From Symbiodinium natans (Eukaryota; Sar; Dinophyceae; Suessiales; Symbiodiniaceae): DNA of 64,000 bases. The notes below the pieces were generated by a model. The model made no database searches and had not been told where the DNA came from. It saw only the letters and a list, made by a program, of their open reading frames with translations. Of this stretch, positions 1 through 64,000 are shown one piece after another. The stretch spans positions 124,001 through 188,000 of the forward strand of contig CAJNDS010000095.1 of assembly GCA_905221605.1 (NCBI GenBank), read 5' to 3'. The number at the start of each line of letters is the position of its first letter. Within the stretch, counting starts at the first letter, position 1. The position numbers and the translations under genes are program-made.

Positions 1-250
1 GTGTCATCTTTGAAGGTCAAATGGAGCTGTGCTCGGAAATGCCCTGGGCGAGACATGACCTCACTTTCCTCCATGCCCTTCTTAGATTTCACATCGCCAC
101 ATGACATGTGAGTACGCTGCATTTTTATTTATAATGAAACAATCAGAAAGACGGAAATCAACACAGAGGTCTGTGAATGAGGGCAATCGCAATGACAGTG
201 AGACATATATCTTCGCAGAAGCTGGACATGGAAGAAACCGAAACCGCAAT

Positions 251-585
251 GAGGCCCCCCCTCCCTCCCTCCCTCCCTCCCTCCCTTCCGCCCTCTCTCC
301 CTCTCTCCCTCTCTCCCTCTCTCCCTCTCTCCCTCTCTCCCTCTCTCCCTCTCTCCCTCTCTCCCTCTCTCCCTCTCTCCCTCTCTCCCTCTCTCCCCTC
401 TCTCCCTCTCTCCCTCTCTCCCCTCTCTCTCTCCCTCTCTCCCTCTCTTCCCTCTCTCCCTCTCTCCCCTCTCTCCTCTCTCCTTCTCTCCCCCTCTCTC
501 CCTCTCTCTCTCCCTCCCTCCCTCCCTCTCCCCTCCCTCTCCTTCTCTCTCCCTCTCTCTCCCTCTCCCTCCCTCCCTCCCTCCC

Positions 586-672
<87 letters not shown>
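251..672. repeat. CT-rich polypyrimidine microsatellite
   Basis: More than 400 bases are almost purely pyrimidine on the plus strand. The tract passes from CCCT repeats through CCCTCTCT-like repeats to a pure CT run of about 80 bases at its right end. The long open frames crossing it (Pro/Ser/Leu on one strand, Arg/Glu/Gly on the other) are products of the repeat, not genes. Such a tract can form triplex DNA; that is inference. Confidence 0.95.
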
Positions 673-677
<5 letters not shown>

Positions 678-2490
678 CTCTACAGTGGCAATGACAATGA
701 GTGAGTCGGCAGCTCACGCGAAGCTCACGCGAAGAAACCTTGGCCAGCAAGATTGAGCAGAGCTGCCAGGGATAAACGCCAGCGTTTCTGAGGACTTGAG
801 TGGCTCAAGTACATGCAACGTAGCTTCCACATGGTCTGCAAACAGCAATGCAATGCTGCCACGAAGTCAGGAAACTCTGCAGCTAGCAGTGTCTGGGGTG
901 GCCACGGGCAAGCTCACGAGCAGAGCAAGCTGCAAGCTGATGACCACATCCTTTCGGCAGAGCAAAGGCAAGGAGGAATTCATTACTCGTTTGTGGAGAA
1001 TTGCATGTGCTCTCGCATGATTGTCTTTTCCCCAGACTGCAAAATCTGTCACGTAATGACAGTGGCTCCCCCAAATCTGGAAACCAGATCTTTGGTTTCA
1101 AATCTTTCAAACCGGAAGCTGTACACGACTGACTACTCCAGACGGCCCAGGCGTCGAAGATATTTGCAATGAAGCAAGGCGACAGTGTCCTGACGTCTGT
1201 CAGTACACAAACAAATCATACATGTCATAGCTTTGGAACAATCTAAGAACAGTGGGGCCAATTCTGAACCAAGCTTCAGTGAACTGTGGAGTGTATTCCT
1301 CGCTCTCCCTCAAGTCCTCTTCGACCCCAGTCACCCTCCCATGTTCATCTCTGCCACTGAGTGCGCCCAAAGTCCACGTGTCTTCGGGGCGGTTTTCGCG
1401 GGAAACCTCCTGCAGCTCCTCAAGCCATGGAGCAGTACCGACCAGCCATAATCCCTTGCTTGTGCTGCCCCCGAAAGACATCATGTGAATTGTAACTTTG
1501 CGGGCCCGTGTCTGTTCCAGAGCATGTCTGACACAGGGGAACTTCAGCAACAAAGAACCGACAGGCTGCTCAATGACAATGAAAAGACCTTAGAATTCAC
1601 AGGGGTGAGATGAGGCATGACCGCAATCTGGGAGGCCAAGAAATCTGGGAATGTGGAAAGCTGAACCCAGTGAATCTGCTTCCTGCGAAAGGTATCTATT
1701 ACGCGAGGTCCTGAATATGTCAACTTCCCCTCAACACTTCCCAACCCAGCAAACACAAAACCACTTGACAAATTAAGCACGAGCTCATTTAATTTGGGAC
1801 CAGCTCCATTAAACTTACCTTAAAGGCATCCCATCGAATCTTTCGCCTTTTCTATTTGGAAGGAAAATAGTGTAAACTGTAAACAAACCAACCCCTAATC
1901 ATGAGGAGGACGGCGAATAGATTTATGGGCTTATTTCCATAAACTGAAGGACATGTTTCCTTTCAGCAATCAAAGAAATGAAATACAGCCTAATTGTAGA
2001 ATGTTCTGTACCTTCCCTACTTCTGAGGAGGAAGGCCAATATGTGTAAGAGCTACCTTGCTGAACTAAAATACTATGCCTAAAACACAGGATAACATAGC
2101 TCGATGTCTCCTAAATACATTACCTTTCAGATTTCAGACTTTAATGAGAGTTAGAGCTCGCCCCAACTATTGGAATCAGTTGAAGTACATATTCTTCTGG
2201 CTGGTGCTTTTAAGAATTAGCAGCACTATTGAAGAATCAGTTGCTTGGTCAATGTTTGGGGTTAACTTTACTAACTAAACTTACCCCTTTGCTGCGTAAC
2301 AAGCCTTCATTGGATCATACAGCTCTTCAGTTTGGCTCCGCGCTTATGTTAACCTCAGATTTATAAACCCCTCCTCAATTAACAAACCCCAGGCCCGGAA
2401 CTGAATAATAACCCCCTCCCTCAATTAACAAACCTCCGGCCCAGTTAAATTTTAAAAAATGTAGATGTTCCATGTTAAGCTTTGCAGATC
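673..2490. other. No recognisable gene
   Basis: Only short overlapping frames on both strands, none with a protein-like composition or family motif. From about 1780 the sequence becomes more AT-rich and stop-rich. Nothing else seen. Confidence 0.6.
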
Positions 2491-2492
2491 TG

Positions 2493-2895
2493 AAGCCTTA
2501 AACTTGAGACTGCAGGGCCTGTAGGCTTAAGCCAGAGACTGCAGGGAGTGGAGCCTAAAACTTGAGACTGCAGGGGCTGTAGCTGTAAGCTAGAGACTGC
2601 AGGGCCTGTAGGCTTAAGCCAGAGACTGCAGGGCCTGTAGGCTTAAGCCAGAGACTGCAGGGCCTGTAGGCTTAAGCCAGAGACTGCAGGGAGAGGAGCC
2701 TAAAACGTGAGACTGCAGGGGCTGTAGCCGTAAGCCAGAGACTGCAGGGCCTATAGGCTTAGGCCAGAGACTGCAGGGCCTGTAGGCTTAAGCCAGAGAC
2801 TGCAGGGAGTGGAGCCTAAAACTTGAGACTGCAGGGGCTGTAGCTGTAAGCCAGAGACTGCAGGGCCCGGAGTCTGGAGCCTTAAGCCAGTGACT
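2493..2895. repeat. 29-bp minisatellite
   Basis: About a dozen imperfect copies of a ~29-base unit containing GGCTTAAGCCAGAGACTGCA followed by GGGCCTGTA. Variant units carry GGAGTGGAGCC or GGGGCTGTAGC in the second half, so two or three unit types are interleaved. The GGCTTAAGCC core is a perfect 10-base palindrome that recurs once per unit. No frame through it is convincing. Confidence 0.9.
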
Positions 2896-3044
2896 GCCGG
2901 AATTTAGAAATTGGAGGACATTCAGAAACCGAGGATTTCCTTATAAAACCCTATTTAAAAGACAAAAAATCAATCCATTATAGAGGGGAGTCCATGGAGG
3001 AGGTTCCTCCTTAATTATAAACCCCCCACAATTATAAACCTCTG

Positions 3045-3360
3045 CCTGGGACAGGGCCATAAGCAAACTCTTAAGCAAACCCTTAAGCCTTAAGCCCTAA
3101 GCAAGTTCTGAAGCCCTTAAGCCTTTACCTTAAACCCTTAAGTCCTTAAGTAAGCTCTTAAGCCCTCAAGGAAGCCCTGAAGCAGTAAGCCCTTAAAGCC
3201 CGTAAGCCCTTAAGCCCTCGCGTAAGCCCTTAACTAAGCCCTGAAGCTCTTAAGTAAGCCTTGAAGCCTTCAGCCCTTAGGGCCCTCAAGTAAATAAGCC
3301 CTTGAGAATCGCTCTCAAGCCCGCCCTTAAACCCTGAAGCCCCTAGGGTTAAAACCAAGT
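3045..3360. repeat. Degenerate CCTTAAGC-rich repeat
   Basis: A loosely ordered array of CCCTTAAGC / AAGCCCTTAAG variants with repeat lengths near 9-12 bases. It shares the CTTAAG palindrome with the minisatellite just upstream and may derive from it. It is followed at about 3414-3455 by two runs of eleven or more G. Confidence 0.8.
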
Positions 3361-4596
3361 TTCTATTCAGAATGAGAGTTTACCAGTCCGATTGACCCCC
3401 CTCAATAGAGGGTCGGGGGGGGGGGATTGAATCAATGGAACCGGGGGGGGGGGTTATAATTATGAGGTTACCATTATGGTTTTGATGGTCGGTGGGTAGA
3501 AAGAAATTTTATTAGCTACCGCTGGGGCTGAGTCACACAGAAGCATGGGCATAGGCGCCCGAGAGCAGATGTCTATGCGCACGCAGGAACGCTGCTGTGG
3601 AGGGAGCAAGCCCATGGATAGACGAACGTTATTTGCTCACCGTATTCCCTGACGTCGATCTCGCTGTGCTGCGTCTGTTTGTAAAGGAAAACACAAAGCA
3701 TGACGCCCTGACTGATACTGGAATTACTGAAGCTCGGTTGTTTAGATCGCGCCTGCCGATGTTTTCAAAGCATTCGCGTGTCATTTGGAGCGGGCGGGGG
3801 AGGTGGAGTGACCAGACAGGTCGCGCAAAACAAGTGGACAAAGTAACACAAGCTCACAACTCTAGATGCCAGCTCCTTTAAAGCAAAGCTCCTTACATTT
3901 AAAAACTGACGCCGTCGAACCTTGCAGCTTCGACATTTCATTCCCTTCAACAATGGAACCCCTCATTAAGAGCAGGAAGGTACATATATCATACGGAATG
4001 AGTACTTCAGACTTCAATACTCTGACCCTTAAACGGCACCTTTACTTACTATGGAGCATACGCACCACATCATTAATGCATACACTTAGCCAGAAAGGGC
4101 TCTCCCGATTTCAACGAACATCGAACTCACACGAACGGACGAGAGCAGATCAGAAATAAAACAAAGATGCTGGCGTGGCAGATGAGTTGCTGGCTGTGTG
4201 TACTGAGGGCAGTAAGATACAAACGTCACTTTCAACATGAAATAAACAGTATAGAGGAACACATAGTAAATCATGTTGTTACAATTGTTACAAGAACGAA
4301 GGCGATGTAGCTAGACAAACGTATAAACCTAAGCCAGCGTTCTCTCTCGAAACTACTGTAGATACCATATTATTCATGTTGGAAAATCGCCCTGTTACGA
4401 ACCGGAATCCAGTCAGCTTCAAGTAAAGCTTCGCAAGAACATTTACGCAGCCATAAGCCTGCAAACTTACTGTAAACAGCAAAGTTCTTGGCAGTGTTTC
4501 TGACTGGAAGATTCATATATGTCGATGCGCGAACAAAAACTGAAATTGTACCAGGTCTTGGGGGTGTCTGGGGGGAGCTTCATGCAGTCGAGACAC
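3361..4596. other. No recognisable gene
   Basis: Contains the two long G runs and short frames without recognisable motifs. Later exons of the minus-strand gene that begins to the right could lie here, but I could not identify one by sequence. Confidence 0.5.
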
Positions 4597-4989
4597 CTGC
4601 TGCTGTGGCAGCCAAAATCGCGAGGGCCACCGACCGTGCAACCTCGTTGGCCTGCAGGACTCTGCTGGAGGGCAGCCCTTCGATCCGGTTTTCACGCCTG
4701 CCACTACTGTGGCGATTGATCCACACCCAAGTGCAGCACTCGGGCGCCAGCCACACCAAACTGTCCACAGCACTCTGACTGAGAGCGTCCAGAAACTTTT
4801 GGATGCCACAGCTCTTCGTCAGGTCTTCTTTCGGCGAGTTCCTTGTGTCCAATGACCATGCCACCAGACCAGCATCCTCACAGGCGCCTGAGATGCGCTT
4901 TGGCCTGGGTCGGCCATCCATACACGAGATGACGGCCAAGACTTGTTTGTTCCGAATCTCCTTGAACAAAGTGTACACAGGCAACCAGT
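4597..4989 (-). CDS. Exon with Rossmann / C5-methyltransferase-like motif
   Basis: A 131-codon exon bounded on the minus strand by a pyrimidine-rich acceptor (TCCGTTCCCTACAG) and a GTGTCT donor; reading on past the donor soon reaches TGA. The translation has an alternating strand/helix pattern: a GLVAWSLD strand-D segment, then a Leu-rich helix, then a hydrophobic strand running into PECCTWVWINRHSSGR, then a helix with an Asn. This order (strand with Asp, then hydrophobic strand ending in Pro-x-Cys, then R-x-S-x-x-R) resembles motifs I-IV of SAM-dependent C5-cytosine methyltransferases. From memory, proteins with a C-[ST]-W-V-W-x-x-R segment are abundant in dinoflagellate genomes. Catalytic activity is not implied: the usual PCQ is PECC here. 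It is one exon of a larger minus-strand gene of unknown full structure. Confidence 0.5.
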
Positions 4990-5776
4990 CTGTAGGGAAC
5001 GGAACCATCCTGGACATTAGAGGCGGCATCCTGCTAACTTAATTATTTCCGTAATTGCTTGCGTCATCACATGGGGTCTTTTCTCCATGACAACGAACAC
5101 TACCCTACTTGCATGCCATGGGTGGGGGGGAAGGGGTAATGCTGCTCCAGTGAACTTGCCAAAATATAAACAGGCAACGCCTGGAACTGCTTGCCAGCCA
5201 CAACACAGCAAGAGTCAAAAGTGGTCATGGTCAGCTGGGTACTGCCCTTCTGCACACTTCCTATTTCTACTGACAGTGACATTGACCATGAACGCTGTCA
5301 TGACAAATGTTCTGCGCCTTCATGGACTGGTCGTGGTCTTCGCAACAAAAATGCTGGCCTTCCAGATTTAAACTCTGCCCTAAGCGAATCAATGCACGAA
5401 TGCCTGTTGCAATGCAATGTCACCGTCGTCTTGGCATAATCTCAACGCATCACTGTAATTTTTTTCGCACGGCCAGTCGCCTTCTTTCTCCACGTCACAC
5501 GCACGCCCTGTGGCCCACAGTCCACCTGTGGCCGAAAATGTGGCCCCAGTGACATTGGGATACGTTGGGTGCCTTGCTGGCCAATGAATGACAGCGATGA
5601 TTGACAACCAGAATGGATACCTGTACTCTTTCTCTGCAGCAAGGATTGGGGCCCCCGGGAGGAATCCCTAGAACGTGTCATGTGACTACCCTGTGGAGGC
5701 ACTGGACTATGCACTACCAAGACTTTCAAAACTTTCCAGCAATGCTGGACTGAGATCATAGCCTGTGCGAGGCTCA

Positions 5777-5995
5777 TCAGCTGAAGTCGCCCAAGAAAGC
5801 ACCTCCACGGCCAGGTGGTGGAGGCGGCGTCATGCTGCTCTCCCTGGCCCCACGGTGCACTGGTGTCCTTGGAGACGAGGAAAGGCTGGCTCTCGCAGGT
5901 GAAGGTGTGGAGCTTGCGCTCCCAGTGACAGGGACAGGGACTTCCTTCACGAAGTATGGCAGCTCGAGAGTTTCGCCGCCCATTTCTTCCCAAAT
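5777..5995 (-). CDS. Candidate exon, minus-strand gene
   Basis: A frame after a TGCCTGCAG acceptor begins IWEEMGGETLELPYFVKE and runs into a Pro/Ser/Thr-rich tail. A second frame over the same bases also reads protein-like (CHWERKLHTFTCESQPF), so either the frame changes through an unseen intron or one reading is a shadow. No family recognised. It is collinear with the other minus-strand exon candidates between 4.6 and 8.6 kb. Confidence 0.3.
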   Translation of the reverse strand: MWEEMGGETLELPYFVKEVPVPVTGSASSTPSPARASLSSSPRTPVHRGARESSMTPPPPPGRGGAFLGDFS

Positions 5996-6120
5996 CTGCA
6001 GGCAAGACACACTGATCAAGCCATGGTTTGCAATCAGCTTGGCATTCTGAAAGTGAAGCCTTGGCAACTCAAGCCCAATTAAAATGATAAACTCTACAAC
6101 AGCAAACGTCCCTGCCAAAC

Positions 6121-6357
6121 CTCACATGTCCATCCAAGAGGCGGATCCGTAATGTCCAACTCCGAGCTGACGGCCTTCAGCTTTGCAGGCAGCTTGCAAG
6201 TTATCCCCCCTGGCAAGTAGTGCAGCTCCACCTCCTCCGAGTCCTCCTCGGTCGCTGAGAGGCTCCAGTGCCCCACCTCTGTATCTTCTTCTTGGCAAAG
6301 GCCTTTAATCCACGTCGCTCTCTGCCTTGATGTCAGTGTGGACGCATGCTGCATCAT
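6121..6357 (-). CDS. Candidate exon, acidic protein
   Basis: Open from ATG to a GTTTGG donor-like site. The translation is acidic and hydrophilic in the middle (EEDTEVGHWSLSATEEDSEE), then LHYLPGG and a Lys/Leu segment ending DITDPPLGWTCE. Its composition is unlike the surrounding non-coding sequence. No domain recognised. The ATG may be internal rather than a true start. Confidence 0.35.
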
Positions 6358-6498
6358 TGGGTGTCGGACTTGGTAGCTGCTTGGAGGGTAGCGTAGTGCG
6401 ACGTTTTCGGTCTAGTTTTGGCGCTGCCCTCAAAAGTAGGCGTGGCTTGGTGCCTCCCTCAGAAGTAGGAGTTTGGCGCCGGTAAGTGAGGCATTATA

Positions 6499-7062
6499 CT
6501 AGTAGTTTGCGTACGTCGGAGACTTCGGTATATCTTCATCCTCATCCCGGGGTGGATTGTTCAAGGACACATTCTTCATCCTGAGACCATGGTCTCTCCA
6601 CCGGGCTAGGCACAACTCTGCAAGCACAGTCTTGCGCTTACTTGGCAACGCAGACTTTTCCGAAGTGTGGCACATGAAGCAAAGCATTTGGAGCATGGGC
6701 TTCTTGCAGGCTTTCTTGGGCATACTGTTCAACCACTCCTGCAAGGCAGGAAGCATGTCGCTTATGAGACCAATGACAATGGTCTTGGCAAGTAGTCCAA
6801 ACTTGTTGCAGCTAGGAGGGAGCTTGTCGTTGTCTTGCTCGTTGAACTTGTCAACTCCATCAAAGGCTTTCGTGTCAAGGAGTGACAGCAAATGCTGGGT
6901 CACCAAGGGGCGGGGCTTGAGCATCTCCACGAGCTCATCCAAAGCCCGCGCCGAAGCGTGATGAACACTGCGTTGCTGCATGGATTTCACCTCCTCAGCC
7001 GTCTTGGCTTTCTTCCTTGCTGCAATGGCAGTCTTGGCCTTGGCACGGTGCCATCTGCTTCC
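6499..7062 (-). CDS. Candidate exon, helical basic/acidic protein
   Basis: A 163-codon ATG-led frame that can be extended upstream through an Ala/Lys-rich helix (AKTAIAARKKAKTAEEV). The protein is mainly helical, with Leu-rich stretches (DELVEMLKPRPLVTQHLLSLL; LISDMLPALQEWLNSM), a CFMCHTS segment with two cysteines, and an acidic tail (PRDEDEDIPKSP) before a TAG stop. The charged helices and lack of low complexity suggest a real exon. No family recognised. The right boundary is approximate. Confidence 0.4.
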   Translation of the reverse strand, partial: GSRWHRAKAKTAIAARKKAKTAEEVKSMQQRSVHHASARALDELVEMLKPRPLVTQHLLSLLDTKAFDGVDKFNEQDNDKLPPSCNKFGLLAKTIVIGLISDMLPALQEWLNSMPKKACKKPMLQMLCFMCHTSEKSALPSKRKTVLAELCLARWRDHGLRMKNVSLNNPPRDEDEDIPKSPTYANY

Positions 7063-7515
7063 TGCCAGTTCTCTTGACCATTGGTCTCACAGCTGATTGC
7101 GGTGGCAAAGTGGCACCAGCACTATATGATCACAGAAAGCTGCTTGAGCCGCTGCCCACTCACTACAGTCAGTCTATGTCTCAGTCAGTCACTAGAATCA
7201 TCATGTCTCAGGCACTGTGTCAGACATGGATCCCAGGCCTGCTTCAATGGAGCCACATCTTCACCTGGCCAAGGAAGGCTTTTTTTTCAACAAGTGCAAA
7301 GCATACATCGACTCCGATTGTGGCTGACGCAATGGGCACTGCTCAGCGACAGTCTTTTCGACCCCCATGGCTTGAAGAGTACACTACCCCGTGGCATGGA
7401 CAAGCAGTAGAATCTGCTGCCATGCAAAATTTTCTCACTGACATTGAACACACTGGGATGCCCAGCAATGTCTCCGCCAATCCCCTTGGCCCTGCTGAAA
7501 CAGCAGGGTTGATGC

Positions 7516-7722
7516 TCACTGGGTCCTGGCTGACACTGGGATCTCTTTTCGGAAGAACGGCGCGTCCAACTGCTCGGCATTTGTGTCCTCCATCCACAGG
7601 TCGATGCATCTGATGCTGAGGGATCCATGGCATAGGGCGGCTTCGCTAACTCGTAGGCTATTCTCCAACTTGAAATCCTGAATATTCATTTTCATTTTCT
7701 GAAGGGGCTCAGGGATGTTCAA
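7516..7722 (-). CDS. Candidate exon, minus-strand gene
   Basis: Hydrophilic protein-like frame (NIQDFKLENSLRVSEAALC, then SIRCIDLWMEDTNAEQLD) with no low complexity, collinear with neighbouring candidates on the same strand. Boundaries are not fixed; the frame ends at a stop and a donor probably lies before it. No family recognised. Confidence 0.35.
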   Translation of the reverse strand: MNIPEPLQKMKMNIQDFKLENSLRVSEAALCHGSLSIRCIDLWMEDTNAEQLDAPFFRKEIPVSARTQ

Positions 7723-7892
7723 TTTTTTGGACAGCAGTGTACAGCTTGCTGGATGCCTTGTTGGATTCTTCTAGGTCACTCAGGGCTTCGTGTAGTGACA
7801 GGGTTTGCCTGCGAAACCGGGCAGGACATGACCATCCAAACAGGAGCTTGAGGGGCCAGTGACAGTGAATGTCCCTGGTGGAAGAAACTTCC

Positions 7893-8636
7893 TCAGGAAG
7901 CTTTGATACAGCTCAGCAGTCCAACGTCCTGTCGCCGCCGCCCCAGGTTCACCAGGAAGTGCACAGTAGCTGCACTCGACGAAGCGTACCCGTCAACACA
8001 CCGGCCCCCTTCGCTCAACCTCTGAGACGCCGAGCTTTTGTAGGGAACCAGATAGTGGGCCTCGTTCAATTCACGCCTTTCCATCATGACTCTCCAAGCC
8101 TTACGCCACTTCTCAGCAATCCATCCCCTAGAATGCTCCAAACCCAATGCTTGCAGAAACCAGGATATCTCAAAGAAGAGTCGGCCGTGCCTCTGTCGCG
8201 ACAATGTTTTGAAGCACCACACATGGAGCTGTGCTGTCTTGCCACATCCATGCTCCAGAGGCATACACACGACACTTTTAAGAATCTCCATTTCGCAGCA
8301 CCACCGGCACCTGTAGCCATCCACGTGGTGCTCAAAAACAAACTGAGCACCAGAGACGGTGCCGCCCAAACAGATTTCTGCAAGAAGGCTGAAACCCATT
8401 GACAGAGCGTTGCTGTCATCAGAGAAACTGAGATATGCGAAGGCATCTTGGTAATGCAAATTCGCCCCAGGCGTTTTCAAAGCAACCTCTTCGCCGGAGA
8501 GCTCATGCCTCAGGACTTGTCTTGCCTCTCCTTCCTCTGTTCGACTGTCGCGCAAGCGCACCCACTGCCGATGGTCCACTTCTGTGCAGCTGCTTCCAGC
8601 TGCTCGTGGATCTGGAGGCAACTCTTCGGCTGCCAT
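7893..8636 (-). CDS. Probable first exon of a minus-strand gene, unknown function
   Basis: The longest frame of this region, about 247 codons. I prefer the ATG whose product starts MAAEELPPDP over an ATG four codons upstream, because the ATG-GC context is typical of expressed genes. The N-terminal part is charged (EVDHRQWVRLRDSRTEEGEAR); the middle is mixed (YQDAFAYLSFSDDSNALSM) and the next part is Cys/Trp-rich (VDGYRCRWCCEMEILK). The later part has a Trp/Arg-rich helix (GWIAEKWRKAWRVMMERREL). No family recognised. The last 30-40 codons are less convincing and may lie past a donor. Probably the start of the multi-exon gene that continues to 4.6 kb. Confidence 0.45.
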   Translation of the reverse strand: MAAEELPPDPRAAGSSCTEVDHRQWVRLRDSRTEEGEARQVLRHELSGEEVALKTPGANLHYQDAFAYLSFSDDSNALSMGFSLLAEICLGGTVSGAQFVFEHHVDGYRCRWCCEMEILKSVVCMPLEHGCGKTAQLHVWCFKTLSRQRHGRLFFEISWFLQALGLEHSRGWIAEKWRKAWRVMMERRELNEAHYLVPYKSSASQRLSEGGRCVDGYASSSAATVHFLVNLGRRRQDVGLLSCIKAS

Positions 8637-8649
8637 GTTCGAGATCAAT

Positions 8650-9439
8650 CAAGCATCTATTGACGACACTTATTGTTCACTCATTGATTCTGCCCTGTCC
8701 ATGAATCATGCCCATGCTTCAATGCTTCGTCTCCCAAATGACAGTGACTGTGCAAAATGACAGTGACTGCACAAAAGACACGTGCCCATAGACATGGAGT
8801 GTTGCGCAAGGCCCAACTTGGCCCTGAGCCACTTGCAAGCTGTAGACAAGGTCTGAAGCTCTAACCCCAACAGAAGCCACCCCCTGCCAGAAGACCGGGA
8901 ATCCGGAAGATTAGTTTAAAGGGAAAGTCGTTGGTTCTGGTTTCGACGGCCAAGGCCTTCTTAGAAGGGGGGCAAACCTAGACGCGAAGGCAGGCGCCCT
9001 TCGATGCGAAGGGAGGAAACAACCCTTTAAGAACCTTCTGCGCGAATACCAAGGTGATTCTTAGAAGAACGGCGGGGCACAGCGAAGCCCTCTTAGAACA
9101 CCCCAGAACGCTTCTAAGAAGCCTCGAATACGCTTCTGAAGCCAACCTCCCCCTTCGGGCAAAAACCTCACCCTATCCTGCCGCACTCGCACGATGCCTC
9201 ACACAAGCCTTCAAAAAGCCATGTTGAAAGCTTAGAAAAACACACGTCCCTAGAACTGAAAGCCCAGACCCTGAACCTCAAACTGTGGATCCCAGCAGTG
9301 ACAGTGCGGGCGAAGAGGTCGAAGTCGATGTTCGCAGTGTCGGGGCTTTCGGCCTCTAAGTTTGGTGGTTGTCAGGAAACTTCAGGATGGGTTTAGGTGT
9401 TCAAAGTTGAAGCTTTGGGTATAAAGGGTTTGAGGTCGG
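8650..9439. other. Non-coding; clustered TTCTTAGAA-type palindromes
   Basis: No convincing frame. Between about 8957 and 9142 there are several copies of TTCTTAGAAG or close variants (TTCTAAGAAG, TCTTAGAAC, CTTCTGAAG) plus repeated short GC palindromes. The segment ends at the assembly gap. Confidence 0.6.
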
Positions 9440-9539
9440 NNNNNNNNNNNNNNNNNNNNNNNNNNNNNNNNNNNNNNNNNNNNNNNNNNNNNNNNNNNNN
9501 NNNNNNNNNNNNNNNNNNNNNNNNNNNNNNNNNNNNNNN
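9440..9539. other. Assembly gap (100 N)
   Basis: Exactly 100 undetermined bases, the usual scaffolding symbol for a gap of unknown length. Sequence to its right starts inside the 132-bp satellite of the 7.5-kb repeat, while sequence to its left shows no repeat homology. Further repeat units are therefore probably missing here. Confidence 0.99.
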
Positions 9540-10511
9540 ACTACGCCCGACATGTCAAACTTGATTGTTTTTGTATGGTTTTGATTATATTTTGGAGGGT
9601 GTTTTCGCTTTTTGGTCCTACAGAGCAGGGCACAGTTTCTTTCACACTCTCTCACGCTCTCGTTTTCTCACACAATCTCGCGCGCTTAAGTGCCGCTCAA
9701 GGATGTGGGATAAACATGGACATGCTTGGGCATGCGCCTAAGTTTTTGAAGGTAAGGACGTGGAGACGGTGAGCAGAAGCATAGCGACGGTAAGGGCATT
9801 TTGGCCACGTCGGAGAGGGCGCATTCTGTCTAGCTCTCCCTTTCTCTTTCACACAAGCTCTCGTTTGTCAATGTTTGTGAAGTGCCGCTGACGGATGTGA
9901 GACAAACATGTGCATACTTGGGCCTAAGTTTTTGAAGGTAAGGACGTGTAGACGGTGAGCAGAAGCATAGCTACGGGGGGGGACGCATGCTGGCAGTTCG
10001 GACAGGGCGCATTTTCTATCGCTCTCACACAATCTCTCCTTTCTCCATGTTCCTCACACGTGCGAAGTGCCGCTCAAGGATGTGAGACAAACATGGGCAT
10101 GCTTCGGCCAAGTTCTTGGGTTGAGGCAAAACCACTGCATAATGGCTCCGCAATGCTTGTGCTTTGCGCGTCTCTGCACGTGACGTGTACAGAAACAGGT
10201 ACATGAAATACATGTTGTTCGTTTTGCTCAGACGCCCCCCCCCCCCTTTGTCATGCTCATATCCCTGGTGCTCGTTTTGCTCAAACGCCCCCCTTTGTCA
10301 TGCTCATGCTGCATCCCTGGTGCTCATTTTGCTCACACCCCACGAACAACCCAGCCCAGGGATGTTCCCTTGGAGTTCCGGGGCAGCCAGTCCCATTGTG
10401 GACGTTCCTTCGTCTCCTACCACCTCGTGGCCAAAGACCTGGAGACCACTAGAAGCTTGCTCTGGGCACGCGGCCCCGCGAAACGTTCCGGGAAAGCAGG
10501 CCTCGAAAACC

Positions 10512-10579
10512 CGTGGTCCTGCAAATCCGTTTTTTGGACTAATAATTCTATTGTCCCACAACGGTTTTGCAGGACCACG
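10512..10579. repeat. Long hairpin in macrosatellite unit A
   Basis: Two 20-base arms pair with one mismatch. Just inside them TTGGAC and GTCCCA extend the stem with one mismatch, leaving a 16-base loop. The flanks repeat shorter variants of the same GTCCTGC words. It could be a small inverted-repeat element or a small-RNA precursor; the sequence alone does not decide. Confidence 0.85.
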
Positions 10580-12460
10580 CGTGTCATCTTGCAGTTCTCG
10601 TACGTGGCTTGTCCTGTGCGGTCCTGCGGTAATGGTTTCTGCAATGAGAGAAGGTAGACATTGGGTCCTGTCACGTTCCTGCGCAGCGTTTCGCAGGCTT
10701 GGACAGTGAGCCAATGATAGGGGAAGACTCGGCAACCATCTTTGGGCAAGCCGCTTTTGGGGGCAGAAATGGACGCCAGGAGGCAGCTCTGGCTCAAGAA
10801 CCGATTGAAAAATACAAATAACTGTTTTTCCTTTCAAGTTGGAGCAGACAAAGGCTTTTTTCACATGCAACAATGTTTTGGAAGTGTTGTCCTTCGTTCT
10901 GAACGGCTCGGGCATGTCAAACTACCTAGATATCACCAACAGTTGCAGTGTTTTGTTGTGTTTTTCGCTTGTTTGGAGTTGCATGATTTTTGACATGTTT
11001 TCTGATTATTGAGCTTGCTTTGAACCGCGCCCGCTTTTTTTCAAGCATGTAGGGCGGTGGGAGGGGGCTTGGGCGGGAGGGCGGGCCGCGGCCGCGCGTG
11101 TGCTGAGGCCTGCGAATGCCCGCATGCTCTGGCTTGTCATGCCCAGCCAAGTCGGGCTCAACTGATGTGCGACAGGAAAACTGCTGCTTGCCATCGGGTG
11201 CACGCCAAATCCAGGCAACAGGCAGGCGACAACCTTGGATTTCCAGACTTGTTGCTCTCCGTCCTGTGCATCGTTCACATGTCCTGCATCCTTTCTTCCG
11301 AAGCTGTCAGCTATGTCTTCCATAAGCCTGAGTACATCAGATTGCTGTGAAGGCGCATGCCAATTGTACACATGTTCCAGTGGTTTGTGGTTGACAGTAC
11401 GCGGGCAGCTTCCATGCTTCTGACAGATGCCAGCTGTTGCGTTCAAACGTGCACAGGCTTGAGCACCATCGTCTCGAAAAGGCATGTTGCAAGCTCGATA
11501 GCTGTCTGGCTTTTACGCGTCCAGTTGGCTTCACGCCGCTTCTGGCACACCTAGCACAGTGTCACAGACAGCCTGTTGCGTGCAAGAGTGTTCATCTTTC
11601 CACTGCCCGGTTGTCCCCCAGAAGAAGACACCAGAAGAAGACTTTAGGGCTCAAGGGGCTAGGGGAAGCGGCTTTGCCTGCAAGTACCTGACGCCCCTCC
11701 TTTTTGTTTGCTGATGCTCACCATTGCTCAAACCCCTCTCCCCTTTTTTTGCTCCTATCCGCCGTGGCTCAGGACGGTGTTCATCTTGCTCGTGCACCCC
11801 TCCCCCTTTTTTTTCCGATGATGCTGCGCCTTGGGAAGCTTTCACCGGCGCACAGGCTGTCCGCTCGGCGTCGGGACGCTCATGTGCGGGTTACCCTGGG
11901 GGTGTTCCAGCTCCAAGTCAGGTCCAGGTTACTTTGACGTTCCTTTTGCACCGACGCAGAAGGTCGTGCCAAGTCGCTGCAAGACGGCGTTTGGCCAGAT
12001 TTCCGCTGTTGAAGGGTGGGCACTTGCCCAAACTGGTAAGGGAGGTCTCTGGAGGGGGACTCTGTCATCTTAAGGCCGGCGGCAAGATGGTGGTTGGCCA
12101 GATCTCAACTGTTGTTGTTCCACGGTGCCTTACCAGCGGCCCCAGTTTGGGGTGCAGGAAAGCCAGGTATTTCCAAGTATGTTGCGGGTTACCGCTGCTG
12201 TATTGCCAAGTCGTTGTTGGTTCGCACATCGACCATGACGTAAGGATAGAGGGCCATTGTGTTGCCCTTGCCGAGATTGAATCGACCGTATTTGACTGTC
12301 GTTCGTCACAGCTTGTCGTGTGCATGTCTGGCCAAGTTCTTAGCGTCAGGAGTCAGCGACGTAGTTGGTAGTGGTGCAGGCAGACTGTCGACGAAATCTT
12401 GCAAGAGTTACATCTCCAAGCCTCGTCTGACGTTTTCGCACTTCCGCAGTTTGCCTGCGC

Positions 12461-13135
12461 ATGAGCCTCCAAAAGGAAGTGCTTTGCGGTGCTGAAGTGC
12501 TCTGTACCATGGAGTGCCGTTGCCAAGCAGCTACCTGTCGCTTGTGTTCTCTGAAGCGGACCTGCCGCGAGCTGCAACAGCGCTTGCGAGAAGGACAGCG
12601 GCCGCTTGTCAGGGCAGCCCGAAAAGCCCACAGAGTGAGTTGGCCGTGCGGACTTTCCCCAAAGCAGCGGCATCAGGTCTTGTGTACCTATGTTCTCAGC
12701 GGTCACAATGCAATAGTGGCCATGCAGCACGCCCGACAACTACAGAGGCGTGCAGCGTCTGACGACACGCTGCCAAGCATTACGTTTGTCCAGAATCTTT
12801 ACCGGGAAGCTGCGGCTTCTGATGTTCATGCCTGTACAGATCCGCAGACGGCGGCCCAAAAACATGCTTCTCGAGAAGCTCACGTTTTCTTGGCAGAGGC
12901 CAACCTTTTTCGCTGGGTTCGGCAGCAGAACTTTCGTTGTCACTCGGCTCCGACCTCGGAGGCGGCCCTCTTCGAGTTTCGACGAAGATTGGGTGATCAT
13001 GCTGGCTGCCGGGCTGCCACAAACCGTGGCGGCCGGAAGTGGTTGCAGCGATGGTGTAAACGTTGGGATGTGAGTAGAGGAACCGTGCCAGTGCGTGTGG
13101 CTGTGGAGCCTGCGCGCTTGCCCCAGAAGGCTTGG
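12461..13135 (+). CDS. Transposase exon 1 (HTH region), unit A
   Basis: Encodes the N-terminal DNA-binding part of the transposase completed by the next exon. Visible features are a basic Arg/Ala-rich start, a LSPKQRHQVLCTYVLSGHN segment suited to a first helix-turn-helix, and further on RRWLQRWCKRW-like residues (GGRKWLQRWCKRWDVSRG) like the CENP-B/Tc5-type HTH of Tigger/pogo transposases. I end it at 13135, where GTGCAT can serve as donor in phase 0 with the acceptor at 13303. The ATG at 12461 is doubtful: unit B lacks four bases at about 12535, which changes the reading frame upstream of the conserved part. The real start or an acceptor probably lies downstream of that point. Confidence 0.6.
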
Positions 13136-13303
13136 GTGCATTTTCTTCTGAAGTTAAGACTTTTTGCATAGATTGAGGAGCCTTTTTTGGGGTCACAAGC
13201 AAGCATCATATTTGGAGTTGCAAATCGGCCCAGTACCAAAAACGGGACCGCTTTCTGGCCCAAAAAATGGGGGGCCCAAATCTGAATTTGTGTCCGGGCA
13301 GAG
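13136..13303 (+). other. Candidate 168-bp transposase intron
   Basis: Separates the HTH exon from the catalytic exon. The first frame stops at 13171 and the second has no ATG at its start, so splicing (or a degenerate junction) is needed. GTGCAT...GGGCAGAG fits GT-AG in phase 0. GTG occurs at both boundaries, so the exact splice point is ambiguous. Confidence 0.5.
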
Positions 13304-14191
13304 GTGGCGGTGTTCTTCCAATCGCTCAGCTTCCTTCGACATGCAAGTGCACCCCGACGTCTTTTGCATCTCAACCTTGATGAGACATCTGTAGCTCTGA
13401 CGCCGCACCCTCTTTGTGGATTGGTGGTCCAACGCCGCCACTGGGGAGCAGACGTGGAGGGCCCACGTCTGCCGGTTCGCAAGGGTGACTTGCGGACATT
13501 TGTGAGCTATGTGGCAGTGATATCAGACAACGACGAGCTTCAGCAGAGCTTGCCACATTTCGTCATCGGGAATAAGTCCGTGTTTACACTGGGCTTGATG
13601 CAGACAGTGGCCGCAGAATGCCGCCCGGGGACACATGTCTGGCGAACAGTCTCCTCATGGAACTCCACATCACTGCTTTTGGCAATGCTGGACCTGATTT
13701 CGCTAGCGTTGGACGGTTGGAGATGGTTGCTGGAACCGGTTCTCACCCTCGATGTGGCTCCATGCCACCTTTCCAAAGAAGTCTTTCTACGGGCGTGCGA
13801 GGTTGACATCAAATTGAATTTCGTGCCGGCCGGCGCAACATTCCTGCTGCAGCCGCTCGACGTGCGCGGCTTCTTCTCTTTCAAGTGGTGGCTCCGAACG
13901 GAGTACCAAATCTTACGACAGCTTGGTGACGGACAAGTCAGCAAGTTGGACTGGGTACGTTTGCTCATGAGAGCGCGGGAAGACTTTTGGTCCCGCAGAT
14001 CGTGGCGCAAATCCTTTAGTTTGACAGGGTGTCTGGGCGAAGCTCTGCCTTGTCTGTCCAAGAAGCTGCAAGCTTTTGAAATAGACCCTCAAGCAGCGGG
14101 TCGTTCTCCACCTTCGAAAGAAGCAAGCCAATGCATATGGCCGCGAAATCGCGCCATGGGCTATGCGTATGACCTTTTGTTTAAAGAGTAA
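13304..14191 (+). CDS. DDE_1 (Tigger/pogo-like) transposase catalytic exon, unit A
   Basis: Encodes 296 codons with the catalytic core of a DDE_1 superfamily transposase. Counting from 13304, the first acidic residue is D26 in NLDETSVAL, the second D150 in LTLDVAPCH and the third D186 in LLQPLDVRGFFSFK, giving DD35D spacing. N-x-DE at the first Asp, the His after the second, and QPLD followed by a Lys-rich helix and EYQ are family hallmarks. A tryptophan-rich segment (VSSWNS...GWRWLLEP) separates D1 and D2. There is no in-frame stop, and the one base change I found in this exon between units A and B is synonymous (GGA/GGC), so the catalytic part may be functional. The exon begins with GTG, not ATG, consistent with splicing from exon 1. 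No terminal inverted repeats or TA target duplication were identified. Confidence 0.82.
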   Translation: MAVFFQSLSFLRHASAPRRLLHLNLDETSVALTPHPLCGLVVQRRHWGADVEGPRLPVRKGDLRTFVSYVAVISDNDELQQSLPHFVIGNKSVFTLGLMQTVAAECRPGTHVWRTVSSWNSTSLLLAMLDLISLALDGWRWLLEPVLTLDVAPCHLSKEVFLRACEVDIKLNFVPAGATFLLQPLDVRGFFSFKWWLRTEYQILRQLGDGQVSKLDWVRLLMRAREDFWSRRSWRKSFSLTGCLGEALPCLSKKLQAFEIDPQAAGRSPPSKEASQCIWPRNRAMGYAYDLLFKE

Positions 14192-15388
14192 AGCTCGCCG
14201 TGGGACCGGAAGCGCTCAATGCTTGAAGCTCCAACGTCCGACAAGCGGGATGTGTGATACTGCTTGGGGAAGGTGCAACATGGTGGAAAGGACCATGCGT
14301 TCTTGGTGCTGGAAGTAGGGCCCAGCGTGTGCAATGTTTCTGAGCGGGAACGCGTGCTTTGCTTCGTGTGTCCTCAAGTGGGTGGAAAGAGAGACGTGTG
14401 CATGCGCCACGGTAGTTGCTGCAGCCATGAGTGCCGAAGCTGCTGCTGGCGATGTTGTACGAGATCTCAAAAGGCAGCGGCAAGAGCTGAAGGTGCCAAG
14501 AGACTTTTCTGTCCTATGCGCGCACGCTGCCCATACACGTGCCTTTTTTGCCAGGACGAACTGAAGCGCGCCAGCAAAGCCCTCAAGAACGAAGCTGCTA
14601 TCCTCAAGAAGAGCACTTCTTTTTGCGTAGCCTGCTCTGATGCAGTGTGACAGTGTGCGAAGCAGTTTTCCTTTAGGTCAGAAAGCGCCGCCACCTCCTG
14701 CGAAAAGCAGGCGATTTGGACGACGACTCACTGATCTGGCTACTGCGCAGACGGCAAAACGCAGATGCCGGACCACGTCAAGAAGCGCAACGCCCACGCG
14801 ACAATGCTGTTGGTGAAGAGCGTCAAGAGACCTGAGCTGTGAACGGTTTAGCGAAGCTAAGTCCAAGCCACCCTGCTTGAGATATGTTTTTGCTGTGTCT
14901 GCGTTAGCTATCGCCAGTTGGCAGATGGCCAGCAGCGTCAAGTTGTGCGTTCTACAGAATGCAAGCGCGCCTATGCATGTGGTCACGGAACGTGCCATGT
15001 GTAACGATCTCCTTGAACCTTGAAGGCTTGACCTCAGCCAACCAAACATGCTGATCGCCCAGATGTTGATCGAATGTGGTTGCTTGTTTCTCTTTGGCTC
15101 TTGCTTACAGTGCACGTTGTTGTTCTTATCCGAAACCACACGACAGCTGCCCAAGAAGCTTCCAGCGGTTGGGTGCGCGGCGGTCGCGATTTCACCGGTG
15201 GATGCCGCAGTGGTCGCGCACTTGGAGAGATGCGGACACCATGGTGCTGTTTCTGTTCTCATGCCACGACTTTCAAAGATGCGCTTGGCAGATCATGTTC
15301 GCAGGCCAGTTGCAATGGGAAGAGTCTTTGCCAAGTCCCGCAAGCCGTCCGGGCTTCTGCCATGACATTTGGTTTCTAGATGCATCAT
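14192..15388. other. Macrosatellite unit A, non-coding 3' part
   Basis: Follows the transposase stop. Several open frames on both strands, up to 194 codons on the minus strand, but none has a recognisable domain. They are conserved between units only because the whole DNA is. Confidence 0.5.
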
Positions 15389-16042
15389 CGTGACACATCG
15401 CTACCATTGAGTACCATCTGCCCCCATCGCTTGCCAGTCCAGTTGGCTGAAGGTCTTTACCGTCACATTTCGATGCAGCAACAGCGGCTTCGACCTCTGC
15501 GAAAAATGTGCACACGCCCCGGCCCCAGTCCGTTCCCTCACAACAGATCTGCTCGAATGCCTGCCCGTGTAGGCCTTTGCAGTACTTGTGCAATCTTTGT
15601 CAAATGTGTATGCCACGCTGAATCACGCTGATGTTGCCCGTCGATTTTGGCATCCGGGAGGCAACCCTCGGACATACAGCTGAAGATTCTATTCGCTCCG
15701 ATTTGGAGGCCATCCTGTCAGCAACAGGATTATTCACGACATGTCAAACTTGATTTTGGTGTTGTTTTCGCTATCTGCTTGTTTTTGTATGGGTTTTGCC
15801 TATATTTTGAAGGTGTTTTCCTTTTTTGGGGTCAGGGCAACCATCCTAAACCTTAAAAGTCACTACGCCCGACATGTCAAACTTGATTTTGGTGTTTCTG
15901 TTGCTCTCTGCTTGTTTTTGTATGGTTTTGCCTATGTTTTTAAAGGTGTTTTCCTTTTTGGGGTCAGGGCAGCCATCCTAAACCTTAAAAGTTACTACAC
16001 CCAACATGTCAAACTTGATTTTGGTGTTGTTTTCGCTTTCTT
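15389..16042. repeat. 654-bp internal duplication, first copy (unit A)
   Basis: Starts CGTGACACATCGCTACC and contains a ~350-base unique segment plus two to three 132-bp satellite monomers. The same arrangement restarts at 16043 with offset 654. This is a second level of tandem duplication inside the 7.5-kb unit. Confidence 0.93.
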
Positions 16043-17070
16043 CGTGACACATCGCTACCATTGAGTACCATCTGCCCCCATCGCTTGCCAGTCCAGTTGG
16101 CTGAAGGTCTTTACCGTCACATTTCGATGCAGCAACAGCGGCTTCGACCTCTGCGAAAAATGTGCACACGCCCCGGCCCCAGTCCGTTCCCTCACAACAG
16201 ATCTGCTCGAATGCCTGCCCGTGTAGGCCTTTGCAGTACTTGTGCAATCTTTGTCAAATGTGTATGCCACGCTGAATCACGCTGATGTTGCCCGTCGATT
16301 TTGGCATCCGGGAGGCAACCCTCGGACATACAGCTGAAGATTCTATTCGCTCCGATTTGGAGGCCATCCTGTCAGCAACAGGATTATTCACGACATGTCA
16401 AACTTGCTTTTGGTGTTGTTTTCGCTTTCTGCTTGTTTTTGTATGGGTTTTGCCTATATTTTGAAGGTGTTTTCCTTTTGTGGGGTCAGGGCAACCATCC
16501 TAAACCTTAAAAGTCACTACACCCGACATGTCAAACTTGATTTTGGTGTTTCGGTTGCTCTCTGCTTGTTTTTGTATGGTTTTGCCTATGTTTTAAAGGT
16601 GTTTTCCTTTTTGGGGTCAGGGCAACCATCCTAAACCTTAAAAGTTACTACACCCAACATGTCAAACTTGATTTTGGTGTTTTTTTGCTCTCTGCTTGTT
16701 TTTGTATGGGTTTTGCCTATATTTTGAAGGTGTTTTCCTTTTGTGGGGTCAGGGCAACCATCCTAAACCTTAAAAGTCACTACACCCGACATGTCAAACT
16801 TGATTTTGGTGTTTCTGTTGCTCTCTGCTTGTTTTTGTATGGTTTTGCCTATGTTTTTAAAGGTGTTCTCCTTTTTGGGGTCAGGGCAACCATCCTAAAC
16901 CTTAAAAGTTACTACACCCAACATGTCAAACTTGATTTTGGTGTTTTTTTGCTCTCTGCTTGTTTTTGTATGGGTTTTGCCTATATTTTGAAGGTGTTTT
17001 CCTTTTGTGGGGTCAGGGCAACCATCCTAAACCCTAAAAGTCACTACGCCCGACATGTCAAACTTGATTG
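15738..17070. repeat. ~132-bp satellite array (unit A)
   Basis: Monomers recognised by [GA]ACATGTCAAACTTG start at 15738, 15871, 16003, 16392, 16525, 16656, 16788, 16920 and 17052, giving spacings of 131-133 bases apart from the 654-bp insertion. Each monomer ends CATCCTAAACCTTAAAAG. Two monomer types alternate (GTTTCTGTTGCTCTCTG versus GTTTTTTTGCTCTCTG), implying a 264-base higher-order repeat. Long hydrophobic open frames through it are repeat products. Confidence 0.95.
16043..16696. repeat. 654-bp internal duplication, second copy (unit A)
   Basis: Second copy of the preceding block, nearly identical in its unique segment. It merges into further 132-bp monomers on its right. Small differences (for example GATTTTGG versus GCTTTTGG after CATGTCAAACTT) show that the copies have begun to diverge. 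Confidence 0.93.
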
Positions 17071-18014
17071 TTTTTGTATGGTTTTGATTATATTTTGGAG
17101 GGTGTTTTCGCTTTTTGGTCCTACAGAGCAGGGCACAGTTTCTTTCACACTCTCTCACGCTCTCGTTTTCTCACACAATCTCGCGCGCGTAAGTGCCGCT
17201 CAAGGATGTGGGATAAACATGGACATGCTTGGGCATGCGCCTAAGTTTTTGAAGGTAAGGACGTGGAGACGGTGAGCAGAAGCATAGCGACGGTAAGGGC
17301 ATTTTGGCCACGTCGGAGAGGGCGCATTCTGTCTAGCTCTCCCTTTCTCTTTCACACAAGCTCTCGTTTGTCAATGTTTGTGAAGTGCCGCTGACGGATG
17401 TGAGACAAACATGTGCATACTTGGGCCTAAGTTTTTGAAGGTAAGGACGTGTAGACGGTGAGCAGAAGCATAGCTACGGGGGGGGACGCATGCTGGCAGT
17501 TCGGACAGGGCGCATTTTCTATCGCTCTCACACAATCTCTCCTTTCTCCATGTTCCTCACACGTGCGAAGTGCCGCTCAAGGATGTGAGACAAACATGGG
17601 CATGCTTCGGCCAAGTTCTTGGGTTGAGGCAAAACCACTGCATAATGGCGCCGCAATGCTTGTGCTTTGCGCGTCTCTGCACGTGACGTGTACAGAAACA
17701 GGTACATGAAATACATGTTGTTCGTTTTGCTCAGACGCCCCCCCCCCCCTTTGTCATGCTCATATCCCTGGTGCTCGTTTTGCTCAAACGCCCCCCTTTG
17801 TCATGCTCATGCTGCATCCCTGGTGCTCATTTTGCTCACACCCCACGAACAACCCAGCCCAGGGATGTTCCCTTGGAGTTCCGGGGCAGCCAGTCCCATT
17901 GTGGACGTTCCTTCGTCTCCTACCACCTCGTGGCCAAAGACCTGGAGACCACTAGAAGCTTGCTCTGGGCACGCGGCCCCGCGAAACGTTCCGGGAAAGC
18001 AGGCCTCGAAAACC

Positions 18015-18082
18015 CGTGGTCCTGCAAATCCGTTTTTTGGACTAATAATTCTATTGTCCCACAACGGTTTTGCAGGACCACG
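18015..18082. repeat. Long hairpin in macrosatellite unit B
   Basis: Identical arrangement to the hairpin of unit A, with both arms conserved. Confidence 0.85.
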
Positions 18083-20016
18083 CGTGTCATCTTGCAGTTC
18101 TCGTACGTGGCTTGTCCTGTGCGGTCCTGCGGTAATGGTTTCTGCAATGAGAGAAGGTAGACATTGGGTCCTGTCACGTTCCTGCGCAGCGTTTCGCAGG
18201 CTTGGACAGTGAGCCAATGATAGGGGAAGACTCGGCAACCATCTTTGGGCAAGCCGCTTTTGGGGGCAGAAATGGACGCCAGGAGGCAGCTCTGGCTCAA
18301 GAACCGATTGAAAAATACAAATAACTGTTTTTCCTTTCAAGTTGGAGCAGACAAAGGCTTTTTCCACATGCAACAATGTTTTGGAAGTGTTGTCCTTCGT
18401 TCTGAACGGCTCGGGCATGTCAAACTACCTAGATATCACCAACAGTTGCAGTGTTTTGTTGTGTTTTTCGCTTGTTTGGAGTTGCATGATTTTTGACATG
18501 TTTTCTGATTATTGAGCTTGCTTTGAACCGCGCCCGCTTTTTTTCAAGCATGTAGGGCGGTGGGAGGGGGCTTGGGCGGGAGGGCGGGCCGCGGCCGCGC
18601 GTGTGCTGAGGCCTGCGAATGCCCGCATGCTCTGGCTTGTCATGCCCAGCCAAGTCGGGCTCAACTGATGTGCGACAGGAAAACTGCTGCTTGCCATCGG
18701 GTGCACGCCAAATCCAGGCAACAGGCAGGCGACAACCTTGGATTTCCAGACTTGTTGCTCTCCGTCCTGTGCATCGTTCACATGTCCTGCATCCTTTCTT
18801 CCGAAGCTGTCAGCTATGTCTTCCATAAGCCTGAGTACATCAGATTGCTGTGAAGGCGCATGCCAATTGTACACATGTTCCAGTGGTTTGTGGTTGACAG
18901 TACGCGGGCAGCTTCCATGCTTCTGACAGATGCCAGCTGTTGCGTTCAAACGTGCACAGGCTTGAGCACCATCGTCTCGAAAAAGGCATGTTGCAAGCTC
19001 GATAGCTGTCTGGCTTTTACGCGTCCAGTTGGCTTCACGCCGCTTCTGGCACACCTAGCACAGTGTCACAGACAGCCTGTTGCGTGCAAGAGTGTTCATC
19101 TTTCCACTGCCCGGTTGTCCCCCAGAAGAAGACACCAGAAGAAGACTTTAGGGCTCAAGGGGCTAGGGGAAGCGGCTTTGCCTGCAAGTACCTGACGCCC
19201 CTCCTTTTTGTTTGCTGATGCTCACCATTGCTCAAACCCCTCTCCCCTTTTTTTGCTCCTATCCGCCGTGGCTCAGGACGGTGTTCATCTTGCTCGTGCA
19301 CCCCTCCCCCTTTTTTGCCGATGATGCTGCGCCTTGGGAAGCTTTCACCGGCGCACAGGCTGTCCGCTCGGCGTCGGGACGCTCATGTGCGGGTTACCCT
19401 GGGGGTGTTCCAGCTCCAAGTCAGGTCCAGGTTACTTTGACGTTCCTTTTGCACCGACGCAGAAGGTCGTGCCAAGTCGCTGCAAGACGGCGTTTGGCCA
19501 GATTTCCGCTGTTGAAGGGTGGGCACTTGCCCAAACTGGTAAGGGAGGTCTCTGGAGGGGGACTCTGTCATCTTAAGGCCGGCGGCAAGATGGTGGTTGG
19601 CCAGATCTCAACTGTTGTTGTTCCACGGTGCCTTACCAGCGGCCCCAGTTTGGGGTGCAGGAAAGCCAGGTATTTCCAAGTATGTTGCGGGTTACCGCTG
19701 CTGTATTGCCAAGTCGTTGTTGGTTCGCACATCGACCATGACGTAAGGATAGAGGGCCATTGTGTTGCCCTTGCCGAGATTGAATCGACCGTATTTGACT
19801 GTCGTTCGTCACAGCTTGTCGTGTGCATGTCTGGCCAAGTTCTTAGCGTCAGGAGTCAGCGACGTAGTTGGTAGTGGTGCAGGCAGACTGTCGACGAAAT
19901 CTTGCAAGAGTTACATCTCCAAGCCTCGTCTGACGTTTTCGCACTTCCGCAGTTTGCCTGCGCATGAGCCTCCAAAAGGAAGTGCTTTGCGGTGCTGAAG
20001 TGCTCTGTACCATGGA

Positions 20017-20634
20017 GTGCCGTTGCCAAGCAGCTGTCGCTTGTGTTCTCTGAAGCGGACCTGCCGCGAGCTGCAACAGCGCTTGCGAGAAGGACAGCGG
20101 CCGCTTGTCAGGGCAGCCCGAAAAGCCCACAGAGTGAGTTGGCCGTGCGGACTTTCCCCAAAGCAGCGGCATCAGGTCTTGTGTACCTATGTTCTCAGCG
20201 GTCACAATGCAATAGTGGCCATGCAGCACGCCCGACAACTACAGAGGCGTGCAGCGTCTGACGACACGCTGCCAAGCATTACGTTTGTCCAGAATCTTTA
20301 CCGGGAAGCTGCGGCTTCTGATGTTCATGCCTGTACAGATCCGCAGACGGCGGCCCAAAAACATGCTTCTCGAGAAGCTCACGTTTTCTTGGCAGAGGCC
20401 AACCTTTTTCGCTGGGTTCGGCAGCAGAACTTTCGTTGTCACTCGGCTCCGACCTCGGAGGCGGCCCTCTTCGAGTTTCGACGAAGATTGGGTGATCATG
20501 CTGGCTGCCGGGCTGCCACAAACCGTGGCGGCCGGAAGTGGTTGCAGCGATGGTGTAAACGTTGGGATGTGAGTAGAGGAACCGTGCCAGTGCGTGTGGC
20601 TGTGGAGCCTGCGCGCTTGCCCCAGAAGGCTTGG
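20017..20634 (+). CDS. Transposase exon 1 (HTH region), unit B
   Basis: Same conserved HTH-bearing segment as in unit A, but a 4-base deletion just upstream of CGCTTGTGTTCTC brings a different ATG into frame, so the first few residues differ from unit A. From RLCSLKRTCREL onward the two proteins agree. This supports a coding start, or splice acceptor, at or after the indel. Confidence 0.58.
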
Positions 20635-20802
20635 GTGCATTTTCTTCTGAAGTTAAGACTTTTTGCATAGATTGAGGAGCCTTTTTTGGGGTCACAAGCA
20701 AGCATCATATTTGGAGTTGCAAATCGGCCCAGTACCAAAAACGGGACCGCTTTCTGGCCCAAAAAATGGGGGGCCCAAATCTGAATTTGTGTCCGGGCAG
20801 AG

Positions 20803-21690
20803 GTGGCGGTGTTCTTCCAATCGCTCAGCTTCCTTCGACATGCAAGTGCACCCCGACGTCTTTTGCATCTCAACCTTGATGAGACATCTGTAGCTCTGAC
20901 GCCGCACCCTCTTTGTGGCTTGGTGGTCCAACGCCGCCACTGGGGAGCAGACGTGGAGGGCCCACGTCTGCCGGTTCGCAAGGGTGACTTGCGGACATTT
21001 GTGAGCTATGTGGCAGTGATATCAGACAACGACGAGCTTCAGCAGAGCTTGCCACATTTCGTCATCGGGAATAAGTCCGTGTTTACACTGGGCTTGATGC
21101 AGACAGTGGCCGCAGAATGCCGCCCGGGGACACATGTCTGGCGAACAGTCTCCTCATGGAACTCCACATCACTGCTTTTGGCAATGCTGGACCTGATTTC
21201 GCTAGCGTTGGACGGTTGGAGATGGTTGCTGGAACCGGTTCTCACCCTCGATGTGGCTCCATGCCACCTTTCCAAAGAAGTCTTTCTACGGGCGTGCGAG
21301 GTTGACATCAAATTGAATTTCGTGCCGGCCGGCGCAACATTCCTGCTGCAGCCGCTCGACGTGCGCGGCTTCTTCTCTTTCAAGTGGTGGCTCCGAACGG
21401 AGTACCAAATCTTACGACAGCTTGGTGACGGACAAGTCAGCAAGTTGGACTGGGTACGTTTGCTCATGAGAGCGCGGGAAGACTTTTGGTCCCGCAGATC
21501 GTGGCGCAAATCCTTTAGTTTGACAGGGTGTCTGGGCGAAGCTCTGCCTTGTCTGTCCAAGAAGCTGCAAGCTTTTGAAATAGACCCTCAAGCAGCGGGT
21601 CGTTCTCCACCTTCGAAAGAAGCAAGCCAATGCATATGGCCGCGAAATCGCGCCATGGGCTATGCGTATGACCTTTTGTTTAAAGAGTAA
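20803..21690 (+). CDS. DDE_1 (Tigger/pogo-like) transposase catalytic exon, unit B
   Basis: Encodes the same catalytic protein as unit A, with D26, D150 and D186 intact and no stop or frameshift. The only base difference I noticed in this exon is synonymous. It is separated from its HTH exon by the same 168-base intervening segment. It is either a recent copy or maintained by homogenisation of the whole macrosatellite. Confidence 0.82.
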   Translation: MAVFFQSLSFLRHASAPRRLLHLNLDETSVALTPHPLCGLVVQRRHWGADVEGPRLPVRKGDLRTFVSYVAVISDNDELQQSLPHFVIGNKSVFTLGLMQTVAAECRPGTHVWRTVSSWNSTSLLLAMLDLISLALDGWRWLLEPVLTLDVAPCHLSKEVFLRACEVDIKLNFVPAGATFLLQPLDVRGFFSFKWWLRTEYQILRQLGDGQVSKLDWVRLLMRAREDFWSRRSWRKSFSLTGCLGEALPCLSKKLQAFEIDPQAAGRSPPSKEASQCIWPRNRAMGYAYDLLFKE

Positions 21691-22887
21691 AGCTCGCCGT
21701 GGGACCGGAAGCGCTCAATGCTTGAAGCTCCAACGTCCGACAAGCGGGATGTGTGATACTGCTTGGGGAAGGTGCAACATGGTGGAAAGGACCATGCGTT
21801 CTTGGTGCTGGAAGTAGGGCCCAGCGTGTGCAATGTTTCTGAGCGGGAACGCGTGCTTTGCTTCGTGTGTCCTCAAGTGGGTGGAAAGAGAGACGTGTGC
21901 ATGCGCCACGGTAGTTGCTGCAGCCATGAGTGCCGAAGCTGCTGCTGGCGATGTTGTACGAGATCTCAAAAGGCAGCGGCAAGAGCTGAAGGTGCCAAGA
22001 GACTTTTCTGTCCTATGCGCGCACGCTGCCCATACACGTGCCTTTTTTGCCAGGACGAACTGAAGCGCGCCAGCAAAGCCCTCAAGAACGAAGCTGCTAT
22101 CCTCAAGAAGAGCACTTCTTTTTGCGTAGCCTGCTCTGATGCAGTGTGACAGTGTGCGAAGCAGTTTTCCTTTAGGTCAGAAAGCGCCGCCGCCTCCTGC
22201 GAAAAGCAGGCGATTTGGACGACGACTCACTGATCTGGCTACTGCGCAGACGGCAAAACGCAGATGCCGGACCACGTCAAGAAGCGCAACGTCCACGCGA
22301 CAATGCTGTTGGTGAAGAGCGTCAAGAGACCTGAGCTGTGAACGGTTTAGCGAAGCTAAGTCCAAGCCACCCTGCTTGAGATATGTTTTTGCTGTGTCTG
22401 CGTTAGCTATCGCCAGTTGGCAGATGGCCAGCAGCGTCAAGTTGTGCGTTCTACAGAATGCAAGCACGCCTATGCATGTGGTCACGGAACGTGCCATGTG
22501 TAACGATCTCCTTGAACCTTGAAGGCTTGACCTCAGCCAACCAAACATGCTGATCGCCCAGATGTTGATCGAATGTGGTTGCTTGTTTCTCTTTGGCTCT
22601 TGCTTACAGTGCACGTTGTTGTTCTTATCCGAAACCACACGACAGCTGCCCAAGAAGCTTCCAGCGGTTGGGTGCGCGGCGGTCGCGATTTCACCGGTGG
22701 ATGCCGCAGTGGTCGCGCACTTGGAGAGATGCGGACACCATGGTGCTGTTTCTGTTCTCATGCCACGACTTTCAAAGATGCGCTTGGCAGATCATGTTCG
22801 CAGGCCAGTTGCAATGGGAAGAGTCTTTGCCAAGTCCCGCAAGCCGTCCGGGCTTCTGCCATGACATTTGGTTTCTAGATGCATCAT

Positions 22888-24195
22888 CGTGACACATCGC
22901 TACCATTGAGTACCATCTGCCCCCATCGCTTGCCAGTCCAGTTGGCTGAAGGTCTTTACCGTCACATTTCGATGCAGCAACAGCGGCTTCGACCTCTGCG
23001 AAAAATGTGCACACGCCCCGGCCCCAGTCCGTTCCCTCACAACAGATCTGCTCGAATGCCTGCCCGTGTAGGCCTTTGCAGTACTTGTGCAATCTTTGTC
23101 AAATGTGTATGCCACGCTGAATCACGCTGATGTTGCCCGTCGATTTTGGCATCCGGGAGGCAACCCTCGGACATACAGCTGAAGATTCTATTCGCTCCGA
23201 TTTGGAGGCCATCCTGTCAGCAACAGGATTATTCACGACATGTCAAACTTGATTTTGGTGTTGTTTTCGCTATCTGCTTGTTTTTGTATGGGTTTTGCCT
23301 ATATTTTGAAGGTGTTTTCCTTTTTTGGGGTCAGGGCAACCATCCTAAACCTTAAAAGTCACTACGCCCGACATGTCAAACTTGATTTTGGTGTTTCTGT
23401 TGCTCTCTGCTTGTTTTTGTATGGTTTTGCCTATGTTTTTAAAGGTGTTTTCCTTTTTGGGGTCAGGGCAGCCATCCTAAACCTTAAAAGTTACTACACC
23501 CAACATGTCAAACTTGATTTTGGTGTTGTTTTCGCTTTCTTCGTGACACATCGCTACCATTGAGTACCATCTGCCCCCATCGCTTGCCAGTCCAGTTGGC
23601 TGAAGGTCTTTACCGTCACATTTCGATGCAGCAACAGCGGCTTCGACCTCTGCGAAAAATGTGCACACGCCCCGGCCCCAGTCCGTTCCCTCACAACAGA
23701 TCTGCTCGAATGCCTGCCCGTGTAGGCCTTTGCAGTACTTGTGCAATCTTTGTCAAATGTGTATGCCACGCTGAATCACGCTGATGTTGCCCGTCGATTT
23801 TGGCATCCGGGAGGCAACCCTCGGACATACAGCTGAAGATTCTATTCGCTCCGATTTGGAGGCCATCCTGTCAGCAACAGGATTATTCACGACATGTCAA
23901 ACTTGCTTTTGGTGTTGTTTTCGCTTTCTGCTTGTTTTTGTATGGGTTTTGCCTATATTTTGAAGGTGTTTTCCTTTTGTGGGGTCAGGGCAACCATCCT
24001 AAACCTTAAAAGTCACTACACCCGACATGTCAAACTTGATTTTGGTGTTTCGGTTGCTCTCTGCTTGTTTTTGTATGGTTTTGCCTATGTTTTAAAGGTG
24101 TTTTCCTTTTTGGGGTCAGGGCAACCATCCTAAACCTTAAAAGTTACTACACCCAACATGTCAAACTTGATTTTGGTGTTTTTTTGCTCTCTGCT
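22888..24195. repeat. 654-bp internal duplication, both copies (unit B)
   Basis: Copies at 22888-23541 and 23542-24195, matching those of unit A in position and sequence. The duplication therefore predates the copying of the 7.5-kb unit. Confidence 0.92.
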
Positions 24196-24569
24196 TGTTT
24201 TTGTATGGGTTTTGCCTATATTTTGAAGGTGTTTTCCTTTTGTGGGGTCAGGGCAACCATCCTAAACCTTAAAAGTCACTACACCCGACATGTCAAACTT
24301 GATTTTGGTGTTTCTGTTGCTCTCTGCTTGTTTTTGTATGGTTTTGCCTATGTTTTTAAAGGTGTTCTCCTTTTTGGGGTCAGGGCAACCATCCTAAACC
24401 TTAAAAGTTACTACACCCAACATGTCAAACTTGATTTTGGTGTTTTTTTGCTCTCTGCTTGTTTTTGTATGGGTTTTGCCTATATTTTGAAGGTGTTTTC
24501 CTTTTGTGGGGTCAGGGCAACCATCCTAAACCCTAAAAGTCACTACGCCCGACATGTCAAACTTGATTG
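23237..24569. repeat. ~132-bp satellite array (unit B)
   Basis: Monomers start at 23237, 23370, 23502, 23891, 24024, 24155, 24287, 24419 and 24551, the same number and order as in unit A. Confidence 0.94.
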
Positions 24570-27202
24570 TTTTTGTATGGTTTTGATTATATTTTGGAGG
24601 GTGTTTTCGCTTTTTGGTCCTACAGAGCAGGGCACAGTTTCTTTCACACTCTCTCACGCTCTCGTTTTCTCACACAATCTCGCGCGCTTAAGTGCCGCTC
24701 AAGGATGTGGGATAAACATGGACATGCTTGGGCATGCGCCTAAGTTTTTGAAGGTAAGGACGTGGAGACGGTGAGCAGAAGCATAGCGACGGTAAGGGCA
24801 TTTTGGCCACGTCGGAGAGGGCGCATTCTGTCTAGCTCTCCCTTTCTCTTTCACACAAGCTCTCGTTTGTCAATGTTTGTGAAGTGCCGCTGACGGATGT
24901 GAGACAAACATGTGCATACTTGGGCCTAAGTTTTTGAAGGTAAGGACGTGTAGACGGTGAGCAGAAGCATAGCTACGGGGGGGGACGCATGCTGGCAGTT
25001 CGGACAGGGCGCATTTTCTATCGCTCTCACACAATCTCTCCTTTCTCCATGTTCCTCACACGTGCGAAGTGCCGCTCAAGGATGTGAGACAAACATGGGC
25101 ATGCTTCGGCCAAGTTCTTGGGTTGAGGCAAAACCACTGCATAATGGCGCCGCAATGCTTGTGCTTTGCGCGTCTCTGCACGTGACGTGTACAGAAACAG
25201 GTACATGAAATACATGTTGTTCGTTTTGCTCAGACGCCCCCCCCCCCCTTTGTCATGCTCATATCCCTGGTGCTCGTTTTGCTCAAACGCCCCCCTTTGT
25301 CATGCTCATGCTGCATCCCTGGTGCTCATTTTGCTCACACCCCACGAACAACCCAGCCCAGGGATGTTCCCTTGGAGTTCCGGGGCAGCCAGTCCCATTG
25401 TGGACGTTCCTTCGTCTCCTACCACCTCGTGGCCAAAGACCTGGAGACCACTAGAAGCTTGCTCTGGGCACGCGGCCCCGCGAAACGTTCCGGGAAAGCA
25501 GGCCTCGAAAACCCGTGGTCCTGCAAATCCGTTTTTTGGACTAATAATTCTATTGTCCCACAACGGTTTTGCAGGACCACGCGTGTCATCTTGCAGTTCT
25601 CGTACGTGGCTTGTCCTGTGCGGTCCTGCGGTAATGGTTTCTGCAATGAGAGAAGGTAGACATTGGGTCCTGTCACGTTCCTGCGCAGCGTTTCGCAGGC
25701 TTGGACAGTGAGCCAATGATAGGGGAAGACTCGGCAACCATCTTTGGGCAAGCCGCTTTTGGGGGCAGAAATGGACGCCAGGAGGCAGCTCTGGCTCAAG
25801 AACCGATTGAAAAATACAAATAACTGTTTTTCCTTTCAAGTTGGAGCAGACAAAGGCTTTTTCCACATGCAACAATGTTTTGGAAGTGTTGTCCTTCGTT
25901 CTGAACGGCTCGGGCATGTCAAACTACCTAGATATCACCAACAGTTGCAGTGTTTTGTTGTGTTTTTCGCTTGTTTGGAGTTGCATGATTTTTGACATGT
26001 TTTCTGATTATTGAGCTTGCTTTGAACCGCGCCCGCTTTTTTTCAAGCATGTAGGGCGGTGGGAGGGGGCTTGGGCGGGAGGGCGGGCCGCGGCCGCGCG
26101 TGTGCTGAGGCCTGCGAATGCCCGCATGCTCTGGCTTGTCATGCCCAGCCAAGTCGGGCTCAACTGATGTGCGACAGGAAAACTGCTGCTTGCCATCGGG
26201 TGCACGCCAAATCCAGGCAACAGGCAGGCGACAACCTTGGATTTCCAGACTTGTTGCTCTCCGTCCTGTGCATCGTTCACATGTCCTGCATCCTTTCTTC
26301 CGAAGCTGTCAGCTATGTCTTCCATAAGCCTGAGTACATCAGATTGCTGTGAAGGCGCATGCCAATTGTACACATGTTCCAGTGGTTTGTGGTTGACAGT
26401 ACGCGGGCAGCTTCCATGCTTCTGACAGATGCCAGCTGTTGCGTTCAAACGTGCACAGGCTTGAGCACCATCGTCTCGAAAAAGGCATGTTGCAAGCTCG
26501 ATAGCTGTCTGGCTTTTACGCGTCCAGTTGGCTTCACGCCGCTTCTGGCACACCTAGCACAGTGTCACAGACAGCCTGTTGCGTGCAAGAGTGTTCATCT
26601 TTCCACTGCCCGGTTGTCCCCCAGAAGAAGACACCAGAAGAAGACTTTAGGGCTCAAGGGGCTAGGGGAAGCGGCTTTGCCTGCAAGTACCTGACGCCCC
26701 TCCTTTTTGTTTGCTGATGCTCACCATTGCTCAAACCCCTCTCCCCTTTTTTTGCTCCTATCCGCCGTGGCTCAGGACGGTGTTCATCTTGCTCGTGCAC
26801 CCCTCCCCCTTTTTTTGCCGATGATGCTGCGCCTTGGGAAGCTTTCACCGGCGCACAGGCTGTCCGCTCGGCGTCGGGACGCTCATGTGCGGGTTACCCT
26901 GGGGGTGTTCCAGCTCCAAGTCAGGTCCAGGTTACTTTGACGTTCTTGCACCGACGCAGAAGGTCGTGCCAAGTCGCTGCAAGACGGCGTTTGGCCAGAT
27001 TTCCGCTGTTGAAGGGTGGGCACTTGCCCAAACTGGTAAGGGAGGTCTCTGGAGGGGGACTCTGTCATCTTAAGGCCGGCGGCAAGATGGTGGTTGGCCA
27101 GATCTCAACTGTTGTTGTTCCACGGTGCCTTACCAGCGGCCCCAGTTTGGGGTGCAGGAAAGCCAGGTATTTCCAAGTATGTTGCGGGTTACCGCTGCTG
27201 TA
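24542..27202. repeat. 7.5-kb macrosatellite, truncated unit C
   Basis: Matches the first ~2.66 kb of units A and B and then stops abruptly after CCGCTGCTGTA. Beyond that point the sequence is unrelated. The truncation removes the transposase and satellite array. It carries a small deletion near 26946 (CGTTCTTGCACC instead of CGTTCCTTTTGCACC) not seen in A or B. Confidence 0.95.
25514..25581. repeat. Long hairpin in macrosatellite unit C
   Basis: Third copy of the 20-base-arm hairpin, with both arms conserved even though this unit is truncated further on. Confidence 0.85.
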
Positions 27203-27304
27203 CTCACTTACACGGTCCGAGTACAAGAGATTCCGGTCCACTGGCAGTCTGGGCTCCAAACCCAAACTTGCCTCCAGGCACTCACAGAGTCCTGACAGAC
27301 AACC

Positions 27305-27486
27305 AAAAGACCATACACGGGCTTTTCAAAATTTCCAAAAATGAAAAAACATTTAAAACAGGAAACACTGGTTTTAAGCATTTCAAAGTCTGACTGATTT
27401 TGGTTCAGAAACAAAATTGCTTGAGCACAATTTAAAACATCAATTGATGTTTTTTTTTCAGCTTTTTCTTGTTTGAGAAACATTGT
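27305..27486 (-). repeat. Dispersed AT-rich repeat, inverted copy
   Basis: This stretch is the near reverse complement of about 31290-31445, including the palindromic word ACATCAATTGATGT and the flanking AAACAAGG and GTTTCTGAACC words. It shows that the AT-rich element filling 28.4-33.4 kb has an inverted copy next to the macrosatellite breakpoint. Confidence 0.8.
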
Positions 27487-27919
27487 TCTCGAATTTCAAA
27501 TTTTGAAAGCCTTCAGCAAAGTCTGAGGCTGCAAGATGATGTTGGCTTACACCATGCACTTCAATGGAGAAGACGAATTGACGTTCACAAGGCTTTCAGC
27601 TGGCATCGGCCTTTCCCTATGTCTTCTTCTTCATTGGGCGCATGGCAACTTAAGTTCCGGGTCGGCACAGCACGCTTAAATACCTCCGTCCAAGATCCAA
27701 GCCCACCAAAGTTCTCATTCTCCAATGTCGAGCAGGCGACACTGCGCAACCACAGAAAATGTTGAAGCCACGGTCAAATTCCCACAGCTTGAAGCGTGAC
27801 TTCTTTCTACAGGAAAAACCAACAGCTCAGCGGGCTGTTCCCAATCACTCCGAAGCAAAACAAACCAAAACAAGCTGATCCAAAACATGACAAAAATCAA
27901 TGATCAGCCACAATCTTCC

Positions 27920-28310
27920 ACATCTCGCGCCGCCCTCTTGCCGCAGCAGGTGGAGAGGAACGTCAAGCAGGCGGTGCTGCAGCAGCTGGGGAACCCCGCG
28001 CCGGGCGCGCCCCTGATGGAGCTGAGCGAGGAGCGGTAGCTGGAGACGATGCTGCGTGGACGCGCGCGGGAGACCAGCGAGGCAGCGGAAGTGCTCAGGG
28101 CGTGGCACCGCTTCGCCAGGAGCGCGGAGTGCGCGCTGCGGACGCCTCGGAAATTCTCGGGGACCTCATGTCGGAGCAGCGCGTGAGGCTGCCCGGAGGC
28201 CGGCCGGTGCGCGTCGGTGGTCTGGGAGCTCAGCAGCCACGGCCGGCGCTCGTCCAGGAAGCGCTTCTTGTTGAAGCGGCGCCAAACGTGGTCCACGTCC
28301 ATGCGCGTTT
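27920..28310. pseudogene. GC-rich coding-like island, strand uncertain
   Basis: An island of about 400 bases, clearly more GC-rich than the AT-rich DNA around it. On the plus strand one frame reads VERNVKQAVLQQLGNP and ELSEER, meets a TAG, then continues LETMLRGRARETSEAAEVL in the same frame. On the minus strand a frame starts MDVDHVWRRFNKKRFLDERR. Both are hydrophilic and protein-like. The in-frame stop and absence of clear splice sites suggest a captured, decayed exon. No family recognised. Confidence 0.35.
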
Positions 28311-28586
28311 TTTTGCCCTGCCCCGCCTTTTTTGTTTGCAGGCGTCGCTGGGTTGTTGTTCAGCTCTCTGCAGTGGTCTTAGCATGAATTTACCACACGG
28401 AATATCTGAAAGCTGCATGTTTTCAGAAATTTGAATTTTTGTTGTTGAAAACCATGAAATGTTTTTTTTCTTTTGTTGAAAACTTTTTTGTTTGCTCCCA
28501 TTTTGTCTGGCAAGACTGATTTTTTGGACGCCGCGTTTCTTGCAATGTTTTTGAAAATTGGACAGCCGTCTTTTGTGATCTTGCAG

Positions 28587-28734
28587 TCAGGCAGAACTGC
28601 AACTGTGGAGGCCCATCTGGCGAAGCCAGAATTGCTTGTGTTTTGCGGGCCTGAAAGTGGGTTGCCCGATCCGTGTGATCCCATCCTCGATGGTTTATGC
28701 CTCATTGATTTCCAAGGAAATCATACGAGTGTGT
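28587..28734 (+). CDS. Possible captured exon inside copy 1
   Basis: Preceded by TGTGATCTTGCAG, an acceptor-like sequence. The frame reads SGRTATVEAHLAKPELLV, then CGPESGLPDPCDPILDG and LCLIDFQG. This composition stands out from the T-rich surroundings and the segment is absent from the second copy of the duplication. The donor is unclear (AAG followed by GAAATC). No family recognised; it may be a fragment. Confidence 0.25.
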
Positions 28735-29314
28735 GTTTTTGCCCAATACGCTATTTAAAGTGAGTGTGCAGTGTGTAGAAACTTCGTTCTGAAGCTGAGT
28801 TTAAGCTCACAAGAGAGAATTCGTTTGGTTTGTGCACTTCGTGACTTTTGACTCAAGTGGCTCTGAAAAAGAGAGAGCTGTCCGCACTTGTGTGAGATTC
28901 GTGCTTTCAAGAAAAGGTACCAGAGGGACCTTTTTTTTCACGTGGTAGCGGAGCTTGTGCCTTGTGGTTCGAACAATCAAGGCAACTTTGAAACCAGTGT
29001 TTTTCTGGTTTTAAATGTTTTTCATGTTGAAATTACAAATAATTTACTTAACAGGGCATCTTCAATTTGCTCAAGTTTGGTCTTGCCTTGCATGTGTCAA
29101 GCCAGACAGCTGAAAAACACACCCAAAGTTTTTTTGAGGTTATGTTTCTTTGCTGGTAGCTTTGTTCAGCCTTTGCAGGTGCAAACAGGAAAAATGCACG
29201 TCAAGCAAGCAGCAGAAAAAAAAATGGGCTGAGTTTGAAGTCTTGGCTTTGACAAGATGGGCTTGCGTCGACCCAATTGCAGACCGCGACGGCGACGCGT
29301 GGGTGGTGGTGGCC

Positions 29315-29390
29315 GTGGACATGAGTCATGACTCAATGACTTATGACTCATGACTATGACATGACTTATGACTCATAACTTATGACCCCA
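29315..29390. repeat. TGACTCA-like short tandem array
   Basis: Repeated ATGACTCATGACT / TATGACT words create overlapping TGACTCA or TGAGTCA palindromes. Similar clusters occur at about 30235-30330, 31868-31940 and 32780-32870, once or twice per duplication copy. Confidence 0.75.
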
Positions 29391-30536
29391 TGTCTTTGCA
29401 CTTTCGTTTGATGTTGGTTTGATGGTAGGTGCGCCGTCTCATCCCTCTTTGAATCTCATTGCTCTAGCTTACTGGGGCGCTGTTGCGTCGAAGAAGCAGT
29501 GGAGGAAAAAAAATGACTTATGACTTCCACAAAATACATTCTGTTTTTTTTTGAACGCCGCGTTTTTTCTAATGTTTTTTAAGATTTTCAATATGTTAAA
29601 TTTTGATCCAAAGCAAGCCGGTTGGCTCAGTTTCAAAAAGTTGGTATGGATCATCTTGTTCATTTCGTTGACAATGTTTCTCAAACAAGGAAAAATTGAA
29701 CAAAAATTAATTAACGTTTTTTTTTGATTTTGTTTTTCAGGCAAGTTTGTTCAGAGCGATTTTGTTTCTAAACAAAGGCATTCCAAAATTATTATTCATA
29801 TTGCAGACTTTGAAATGCTTCGAAACCAGTTTTTTTCTGTGTTTTAAACGTTTTTTCATGTTTGAAATTTTAAAAACAATTTGCTTTAAAAAACGTAGCA
29901 AAAGAGCATCTCCAATTTGCATCTCAAGTATGGTGTGGCCTGCATGTGTCAAGCCAGGACAGCTGAAAAACACAGACCAAGTTCTTTGAAGTCCTGTTTC
30001 ATTGCTGGTGGTTTTGTTTCAGCCTTTTCTGCAAACAGGAAAAAATGCACGTCAAGCCAAACAGCAGAAAAGAAAGATGGGCTGAGTTTGAAGTCTTGGC
30101 TGGATTCGACGCGAACAAAGCTGAAAGGAAACCAAGGCAGTTTTTCATTGTTCATGACCCGTGTTTGTGGCCGATGGGTTGCGGCGGCCGCAATGACTCA
30201 CGTGACTGCCGTGACTGTGGCTGTGACTGTGACTGATTCATGGTTCCTGATTCATGATGATCTCATGATCTCATGACTCATGACTCATGACTCGTGGCTC
30301 ATCATGATCTCATGTCATGAGTCATGACTGAATGAATGATTGATGACTGATGATTGATGATTCATACTTCACAATGCATAATGATTCATGATGCGATGCG
30401 ATGATGCGATTATGATTGATGCCAATGCCAGGCAATGCGGCGGCAATGCCAGGCCAGGACCGCGTGCCAGCACCAGGACCGCCGGGAAGCCGGACTGCCA
30501 AGATGCCAGGGCTCAGGACTCAGGACCTGGCAGGAT

Positions 30537-30554
30537 GATGATGACGACGATGAT

Positions 30555-30597
<43 letters not shown>

Positions 30598-30640
30598 ACA
30601 ATGACACGATGTGATGATATATGATATGCTATGATCTGAT

Positions 30641-30682
<42 letters not shown>

Positions 30683-30716
30683 GTATGATGATGATGATGA
30701 TGATGCTGCTGATGAT
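30537..30716. repeat. GAT trinucleotide microsatellites, copy 1
   Basis: Two GAT tracts separated by about 40 bases of mixed ATGATAT sequence. The poly-Asp frame on the plus strand and poly-His/poly-Ile frames on the minus strand come from the repeat. Confidence 0.95.
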
Positions 30717-30947
30717 CTTCTGCTGAGGATCTGCTGACGCTGCTGGGCAATATGAGACTCTTGATGAGACTGCCGACAGGTTTGTTAATCTGGCCCTATG
30801 GCCCTAGAACACCATGCCGCGCCCGAAATTTCGGCCATACTTAGCTCCGTCGTAGGTAATGGGGCCATGTAATCCATGTGGCCCCCTGATTTGATGCCAA
30901 GCAGAGAGTGCTTCGCACCCCCATTTTGCCGTCAGGCAAAAAACCCA

Positions 30948-33095
30948 AGTGGTCTTAGCAGGAATTTACCCACACGGAATATCTGAAAGCTGCATATTTT
31001 TAGAAATTTGAATTTTTGTTTTTGAAAACCATGAAAAATGTGTTTTTTTTTTCGTTCGTTGAAAACTTTTTGTTTGCTCCCATTTTACCTGGCAAGATAG
31101 CATGTAGGAATTCCAAAATGATTTGTTTTTAAACCAACCATTCCACAGAATGCATTCTAGATTTTTTGGACGCCGCGTTTCTTACAATGTTTTTTGAAAA
31201 TTTTCAAAATTTAAAATTTTGATCCAAACCAAGCCGGTTGGCTTAGTTGCAAAAAGTTAGTAAGGCTCATTTTGTTTTCAGATCATTTCGTTAGCAATGT
31301 TTCTCAAACAAGGAAAAGTTGAAAAAAAACATCAATTGATGTTTTAAATTGTGCTCAAGCGATTTTGTTTCTGAACCAAAATTAGTATTCACAACACTGC
31401 AGACTTTGAAATGCTTAAAAACCAGTGTTTCCTGTTTTAAATGTTTTTTTCATTTTTGTAAATTTTGAAAACAATCTGCTTTGACCCAAGGCAACTTTGA
31501 AACCAGTGTTTTTCTGGTTTTAAATGTTTTTCATGTTGGAAATTACAAAAATAATTTGCCTTGACAGCGACCCAAGGCAGCTTGAGTACGCCCGTACTCT
31601 TGCTCTGCCGCAAGCTCTGTCCTTGGGTGGTCTTGCCTTGCATGTGTTAAGCCAGACAGCTGAAAAACACAGCCAAAGTTTTTTTAAGGTCATGTTTCTT
31701 TGCTGGTAGCTTTGTTCAGCCTTTGCAGGTGCAAACAGGAAAAATGCACGTCAAGTCAAGCAGCAGAAAAAAAAATGGGCTAAGTTTGAAGTCTTGGCTT
31801 TGAAAAGATGGGCTGCGACAACCCAATTGCAGACCGCGACGGCGACGCGTGGGTGGTGGTGGCCGTGGACATGAGTCATGACTCAATGACTTATGACTCA
31901 TGACTATGACATGACTTATGACTCATAACTTATGACTCCCATGTCTTTGCACTTTCGTTTAATGTTGGTTTGATGGTAGGTGCGCCGTCTCATCCCTCTT
32001 TGAATCTCATTGCTCTAGCTTACTGGGGCGCTGTTGCGTCGAAGAAGCAGTGGAGGAAAAAAATGACTTATGACTTCCACAAAATACATTCTGTTTTTTT
32101 TGAACGCCGCGTTTTTTCTAATGTTTTTTTAAGATTTTCAATATGTTAAATTTTGATCCAAAGCAAGCCGGTTGGCTCAGTTTCAAAAAGTTAGTATGGA
32201 TCATCTTGTTCATTTCGTTGACAATGTTTCTCAAACAAGGAAAAATTGAACAAAAATTAATTAACGTTTTTTTTTGATTTTGTTTTTCAGGCAAGTTTGT
32301 TCAGAGCGATTTTGTTTCTAAACAAGGCATTCCAAAATTATTATTCATATTGCAGACTTTGAAATGCTTCGAAACCAGTTTTTTTCTGTGTTTTAAACGT
32401 TTTTTCATGTTTGAAATTTTAAAAACAATTTGCTTTAAAAAACGTAGCAAAAGAGCATCTCCAATTTGCATCTCAAGTATGGTGTGGCCTGCATGTGTCA
32501 AGCCAGGACAGCTGAAAAACACAGACCAAGTTCTTTGAAGTCCTGTTTCATTGCTGGTGGTTTTGTTTCAGCCTTTTCTGCAAACAGGAAAAAATGCACG
32601 TCAAGCCAAACAGCAGAAAAGAAAGATGGGCTGAGTTTGAAGTCTTGGCTGGATTCGACGCGAACAAAGCTGAAAGGAAACCAAGGCAGTTTTTCATTGT
32701 TCATGACCCGTGTTTGTGGCCGATGGGTTGCGGCGGCCGCAATGACTCACGTGACTGCCGTGACTGTGGCTGTGACTGTGACTGATTCATGGTTCCTGAT
32801 TCATGATGATCTCATGACTCGTGACTCATGACTCGTGGCTCATCATGATCTCATGTCATGAGTCATGACTGAATGAATGATTGATGACTGATGATTGATG
32901 ATTCATACTTCACAATGCATAATGATTCATGATGCGATGCGATGATGCGATTATGATTGATGCCAATGCCAGGCAATGCGGCGGCAATGCCAGGCCAGGA
33001 CCGCGTGCCAGCACCAGGACCGCCGGGAAGCCGGACTGCCAAGATGCCAGGGCTCAGGACTCAGGACCTGGCAGGATGATGATGACGACGATGAT

Positions 33096-33138
<43 letters not shown>

Positions 33139-33181
33139 ACAATGACACGATGTGATGATATATGATATGCTATGATCTGAT

Positions 33182-33241
<60 letters not shown>

Positions 33242-33471
33242 GTATGATGATGATGATGATCTGCTGGGCAATATGAGACTCTTGATGAGACTGCCGACAG
33301 GTTTGTTAATCTGGCCCTATGGCCCTAGAACACCATGCCGCGCCCGAAATTTCGGCCATACTTAGCTCCGTCGTAGGTAATGGGGCCATGTAATCCATGT
33401 GGCCCCCTGATTTGATGCCAAGCAGAGAGTGCTTCGCACCCCCATTTTGCCGTCAGGCAAAAAACCCAAGT
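30948..33471. repeat. ~2.55-kb tandem duplication, copy 2
   Basis: Second copy of the 28.4-30.9 kb block. It holds an insert near 31100-31560 not seen in copy 1, including a forward copy of the AT-rich repeat that is inverted at 27.3-27.5 kb. After about 31620 it tracks copy 1 closely. Confidence 0.9.
33078..33262. repeat. GAT trinucleotide microsatellites, copy 2
   Basis: Same pair of GAT tracts as in copy 1, with a clearly longer second tract and loss of the GCTGCT interruption. Repeat-length change has occurred since the duplication. Confidence 0.95.
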
Positions 33472-33700
33472 TGACGAGAACTGGAACGACCCAGAACAAA
33501 ATTGAGTTGGATAAATGGAAGGCTCCTGCGAGAGCGCTGTTTGGGCATGCGCACATCTTACAAGAGCCCGCAGGACGATCACCCAACTCGTGTGCCAGCT
33601 GTCTTCCTCCCACAACTTGAGCTCAGCAAGGGCGGCGTTGGCTTCATGGCTTCATGCTCCCTGTGCAGGGATTTTTCGGGAAATTGACACGCTATCAATT

Positions 33701-34830
33701 CGACCAAGTCTCCGTGACTCTATTGCTAAGGTGGAAGTCACTTGCGACTGCTGGAGTGAGTTGGCGATACTTCCGGGGCAGATCGGGAGCGGTGTTCCAG
33801 AAGGAGCTCCAAAGGAAGACTAGAAGTAGTCCATGTTCGTGGTTGCCATAGATGCATCAATCTTGCCACATTTCCTAGTGTACGATCTCTTTTTGCAGCA
33901 AGACCTCGTGGCCACCACTTAACCCGGCATCCCATGTGGCTCCGTGACTCTATTGCTGAGGTGGAAGTCACTTGCGACTGCTGGAGTGAGTTGGCGATGC
34001 ATGCGGAATCTCCCACAGCGAAGATTCCGGGGCAGATCGGGGGCGGTGTTCCAGAAAAAAGCTCGGAAAAAAGACTACAAGTTGCCCATTTTCGTGGCTG
34101 CCACATGGGATGCCGGGTTGAGTGGTGGCCACAAGGTCTTGCTGCAAAAAGAGATCGTACACTGGGAAAGATGGCAAGATTGATGCAACTACGGCAACCA
34201 CGAACATGGACTACTTCTAGTCTCTCTTTGGAGCTCCTTCTGGAACACCGCCCCCGATCTGCCCCGGAATCTTTGCTGTGGGATATCCTGCATGTATTGC
34301 CAACTCACTCCAGCAGTCGCAAGTGACTTCCACCTCAGCAATAGAGTTACGGAGCCACATGGGATGCCGGGTTGAGTGGTGGCCACAAGGTCTTGCTGCA
34401 AAAAGAGATCGTACACTAGGAAATATGGCAAGATTGATGCATCTATGGCAACCACGAACATGGACTGCTTCTAGTCTTCCTTTGGAGCTCCTTCTGGAAC
34501 ACCCGATCTGCCCCGGAATCTTTGCTGTGGGATATCCTGCATGTATCGCCAACTCACTTCAGCAGTCGCAAGTGACTTCCACCTCAGCAATAGAGTCACG
34601 GAGCCACATGGGATGCCGGGTTGAGTGGTGGCCACGAGGTCTTGCTGTGCAAAAAGATCGTCGATGAGGGAACTGGCATGATGCCACTAGGGCAGCCACG
34701 AAAATGGACAACTTGTAGTCTTCCTTCGGAGCTCCTTCTCGAACACCGTGCGCGATCTGCTCCTTATTCAGCATGTATGGCCAATTCACACCAGCAGCCG
34801 TAACTGGCTTCCAGGCGTCGGCTTCACGCG
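33701..34830. repeat. ~240-bp repeat family in forward and inverted orientation
   Basis: The word GGAAGTCACTTGCGACTGCT occurs forward near 33734 and 33963 and as its reverse complement near 34313 and 34563; a decayed inverted version follows near 34790. Each unit also contains a CCGGGGCAGATCGG segment and a TGTACGATCTC word. Two forward units are followed by two to three inverted ones, making an imperfect palindrome of about 1 kb. Frames through it are repeat products. Confidence 0.88.
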
Positions 34831-35822
34831 CCCTGTGCCGGAATTGTTCATCAGAACGACATGCTATCGCTTGAGAGGCTTGCTGAAGCGGTGTGTCTGG
34901 ACTGGTGTTGTGATGAGAGCCTGCGTATGCCCACCAAGTAGAGCTTGATGGCACTTGCAACACATTGTTGCCGGTGAATTTTAGCTCCCAGGCACGGATT
35001 GGCTTGAAGTTTTATTCTGCAATGTCCAGCAGACAACTCTGCGTAACAGCAGAAAACGTTGAGCCACGTTGGTCAACTTTCCAAGCTTGAAGGGCGCCTT
35101 CTATCCACAGAAAGACCAACTTAGCCACAAGGATGCCAAAGCCACAGTCGTGTTTAACCCCACTTGGACAAAAAGAAGAGTGTCTAAATTCTGAATGCTT
35201 CACTGGATACGCAAGATCTCTTTTGAATTTGGTTTTAATTTTATATTCTTTTGATGACCGATACATTCTCATCTCGATGCCGGTCCATTGACAAGATAAG
35301 CGTGCGTTTTATTTTGAAAATGGAAAATGACCTTTCCTGTCATTTAGGCATCTCTTGTCTTCGATTCTTTGCAGCATGTTGCATTTTGCACAGTGCATAT
35401 GTTCTTATTTTCTTGAAGGAAGCACTTGTCTTTCATGTCAGCTTTCAAGATCCATGACTTCAAGCAACACTTCGGCTTGAGCAGAAGCTCTGAAGAAAGA
35501 ATTTTCACCCGCCTCTCCCACCCCTGTTCTTAAGACATGAATACACCACAGCGTTGCTCTGTTCAGGTGTGCAGTTGTGCTGATCCACGCTTCAGGCAAC
35601 ACTTCGGCTTGAGCAAAGCTGAAAAAGAAACATTTTCACCCGCCTCTCCCTTCCTTTCTGTGTATGACAGGTTCTCTGCAGATGTCTGCCCGACAGGAAT
35701 GCAAGCCCGTTGCTGGCCCCTGCCGCGAGTGGACCTTATTTCGATATAAGAGTACCAGATGCTTTTCTTTTGCTCAAGCTTGTCGTGCCTCTTGTCAGTT
35801 TCGAACTCATTGAGAACTCGTC
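34831..35822. other. No recognisable gene; short local duplication
   Basis: Stop-rich in all frames. A segment of about 65 bases containing CAACACTTCGGCTTGAGCA and TTTTCACCCGCCTCTCCC occurs at about 35464-35523 and again at 35597-35653 with changes. Confidence 0.55.
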
Positions 35823-36059
35823 ATGGAGCGAACTTTGACACAAGCTCAGCTTAACGAGTTTCGTCAGTGGCTACGTACCTTGAACATGAATTCCCTGATG
35901 AAGGTGGCTGAGGTTTTGGAGGACGTTCTTGAAGAGCGAGAGGATCATCGGAGAGAGGAGGCAGCACTGCGTCTGCATCAGTGGCAGTTTGTGGACCCTG
36001 AACATGAACCTGAGCGACCAAGCGACAGTGCTGCGTCAAGCTCTCAGCATCAACCTTGA
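35823..36059 (+). CDS. Small helical acidic protein, unknown
   Basis: A 78-codon frame with a clear ATG. The product starts MERTLTQAQLNEFRQWLRTL and is predicted helical throughout (LMKVAEVLEDVLEEREDHRREEAALRL reads as heptad-like, charged), with a short Ser/Gln-rich tail before TGA. Composition is protein-like on this strand and not on the other. No family recognised. It may be a complete small gene or a first exon. Confidence 0.4.
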   Translation: MERTLTQAQLNEFRQWLRTLNMNSLMKVAEVLEDVLEEREDHRREEAALRLHQWQFVDPEHEPERPSDSAASSSQHQP

Positions 36060-38285
36060 ATAGCGTGCGGGTCTTGATGTTCCTCACGCGCCAGTGCTGC
36101 TTCTCAGCTTCTGTGAAAACCACCTGCGCTGACATCACAAAGAACTCTTCTGCTCCCGCCAGAAAAGTCAGTCGTGGCAGAAGCCGAAGAACAGCTCATG
36201 ATCGGCAGGTGCCAACACCGCTGCAGCGGCTGCAACACCTGCTGACTCTACTCGTCACGTCTTGGAAATCCGGTCTCCGCGGCTACATTTACCACTTTTG
36301 CGCCAGATACTCTTGGCACGTCAGCCATTGCCAGGGCATCGACGGAACCTGAACCTGGGGGTGCCACACGTCATACGTGCAGGACTTTACCGTCGGATAC
36401 ATCGGATGGCTTGGCCCCGATGGGAGCACACAGCATTCCGTCACCAATTTTAAAGGTTAAAGAGCATTTTTTTATGGTACGTGACTCTAGGCCCCTCTCT
36501 CCTTCGTCCTTTTTGTCCTTTTCGTCCTTCGGATCAGGGCAAGGCTAGTTCACATATGAGTAGAACCTAACCAGGAACCGAAATTTTATTGTTTGGAACA
36601 TAAACCTTCGGTGTTGCTTCGGAAAGCAGTTTTTTTTTAAATGAAAAGTGTCCTCGCCACGTTTGGGCAAAGCAGTGGTCGCAACAAACGCGTTTGAGCC
36701 TCGAAAAAACGCATTTCAGCCCTTGCCAAGCGTGAGTTCCAGAATTTAGTTCTCGGACATCAAAGAGCTGTTTAAAGAGCTGTTTTCTTAGCGTGTGCAC
36801 CAAGAAGCTTGCGAAGTATTCCTCATACAGCACCTCTTTGCATTTCCCTGGGTCGGACAGGCACTCCGTGGCTAGCATCCGTGCTAGAGCTGCTAGAGAG
36901 ATCGTCAGAGGCAGAGGATTCATTCTCAAGGCAGGCGTTCTGTCTCTGCGGGAGGTCCTGTCTTGTCTCCTCACCTAAGGGAGCGATGCTTTTTGCGGTG
37001 CACGGCCGCACAACGCAAAGCGACGGTTTCGAAGTTGCCGCAAACAAAGCGGTTGCGTGTAAGCCATGCGGGTACCTGCTACAAGGGTTCCCTGCAACTT
37101 CCGCTTTAGAGCAGCAGAGGGATATGGCGAATGCTGCCAAGAACTTTTGCGAACCACAGTTCTGCGTCCCTCCCTGTGCAGCTTCGGCGCAATGGCTTTG
37201 CAAATTGGTTGCCACTCCAGTCTTGCTGCTGATCGTCACTCTGCAGTTGAATACTGGAAAAGGCGCTGCTGCACACCTTATGCCAAGCAGAACAAATGCC
37301 TTGAAAGGCAGACCCCGCTTTCAAACCAGGCCTCTGGGCGCAGACGAAATGCAGAGCAGCACGGCCGAGAAAATGCTTGCCGAGAAAATGCCTTGTGACA
37401 CGTGCTGCAAAACCCTGTTAGGAAGTTGCTGATGCATAAACTTGTTGATGACCTTTTCCCAGCCATGTCTGTTCTTTGTGCGATCTGTAATTCCCACATT
37501 AGGACCCACTGCAAAAGCTCAAAAACCCAACATTTGACTTTGTCGAGCACATCATCGCAGGAAATTGTGGACTGCTTAGACACCTTCCGTGCAAGATTCT
37601 TACCATGCTGCACTAAGTCAGATCCTTCGCCTCTTTTGCCTGCCTCGCACTTCTCCAGGTTATTCATGGTTATGGCCTGCAAGGTCTGAGGTTCCTTGAT
37701 CTTAGCACGGGCACACAGCACACGTTTCTGTTGTCTATAGGCCTGTGAAAGCTGTTGGCGCAATGTTGCAAAATCATGCCATCTGCCAACGTAAGGTCCA
37801 CCTGCGTAGATCGCGGCGGCGGTTGGTCTTGGGCCGGGCGAATGACTTCGTTAGACCTGAGTCTGCTAACACCAGATCACGTTCTAACCCAGTCGTGCAA
37901 CCCTGAGCAGCACAAGCATGACTCACGTCGCTCTGTGTTGCACTGCGTCTTCTTCTCTAGGTAAAGTTCCATGTACTGGTGGATGTTGTACATTCACATG
38001 AAACATCTCAGTTGCCTGGGCTTGTGCTCTCGGATCTGTCAATGATGCAGCCTGATCACACGGAAGTCTTATTGACTGCCTGGATGTTAATGCATGTTCC
38101 CAAGAACAAACAAACGGCATACGTTCATAGGGCGCTCGTATCAGTGCCACCAGTCTCTCTCTGCCAGTGTCCTCGCCCATGAGATGTGCTGCTACGCAAG
38201 GTTGTGCCACAGCATCGATGCACATCACAAGTGTCCAATCGTATTGGAGCATCACAATGCTGTCCCCGATCGGGTAGCACCAGCC
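36060..38285. other. No recognisable gene; possible decayed element
   Basis: Contains many medium-length frames on both strands, the longest 207 codons on plus and 161 on minus, but none with a known motif. Part may belong to the decayed minus-strand element to its right. A protease-type D-S/T-G motif on the minus strand was looked for and not found. Confidence 0.45.
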
Positions 38286-40350
38286 TCATCCGCATCCTTG
38301 GTGTCGTGATGCAGACTTCTTCGTTTCCTTACCTCCTCTCTTGCCTTTATTCTTTCCTTTGCCATTGCCTTTGCCCTTTGCAGCTTGAGGATCAGGCTCA
38401 AGCTGCCTGTTCGCCTTGATGTGCTCATCAGCGCTGAGCAGCAACTGCTGCTCTATCAGAGTGACCATCTTTTCAACTCCAGCTGCTGTGGGGCGGATGA
38501 TGTCGGAATCTGTTCGAAGCAAACCCAAGAGAGTGCGAAAACGATCATGACGCCGCTCCAAAGTCTGTGCTTAGGGTTTAGGGTTTAGAGTTTAGGGTTT
38601 AGGGTTTAGGGGTGCCATCGCACGGTGCTAACTTTGGAAGTGCCAGAGCTGTGGCTCTGGTTCTGGCAAGACTTCTAAGGACAGAGTCCATCCTTTGCTG
38701 TCTTAACAGGCCGAAGTGTACAAACAAACGTGTTAAGAATTGCATCTCTGCAGCCCGCCGGGCTGCAGAACTTTGAAGATCCCTTTAGAAGATCCAAGGC
38801 TCTTATGCCCTTGGACTCGTTCTGTTGTTCCAGCACGCTTGTTTTCCATTTCTGAGAAAGACAACGGATCAACAAAAAGGATAAGCTTTCGCACTTGAAT
38901 CTCTTGATCACATTTAGCGGCGGTCCCAAAGTGACCAAGCCAGCCATTCTCTTACCATGACGTTCCAAAAGCAAGTGCTATGGAGCGACTGGGCTGCCCG
39001 CTCGGAGCAACTTGAGGAAGATGCTAACTGGAGTCCTTGTTCAAGAATCTTCTTTCACGCCTCTGGAAGGAATCTCGGTCAGCGAGGTCCACACAGGAAA
39101 CTGCTGCCTTGCTTTCTGCAATTGCTACTTGAATGGCAGCAGCTTCGCCATGGCTGCTGTTAGAAACAAAATACAAGGTGCCTTCTTTTTTCGCCATGTC
39201 ATGCCCAGAAATCTGGGCTGCAGTTTCCATCGAGCGTGATAAATTGCATTGCCCTGTTCCTGACTGGTGTCCTTGCCCTTAGCTGGAGCAGGATTCTGTC
39301 TAGATGGCCCTCCAATGGGCTCAACCAGGCTTGAATGCCTGTAGACTCGAAGAGGGTGCTGAGAAAGATGTTAGGCCTGAAGGTTGTTCGGGCTTCTCCT
39401 AACCTTGCAGTCCCGCCTGATTGTCCCCCATGAACCTTTATAGGCATCAAGATACTGTTCATCTGCTTGTTTCTTACCATCAGAGTTCATGGCAAACTGC
39501 TCACAAAGTGCCGTGATCAAGACTCTTCTCAACCTTCTGCTGAGTGTTGGACGGTCTTGAATCGATTTCCTGGTCTCTGCCAAGCCATGGTCTAACTCCA
39601 GGTCCAGGTGCTTAGCCTCGACAACGCTTTAGCTGCACCGCAGAAAAGGTCTCGTCCACCTGCTTCCCACCATGTGAGCATCAGGATCCGTCCTACTCAA
39701 GCCGTGCTATGATGATCATCATCGACCTGTTCATTCGCATGTTTGAACTCATTCTGAAGTTTCAAGATGTGTGCTTCCACCTGAGCCTGCCATTGTTCTG
39801 GTCCCAATCGAGGGTCTAAGCCATTGTCCGAACCTTCTCAACTGAGCGCGCGTGGCTTCAAGCTCATCATGAATTCCTCGGTTGTCCTGCACAAGACGAG
39901 TAATGCAGTCGCCCTAAATTTCTACCACAAGGTTGTAGCCGTTGGCCAACGAGGTAGTTGTTGTTCCAAGGACCAAGGATCTTATTGTCAATTGTATTCT
40001 GCTGTGCAAATTGTTCCAACACGTGCACCGAGACCTCGGGTTGCTTGCGTAAAGGTTGCACCTGCAAACGGAGTAGTTGTGCTAGAAGCTGCAAAAGGAT
40101 GTACTGCTGGAGGCGGTGTCCATGCTGCAGTGGTGCCTTGGGCTCATAACCTGTCGGTTAGGGCCCGGGAAGGGCGTGAGTGCTGCTGGTGTTGTAGGAT
40201 GTGCTGGATGTGGAGTGGCTCTGGACTTCCTGTGGTGTCGGTCAGAGGACTGAAATGATCGGTCACAGGACTGAAATGATCGAGATATGTGATGGCTCTG
40301 ATTCTAGGGGTCGAAGGAGATGGAAGTCCCTCCTCATCAATGTTCATGGC
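38286..40350 (-). pseudogene. Decayed retroelement Gag-like region
   Basis: Minus-strand fragments read in order from right to left: an N-terminal Ser/Pro/Thr-rich piece starting MNIDEEGLPSPSTP (40144-40347), Gln/Leu-rich coiled-coil pieces (EQWQAQVEAHILKLQNEF; VQDNRGIHDELEATRAQLRR), a basic helical piece (TLSRRLRRVLITALCEQF, 39371-39583), and a Lys/Gly-rich tail (AKGKGNGKGKNKGKRGGK) ending at 38286. A disordered start, coiled coil and Lys/Gly-rich basic tail are like the Gag half of dinoflagellate Ty1/copia-type elements. Adjacent pieces are in different frames with stops between, so it is broken. No reverse transcriptase or integrase was found nearby. The alternative is an intron-split host gene. 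Confidence 0.4.
38571..38612 (+). repeat. Interstitial telomeric repeat (TTTAGGG)n
   Basis: About six consecutive TTTAGGG units, one altered to TTTAGAG. This is the plant/alga-type telomere repeat used by dinoflagellates. The short tract lies inside the window, so it is interstitial, perhaps left by break repair. Confidence 0.9.
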
Positions 40351-40528
40351 CCCCAGAGGCTTTCAAGTCCTGACGAGACCTCTTGCCCACCCTGAACCTA
40401 ATTAGGGAACAGAGGAAACCACACAACCAATCCCACACAGGGTCCTACGCTGGGGCCGGTGCCCTGAAGCCCTGTACAGTATGGTGTTGGGCTACAACAG
40501 ATGACAAGCAAGTAGGATGGGATTAAGG

Positions 40529-40816
40529 TTAACCCAACCCTTCGTGTCTTGTCCCACTTCGAGAACGAGATGAAGTTTGTATGATGGAGTCGAGATAATG
40601 AGATGTTGAATGGAAATGCCAATGCCCACGTGCAGTGAATGTTGCTGCTGCAGCTGCTGTTGTTGCTGCAGCCTTCTTTCCAAACAAATCCCAAATGTCG
40701 TCCTCTGAAACTCTCGCCAAAACAGCCAGCTTCTGCCAGCACACAAATGCAGCAACGACAAGGTCTTCTTGATGCTCCTTGATGCAATGAAGTTGCAAGT
40801 ATGTCTGAATGTGCAA

Positions 40817-40871
<55 letters not shown>

Positions 40872-40903
40872 ACTTGTTGATCAGCTCTGAAGAGCAATGT
40901 CAA
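40529..40903 (-). CDS. Candidate exon with polyserine tract
   Basis: Minus-strand frame of 124 codons. A (CTG)n tract is read as a run of 18 Ser codons (AGC), followed by a protein-like stretch (CIKEHQEDLVVAAFVCWQKL, then ARVSEDDIWDLFGKKAAA) and an Ala-rich segment from a second, impure CTG-like region. The stretch between the two repeats looks coding. Boundaries unknown; no family recognised. Confidence 0.3.
40818..40870. repeat. (CTG)n trinucleotide repeat
   Basis: An uninterrupted CTG tract of 53 bases (CAG on the minus strand). A shorter impure GCTGCTGCAGCTGCTG-like tract lies about 150 bases to its left, near 40640-40670. Confidence 0.95.
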
Positions 40904-43580
40904 GTCCCTCGAAACTCCAAGGAGAACTCAAAGCTTAAAGGGACCCCTTGCGCTCACACTCTTTTGTTCTTGAGCCAATTCATGCATCCAACGCATGTCT
41001 TCGCATGACTGAACATGGAGTATCTGGCATGTTTCAAACAAGTTAGATCCTTAAAGTTGGAACATTGACTCACCCAGCGTTTTTTCGGAAGCCAGCCTCC
41101 AAGTTGCATGTGAAGACCTATACTGCAGAACGTGGGCATCGATGCACCCAGAGGTATCGCTGCTGAATGTGAAGTAGCAGGTGTTTTCACGTGCGGACCA
41201 ATGACAATGAAGTTAAAACACTGTCGTTCATTCTTGGGTTCGAACGTGAATGCGATCATTTTTCCGAAAGCAAGGCATGGTACGGTGCAGGATGGTCCCA
41301 CTCTTTGGCCGTATCGACCCCCTTTATGATGTGGTGCTGCAAACGCCGTGGCTCCAAAAGCCACGGAACAGATACTACAGGTTCGTCCCATCTTGTGAGT
41401 ACTACGATGTGCGTGTTAAATGTTCATGGTCAAGTTTTTAACGACACCTCACCTTACATGGTCTTTTACTCGAAGTAGCGTTGGCCTATGTTGGCCTGCA
41501 ACCGGGAAAAAAGAAGGGATTGTCACTGACATTGCTCTCCGACTCAGGCATGATATCAGGATTCTTCAACGGGCCTGGAGAAAGTCAGAGAATTTTCCCC
41601 TTGACATGAGCAATTCAGGGATCAGCGACAACAAGTCCATCTCCTACGTCCGTTGCAATTTCAAAAGCAAATGCAGCATTCAGTAGCAGCACGTCGTAAA
41701 TCACAACAACATTCCTTGCTCCGTCAAAGTGGTCATTCAAGTTCATTTAGCTGTTTTGCTTGCAGATATGCTAGGCGGTACCTGCCAACTTCGGAACTTT
41801 CAGGCAGTTCCAGATGAAGTTGTCAAAGTTTGCCTGGTGCCAAGAACCAGCGTCTCGCACGAGTCCAATATGCAACACTTTTTTTCGGCTACAAGCGCTG
41901 ACAATTCCAATGAAATCGCAACAACCACGATGCCAGAAATACATATGAAATACATCAACAAGGCGTGGTGTACTCAGGACCACAAAAGCCTGAAGAGCAG
42001 GCAAAGACACTGTAATTTACAACGTTCGTCGCCTGTGATTGTGCGAAACCACTGCAAACGTTGAAGTACGCAGGAAACATCATTATCAGTCTTTGACACG
42101 ATTTCCTGGCCTTACCGGCACCCAGCAGTTGGATTTTTGAAGGTAGAATGCTGACGCACAAGTTGGATGTTTGCAGGCAACATGCAGGCTTCGGAGGCTG
42201 GCGCTTTTGAGCGGGGATGGCATGATGCAGCGGTGACGCGTTTTGCAGTTTTGCATGCAGCTTGTTGTGTTGCGTGATGTTGCGTTGGCTGCCAAGAATC
42301 GGGTAGAAGACATGTTAACTTTCGAATCCAGCAACTGGCTCATGCTGCACAGGAAGCTCCAAACGCACCGAGAATCAAATTTTTCAAGTGAGAATGTAAG
42401 CTATATTGCAAACCTGGCCAAGATGCAGCCGACATGACATGCAGGGACCAATTACTCGATGTTCTAAATCTGGGATGTTCCTGCCATGCCGCCTCGAAAG
42501 CGACCAAGTATTGCTGTTCCCGTTACCCCAACAGGCGCGATTAGAATTCCAACAGAAGGCAACATAGTTTTGCCACGTTGAAGGCCGCAGCAGAAAGTCG
42601 CGAAGTGGGCCTGGGCACGCATTAGAGGCATGGCTGTGGCAGTTTGTGTTGGGAGTCCGGTCAGTGGTCTGATTATGCAGCAGACTACTAGGCCGTTTTG
42701 TTGCGAGCAGGCACGCGTACGAATTGGGTTATTTGTGACAAGGCAGATGATGAATCCATGGCATCACCTACACCTGCCCAACAAGCAGGTGTGGAGAAGC
42801 TGGGTGACAGCTGACACAAAATTCAGTATGCAACTGGAAAATCAATGTCGATGTTGAAGCACTTGTCGGAGATGTCAGGACATGCTGCAGCAGGGCTTGA
42901 GCCCCAGATTTTGAGCAAGTGCTGTGCAAGCAGCATTTTTGTGACTGCTGGGTTTAACCGATCCAAGACTGTCCAGAAGAGGTTGCTGGCGAGGAGAAAG
43001 GGACAGTAGACACAGACCAGCAGCCATGCAACTGGACTCAGGTAGACCGACAGATGGACCAACAGAGACAAGCAGAGCAAGAGAGAAAGACACAGATCCG
43101 GAGATAGAGTGGGATAGAGTGGTAGGGAGACACGGACATAGGGAGATTAGGAAGATAGCATTCTGAGGCGGTACGTGGTGGCCGCTCCAGAGGCAGACGC
43201 CGAGCTGCAGGAGGATGGCAGCATCATAGGACCGCGGAGCTGCGCAGCTTGTTTCCAGTTGTCCCCCTGTGAGCTTCAAAACTCCGAAGAAAGGAGAAGG
43301 AACTCGAGTCGCGATTCTGTTCCATGAGTCGTCCTTTGATGCAGCAATGCTACAGTTAGAAGCTGGGGGATCTGCTACTTGGAAGAATTTCAGAATTTCT
43401 TAAATGTTTTGCACCCTATAGGAGTTGCAGCACTATACAGACCGTGCATCTCAGGAGATGTCTGAAAGGAATGAGACAGGCCAAGTGATCATCTGTAGCC
43501 CTGACGATGCAATGGCCTGCCAGTGCTTTAGCGTCGTCGGCACCTTGCTTGCTCTTGCTTAGATCTGGAGATGCTGTACT
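40904..43580. other. No recognisable gene
   Basis: Frames up to about 145 codons on both strands without recognisable motifs. A plus-strand piece near 41270-41440 reads RIDPLYDVVLQTPWL and YYRFVPSCEYYDVRVKC and could be an exon, but its boundaries are unclear. Nothing else supportable. Confidence 0.4.
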
Positions 43581-43583
43581 TCG

Positions 43584-43799
43584 TCACCGAAGCAGAGGAT
43601 GGCCAGGCAAAGTGGCGAATGCGGCGAAGCATGAAGCGATGCAAAAGATGTCAATTACTGTCTTGATGGCACGACGCCGTGATTTGCATGTCAGTTGGAT
43701 TTCATTTGATATCCTGCGTCGCAGGTCGAGTTTCATCTGCCTGAAACGGGCTTCAAGCAGACGTTGTCTCGAGGTGGAGAGGCGCAGTTCGGGCTTCAC
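43584..43799 (-). CDS. Candidate exon, basic helix plus hydrophobic segment
   Basis: Minus-strand frame. The first part is a strongly basic amphipathic helix (RLSTSRQRLLEARFRQMKLD, then RRRISNEIQLTCKSRRRAIK). A hydrophobic stretch follows (VIDIFCIASCFAAFATLPG) that could span a membrane. The opposite strand has an equally open frame, so strand assignment rests on composition only. No family recognised. Confidence 0.3.
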   Translation of the reverse strand: MKPELRLSTSRQRLLEARFRQMKLDLRRRISNEIQLTCKSRRRAIKTVIDIFCIASCFAAFATLPGHPLLR

Positions 43800-43859
43800 C
43801 GAACATGGACTGGCTGTCTCGCATGTAGGCAGAGTCTAGAGGAAGTTGTAGGGGCATAC

Positions 43860-44970
43860 GGTCTGGTCGATATCTGTGTTTGAGTGGGAGGTCCTCGTCC
43901 CAGTGGGCGCAGCCTTTACTTTGAGGACTTGTAGCCTTGGCATTCGTATCCTATGGAAGATTCTCAATGCAGTTGCATGGTGTCTGTCACAGGAACATGA
44001 GTCCGACCATTCCAGCTAAGCTGCTGGCAGTTGTTCCGCGGTAGTCCTCGAGCATTGCCTCTGAATCAGTCAATGCACTTGTATCTTTGTAGCGTTTCAC
44101 AGTAGACATTGGAAGCAGGCAAGAGCACGGCAAGAGCAAGCTCGCTCGCAAAAGCTGCACATTTTCTAGCAGCACCGCAGCATCTGTGAAGACGAGTCTT
44201 AAGTAGCGTGTCTGTGAACGGAGCATGAATCCCTTGCCTGCCCGGGGCTGTGGCAGACAGCCTGATATCTATATTGTGGTGTAGGTAGGGCTACTGCAGT
44301 TCTGCAGCTCCTAGCTGCAAAATTAATTAGACCGTGTGACTCTGGGCTTCTGCGCAACAATGCCGTGCAACCGTGCAACATGCTATGGTGTGGTATGCTT
44401 CTGGGTAGCACTTGCCAAGACCTTGCGGGTTGGGCACTTGCTGTCCTGGGAAGCTGAGTGGCCTGAGTTCAAGCAAAACTGACGGTGCCAGGAAAGATGG
44501 AACGTATCCAGAAATAAGCCGACCAAGATGCAAACTAAATCGCAGTTTCGGCTGTTTATCCATCTGCCCAGAGTGTTCACAACCTATAGATGCTCGGATG
44601 CCAGCAACGGCTTCGATACGGAGTAGCCTCGCCAAGCGGGGAGCCCAAGAGCAAATTTCAAGAAGAAGAATCTGAGAAGAAGAGGAGGCGGGAGGAAGAG
44701 TACTGAGCACAGTGTTTTTTGAGAAAGACACTCTCTCTGCGGGCTTCACGCTTTTCTCTCTCCTTCGAACTTGTTTGCCCATTTGTGCTCCGAGGAGTTG
44801 GTTTTGGCTTTCGCCACCATCGCCACCACCTCGGCTTCCCTCACGTTCCTTCCAGGAGAGAGAACTCAGAGACGGGGGGGAAACTGTGCGACTTTCTTTT
44901 AGCTCTCTCATCATTCGCTGTTTCGTTCCTTATATCATCCCGTGTGTGACATGTGCTTTCTTGTCCGTTC
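43860..44970. other. No recognisable gene
   Basis: The longest frame is 195 codons on the minus strand at 44327-44914, with Ser/Arg/Gly-rich composition and no motif. No supported feature. Confidence 0.45.
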
Positions 44971-45112
44971 TCTCCTCTCTCTCCCCTCGCTCTCTCCTCT
45001 CGCGCTCTCCTCTAACTCTCTCTTCTCGCTCTCTCCTCTCGCTCTCTCCTCTCGCTCTCTCCTCTCGCTCTCGCTCTCTCCTCTCGCTCTCTCCTCTATC
45101 CTCCTCTCCTCC
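44971..45112. repeat. CTCTC(G/T) pyrimidine-rich repeat
   Basis: Repeats of CTCTCCTCTCGCTCTCTCCT. It ends next to TTTCTGCAG at 45118-45126, a possible splice acceptor. It lies about 400 bases upstream of the first plastid-protein gene. Confidence 0.9.
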
Positions 45113-45521
45113 GCTTCTTTCTGCAGGATCGGACATGCCATCTCATTCTCTGATGTTCCTTCGCCGACCTCAAGACTGGGTGCCAGTGCCCAGTTGCCCG
45201 CCCCATGTTCAAAGTTCAACGGTCACCCGCAAATTCGGTGAGGTGGCTTTGCCTTGTTGTTGGCACTCACTGGTAGTGCGGTTCCTGGATTCGGAAGCAT
45301 AGAGGAAAGATACTTCCAGAAGCATGCGTGCAAGGACGTCGAGCAAGGCATGTGAGCTGTGCAGGAGGAGAAGGAGGTGCCATGCATCACACAGGCATGT
45401 TGTGATGCAAATGTGTGCATGCGTCATACTCATATGGTACTTTTGACGTTAGTCCCTGCATCTGCAGCTTTTCTTCAGCTTGCGAGTGTCTGCGCTGCCA
45501 GCTAGCCGCTAGCCCTTCACA

Positions 45522-46091
45522 ATGGCACGTGTGTCCTCCTCGAGCGGTCGTGTGGCCATCGCGGCACTTGCAGGCCTTTGCCTTTGGGCGGCTGGCACTG
45601 CGTTCGTCCCGTCTAGCGGAACCAAGGGGCTGCGGGGCTTGGAGGGCTCCTCGCACGCTGGCTATGCTCCATTCCCCGGCGCGCAGCAGATTGCGGGAGA
45701 GGTCGATGCGCCAAGCAGCCTGACTTCGGGCGTGCAGGCAGTGCTTCTGGCAGCGGTGGTTGGCTTGATGGTGGGAGTGGCCCCAGTCCGTGCCGAAGAG
45801 GAATCTGTGGATCTGTCACAGATCGGCACAGCGAGCAAGAACGCAGGCCTCAACACATCCTCCCGCAAGGCCAAGCGAACGACCGCACTGAAGAAGGAGG
45901 CGAAGAAGGTGACGACCAGCACCGATGATTCCGGCAAGAAGAAGCGTGTGATCATCTCCCCTGCAGATGAGCTGGACGAGGATGAGCTGTCTCCGCTGCG
46001 GCCCAACCCTCCGCTGCTGATTCTGATCTTTGCCACCCCCGTGACCATCTACCTGACCTTCTACATTCTGGGATCCCTCAATATCATCTGA
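45522..46091 (+). CDS. Plastid-targeted single-TM protein, tandem copy 1
   Basis: Complete, intronless, 189 codons. Residues 1-27 form a signal peptide (basic start, then VAIAALAGLCLWAAGTA) followed at 28-30 by FVP, the Phe-motif of dinoflagellate plastid transit peptides. Residues 31-70 are a Ser/Gly-rich transit region. Residues 71-88 are a second hydrophobic segment ending PVRA-EEE, like a thylakoid-processing site. The predicted mature part (92-189) is charged and Lys/Thr-rich, then has a DELDEDEL acidic patch and a C-terminal membrane helix at about 164-185 (LLILIFATPVTIYLTFYILG). The leader implies transport across the outer plastid membranes and insertion in the thylakoid. The protein itself is not recognised; a small photosystem or cytochrome-complex subunit is a guess. 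Residue 57 is Ile here and Met in copies 2 and 3. CTGCATCTGCAGCTTTTCTTCAG about 45 bases upstream of the ATG is a plausible spliced-leader acceptor. Confidence 0.92.
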   Translation: MARVSSSSGRVAIAALAGLCLWAAGTAFVPSSGTKGLRGLEGSSHAGYAPFPGAQQIAGEVDAPSSLTSGVQAVLLAAVVGLMVGVAPVRAEEESVDLSQIGTASKNAGLNTSSRKAKRTTALKKEAKKVTTSTDDSGKKKRVIISPADELDEDELSPLRPNPPLLILIFATPVTIYLTFYILGSLNII

Positions 46092-46379
46092 GCTGCTTGC
46101 AAGCAGAGTTTTCAACTGCAGAAGGCGGTCGGAGAGCCGAAAACAAGCACATGCTCCCTCGGCTGTAAGCTTACCACTGTGAACGCTGGAAAACCACTAA
46201 ACCTTTCCAAATCCGATGTACTTGCCAGATGGAAACTGAAAGCGCGCTAAAGACCCCGCAAGTAGTGTTTGTGTCAGCTTGTGCCACATTGATGGACTAT
46301 TGCCAGCTTGTTCGCTGCTTTGAGGTCATATTAAATAGGGTAGTCCTCGCTCCGCACTTCACACAAGTCGCTCTTCGCA
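46092..46379. other. Spacer between copies 1 and 2
   Basis: 288 bases with no detectable similarity to the second spacer or to the flanks of the other copies. Homology between copies stops within a few bases of the start and stop codons. It must hold the polyadenylation and trans-splicing signals; a pyrimidine-rich stretch with AG near 46362-46368 is the best acceptor candidate. Confidence 0.7.
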
Positions 46380-46949
46380 ATGGCACGTGTGTCCTCCTCG
46401 AGCGGTCGTGTGGCCATCGCGGCACTTGCAGGCCTTTGCCTTTGGGCGGCTGGCACTGCATTCGTCCCGTCTAGCGGAACCAAGGGGCTGCGGGGCTTGG
46501 AGGGCTCCTCGCACGCTGGCTATGCTCCATTCCCCGGCGCGCAGCAGATGGCGGGAGAGGTCGATGCGCCAAGCAGCCTGACTTCCGGCGTGCAGGCAGT
46601 GCTTCTGGCAGCGGTGGTTGGCTTGATGGTGGGAGTGGCCCCAGTCCGTGCCGAAGAGGAATCTGTGGATCTGTCACAGATCGGCACAGCGAGCAAGAAC
46701 GCAGGCCTCAACACATCCTCCCGCAAGGCCAAGCGAACGACCGCACTGAAGAAGGAGGCGAAGAAGGTGACGACCAGCACCGATGATTCCGGCAAGAAGA
46801 AGCGTGTGATCATCTCCCCTGCAGATGAGCTGGACGAGGATGAGCTGTCTCCACTGCGGCCCAACCCTCCGCTGCTGATTCTGATCTTTGCCACCCCCGT
46901 GACCATCTACCTGACCTTCTACATTCTGGGATCCCTCAATATCATCTGA
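46380..46949 (+). CDS. Plastid-targeted single-TM protein, tandem copy 2
   Basis: Same 189-residue protein as copy 1 with Ile57 replaced by Met. By eye it differs from copy 1 at four of 570 bases (three synonymous) and from copy 3 at two (both synonymous). No intron, same orientation, 858 bases from start to start. The near-absence of synonymous differences beside unrelated spacers points to recent duplication or gene conversion confined to the coding sequence. Confidence 0.92.
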   Translation: MARVSSSSGRVAIAALAGLCLWAAGTAFVPSSGTKGLRGLEGSSHAGYAPFPGAQQMAGEVDAPSSLTSGVQAVLLAAVVGLMVGVAPVRAEEESVDLSQIGTASKNAGLNTSSRKAKRTTALKKEAKKVTTSTDDSGKKKRVIISPADELDEDELSPLRPNPPLLILIFATPVTIYLTFYILGSLNII

Positions 46950-47331
46950 GCCATGATCGAGATTGTGGCATTATGAAGTTTCCCTGACTCAGCTAGCTGT
47001 GAGGATATGTATGTTGTCTGGCTGTGAAGCGAAGTTCTCCTGGAAGAACCCTGAAGAGTGCTGCGGCTGCGGAAATGCTTTGCCCAGCCTGCTCTTTCTG
47101 TTGTCTCAGCCCTTTCGATAATGATCCCCAGAACTGGCACTGCAGTTGTCTGGCATTGTTCACCCTTCTCGCACGTGCTGTGAGAGCCATGACATGTTTC
47201 CATTCTCAATATGTAGGCGCAAACCCGACCAGTATTCATGGCTTGCATGTTGTAACCGTGAAGTGCCGCTTCAGCGTTTGGATGGAAGGTAGGTAGTCAG
47301 CTGTGGTGCTAATCTGTTTCAAGCACCTACA
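46950..47331. other. Spacer between copies 2 and 3
   Basis: 382 bases unlike the first spacer. The last bases before the ATG (CTAATCTGTTTCAAG then CACCTACA) give a short pyrimidine-rich tract with AG, a candidate trans-splice acceptor. No gene seen. Confidence 0.65.
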
Positions 47332-47901
47332 ATGGCACGTGTGTCCTCCTCGAGCGGTCGTGTGGCCATCGCGGCACTTGCAGGCCTTTGCCTTTGGGCG
47401 GCTGGCACTGCATTCGTCCCGTCTAGCGGAACCAAGGGGCTGCGGGGCTTGGAGGGCTCCTCGCACGCTGGCTATGCTCCATTCCCCGGCGCGCAGCAGA
47501 TGGCGGGAGAGGTCGATGCGCCAAGCAGCCTGACTTCCGGCGTGCAGGCAGTGCTTCTGGCAGCGGTGGTTGGCTTGATGGTGGGAGTGGCCCCAGTCCG
47601 TGCCGAAGAGGAATCTGTGGATCTGTCACAGATCGGCACAGCGAGCAAGAACGCAGGCCTCAACACATCCTCCCGCAAGGCCAAGCGAACGACCGCACTG
47701 AAGAAGGAGGCGAAGAAGGTGACGACCAGCACCGATGATTCCGGCAAGAAGAAGCGTGTGATCATCTCCCCTGCAGATGAGCTGGACGAGGATGAGCTGT
47801 CTCCGCTGCGGCCCAACCCTCCGCTGCTGATTCTGATCTTTGCCACCCCCGTGACCATCTACCTGACCTTCTACATTCTGGGATCCCTCAACATCATCTG
47901 A
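47332..47901 (+). CDS. Plastid-targeted single-TM protein, tandem copy 3
   Basis: Encodes exactly the same protein as copy 2. Downstream of the stop, copies 2 and 3 share only TGAGCCATG before diverging. It starts 952 bases after the start of copy 2. All three share the unusual arrangement of a thylakoid-type leader followed by a mature domain with one C-terminal membrane helix. Confidence 0.92.
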   Translation: MARVSSSSGRVAIAALAGLCLWAAGTAFVPSSGTKGLRGLEGSSHAGYAPFPGAQQMAGEVDAPSSLTSGVQAVLLAAVVGLMVGVAPVRAEEESVDLSQIGTASKNAGLNTSSRKAKRTTALKKEAKKVTTSTDDSGKKKRVIISPADELDEDELSPLRPNPPLLILIFATPVTIYLTFYILGSLNII

Positions 47902-48175
47902 GCCATGCGTGAACTGCTAGGTCATTTTTGCAGCTTGGGCTTTAACGGTTTTCCTCGCATATCGTGCTGGTCAGGATGCCGGAAAATGATGTAGGTCCTG
48001 TACTTGGTACTTGCACGGAGCAGGAATCCAACTGTGTCCTTCGCATCAGGTGCTTCGGAAAGGAAGCAAAGGCGAGTGTACTGGTGTGTTCGAAGGTGTT
48101 CGAAGGTATTCGACGGTGTTCGACGGTGTTGCAACCCTTGCGTCATCTTGCGTCTCATGTTTGGCTCATGCTCAG

Positions 48176-48264
48176 GCTTCCAAAGTACGCAGTGAGGGTT
48201 CTTGCCGGCATTGTCCTTGGCGAGATCATGGGCCCCGCGACCTTCGCAGGCCATGAATCCGCAG
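48176..48264 (+). CDS. Exon of a Cys-rich protein gene (upstream of the Cys exon)
   Basis: An 89-base exon between a GGCTCATGCTCAG acceptor and a GTATGT donor. It reads LPKYAVRVLAGIVLGEIMG then PATFAGHESA, leaving one base that joins in phase to the next exon. The 111-base intron after it is canonical GT-AG. Upstream exons must exist but were not identified. The hydrophobic part could be a signal or anchor segment. No family recognised. Confidence 0.5.
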
Positions 48265-48375
48265 GTATGTCAGTTGCCCTGATCTTGACTCGAACTGTGC
48301 AGGGGGCTGGCCCTTCCTGATTGCATACACCTGTGCCCCTCGACTGCGTGTGCCTAACAGTCTAATCCACATCAG

Positions 48376-48564
48376 TGAACCTTCCCAAGGTTGTCTATCT
48401 GATCTCCATTGAGTGCGCCGACATTACAGCTGGACAATGCTCTGTTCTGCCGCGCAGTGGAGACGTAGAGGTATTCACGACTGATTGCCTGCGTCCTGGA
48501 ACCTCCACCTGTGAGGTGGGTTGCACGGGTTGTGGCAACGGTTGTGAGGGCCCGGTATGCAATG
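48376..48564 (+). CDS. Cys-rich exon
   Basis: A 189-base exon with a CACATCAG acceptor and a GTAGGC donor. Its phase agrees with both neighbouring exons. The translation starts VNLPKVVYLISIECADITAG and ends with a run of closely spaced Cys (TDCLRPGTSTCEVGCTGCGN, then GCEGPVC), typical of secreted, disulfide-rich EGF-like or similar modules. The exact module is not recognised. Confidence 0.55.
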
Positions 48565-48740
48565 GTAGGCAGACTGCTCCGGACTTTACAACCCAGGGCC
48601 CAGCGGTGGGCATTATTTGGCGTGAGCGCGTCCATCCTGCTTGCTGCTCACTGCAGAGCTCTTTGGCTGATCATTTGGCAAGTAGCGGCTAAGTAGCGCT
48701 TCCTGCGCTTGTCATCTTGTCATGTGTGTTCCCTTTGCAG

Positions 48741-48955
48741 CATTCGATTTGCTCAGGTGCTTACTGGCATCTTCGAATGTGCCGCAGCAGAGACGCTCAG
48801 CGTGGATTGCCACATGCACACGGGGCGGGCACCTGTTCATCGAGGTCACTCTCTTGGTTCTGATGCTGCTGCTGCAAGGCTGGTTCAAAGGAAAGACGCG
48901 TTTCATGCAGAGCATTGCAGTGCCAAACTTGCCATGCAACATGTTCCGTTGTTGA
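48741..48955 (+). CDS. Probable last exon, membrane segment
   Basis: Starts after TTCCCTTTGCAG, in phase with the Cys-rich exon across a 176-base GT-AG intron. It reads AFDLLRCLLASSNVPQQRR, then a hydrophobic segment LFIEVTLLVLMLLLQGWF followed by a basic stretch (KGKTRF), then a stop: an arrangement suited to a C-terminal membrane anchor with the Cys region outside. A second frame over the same bases (FECAAAETLSVDCHMHTGRA) is also open and protein-like, so the reading is not certain. Confidence 0.4.
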
Positions 48956-49297
48956 GTGAAGGCAACGTCTCGATGCCGGATGGTTCCTCACCAATCTCGT
49001 AGGGAGCCCAGCAGCGAGCATGACGTGCAGTATTACGTTTCGTTTGTCCAAATGAGTCCTTCTCTGAGGTTCTCTCACGTTGCCTCCCAAGTTTTCGGGG
49101 TATTCTACGTCGGCTACTTGCCATCTTTTTGGGTGCTGCCAACATGTTTAGTCTGTTTAGTGCATCTCGAAGGCCGCAACCTGCCAAGTTTAAACAATAG
49201 CGGCGCAGGAGGGCGCAAGCAGTGCGTAAGCTTGTCACTGTAGGCCATTTCCCTGCTCAAGTCCTCTGAGTCATTGCAGCCTCCGCTATGAAACGAA

Positions 49298-49473
49298 GTG
49301 CAGAAGCCATGGCGGGCTGCAAAGAGATGTCGACTTTCAGAGCTGCGTGCTCCCCGTATTGTGATCTGGGAAGTGAAGGCCGCCTTTTGCAAGTCATATA
49401 TTGCTGAGAGGAAAGTCGTGGTTGTTGGAGACGGCGACTTTGCCTTTTCCAGCGAAATTACGGCCTGGATGGT
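49298..49473 (+). CDS. BMT5-like rRNA methyltransferase, 5' exon
   Basis: Carries motif I of the DUF2431/BMT5 family: KVVVVGDGDFAFSSEI matches the family's G-[ED]-G-D-F-[SA]-F nucleotide-binding signature. Upstream residues are basic and the true start is not fixed; a preceding exon is possible. I place the donor at GCAAGA from 49474, so that the last two bases (GT) join the first G of the 3' exon. This restores family spacing between motif I and the next conserved strand. A GC-AG intron is common in dinoflagellates. The family methylates uridine N3 in large-subunit rRNA in yeast. Confidence 0.65.
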
Positions 49474-51450
49474 GCAAGAAGCTTTCTGGAAACACATGAG
49501 ATCACATGAGCTTCTGTGTTGATGTCCGTCTCTACTGCTGTACATGCATGTTCATTCTTCAGGTGCTTTTTCACATTGTAGGTGTTTACGGAAAGCGCTG
49601 CGTAGGGTTTGGCAGTTGCATTTCTCCTGTCTTTCCCTCTGTATTTCCTGTTTCCTTACTCTTCTTTTCCTCTTCTTGCCCTGTCTTTGTCTTCTCCTTG
49701 AAACTGATTATGTTCGCGGCGTTACTGGGCCACGTTTTGCATGTCTCAAAGCACGCGCCAGATTGAGAACAAGCTTCACTGAGTTCGAATCGCGCTCTGT
49801 GCGTGTGGCGCCGTCTTGCTCCCTGCATTTTGCCGCGTGGTGGGAATGACACAGACTGTCGCAGACTGATTTTGTCTTGGCTTATGATGGGGTCCGGGCA
49901 CGCTCTCCAAAAAGCCCGGGACCCGAAACCCTAAACATCCTTAAGCACTAGGACTAGAACCCCAAAACACTCACAAAGTAGGAAAAAAATCATTTGCGCT
50001 TGAAGGCCCGCTCCCAGTGAGTTGACCCAAAAAAAGGGCCCTTAAGGCCAAAGAAGGCGCCATTGTGGCCCAAAGCGCCTGCGCGCCGCTGACCGGAAGA
50101 AGTTTGAGGCTTCAAGGCGTCATGGCTCAAACTTCAGGCTTGTGAGTCTGGAGTGAGAGTCAAGAGTGAGTCCAGGCCCAAAGCAAGGATTCCGTATGCC
50201 ACTTCTTTTATTGCAGCCCCTGGTCCATAGCTATCAAATTACGGAGGACGCCAAACTGCCGCAGCCCATGCCCGCAAGCCTTTTTGCAATGTCTGGGTTT
50301 TTCTGGTACGGCTCCACATAAAAACGAAGCTTAGACCTTCAAGGCCCAAGGCTGCAGTCTTCAAGCGAGTTTGAGATCAAACGAGACTTTAGGAGTTAAA
50401 GGTCTGGATAAATTTCGTTGCCGTGTTGTAAGGAGAATGAAGGAGAGGTAACTCTGCCTTCAGTAGAGAACGGAGGACCAGGAAATGAAGGCATGGTGAA
50501 GGCGCGATTACGTAGAAGAAGACCTGTACATTGCGGGCATGATTGCTCCGCATTCAACAATGGCCGTCAGCACCCGTGAGCAAATCACTGCAGTAACGTC
50601 CACGTAGCATGTTGCTGGCCGGTGCCAAGGCGGAGGAGGGATGAATCGTCCACGGCCACATCGCTCGACAGATCGTCGCTCACGAAAATCCCACTGAATG
50701 CGGCTGCCAGATTGCAACCCATCGAGAATGTCACCCTGTTTACACAATATGTGCTATTGCTGGAGATTGCGACATTCTGTACACACCGTGATGCCCTCGT
50801 CAGACCCTTGTTAGTTGCCGTGACCACGTCACACCCTCCCGGGACGTAGACTCGGCCTCGAGGTTTGCTCGTATGTTGGACATTACTTAAAAGGCGGTTT
50901 CACCTACACACGGGCTTAGGCCCGGAGTCCTTGGCCGCTCCCGAAATGCTTATCATTAAACGCAGCATGCGTTGGGCCTCACGGAGGGTGCCAACTCGGG
51001 TCCCATGGTCCCGTGCATGTTCCGTGCTGAAATCGTGCTCCCGCCAGGTCCAGAGCACGTTACGAGGCTTGCTCCGTTCTCTGTCGCGAGAACGTGGCAG
51101 GTGTGTCCTTATCTGCGTTTGGAGTTGTTGCTTCGTGCGTCTAGTCACTCTAGTCTATGGGGATTTGCATTTCGTGGTGTTGCAAATGTCCCATGCGCAT
51201 TGTCGGCACATGCTTGTCGTCGCGTCTGGCCCCTTCAGGTGCTCTCGGGTGGCTTTGTAGTGATGTAATTTGATGTCGCTTGGAAGTGAAGTTGGAGTCT
51301 AGGAGTATGTGACATTGCGTCTACGCCGGCATGATGTGTTTCGAGATGCATGGGGCCTCGAAGTTGTGTGAAACTGAGCCGTGAAACTGAGCCCCTATTG
51401 GGGCCCTAGCTGTGACATTGTGCCAAGGAGTCATACAACTACATCGGCAG
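49474..51450 (+). other. ~2-kb candidate intron of the BMT5-like gene
   Basis: Runs from GCAAGA to ATCGGCAG (GC-AG). It has several short frames without motifs, a CCTAAAC-like telomeric word near 49930, and GGCCCAA-rich non-coding stretches near 49900-50400. No independent gene was recognised inside. Confidence 0.5.
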
Positions 51451-52042
51451 GTTCTGCGCAACAATCCTCTTGAGCCGAGAGGAGGCCATGGCACGATACG
51501 AGCCCAACAACAGTTCTATCTTGGACAACTTGGCAGCTTTCGAAGCGAACGGAGTTGCGCATGGTTTCAACGTCGATGCAACGAGATTGACAGAAACTGC
51601 GCAATGCTGGAGTGGGGAGTGCACCAGCATAATTTGGACGTATCCATTCCCAGAGTCGAATGCCAGCGATGTCCAGATCAAAAGTTCTTTGATCGGACAG
51701 TTTTTTGATTCGGTTTTGCAGTGGCCGTCGTTTGCACGGAACGGTGTGGTAGTTCTGGGTTTGAAGAGCTGCAGTGCGACAAAGCGTCATGCAACTACTG
51801 ACGAAGATTATCAGTATCGGCAGTGGAACGTGGAAAGCATTGCTCGAGACCATGGTTTTGGTGTCGTCTCTACATTTGGTCCGGTACGCCCATTTTGGCA
51901 TGCCACGCACGTGACTGGACGACCTTTGTTCAAGCGCAAGGAGCGCAGATGTGCTCAAGTCTTTGTCAAATTTTATGCCTTCCAACAACATGGCGAGAGT
52001 CATCCTGTGGATGCACCTGTACAGACGAACAAAATCCAATAG
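51451..52042 (+). CDS. BMT5-like (DUF2431) rRNA uridine-N3 methyltransferase, 3' exon
   Basis: Encodes the main body of a Rossmann-fold methyltransferase of the BMT5/DUF2431 family. It starts FCATILLSREEAMARY (family A-T-S-x-x-x-x-E-E strand/helix), then DNLAAFEANGVAHGFNVDAT (family N-L-x-x-L...G...D-A-T), then a strand IIWTYPFPES (family I-x-F-N-F-P-H; here Y-P-F), then SSLIGQFFDSVLQW, VVVLGLK and YRQWNVESIARDHGFGV, all in family order. It ends in a strand FVKFYAF before a short tail and TAG. The protein likely binds SAM and acts on nucleolar large-subunit rRNA, by family analogy. The Asn and His of the usual N-F-P-H are replaced, which deserves a check on activity. Confidence 0.78.
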
Positions 52043-52559
52043 ACTAGCCCGGTGCGCAAGCTCTACAGTGTACAGTCGATTGTTGCGCCGGCAAAGATTT
52101 TCGCTTTGTGGCTCTTGATGTATCCATGCTCAATTGCATGTTCAATAGCTTCTTCCCAGCACAGTGTTTCACATGGCAGGTCCGATTGCGTGCCATTGGC
52201 CCGGCCCTGCCAAGCGGTGCACCAACAGGTGCAAGTCTGGTGTCACTTTCATTCCTTTCATTATGCTATTGTTTTGCGTTGTCTACAGCAGCGCAGGCAG
52301 CTTGACATTTGTTGCTGGTGGAAGCATCCTAGTTGTTTGGCTCTGGCCCCAACAGCAAAATTTTATTCCCTGAGCCTGAGCCCCTGCTGTCCTCTGCCGC
52401 TCGGCATGCACTGGGTCCTTCAGAGCAACTCGCTTACCAGCCACCTACCGCAACAGGGTTGCTGAGGTGTTGTGAAGCTCCAACTTTGAGGGCTCGGCAC
52501 CGAAGAAGTAAGCGTTGACAACCCAAGACTGCGCTTCTACGGTTGGCAGCCTTGTTTTA

Positions 52560-52709
52560 CATGATGTTTTCTTGACCAATGGACGAGCCATCATCACTGC
52601 GACGGGAACAAATGCTCCCTCTCGTCAAAATGTCTTTTTTGTCATGTATCAGCTGTGTATCACATACTTCATCTTCTTGTGTCTGGCCACCGTGCGAGAA
52701 GCATTGCTG
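52560..52709 (+). CDS. Candidate exon with channel-S6-like membrane segment
   Basis: A frame with a hydrophobic helix (VFFVMYQLCITYFIFLCLAT) followed by VREALL and a GTAGGT donor at 52710. The FF-x-x-Y...F pattern followed by a charged linker resembles the S6 helix of voltage-gated cation channels, but no pore loop or S4 segment was found nearby. The start is uncertain. Membrane location is likely; identity is a guess. Confidence 0.3.
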
Positions 52710-52988
52710 GTAGGTCAAACAGTCCGAACAAGTAGAAAATCTCAATCCAGCTTCGATTTGACGGAGGAAAGAAGAGGACATGGAGGGGACATGGAGGGAG
52801 CCACGGCACTGCCCACGGCTTCCAGAATCTCAGTGCATCTCAGAGCATCTCAGAGTCTTCACGGCACGAAAACCCCCCACGGAACCAAATTGAGACGAGA
52901 GCAAGACGAGAGCAAGCGTCAAGAAGGGGAATGGACATGAATGGATCCGACGATGAAACGAAGCTTCGTTTAAGATTTCCAGGCCGTA

Positions 52989-53210
52989 ATGGACATAGCA
53001 ACGAAACCTGGCAAGTACAGAGGCTGGTGGCTCCTGCGATTCGCCATCGCTTTGCTTGTTCATGCAGCGGTGCAGGATCGTGGTTCTGAAGAACAAGCAA
53101 AACCTGCAGGCAGTCAGGAACCTTGGAAGGAGTATGAAAGAATCACCAAGGTGGGCCACATCGTGAAAGATGGGCCCGGCCACATCGTGAAAGATGGGCC
53201 CTCTCTTTGA
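52989..53210 (+). CDS. Small secreted or membrane-anchored protein
   Basis: A 73-codon frame. After a basic start (MDIATKPGKYRG) there is a hydrophobic segment WWLLRFAIALLVHAAVQ suited to a signal peptide or anchor, then a charged region and a perfect tandem duplication GHIVKDGP-GHIVKDGP before PSL and the stop. The repeat arises from a 24-base tandem duplication. It could be complete or the first exon of a longer secreted protein. No family recognised. Confidence 0.4.
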   Translation: MDIATKPGKYRGWWLLRFAIALLVHAAVQDRGSEEQAKPAGSQEPWKEYERITKVGHIVKDGPGHIVKDGPSL

Positions 53211-53494
53211 GAATAGAGTCCGCAATTGCTGGATGGGCCATTGTCAGGCCGATCATCACCAATCATCTGCAGTAAGAAATTCAGATGGACGCCGCGACCT
53301 TCATGAGAGTGCTTGGCAGTGCTTTGCAGACTTGCCGGCAGATGCAGCTTGCACGTCACCGTCACCGTTGAAAAATGGCGAAAAGAGCGGGCCTGAAGTT
53401 GCTGACTTCAAAAAGTTGTTCTTTGTTGGCTTGGCTTGATTGTGAGGAGCTTGGCTCTCGTGGATCGCTCTCCAGTAGCGACATGTGATGTAAA

Positions 53495-53812
53495 TCAACT
53501 GCTCTCCATAGGCCTGTAGGCAGTGCCGACATGTGCTGATGGTTTGACTCGCAGCAAGTTGTATTTTAGCTTGCATATGGTCGCTTGAACCTCATGGCCG
53601 TCTGGTGGGAGCCCACGCAGGATGAGTTTGCAGACCGCAATGGCGAGTCTCCTTTCGTCGTGCCCGAGTTTCTTGAAACCAGCAACTTCCAGCATGTTTA
53701 CAAGGCGTGACCCTTGTCTTTGGAAAACTGGAATTTGCGGGCTGAACATGTCTGTGTACACTGTTACAGTGTCCGCACTTGGAATAATCAAGTCGAAGAA
53801 TGCTGTAAAGTT
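53495..53812 (-). CDS. Candidate minus-strand exon, unknown
   Basis: The minus-strand frame reads ENFTAFFDLIIPSADTVTVY, then VFQRQGSRLVNMLEVAGF, KLGHDERRLAIAVCKLILRG and GHEVQATICKLKYNLL. It has mixed charged and hydrophobic residues with no low complexity and is much more protein-like than the plus-strand shadow. It looks like an exon of a soluble enzyme or regulatory protein. No family recognised; boundaries are only approximate. Confidence 0.4.
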   Translation of the reverse strand, partial: NFTAFFDLIIPSADTVTVYTDMFSPQIPVFQRQGSRLVNMLEVAGFKKLGHDERRLAIAVCKLILRGLPPDGHEVQATICKLKYNLLRVKPSAHVGTAYRPMESS

Positions 53813-54027
53813 TTCTCACAAATATGTACGGTGTGGTTTCATTCAAGGTGGGAAAGTCGCTCTGCTTGTGGGTAATCGCTCCCTGTGTTGCTTGTGGGAT
53901 ACGCAAACATATGTCACCTTTGAGCATTTTGAAGCCATGGTCCAGCGTCGGGTAGTCCCCCCTCCCAGCCCCCATGGCGTGGTAAACCCCCCCCGCTGTG
54001 GTTGGGGTTGGGCGGGGCGGGGTTCAG

Positions 54028-54108
54028 GATTTAGGGTTCTAGGGTTTGGGGTTTGGGTTTAGGGCGTTTAGGGTTTAGGGATTTCTTTGTGGTTTAGGGT
54101 TTAGGGTA
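54028..54108 (+). repeat. Degenerate interstitial telomeric repeat
   Basis: Repeats of TTTAGGG mixed with TTTGGGG, TCTAGGG and interruptions (for example GCGTTTAGGG, ATTTCTTTGTGG). More decayed than the tract at 38.6 kb. Flanked on the left by GGGGTTGGGCGGGGCGGGG. Confidence 0.85.
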
Positions 54109-54300
54109 CTGTAGGGCTTAGGCTTTGCGTGAGCGTTCTGGGTTTAGGTGGGGGTGGGGGGGAAGTGTTGTCCGGGTCTACGTCACTCATGGGTCCTGAA
54201 TCTGAGACTGCAACTGCGCGGATGGTGCCCAACATTTTCCGACGCGCTCGGAATCTGAAGCTCTGATCATGCAGGCGCCAGGGAAGCCGTCGGAGCCTGT

Positions 54301-54770
54301 TCATGAATGGGCATTGCTACTCGACGGTTTCAGCACAAACGTCGGAAAGCTCGGTGCGTGTTTCCACCTCACGATGCAGTTCTGCATTGCGCTGTTCCGC
54401 GTCAACCCTTCTCGCTTCGGCCCTCTGTCATATGAGAACGGCTTCTGGCTGCTTTGCTTCGGCAACGGCTTCAGGGATTCCACGTTGGGCCTCCACATCA
54501 GTTTTGGAAACAACTTGGCCTGAAGCCTCAAAACCTCCTCCTGCTGAAGTTGGTGTGCTTGGGCACTCGCTATGGCTCGGGCCTGAAGTTCAGATTGTGG
54601 TTCAGCTTGCACCTCACTTGCTGCGTGATTTTGCTGCTCCCTCTCTTGGTGGCACCTGTTTTCCGTGGTGCCGGCTTCCGCTTCCCTCGTTTTTTTGAGG
54701 ACCTCCCAGAACGCCTCTTTTTTCTTTGTTTGGGCAAGCAAAAGTCCCCCCCCCCCCCTTAGAGAGAGCT
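54301..54770 (-). CDS. Candidate minus-strand exon, coiled-coil protein
   Basis: The second half of a 259-codon open minus-strand frame is protein-like: LLLAQTKKKEAFWEVLKKT, then Gln/Glu/Ala-rich coiled coil (REQQNHAASEVQAEPQSEL; ARAIASAQAHQLQQEEVLRL) and a basic, Pro/Ser-containing tail. The first half (above about 54770) is low quality and follows a run of G on this strand, so an acceptor probably lies near there. No family recognised. Confidence 0.38.
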
Positions 54771-55382
54771 CGCGGAGTGTACAACCAGAGTCCCCCGCCA
54801 AGCGGGGAGTAGTGCCCTCTTTTTGACAGAAAGGCTTCTGGTGCGAAGTATCCGGAGCTACTCCTGAACACGGATAGATCCCCGAAATCAGGTAGCTGTG
54901 GGGGGATGACTGGGGGGCATTCTTGAAGGGAAAGCTTCGGAAGCAGTGCTTTTGTAACGGAAAATCCATTCCAAAACGATCCAAAATGATAGCTGTTTTT
55001 ATCTGTTTCTGTCGAGTTTGCGCAGGGAACTGGAGAACCGCGACCAGTCGATGGCAAAGAACTGGCGGCCTCTTTTGCATGTGCGGTGAACGCTTTCGTG
55101 CAACACTACTGGACGTGTCGCAAGGATTATGAGGTCACGATAGACAGACAAGTAGAAGGATCCGGGCACCTGGCACTGGAGGATTCACGTGCTTGAGACC
55201 AAAAACTGCTGGCGGTTCTGTTGCGAAGCGAAACAAGCATAGTCCTGGCCAGGAGATGATGCCTCAATGGCATGATGATCTGGTGGATCACTTCAGTGTT
55301 GGCGTGGATCCCGAGGTCGGGACGTGGAATTAAAACCCAGCTGTGGAGTTTTACATGTTTTACTTCTTGCCGTTTTGCTCAG

Positions 55383-56243
55383 GCCACGATCAAGATGTAC
55401 ACCAGCGGGACCATGGTGGCTGTTCGCAGAGTTTTTCGTGCCTGTGCGATGGAAGCAGATGGACACACTGTTTATCCACATGATGTTGCACCACCCGAAG
55501 GGTTCAAGCTTGGGCAGGTTGGACGGCCTACGGCTATTGCATCCACTGACGAGGAAAGCAATTCCAAGCAAGTCCTCTTTCGACCTTTCCAGTTCCCAGA
55601 GGATATCCCCGGATTGGATTATCATGATTTCATAAACACAAACTTTTCTGAATGGACGGGCAAGCGGCCCATCCATTTTTTCGAGCGCAAACCTTTCCAC
55701 AGAGCTTTGAACTGTGCAATCTGCCAAGATGCTCCAAATGTCCTGAAAGCCGTCATGCCAATCATCATGGACATGAACTACTTCATCAACTCTGTGCGTC
55801 ATGAGGGTGGGGTTTTCTACAGCGGTGTCGGCATTGGCGAGTCCAGTCGTTTGGTCAGAGAAGGTGCGAAGTTGCGCATGCCGCGATTTCTCTCTACTAC
55901 AACAGAGCTGAAGTTTGCAAAGTCGCGCTTGACTGACAAGGTCGGTCCAGCCTTGTTGGTCGTGCGAGTTCCCCAGGGCTTCTGGGGCGCGCGTGACATT
56001 TCAGCTTTTTCTTCTTGTCCAGAAGAGAATGAAACCATGTTTTGTGCTTACGCTTTGTTTGCGGTGGAGCGTGTCTCATCCATAAGGATGATGGGACAGC
56101 AAGTAACCCGCATTGACCTCAAAGCTTTAGACAAGTATGAGGGCATAAATTACGATGATGCCATGTACCCACCTTTTCACCATGCTCACATCGATCTAGC
56201 GGAGATCGAAGCACAGGGCAGTTATGTACGGCAAAACTCATAA
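55383..56243 (+). CDS. ADP-ribosyltransferase-fold protein, degenerate first motif
   Basis: The open frame starts at an ATG at 55272, but a strong acceptor (TTACTTCTTGCCGTTTTGCTCAG) ends at 55382 and I take the exon from there; the frame is unchanged. Numbering from the 55272 ATG, the C-terminal half has the arginine-specific ART layout: GGVFYSGVGIG (180-189, motif 1, normally Y-R-G), PRFLSTTTELKFAKSRL (204-220, the S-T-S-like motif 2 with Ser208), a strand ALLVVRVP, then CPEENETMF (249-257) with the E-x-E pair Glu252 and Glu254. Motif 2 and E-x-E are intact, but the motif-1 Arg is Ser184 (AGC, one base from CGC). The domain could transfer ADP-ribose from NAD to protein, or be inactive if Arg is essential. 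The N-terminal half is unrecognised. Upstream exons are likely; a TAA stop ends the gene. Confidence 0.72.
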   Translation, partial: ATIKMYTSGTMVAVRRVFRACAMEADGHTVYPHDVAPPEGFKLGQVGRPTAIASTDEESNSKQVLFRPFQFPEDIPGLDYHDFINTNFSEWTGKRPIHFFERKPFHRALNCAICQDAPNVLKAVMPIIMDMNYFINSVRHEGGVFYSGVGIGESSRLVREGAKLRMPRFLSTTTELKFAKSRLTDKVGPALLVVRVPQGFWGARDISAFSSCPEENETMFCAYALFAVERVSSIRMMGQQVTRIDLKALDKYEGINYDDAMYPPFHHAHIDLAEIEAQGSYVRQNS

Positions 56244-56990
56244 GGGAGATGAGTTTTGCGAGCCGGCGAGGTGTATCCAAAAGAGGTTGGCTCTTTGGCC
56301 TTATGGAGCTGAACATGCCTAGCAGACAGGCTTGTGTACCAATATGTATCTACTGCGGCAGGCATTCTCACGGATTTCGTCCGCCTGATCCGATGGCCTC
56401 TTGAGCGAAGCGTTGGCTGCTGTGCCCCTTGTCAGTCAAGACAAAGTGTCTTGATAGGCTTAAAAGAAGCCAACATCGCCTTTACTTGCGTTTGCCGTTT
56501 GTTTCGGACCATGTGGAAAGGACCATGTGGAAAGGACCTTGTGAGCTACAAGCTAAGAAAGTGATGTAGACTTGGAGCAAACAAGGTCACCGTCTCCTGC
56601 GTGCTGTGCATCATTGCGGCAGATTCATGCGCGTACTTCGGAGGTGCAAGACTGAGATGCAATTCCTTTCGTCAGCTTCTGTGTTGCCCTCACTGCATCC
56701 GAGTCTTTGCGGCCGAGGCAAACACTTTGGAAAGCGGCCACTCATCGTGGTCAGCCCGAACAAAACACAAGAGGCGACAAGTTTGCACCATGCAAGTAGT
56801 AGCAGTAGTCGTCCTGTGCTTTTGTAGTATTGTAGTAGCCGTCAAAGGTCGTCATCGTAGTGGCAGCAGGGTAGGGGTGGTGGTTGCGGTGGTCGTAGTA
56901 GGGCAGTAGGAGAGGGAGGCGGCGAAAAGGCAGGACAGTTGGTGGCGATACTGGGGTTCTCCTTCTGCAGGTTCATTTCGGATCATTTGT
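56244..56990. other. No recognisable gene; short repeats
   Basis: Contains GGACCATGTGGAAA repeated near 56506-56540 and a GTAG/CGTAGT-rich stretch near 56790-56910. The frames over it are repeat products. Confidence 0.55.
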
Positions 56991-57010
56991 GTGTGTTTGT
57001 GTGATTGCAG

Positions 57011-57896
57011 CCAAATGCCGCCAACGTATGCTGCGGATATCTGTGGAAGCTGGAGGCCGCCAGATGGTTTACAGACCCCTATTTACGTGAACCAGGCAGT
57101 GTCACAATCCACAGGCTCTAGATACCTGGAAAAGGGGGCTGTGACTTATCAAATCAAGGACGTCGTCAAAGATGTGGAAGCCTTCAGGCAGATCTTCTTA
57201 AGTCACCTCCAGGTTGTCACCACCTTTCTCTGGCAGGTCGACGAAGATTTGCCAACGGTCGCCAAAACGATCCAGAAGCTCTTCCTCGGATTTGTGCACT
57301 CGGTGCAGATGGTGAATCTGAAGCTTTCAGTACTGGCTTGCATTACTCTGGAGAAGCTTCCTAGGCTGCTTAAGGCTGCAGGAGGTCAAATTGGCACTGA
57401 GATATCTTCCATAACCGAGATTCGCAATAGCATGGCTGCGATGCGCAAGGACACACGGGCAATTCGCACAGATTACCTTGATCTGCTCGGGCAGATACGG
57501 TATTTGGGGAGCTGCGTGAAAGTCACCAGGGATGAGATGGTCATAAGCTCTATGTCAGAACCTGTTGAGCACGAGCATGGAAGCTTGGAGTGCATTTCGC
57601 CAAAGACAGACCTGCAAAAGTTGGAGCTTACACTCGCACATCTGGACAGCATGCGCCAGATTGTGAAAAGGCGTCCTGACTTCACTGATTTCACTGATTT
57701 CTGGTGCAGGTTGCAGCATGCAGAGTTACACCTCCAGAAGCTGGAGAAAGAGGCCAAGATGCTCTGCATCCCAAGTGCTGAGGAGCAAATGGAGCAAAAG
57801 CACGGAGGTAAAACCTCTGTGACAAGCTTTTGCAAGCACGTGCGGTCATTTTGTGGTTCGTACTGTGGAGTGCGACCGTGGGGCAGCCACTTTTAG
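57011..57896 (+). CDS. Helical protein of unknown function
   Basis: A long frame after an acceptor-like TTGTGTGATTGCAG; the first ATG inside is at 57015 (MPPTYAADICGSWRPP). The product is about 294 residues and nearly all helical: VVKDVEAFRQIFLSHLQVV, then IQKLFLGFVHSVQMVNLKLS, LACITLEKLPRLLKAAGG, ITEIRNSMAAMRKDTRAI, LQKLELTLAHLDSMRQIVKR and ELHLQKLEKEAKM. The region before Gly-Gly is hydrophobic enough to be buried or membrane-associated; the later part looks like coiled coil. The end is Cys/Gly-rich (SFCGSYCG). A small in-frame duplication gives DFTDFTDF. No family recognised. It lies 770 bases after the ART gene on the same strand; a functional link is speculation. Confidence 0.6.
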
Positions 57897-60107
57897 GCTC
57901 AGATTCCCATTTTCAATTGTCCACACCTGCTGAAGAAGTGGGCTTTGTCTGGACATCGTTTCTGCCCGGTTGAGACTGCAATGGCAAATGTATATATCTA
58001 TATAGACATAAAGATTCGTAAATCAAGATCATGATATCCACCAGATGTAAGCACTGTTTTTGCTTGCTTGTTTGCTCGTTGTGTTATGTCTCCTAGGCAC
58101 TTGCTTCGAGAAATGCACAGGACTTTTTATCAGGCGATTTTTAAAACAATTTGTGAAACGTTGTTTTCGTCGCTGAGCCTCATGCCTGCTACCAGTCCAC
58201 AAAAATTGTGGAATGTTTCAGAGGATCTTTTCGCTCAGCAAGAAAAGACCCATAGTCCACAAAACATGTGGATATCATACCGCCCGTGGAGGCGTCAAAC
58301 AGCTGATGACTGCAGTTGTGATAGCAACAGCGGCAGTGGCGCTGAATTCGACATTGCGTTTGCTTTCAGCATCTTTCGGCTATTGAAGCGTGACGATTCA
58401 AAGGATCTATCAAGTCCTGCGACGAATGTTTTGGGTGCGTGCTGCATTTTGTTTGGCAGGGTGCATACTGCGGCCTGATTGGTTCCATTCTTATGGCGCT
58501 CCTTTGTGACCAGGCATGGGTGATTCAGACACAGCAGAACACATTGAATCTTTGAGTGCAGGCTTGGGGCTTCCCGTCCGATCCATTCATTTCCGGGTGC
58601 TTGCCCAAGCTACGAGGCAACGTAAAGCAACGGTTGGATGACAGAAGCTCTTTGCTCAGATTGGTCGGTGCGCTAATCTTCGGTGCGAGCCTTTTGGGGG
58701 ACTTGGTCGTCTCTGTGCTCTGACAGCACTTGGAGTCTTTTGGAAGGGGAAGGGATGCTGTGGTTTTGGTGTGCTTGTGCGGCCCTCTGGCCGAGGCCAT
58801 GAAAAGAGATGCTCAAGTGAAGGACACGCTCAAATACCACCAGCATCCAAGCTGTCTCTCACCTTGAGAGGACACCGGATCGCTCATTCCCGGGCATGGT
58901 GGCATTTTGGATCGCTTTGATTCCTACTTCTTTGCCGCCCCCATAGCATACTTCTGCTGGTGACCCGGGTGAGTCTCTTTCGAGGGCGAACGACAGATGT
59001 TGAGCATCTTTGTAGCCCTCTGTGCGACCTTACAACCTAAGGGCACTCTAAGTAGGCTGACTTCTGACTTGTCGTCGCCTTATGCAAAGCCATCGCATTT
59101 CTCCACTTGCAGCCGGGCTTCTATTGGGCATTGGGACGTGTCTGAAGGACTTTGCCATTGAACCTTGAATTCTGACGCGTAGTGGTTCTCTGCTTGCTGT
59201 CTTGGATGGAGTGCCATATAGGACATATAGGACAAGGAGTGAATGTCTGAGATCTATGATTGCATCCTGCGCCCGATGGACCCATGCGCTTGATGAACCC
59301 CTGTGTGCTTCAAAGGCATAACCATAGCAGCTGCCAGGCTGCCGTGTTGAAGCAAGAAGATGCGCGCTGTACTTGCGATATTCTGGTGTTGTCGTTGTTT
59401 TTGTGCACATTTGCACATGTGCACGTACTCTAATGCAGTTCACACTATGCACTTAGTGCACAAGTGGGCCTCGGGGGGCGGTGCCAAGCATCAAGCTGCA
59501 CCCAATCAAGCGCGCAGCAGAGAGAGCAAACGTGGGAAAAGAACAAACAAAGAAGGTGGTAATTTGCCGCTTCGCTGAGGCGATGGCAGGGTTACACTCC
59601 AATAAGTTCCAGTGGATGGTCTTTTTCCCCTGCTAGTACTAGTGCTGCTGGTGCATTTCTTCATCTTGTGTGTTTTCGGGGCATTGCCACAACTTGCTAC
59701 TTCAACCCGACTTGAGGTGCAGATGTGCAATCTCAGTGCTGTTTTGCAGCGAGGTACGCTTACTTGAAGTACCACTCCCGCTTGCCACCTTCTCTGATTC
59801 GCTTTAAGCCGTAGATGCCACATGTTTGCACATAGTTAGATGTGCATTCTGAACATTGTAACTGCTGTTTTGTCAGCTTCGACAGAGCATCAGAGCTCGT
59901 GTTTCGTCATGTTTCATCTGTTCCGGTTTTGACAGTGGCCAATGTGCTCTGTCGCATTGCTTTGCGGAGAGGGGCTGCCGTTGCAATTCAACTAGGCATG
60001 TCTCGCCATACTTTGACAATACTTGCGCTCTTGCTTGTTTTTTGACATGGTTGAGTCAGGGACATCAGAGATGCATCTCATACAACTCATACTAGGTGTG
60101 CGTGCAG
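57897..60107. other. No confidently recognised gene
   Basis: Frames of 134-136 codons exist (58068-58478 plus; 59048-59452 minus) without motifs. A plus-strand stretch at about 59877-60045 reads FDRASELVFRHVSSVPVLTV then VLCRIALRRGAAVAIQLGMS after TTTTGTCAG and may be an exon. AT repeats occur near 57990-58010. Confidence 0.4.
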
Positions 60108-60191
60108 GAATTTGGCTTGCTTGCGCTGAAGCACAACATCAAGATCCATCAAGCGGGGTGGAATCCAACAGACACCGACTGGAGTTCAAAG
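60108..60191 (+). CDS. Candidate short exon
   Basis: A 28-codon phase-0 exon between GTGCGTGCAG and GTGTGG. It reads EFGLLALKHNIKIHQAGW then NPTDTDWSSK, clearly protein-like, while the frame beyond the donor is not. Connecting exons not identified. Confidence 0.35.
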
Positions 60192-61122
60192 GTGTGGCTC
60201 CAAGCAATCAGAACTCCGTACTGTAGCTTTGTTCATCTCTGTCCAAGCTTCATCGGGCTGCGGGCTGCGGCTGCTGTGGGGCCTTATGAGGTGCTCTCGC
60301 ACGGCAGAGTTTCTCAGCACATTTTTTTTTCTCACTTTTACTTGCAGCGACCCGCACAGATCCGATCAGGCTGCAGTTTCGCAGTGCTGTGGACGAGAGA
60401 GGTCAGCTGCGAAGCGAGGTTCAGGCCGGCTGTAGCGTGCAAGTCACCAGTCGAACTGTGTCGGACCTGGACAAATAGAGCTGGATTCCAAAGGCTTCTT
60501 TGCTTGATCTGGTTCGCAACACAACTCATGTGACATATTATGCCAAATTTTGTGTCATATTGTGCCATGCTGGACGGCGGGACGACGCCGAGGCCCTACA
60601 GTCCGAGCGTGATGGACTGGCCATGAAGGCCAGGCGTGCTCTGAAAGCACAAGGTCTCCGCTCTGCCAGTGCTCCAGCGCTACAGCATCGTCCCTGAAAT
60701 ATCTTGGTGTTCCGCTGAGGCACTCCTCCACTTCTAGCCACGTTGTTGTAGGTCAAGCTCTCAAGCGAGAGTACCAACAGCCATTTAGTTTTCATCCAGC
60801 CTTCTTTGCACCGAATTGACCGTGCAGCTTCAAGTTCATGATCAACTGCTGTCGGAAGTTTCCCGACAAAGCCCGAAAGTTGCCGACGTCCACGGGAAGC
60901 GGCCGAGTAACGTCAGAGAATGTTGCAGAAAGTTGCAGAATGTTGCAGCGAAAGACATTGGGCAGCGCACCCCAAAGCTCGCACTTGGGATCCGAGCACA
61001 GAGAGGGGAGCGCGAGCCCAGTGCCCGGCGCAGTCAGTCAGAGGCAGTCGCACCCTCTCCTGCTCCTGCAGATACACGTCGATAAAACTGTGTTGCTGCG
61101 AAGGCATTCATTGTGAGTTCAG

Positions 61123-61327
61123 TGCCGAGAGATGTGCGAGTTTGGCAGTGTGCCTGCTCCAAATACATCGAGACGACAGCTTTAGAATTGTGATCCCATG
61201 TCTTCTTCGTCTTCTACAGCAGTATTTGGCAAGAGAACAAGGCCAAGAGGTGATAATAACAACAGTGAGAGAACCATCCACAGTCAAAGAATATGCGGAA
61301 TGGCACATGTGCTGCACTCGAATTGCT
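61123..61327 (+). CDS. Candidate exon
   Basis: From a GTTCAG acceptor to a GTGAGC donor. It reads AERCASLAVCLLQIHRDDSF, then RIVIPCLLRLLQQYLAREQG, EVIITTVREPSTVKEYAEW and HMCCTRIA. Strand and helix alternate and it has no low complexity. It could belong to the same gene as the exon at 60.1 kb, but the phases do not join directly. No family recognised. Confidence 0.38.
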
Positions 61328-61784
61328 GTGAGCTTCTCGGCGTCATGTCATCATCGCACAGGCTCTAGGGTGAGAGCGGCTGCGGCCTCATTGCCAAGTG
61401 CGAGCTGCTCGGCCTTCGGGCACACGCTCGCACGATGTCGCACGTTGTCGCACGAGAATGGAAGAAGCCCTTGTCTCCGAACGTCTCCGAGGAACTGTCT
61501 GAACACAAATGCGCGCATACTTGATGTCAACGCGTCTTGCTGTGTACTGCTTAACATTGGGAAATAAGTGCCTGGAGAAGGTAGAGCGTCTCGAGCTCGA
61601 GCGTGCGCAGTCTGGCTCGGCCTGAAGCCAAGAAGAGCTGATTTTGTCAAGCTGATGTCAAGTTGATTTCGGATACCGCGCGTCTGCAAGCCGGAAGGGT
61701 CCAATTCTTCTAACCTCGTTTCAAAGCCCAGGTACAAGCTTCGAGCAAGCAGGCCTGAGATGCCCTTCGACTGATCCATTGGGC

Positions 61785-61929
61785 AAGAAGATGCAAGAAG
61801 CCTGCAGAGATATGCAGAGATGTCGAAAAGAGTCGAAAGAGTGCAGAAGCTGCTTAGATCATGAGAGCAGGAGCTCGAGTCCAAAGTGCAGTCCTTGCTC
61901 CAAGAGATCCAGGCTTGCGAGATGCTGTG
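61785..61929 (+). pseudogene. Coiled-coil segment with in-frame TGA
   Basis: One frame reads IGQEDARSLQRYAEMSKRVE then RVQKLLRS, meets TGA, and continues EQELESKVQSLLQEIQACEM in the same frame. The heptad character continues through the stop. It is either a decayed exon, a recent nonsense change, a sequencing error, or chance. No family recognised. Confidence 0.3.
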
Positions 61930-62751
61930 ATTGCTGTCGTGAATGTTCTATTGCTGCGGTACGTGTTACGAAGATCTTTGAAGTGCAGGCTTGCCGGACA
62001 GAAGCTTCGGTAGCAAAGGATGAGGTGCCGCGAGCAGTTAACCGGAGGGCACAAGGAAGTGAAAGGCTCATGTTTTCGGATTTTGGATGGTCGGTCTTGT
62101 GCCATGCTTTTCGTCATCCAGCTCGTTTTTTCCTTTGGCGGCAGGTGTTGCTCTATGCAGTCAACTCAAGTTTAAGGTATCTTGTCGCACAAATCAGTTT
62201 CCTGGCCTGCAAGTCGTAGCCACACACCAGTCAGTCGCACAGACGACGACGGGTGCTTGTGTCTATCCGCGTACGCCTTGAAACATCGCTCAGTTTCGGT
62301 CAACCTAAGCAAGTGTCCCAGTGACATGAACACATGGGAGATTGGGTTTGCAAGCTATCTTCGGATATGGGATAAGGACTATGTGTATTGGGATGACAGT
62401 GACGGATATTTTGAAGCATTTTGAAGCTACTCAACTCTTGAAGGCAACGTCTTTGCTGATGCACAATCTTTCACGAAGCTGGCATGTTTGGAAGAGAAAC
62501 ATGTGGGTTGCAGGTTGTGTAGGGACGTCATCAGAGTTTGATGTTATCTTGAAGGTGCAGCGTCTGAGCAATGCGCTCGATACCGCGAATTCCGTGTGCA
62601 AGAATGCTGAGGACATGCCGCTAGGGACACATGTGCTTTTGCATGTGTTTGCATCACTTTTGACTCTTTGGTGCGTCTGGGGCAAGGCCCGTGCTGCGGC
62701 GGCGGAAGAGTTGAGGACGGAGGCAGGAACACCATTACGTTATCACTGTCG

Positions 62752-62890
62752 GGTGCAAATTCAGGAGAGAGAGCGAGAGAGAGCACGGTGAAGTCGCTCC
62801 ACACTTTTGGGGCGCGCGTGTCGCGCGAGGGCCTGGAGCCCTCATGCTCCCAAGAAAGAACGAACGAAAGAAAGAGAGAGAGAGAGAAGC
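62752..62890. repeat. GA-rich short repeats
   Basis: Two purine-rich tracts (GAGAGAGAGCGAGAGAGAGC and AAAGAAAGAGAGAGAGAGAG) separated by about 80 bases of mixed, GC-rich sequence. Confidence 0.85.
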
Positions 62891-64000
62891 GTATTCCCGT
62901 GTGGGGACCAAGACTTCCAGACCATGCTGAATACAGCCCAAACAATGGATCCGGAAACGATTCAACCGTGAGGGAGATCCGGAAGCGACTCAACCGCGCG
63001 GGCCGCCGAGTGTAGCACTAGGTGGGGCAACTAGCCCGCCAACGTCAAAGGAAACCTAGCAAGGGGACCCTGTTTCACACGAGACACGCGGAGCAGCGGG
63101 CCGTCGTCCTTCCGCAATGAAAACCTCTTCGCTTGCCCTTCGTAAGCGGGACTGGCCGTGCAATGTTTTTCCAAGAGATGAGATCTGGCCCGAATTGTCC
63201 AACGCTGCAACTTCCAGGGAACCGACTTAATGATTCTGAAGGTGGCAGGCGGACCGTGACAACAGTGACAATGCTGCTCTGTGGCTTCAAGCCCTCTGCA
63301 GTGTGATCACGGTCGAGAGTGATTAGGAGGAGGCAGGCTGAGAAAGCCTTGGGTTCTGCACAGATTCGCACAGCTGACCCTTGAAGTTTTCAGAGCTGAG
63401 CAGCAGCAGATCAGGGGAGGCCGCGAACCCATTCAGAGATCCTTCATCCTTGCGTCTCTCTGTCGACATGACATTCATCGCGCCCCCCCACCCCTTCTGG
63501 GGGGAAATAGGCCGCGTGACTGTCAATGACAGTGCATTTGATGGCGTGGATTCCTTTCGAATCTTCTGTTCTCTTGCGGGGATGCATAGGGAAGGCGGCG
63601 CCTGGCGCACTCGAGAGCAGATCTAACTAAAGCAGCAAGATCGGCACGCAGGATTTTGTCTTCAACTTTTCCTACATATCAGAGTTTTTCGCAAAACTTT
63701 CTTCGCAACCTTTTCCCATACCTTCCCTCTTAGATTTAATGGGAACCAAGCCTAGAGATTGGGGACGGACAATGACGGACAGCCAGACGAGAGACGAGAG
63801 ACTTTGCAGAACGCCAGGCCGTGGCTCAGCATCGATCGGCTGATGGCAACGTGCGCGTTGAGACTCTGAGACTGCCAAGCAAGATCAAGCATGATCAAGC
63901 AGAAGTAGAATCAAGTAGAATATCTGTAGAATCGTAGAAGACATGGGACTGGTCATTTCTTGCATGAAGGTACAGCGGCTCACGGCAGAAATTCAGGCAG
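62891..64000. other. No recognisable gene
   Basis: Frames below 100 codons, none with motifs. Short repeats such as GACGAGAGACGAGAG and AGTAGAATCAAGTAGAAT lie near 63780-63940. Confidence 0.55.

Follow-up and report, generated by a model that had tools for sequence, protein, structure and literature searches.

Three near-identical genes separated by unrelated spacers

The window, a 64-kb stretch of Symbiodinium natans DNA, contains an array of three head-to-tail intronless ORFs of 570 nt (189 codons each, + strand) whose coding sequences (CDSs) are almost identical and whose surroundings appear unrelated. Probably, the three genes are old tandem duplicates that have been homogenised by gene conversion, confined to the homology that selection has preserved. 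Copy 1 (45522..46091, a single exon), copy 2 (46380..46949) and copy 3 (47332..47901) each form an intact 189-aa ORF. The spacer between copies 1 and 2 (46092..46379) is 288 nt long and that between copies 2 and 3 (46950..47331) is 382 nt long; neither has a convincing relation to the other or to the outer flanks. An earlier sequence-only reading had given the coordinates, the copy number and all these lengths correctly. It had also described differences of two to four bases, mostly silent, and this agrees with our counts: per 570 nt, copies 1 and 2 differ at 4 positions, copies 1 and 3 at 4, and copies 2 and 3 at 2. The five variable sites lie at nt 81, 171, 207, 474 and 561 of the CDS, each at a third codon position; the variant at nt 171 exchanges I and M, and the other four are silent. 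Silent divergence (dS) among the copies is 0.013-0.020. Under random mutation, at least four silent sites out of five would be expected with a probability of about 0.02, and five third positions out of five with a probability of 0.004. That the remaining differences avoid the first and second codon positions (P 0.004) suggests purifying selection on the three copies.

The identity of the silent sites has another source. Identical codons number 185, 185 and 187 of 189 in the three pairs, while approximately 96 of 189 would be expected to agree if codons were drawn independently according to the usage of this gene. Since resampled codons leave about half identical, the near-identity of the three CDSs is the result of copying, as the sequence-only reading had argued against selection on the protein. 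Selection acting on the silent sites themselves, through codon choice or RNA structure, might also hold the coding DNA constant, and some amino acids are indeed encoded by a single codon (K 11/11, Q 4/4); codon use elsewhere in the gene is mixed, however, the count of identical codons is far above that of independent draws, and in the LHC-Rieske family (described below) strong drift is seen at the silent sites of a neighbouring exon. We regard this explanation as scarcely credible.

The assembly searched comprises 759.4 Mb in 2543 contigs. Further copies, for which the sequence-only reading had suggested looking, were found neither by DNA search of the assembly (3/3 candidates scored), which returned the array's three only, nor by protein search, in which 10 candidates yielded three matches at E<=10 and no fourth copy. 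The exact 21-nt dinoflagellate spliced leader has 205 matches in the assembly (104 + 101) and its reversed control has 0, which marks the host as a dinoflagellate; for the published S. natans CCMP2548 assembly, 244 putative leader sequences are given (PMC8045281). With a spliced-leader host and a contig of 232 kb, the array genes are nuclear-encoded. The sequence-only reading had called them plastid genes, and this is wrong as to where they are encoded.

A plastid destination of the product is nevertheless plausible. The protein has three hydrophobic segments (approximately residues 9-31, 64-93 and 162-189), and it carries what we take to be FVP and AxA motifs. The two N-terminal segments together with these motifs point to the plastid, and the features as a whole suggest a thylakoid membrane protein imported into a complex plastid. 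For the C-terminal helix, a likeness to small cytochrome b6f or photosystem subunits was considered but is not claimed. Pfam gave no family match for the whole protein or for two end pieces, and the best matches in a PDB sequence search were at chance level (E 0.88; E 2-2.9).

An artefact of polishing with short reads, or of consensus mixing, might have given diverged copies the appearance of identity. Smoothing of repeats is possible in hybrid assemblies, and the S. natans assembly is described as built from short and long reads (PMC8045281). Such an artefact could only inflate the similarity of copies that were already close, and five variable sites persist, all at third positions. In addition, the window contains a single gap, at 9440-9539 and thus far from the array, and the distinct spacers should anchor each copy. 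An origin of the pattern in the assembly is thus highly unlikely.

Homology stops close to the start and stop codons

At the edges of the CDS, identity drops from >99% to background within 10 nt of the ATG and within 6 nt of the stop codon. Ungapped extension adds 7, 3 and 2 nt before the ATG and 2, 2 and 6 nt after the stop, and with blastn the match between copies 1 and 2 runs to -10 and that between copies 2 and 3 to +6. The 5' overhang shared by copies 1 and 2 (45512..45521, + strand, from the blastn edge) matches its partner at 46370-46379 in 8/10 nt, and the 3' overhang shared by copies 2 and 3 (46950..46955, + strand) matches 47902-47907 in 6/6 nt. The sequence-only reading had placed the ends of homology exactly at the start and stop codons; the edges do lie close to them, but matching continues for 2-10 nt upstream of the ATG and for 2-6 nt downstream of the stop. 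A repeat unit that lacks the spacer is unlike an ordinary recent tandem duplication.

The upstream flank, the two spacers and the downstream flank were aligned locally in six pairs, with 200 shuffles each, and the local score was reached by 33 to 197 of the 200 shuffles. The five pairs other than upstream-downstream were at the level of unrelated DNA of the window. When global alignments were anchored at the edges over 250 nt, scores were 1.8-2.4 SD above simple shuffles in four of the six pairs, and gap-permissive alignment gave flank identities of 0.71-0.83, the background level being 0.708 (sd 0.046; highest of 200 values, 0.817). Because the shuffle-based and gap-permissive scores were slightly raised, unrelated window DNA was added as a stricter null, against which the same six anchored pairs ranked at 0.05-0.67. 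Among 18 global tests the lowest ranks were 0.003 and 0.007, both for the 5' flanks of copies 1 and 2. We take these flanks and spacers to be without convincing residual homology, in agreement with the earlier statement that they are unalignable. A trace of old homology may still be present in the 5' flanks of copies 1 and 2, which would favour an old duplication.

Edges of this kind might also arise by retroposition, in which mRNA-derived copies without UTRs are reinserted beside the parent gene, one of the two options named by the sequence-only reading. In the 300 nt upstream of each copy, the best matches to the 21-nt leader end 8-12 nt before the ATG, with 12, 10 and 12 of 21 positions identical, and the joint probability is 0.0007 against ATGs with AG upstream, a value calculated post hoc. 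At 1-2% silent divergence, however, a 3' UTR and poly-A brought along by the mRNA should remain recognisable, and a leader relict should be near intact rather than 48-57% identical. Similar matches also occur as background in other arrays of the genome: in a 250-nt upstream scan, six copies from C1801, C1946, C2001 and C1166 reach 11-14 of 21, and the three copies of C2112 reach 11 of 21. Near the copies, neither five consecutive A nor a shared 3' UTR was found; between 45301 and 48300 the sole run of at least five A or T is TTTTT at 47925, and the exact GGCTCAAG sites at 42903 and 51476 have no other between them. Moreover, three independent cDNAs would all have to begin at the ATG and finish at the stop codon. 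The search for leader relicts and poly-A, proposed in the sequence-only reading, gave no clear relict and no poly-A, and we consider retroposition very improbable.

Other arrays in the same genome

Arrays from the same genome allow the state of the window to be compared with that of other gene families. Twenty-one other arrays, hand-picked rather than random, were taken from the Pfam match lists of PCP (150 of 194 candidates scored), ATP-synt_C, chlorophyll-binding proteins (LHC; 150 of 824 scored, among the matches listed), the GAPDH C-terminal domain and ferredoxin. In 18 of these 21, homology runs well past the code, and in many the whole unit is 94-99% identical. This group consists of six PCP arrays (C1846, C198, C1739, C1736, C1789 and C1728, where PCP coding limits were not drawn), the ATP-synt_C array C133, six LHC arrays (C1828, C1336, C1946, C2001, C2450 and C1801), three GAPDH arrays (C1885, C180 and C423) and two ferredoxin-type arrays (C2241 and C25). 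It includes C1336, whose copies are 8-18 kb apart, and C1828 and C180, which share the spacer in part only. In C1885 (L070), the shared two-copy unit begins 1 nt before the ATG and extends approximately 555 nt beyond the stop codon. Between GAPDH copies of different contigs, identity is 89-97%; several such pairs, which are not counted in the survey, are homologous over most of the coding part only.

The LHC array C1166 is intermediate, its copy 1 having 64-82 nt past the stop codon and 20-21 nt before the ATG in common with the other copies. Coding-bounded homology was observed in C2112 (LHC) and in C2354 with C2069 (LHC-Rieske). The three LHC genes of C2112 differ at 1-2 of 186 silent sites and by TAA/TGA at the stop codon; their shared 3' flanks measure 0, 0 and 13 nt and their shared 5' flanks 43-59 nt. 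With the array of the window included, 22 arrays were compared: 18 share sequence well past the code, one is intermediate, and in three, including that of the window, the shared flank is gone. Coding-bounded homology is the minority state among the arrays examined. The premise of the sequence-only reading that tandem duplication carries the spacer along is borne out for young arrays; the loss in the window array is compatible with an old duplication whose flanks have eroded.

The LHC-Rieske family as an internal clock

The family on C2354 and C2069 comprises three LHC-Rieske fusion genes (X1 and X2 on C2354, and one on C2069) and two Rieske-only genes, with Pfam assignments checked for one fusion gene and one Rieske-only gene. 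The 498-nt module common to the five Rieske copies is approximately 98-99% identical, and in 10/10 pairs homology among the five extends no more than 0-1 nt beyond the stop codon; these edge counts do not include the LHC-Rieske-like locus C1733 (85-94%). The 1.2-kb long exon of X1, X2 and the C2069 gene is 99.1-99.8% identical with 0 nonsynonymous changes. Between X1 and X2, identity in this exon is 99.8% as far as the stop codon, and there are 2 differences in 281 silent sites. A 68-nt blastn match (85.3%) contains a 48-nt block, selected by eye, that we read as the end of the preceding exon. The 16 residues encoded by this block, ELATLPKHMQPVDMNK, are identical in both genes, and the block has 5 changes in 9.0 silent sites; the contrast with the long exon is strong (Fisher P=1.6e-7). 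The stretch between the block and the long exon, 54 nt in one gene and 132 nt in the other, of which blastn matches the first 17 only, is interpreted as an intron. At C1733, the block residues continue directly into long-exon sequence, and this continuity supports the reading of block and long exon as parts of one gene.

Given the silent contrast between the block and the long exon, X1 and X2 are old genes whose long exon was overwritten lately and whose short exon escaped. This is what conversion confined to surviving homology would predict, and the pattern argues strongly against a recent duplication of the pair and against a spliced-mRNA origin. Both genes retain the non-coding stretch between the same exons and hence are not spliced copies, a further point against retroposition.

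Based on this family, it is likely that the coding-limited gene conversion proposed as the other option by the sequence-only reading operates in this genome. By analogy, the window array probably shares the mechanism of X1 and X2, and it is presumably as old as the LHC-Rieske pair, although the array itself has no intron or short exon that could serve as a clock. Following an old tandem duplication in the dinoflagellate nuclear genome that gave rise to the three genes, the non-coding DNA would have diverged past recognition by substitutions and indels, while purifying selection would have kept the CDSs alignable. Because ectopic gene conversion needs homology, it would now start and run inside the CDS only; repeated conversion would erase silent differences there, and each tract would stop at the limit of homology, within a few bases of the start and stop codons. 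We infer that the copying process is conversion and that its template is genomic DNA. Gene conversion was proposed earlier for Symbiodinium LHC genes (PMC4351107).

A variant in which the template is cDNA deserves consideration: mRNA of one copy would be reverse-transcribed and recombine with the others, replacing the matching coding part only. Dinoflagellates are reported to retropose mRNAs often (PMC12014239), the array genes have no introns, and the edges at the coding limits would look alike. This variant has left no positive trace, and the short exon block of the LHC-Rieske genes, which would adjoin the long exon in a cDNA, was not homogenised; a cDNA tract would, however, also halt at the intervening stretch. 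The observations made here fit either template. We judge cDNA-templated conversion unlikely, and there is a similarly small chance that highly expressed dinoflagellate genes in general are kept uniform by cDNA of their abundant mRNAs serving as a repair template. If this were the case, homogenisation would track expression rather than distance and would also act across contigs, as among the five LHC-Rieske and Rieske copies. The built-in clock of the C2354 genes makes both the template (DNA or cDNA) and the tract rules of conversion testable.

Simulation of conversion under selection

Conversion from genomic DNA was simulated with three copies that had neutral flanks subject to substitutions and indels and a CDS under selection, conversion requiring a 25-nt identical start and stopping at heterology. 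In a first grid with too few conversions, only one of eight settings produced CDS-only homology at >0.99 identity, and this in 6% of pairs. In the main grid, which had more conversions (15 of 16 planned settings, six runs each), the median CDS identity was 98.4-99.3%, the flank identity 0.03-0.10 and the median overhang 0 nt (90th percentile 0-1). Across the simulations, CDS-only homology had overhangs of 0-6 nt, with medians of 0-1 nt. According to the model, homology edges at the ATG and the stop codon need no codon-aware process, and coding-limited conversion is thus workable as well as supported by the internal clock of the LHC-Rieske family.

The distribution of silent differences depends on how tracts end. 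A conservative tract-stop rule crowds silent differences at the edges of the CDS (0.028-0.047, compared with 0-0.009 in the core), placing 5.7 of 6.9 variable sites near the edges. In the window, only one of the five variable sites lies in the outer 60 + 60 nt, and this conflicts with the conservative-rule simulation. When three tract-stop rules were run 25 times each, edge crowding was absent in 0, 6 and 18 runs, respectively. The last of these rules, under which tracts extend up to the heterology, was tried after the mismatch had been seen and left a mean of 1.9 variable sites per run, so that a run is easily free of crowding. Its overhang was 1 nt (90th percentile 6) versus 2-7 nt observed, and its CDS identity of 0.998 is above the observed 0.993-0.997. 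The LHC-Rieske genes themselves are in line with the edge prediction of the conversion model: of the 10 differences that separate the C2069 gene from X1 and from X2, the last 110 of 1206 nt contain 6 and 5, respectively. Overall, the interpretation offered by the sequence-only reading is partly supported.

These findings have practical implications. Silent sites cannot date gene copies in such arrays, and probes or reads from the coding region hardly distinguish the copies, which only the flanks do. Each copy of the array may also have its own UTRs and regulation.

Comparison with known systems

In the dinoflagellates, the PCP genes of Polarella glacialis and the actin genes of Amphidinium carterae resemble the window array in being highly expressed, intron-poor head-to-tail arrays with few silent differences (PMC7245778, PMC2488372). 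They differ in their spacers, which are approximately 95% conserved in the former (PMC7245778) and well conserved within each cluster in the latter (PMC2488372), whereas those of the window are unalignable. Gene conversion has been named as one route to dinoflagellate arrays (PMC11453091) and is a speculation for high-copy genes (PMC2488372). For the Symbiodinium LHC genes it was proposed as a force acting on the family, similar to the explanation given here, but what is described in the part consulted is a shuffling of gene units, unlike homology limited by stop codons (PMC4351107). No report of coding-bounded homology in a dinoflagellate array was found in the open-licence literature searched.

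Outside the dinoflagellates, the mammalian HSPA1A/HSPA1B genes are a tandem pair kept similar by gene conversion and purifying selection, and human polymorphisms of the pair are mostly found in the UTRs or, where they fall in the code, are silent (PMC5865164). This system differs from ours in being an animal gene pair. Gene conversion is also an explanation for the ribosomal protein paralogues of yeast. Like the window genes, these duplicates combine conserved coding parts with divergent UTRs and introns (PMC5755908), but they are paralogue pairs and not a tandem array. In Trypanosoma brucei arrays, non-coding sequence more variable than coding sequence is reported for the histones only, as far as the cited portion goes (PMC1855330).

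A close parallel to the window array is the beta-tubulin family of Leishmania, an organism that also uses spliced-leader trans-splicing. Its loci in Leishmania major have similar CDSs and unalignable UTRs, explained by ectopic gene conversion, with 15 nt in common after the stop codon and none thereafter, and 225 nt in common before the start codon (PMC1533823). In contrast to the window array, whose copies lie 288-382 nt apart in one array, the Leishmania loci share these 225 nt of 5' flank, are situated on different chromosomes and have conserved spacers within arrays (PMC1533823). CDS-limited homogenisation by conversion is therefore already known outside the dinoflagellates, and the window array provides a clear dinoflagellate case of coding-limited homogenisation, set against the conserved spacers of the dinoflagellate arrays described in the cited parts of the literature.

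Repeats in the window

A block of approximately 7.5 kb was found in tandem between 9540 and 27202, with 9540-19705 matching 17043-27202 at 99.8% identity, non-coding DNA included. The start of this block (9540) is immediately preceded by a gap of 100 Ns (9440-9539), and the tandem arrangement is either real, the result of a recent duplication, or was produced at the gap during assembly. In addition, the lowest-GC part of the window contains a pair of direct repeats of approximately 2 kb (28978-30950 and 31487-33471), which are 95.2% identical. Approximately 400 nt upstream of copy 1, the first of the three near-identical ORFs, lies a CT-rich simple repeat of the CTCTCCTCTCG type (44970-45110).

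Other genes and arrays in the same genome

The LHC-Rieske fusion genes and the stand-alone Rieske genes (loci L061, L063 and L064) share a 498-nt module with approximately 98-99% identity and no replacement differences, and their N-terminal parts differ between the two gene types. On contig C133, the ATP synthase c-subunit gene pair is followed by telomere-like CCCTAAA runs, and a stretch ahead of the pair matches them (L048 788-852 and 2642-2751).

In the LHC array on contig C2112, the common block starts 43-59 nt (ungapped) upstream of the ATG (L054 230-296, 1663-1725 and 3193-3260). In array copies 1 and 3, its start is marked by GCAG, perhaps the trans-splice acceptor; the 5' limit of the block may thus be the edge of the 5' UTR.

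In the GAPDH array on contig C1885, the unit common to two adjacent copies begins 1 nt upstream of the ATG (L070 373 and 2402) and extends approximately 555 nt beyond the stop. Compared with the window array, the coding-limited homology of the GAPDH array is one-sided, being found at the 5' end only.
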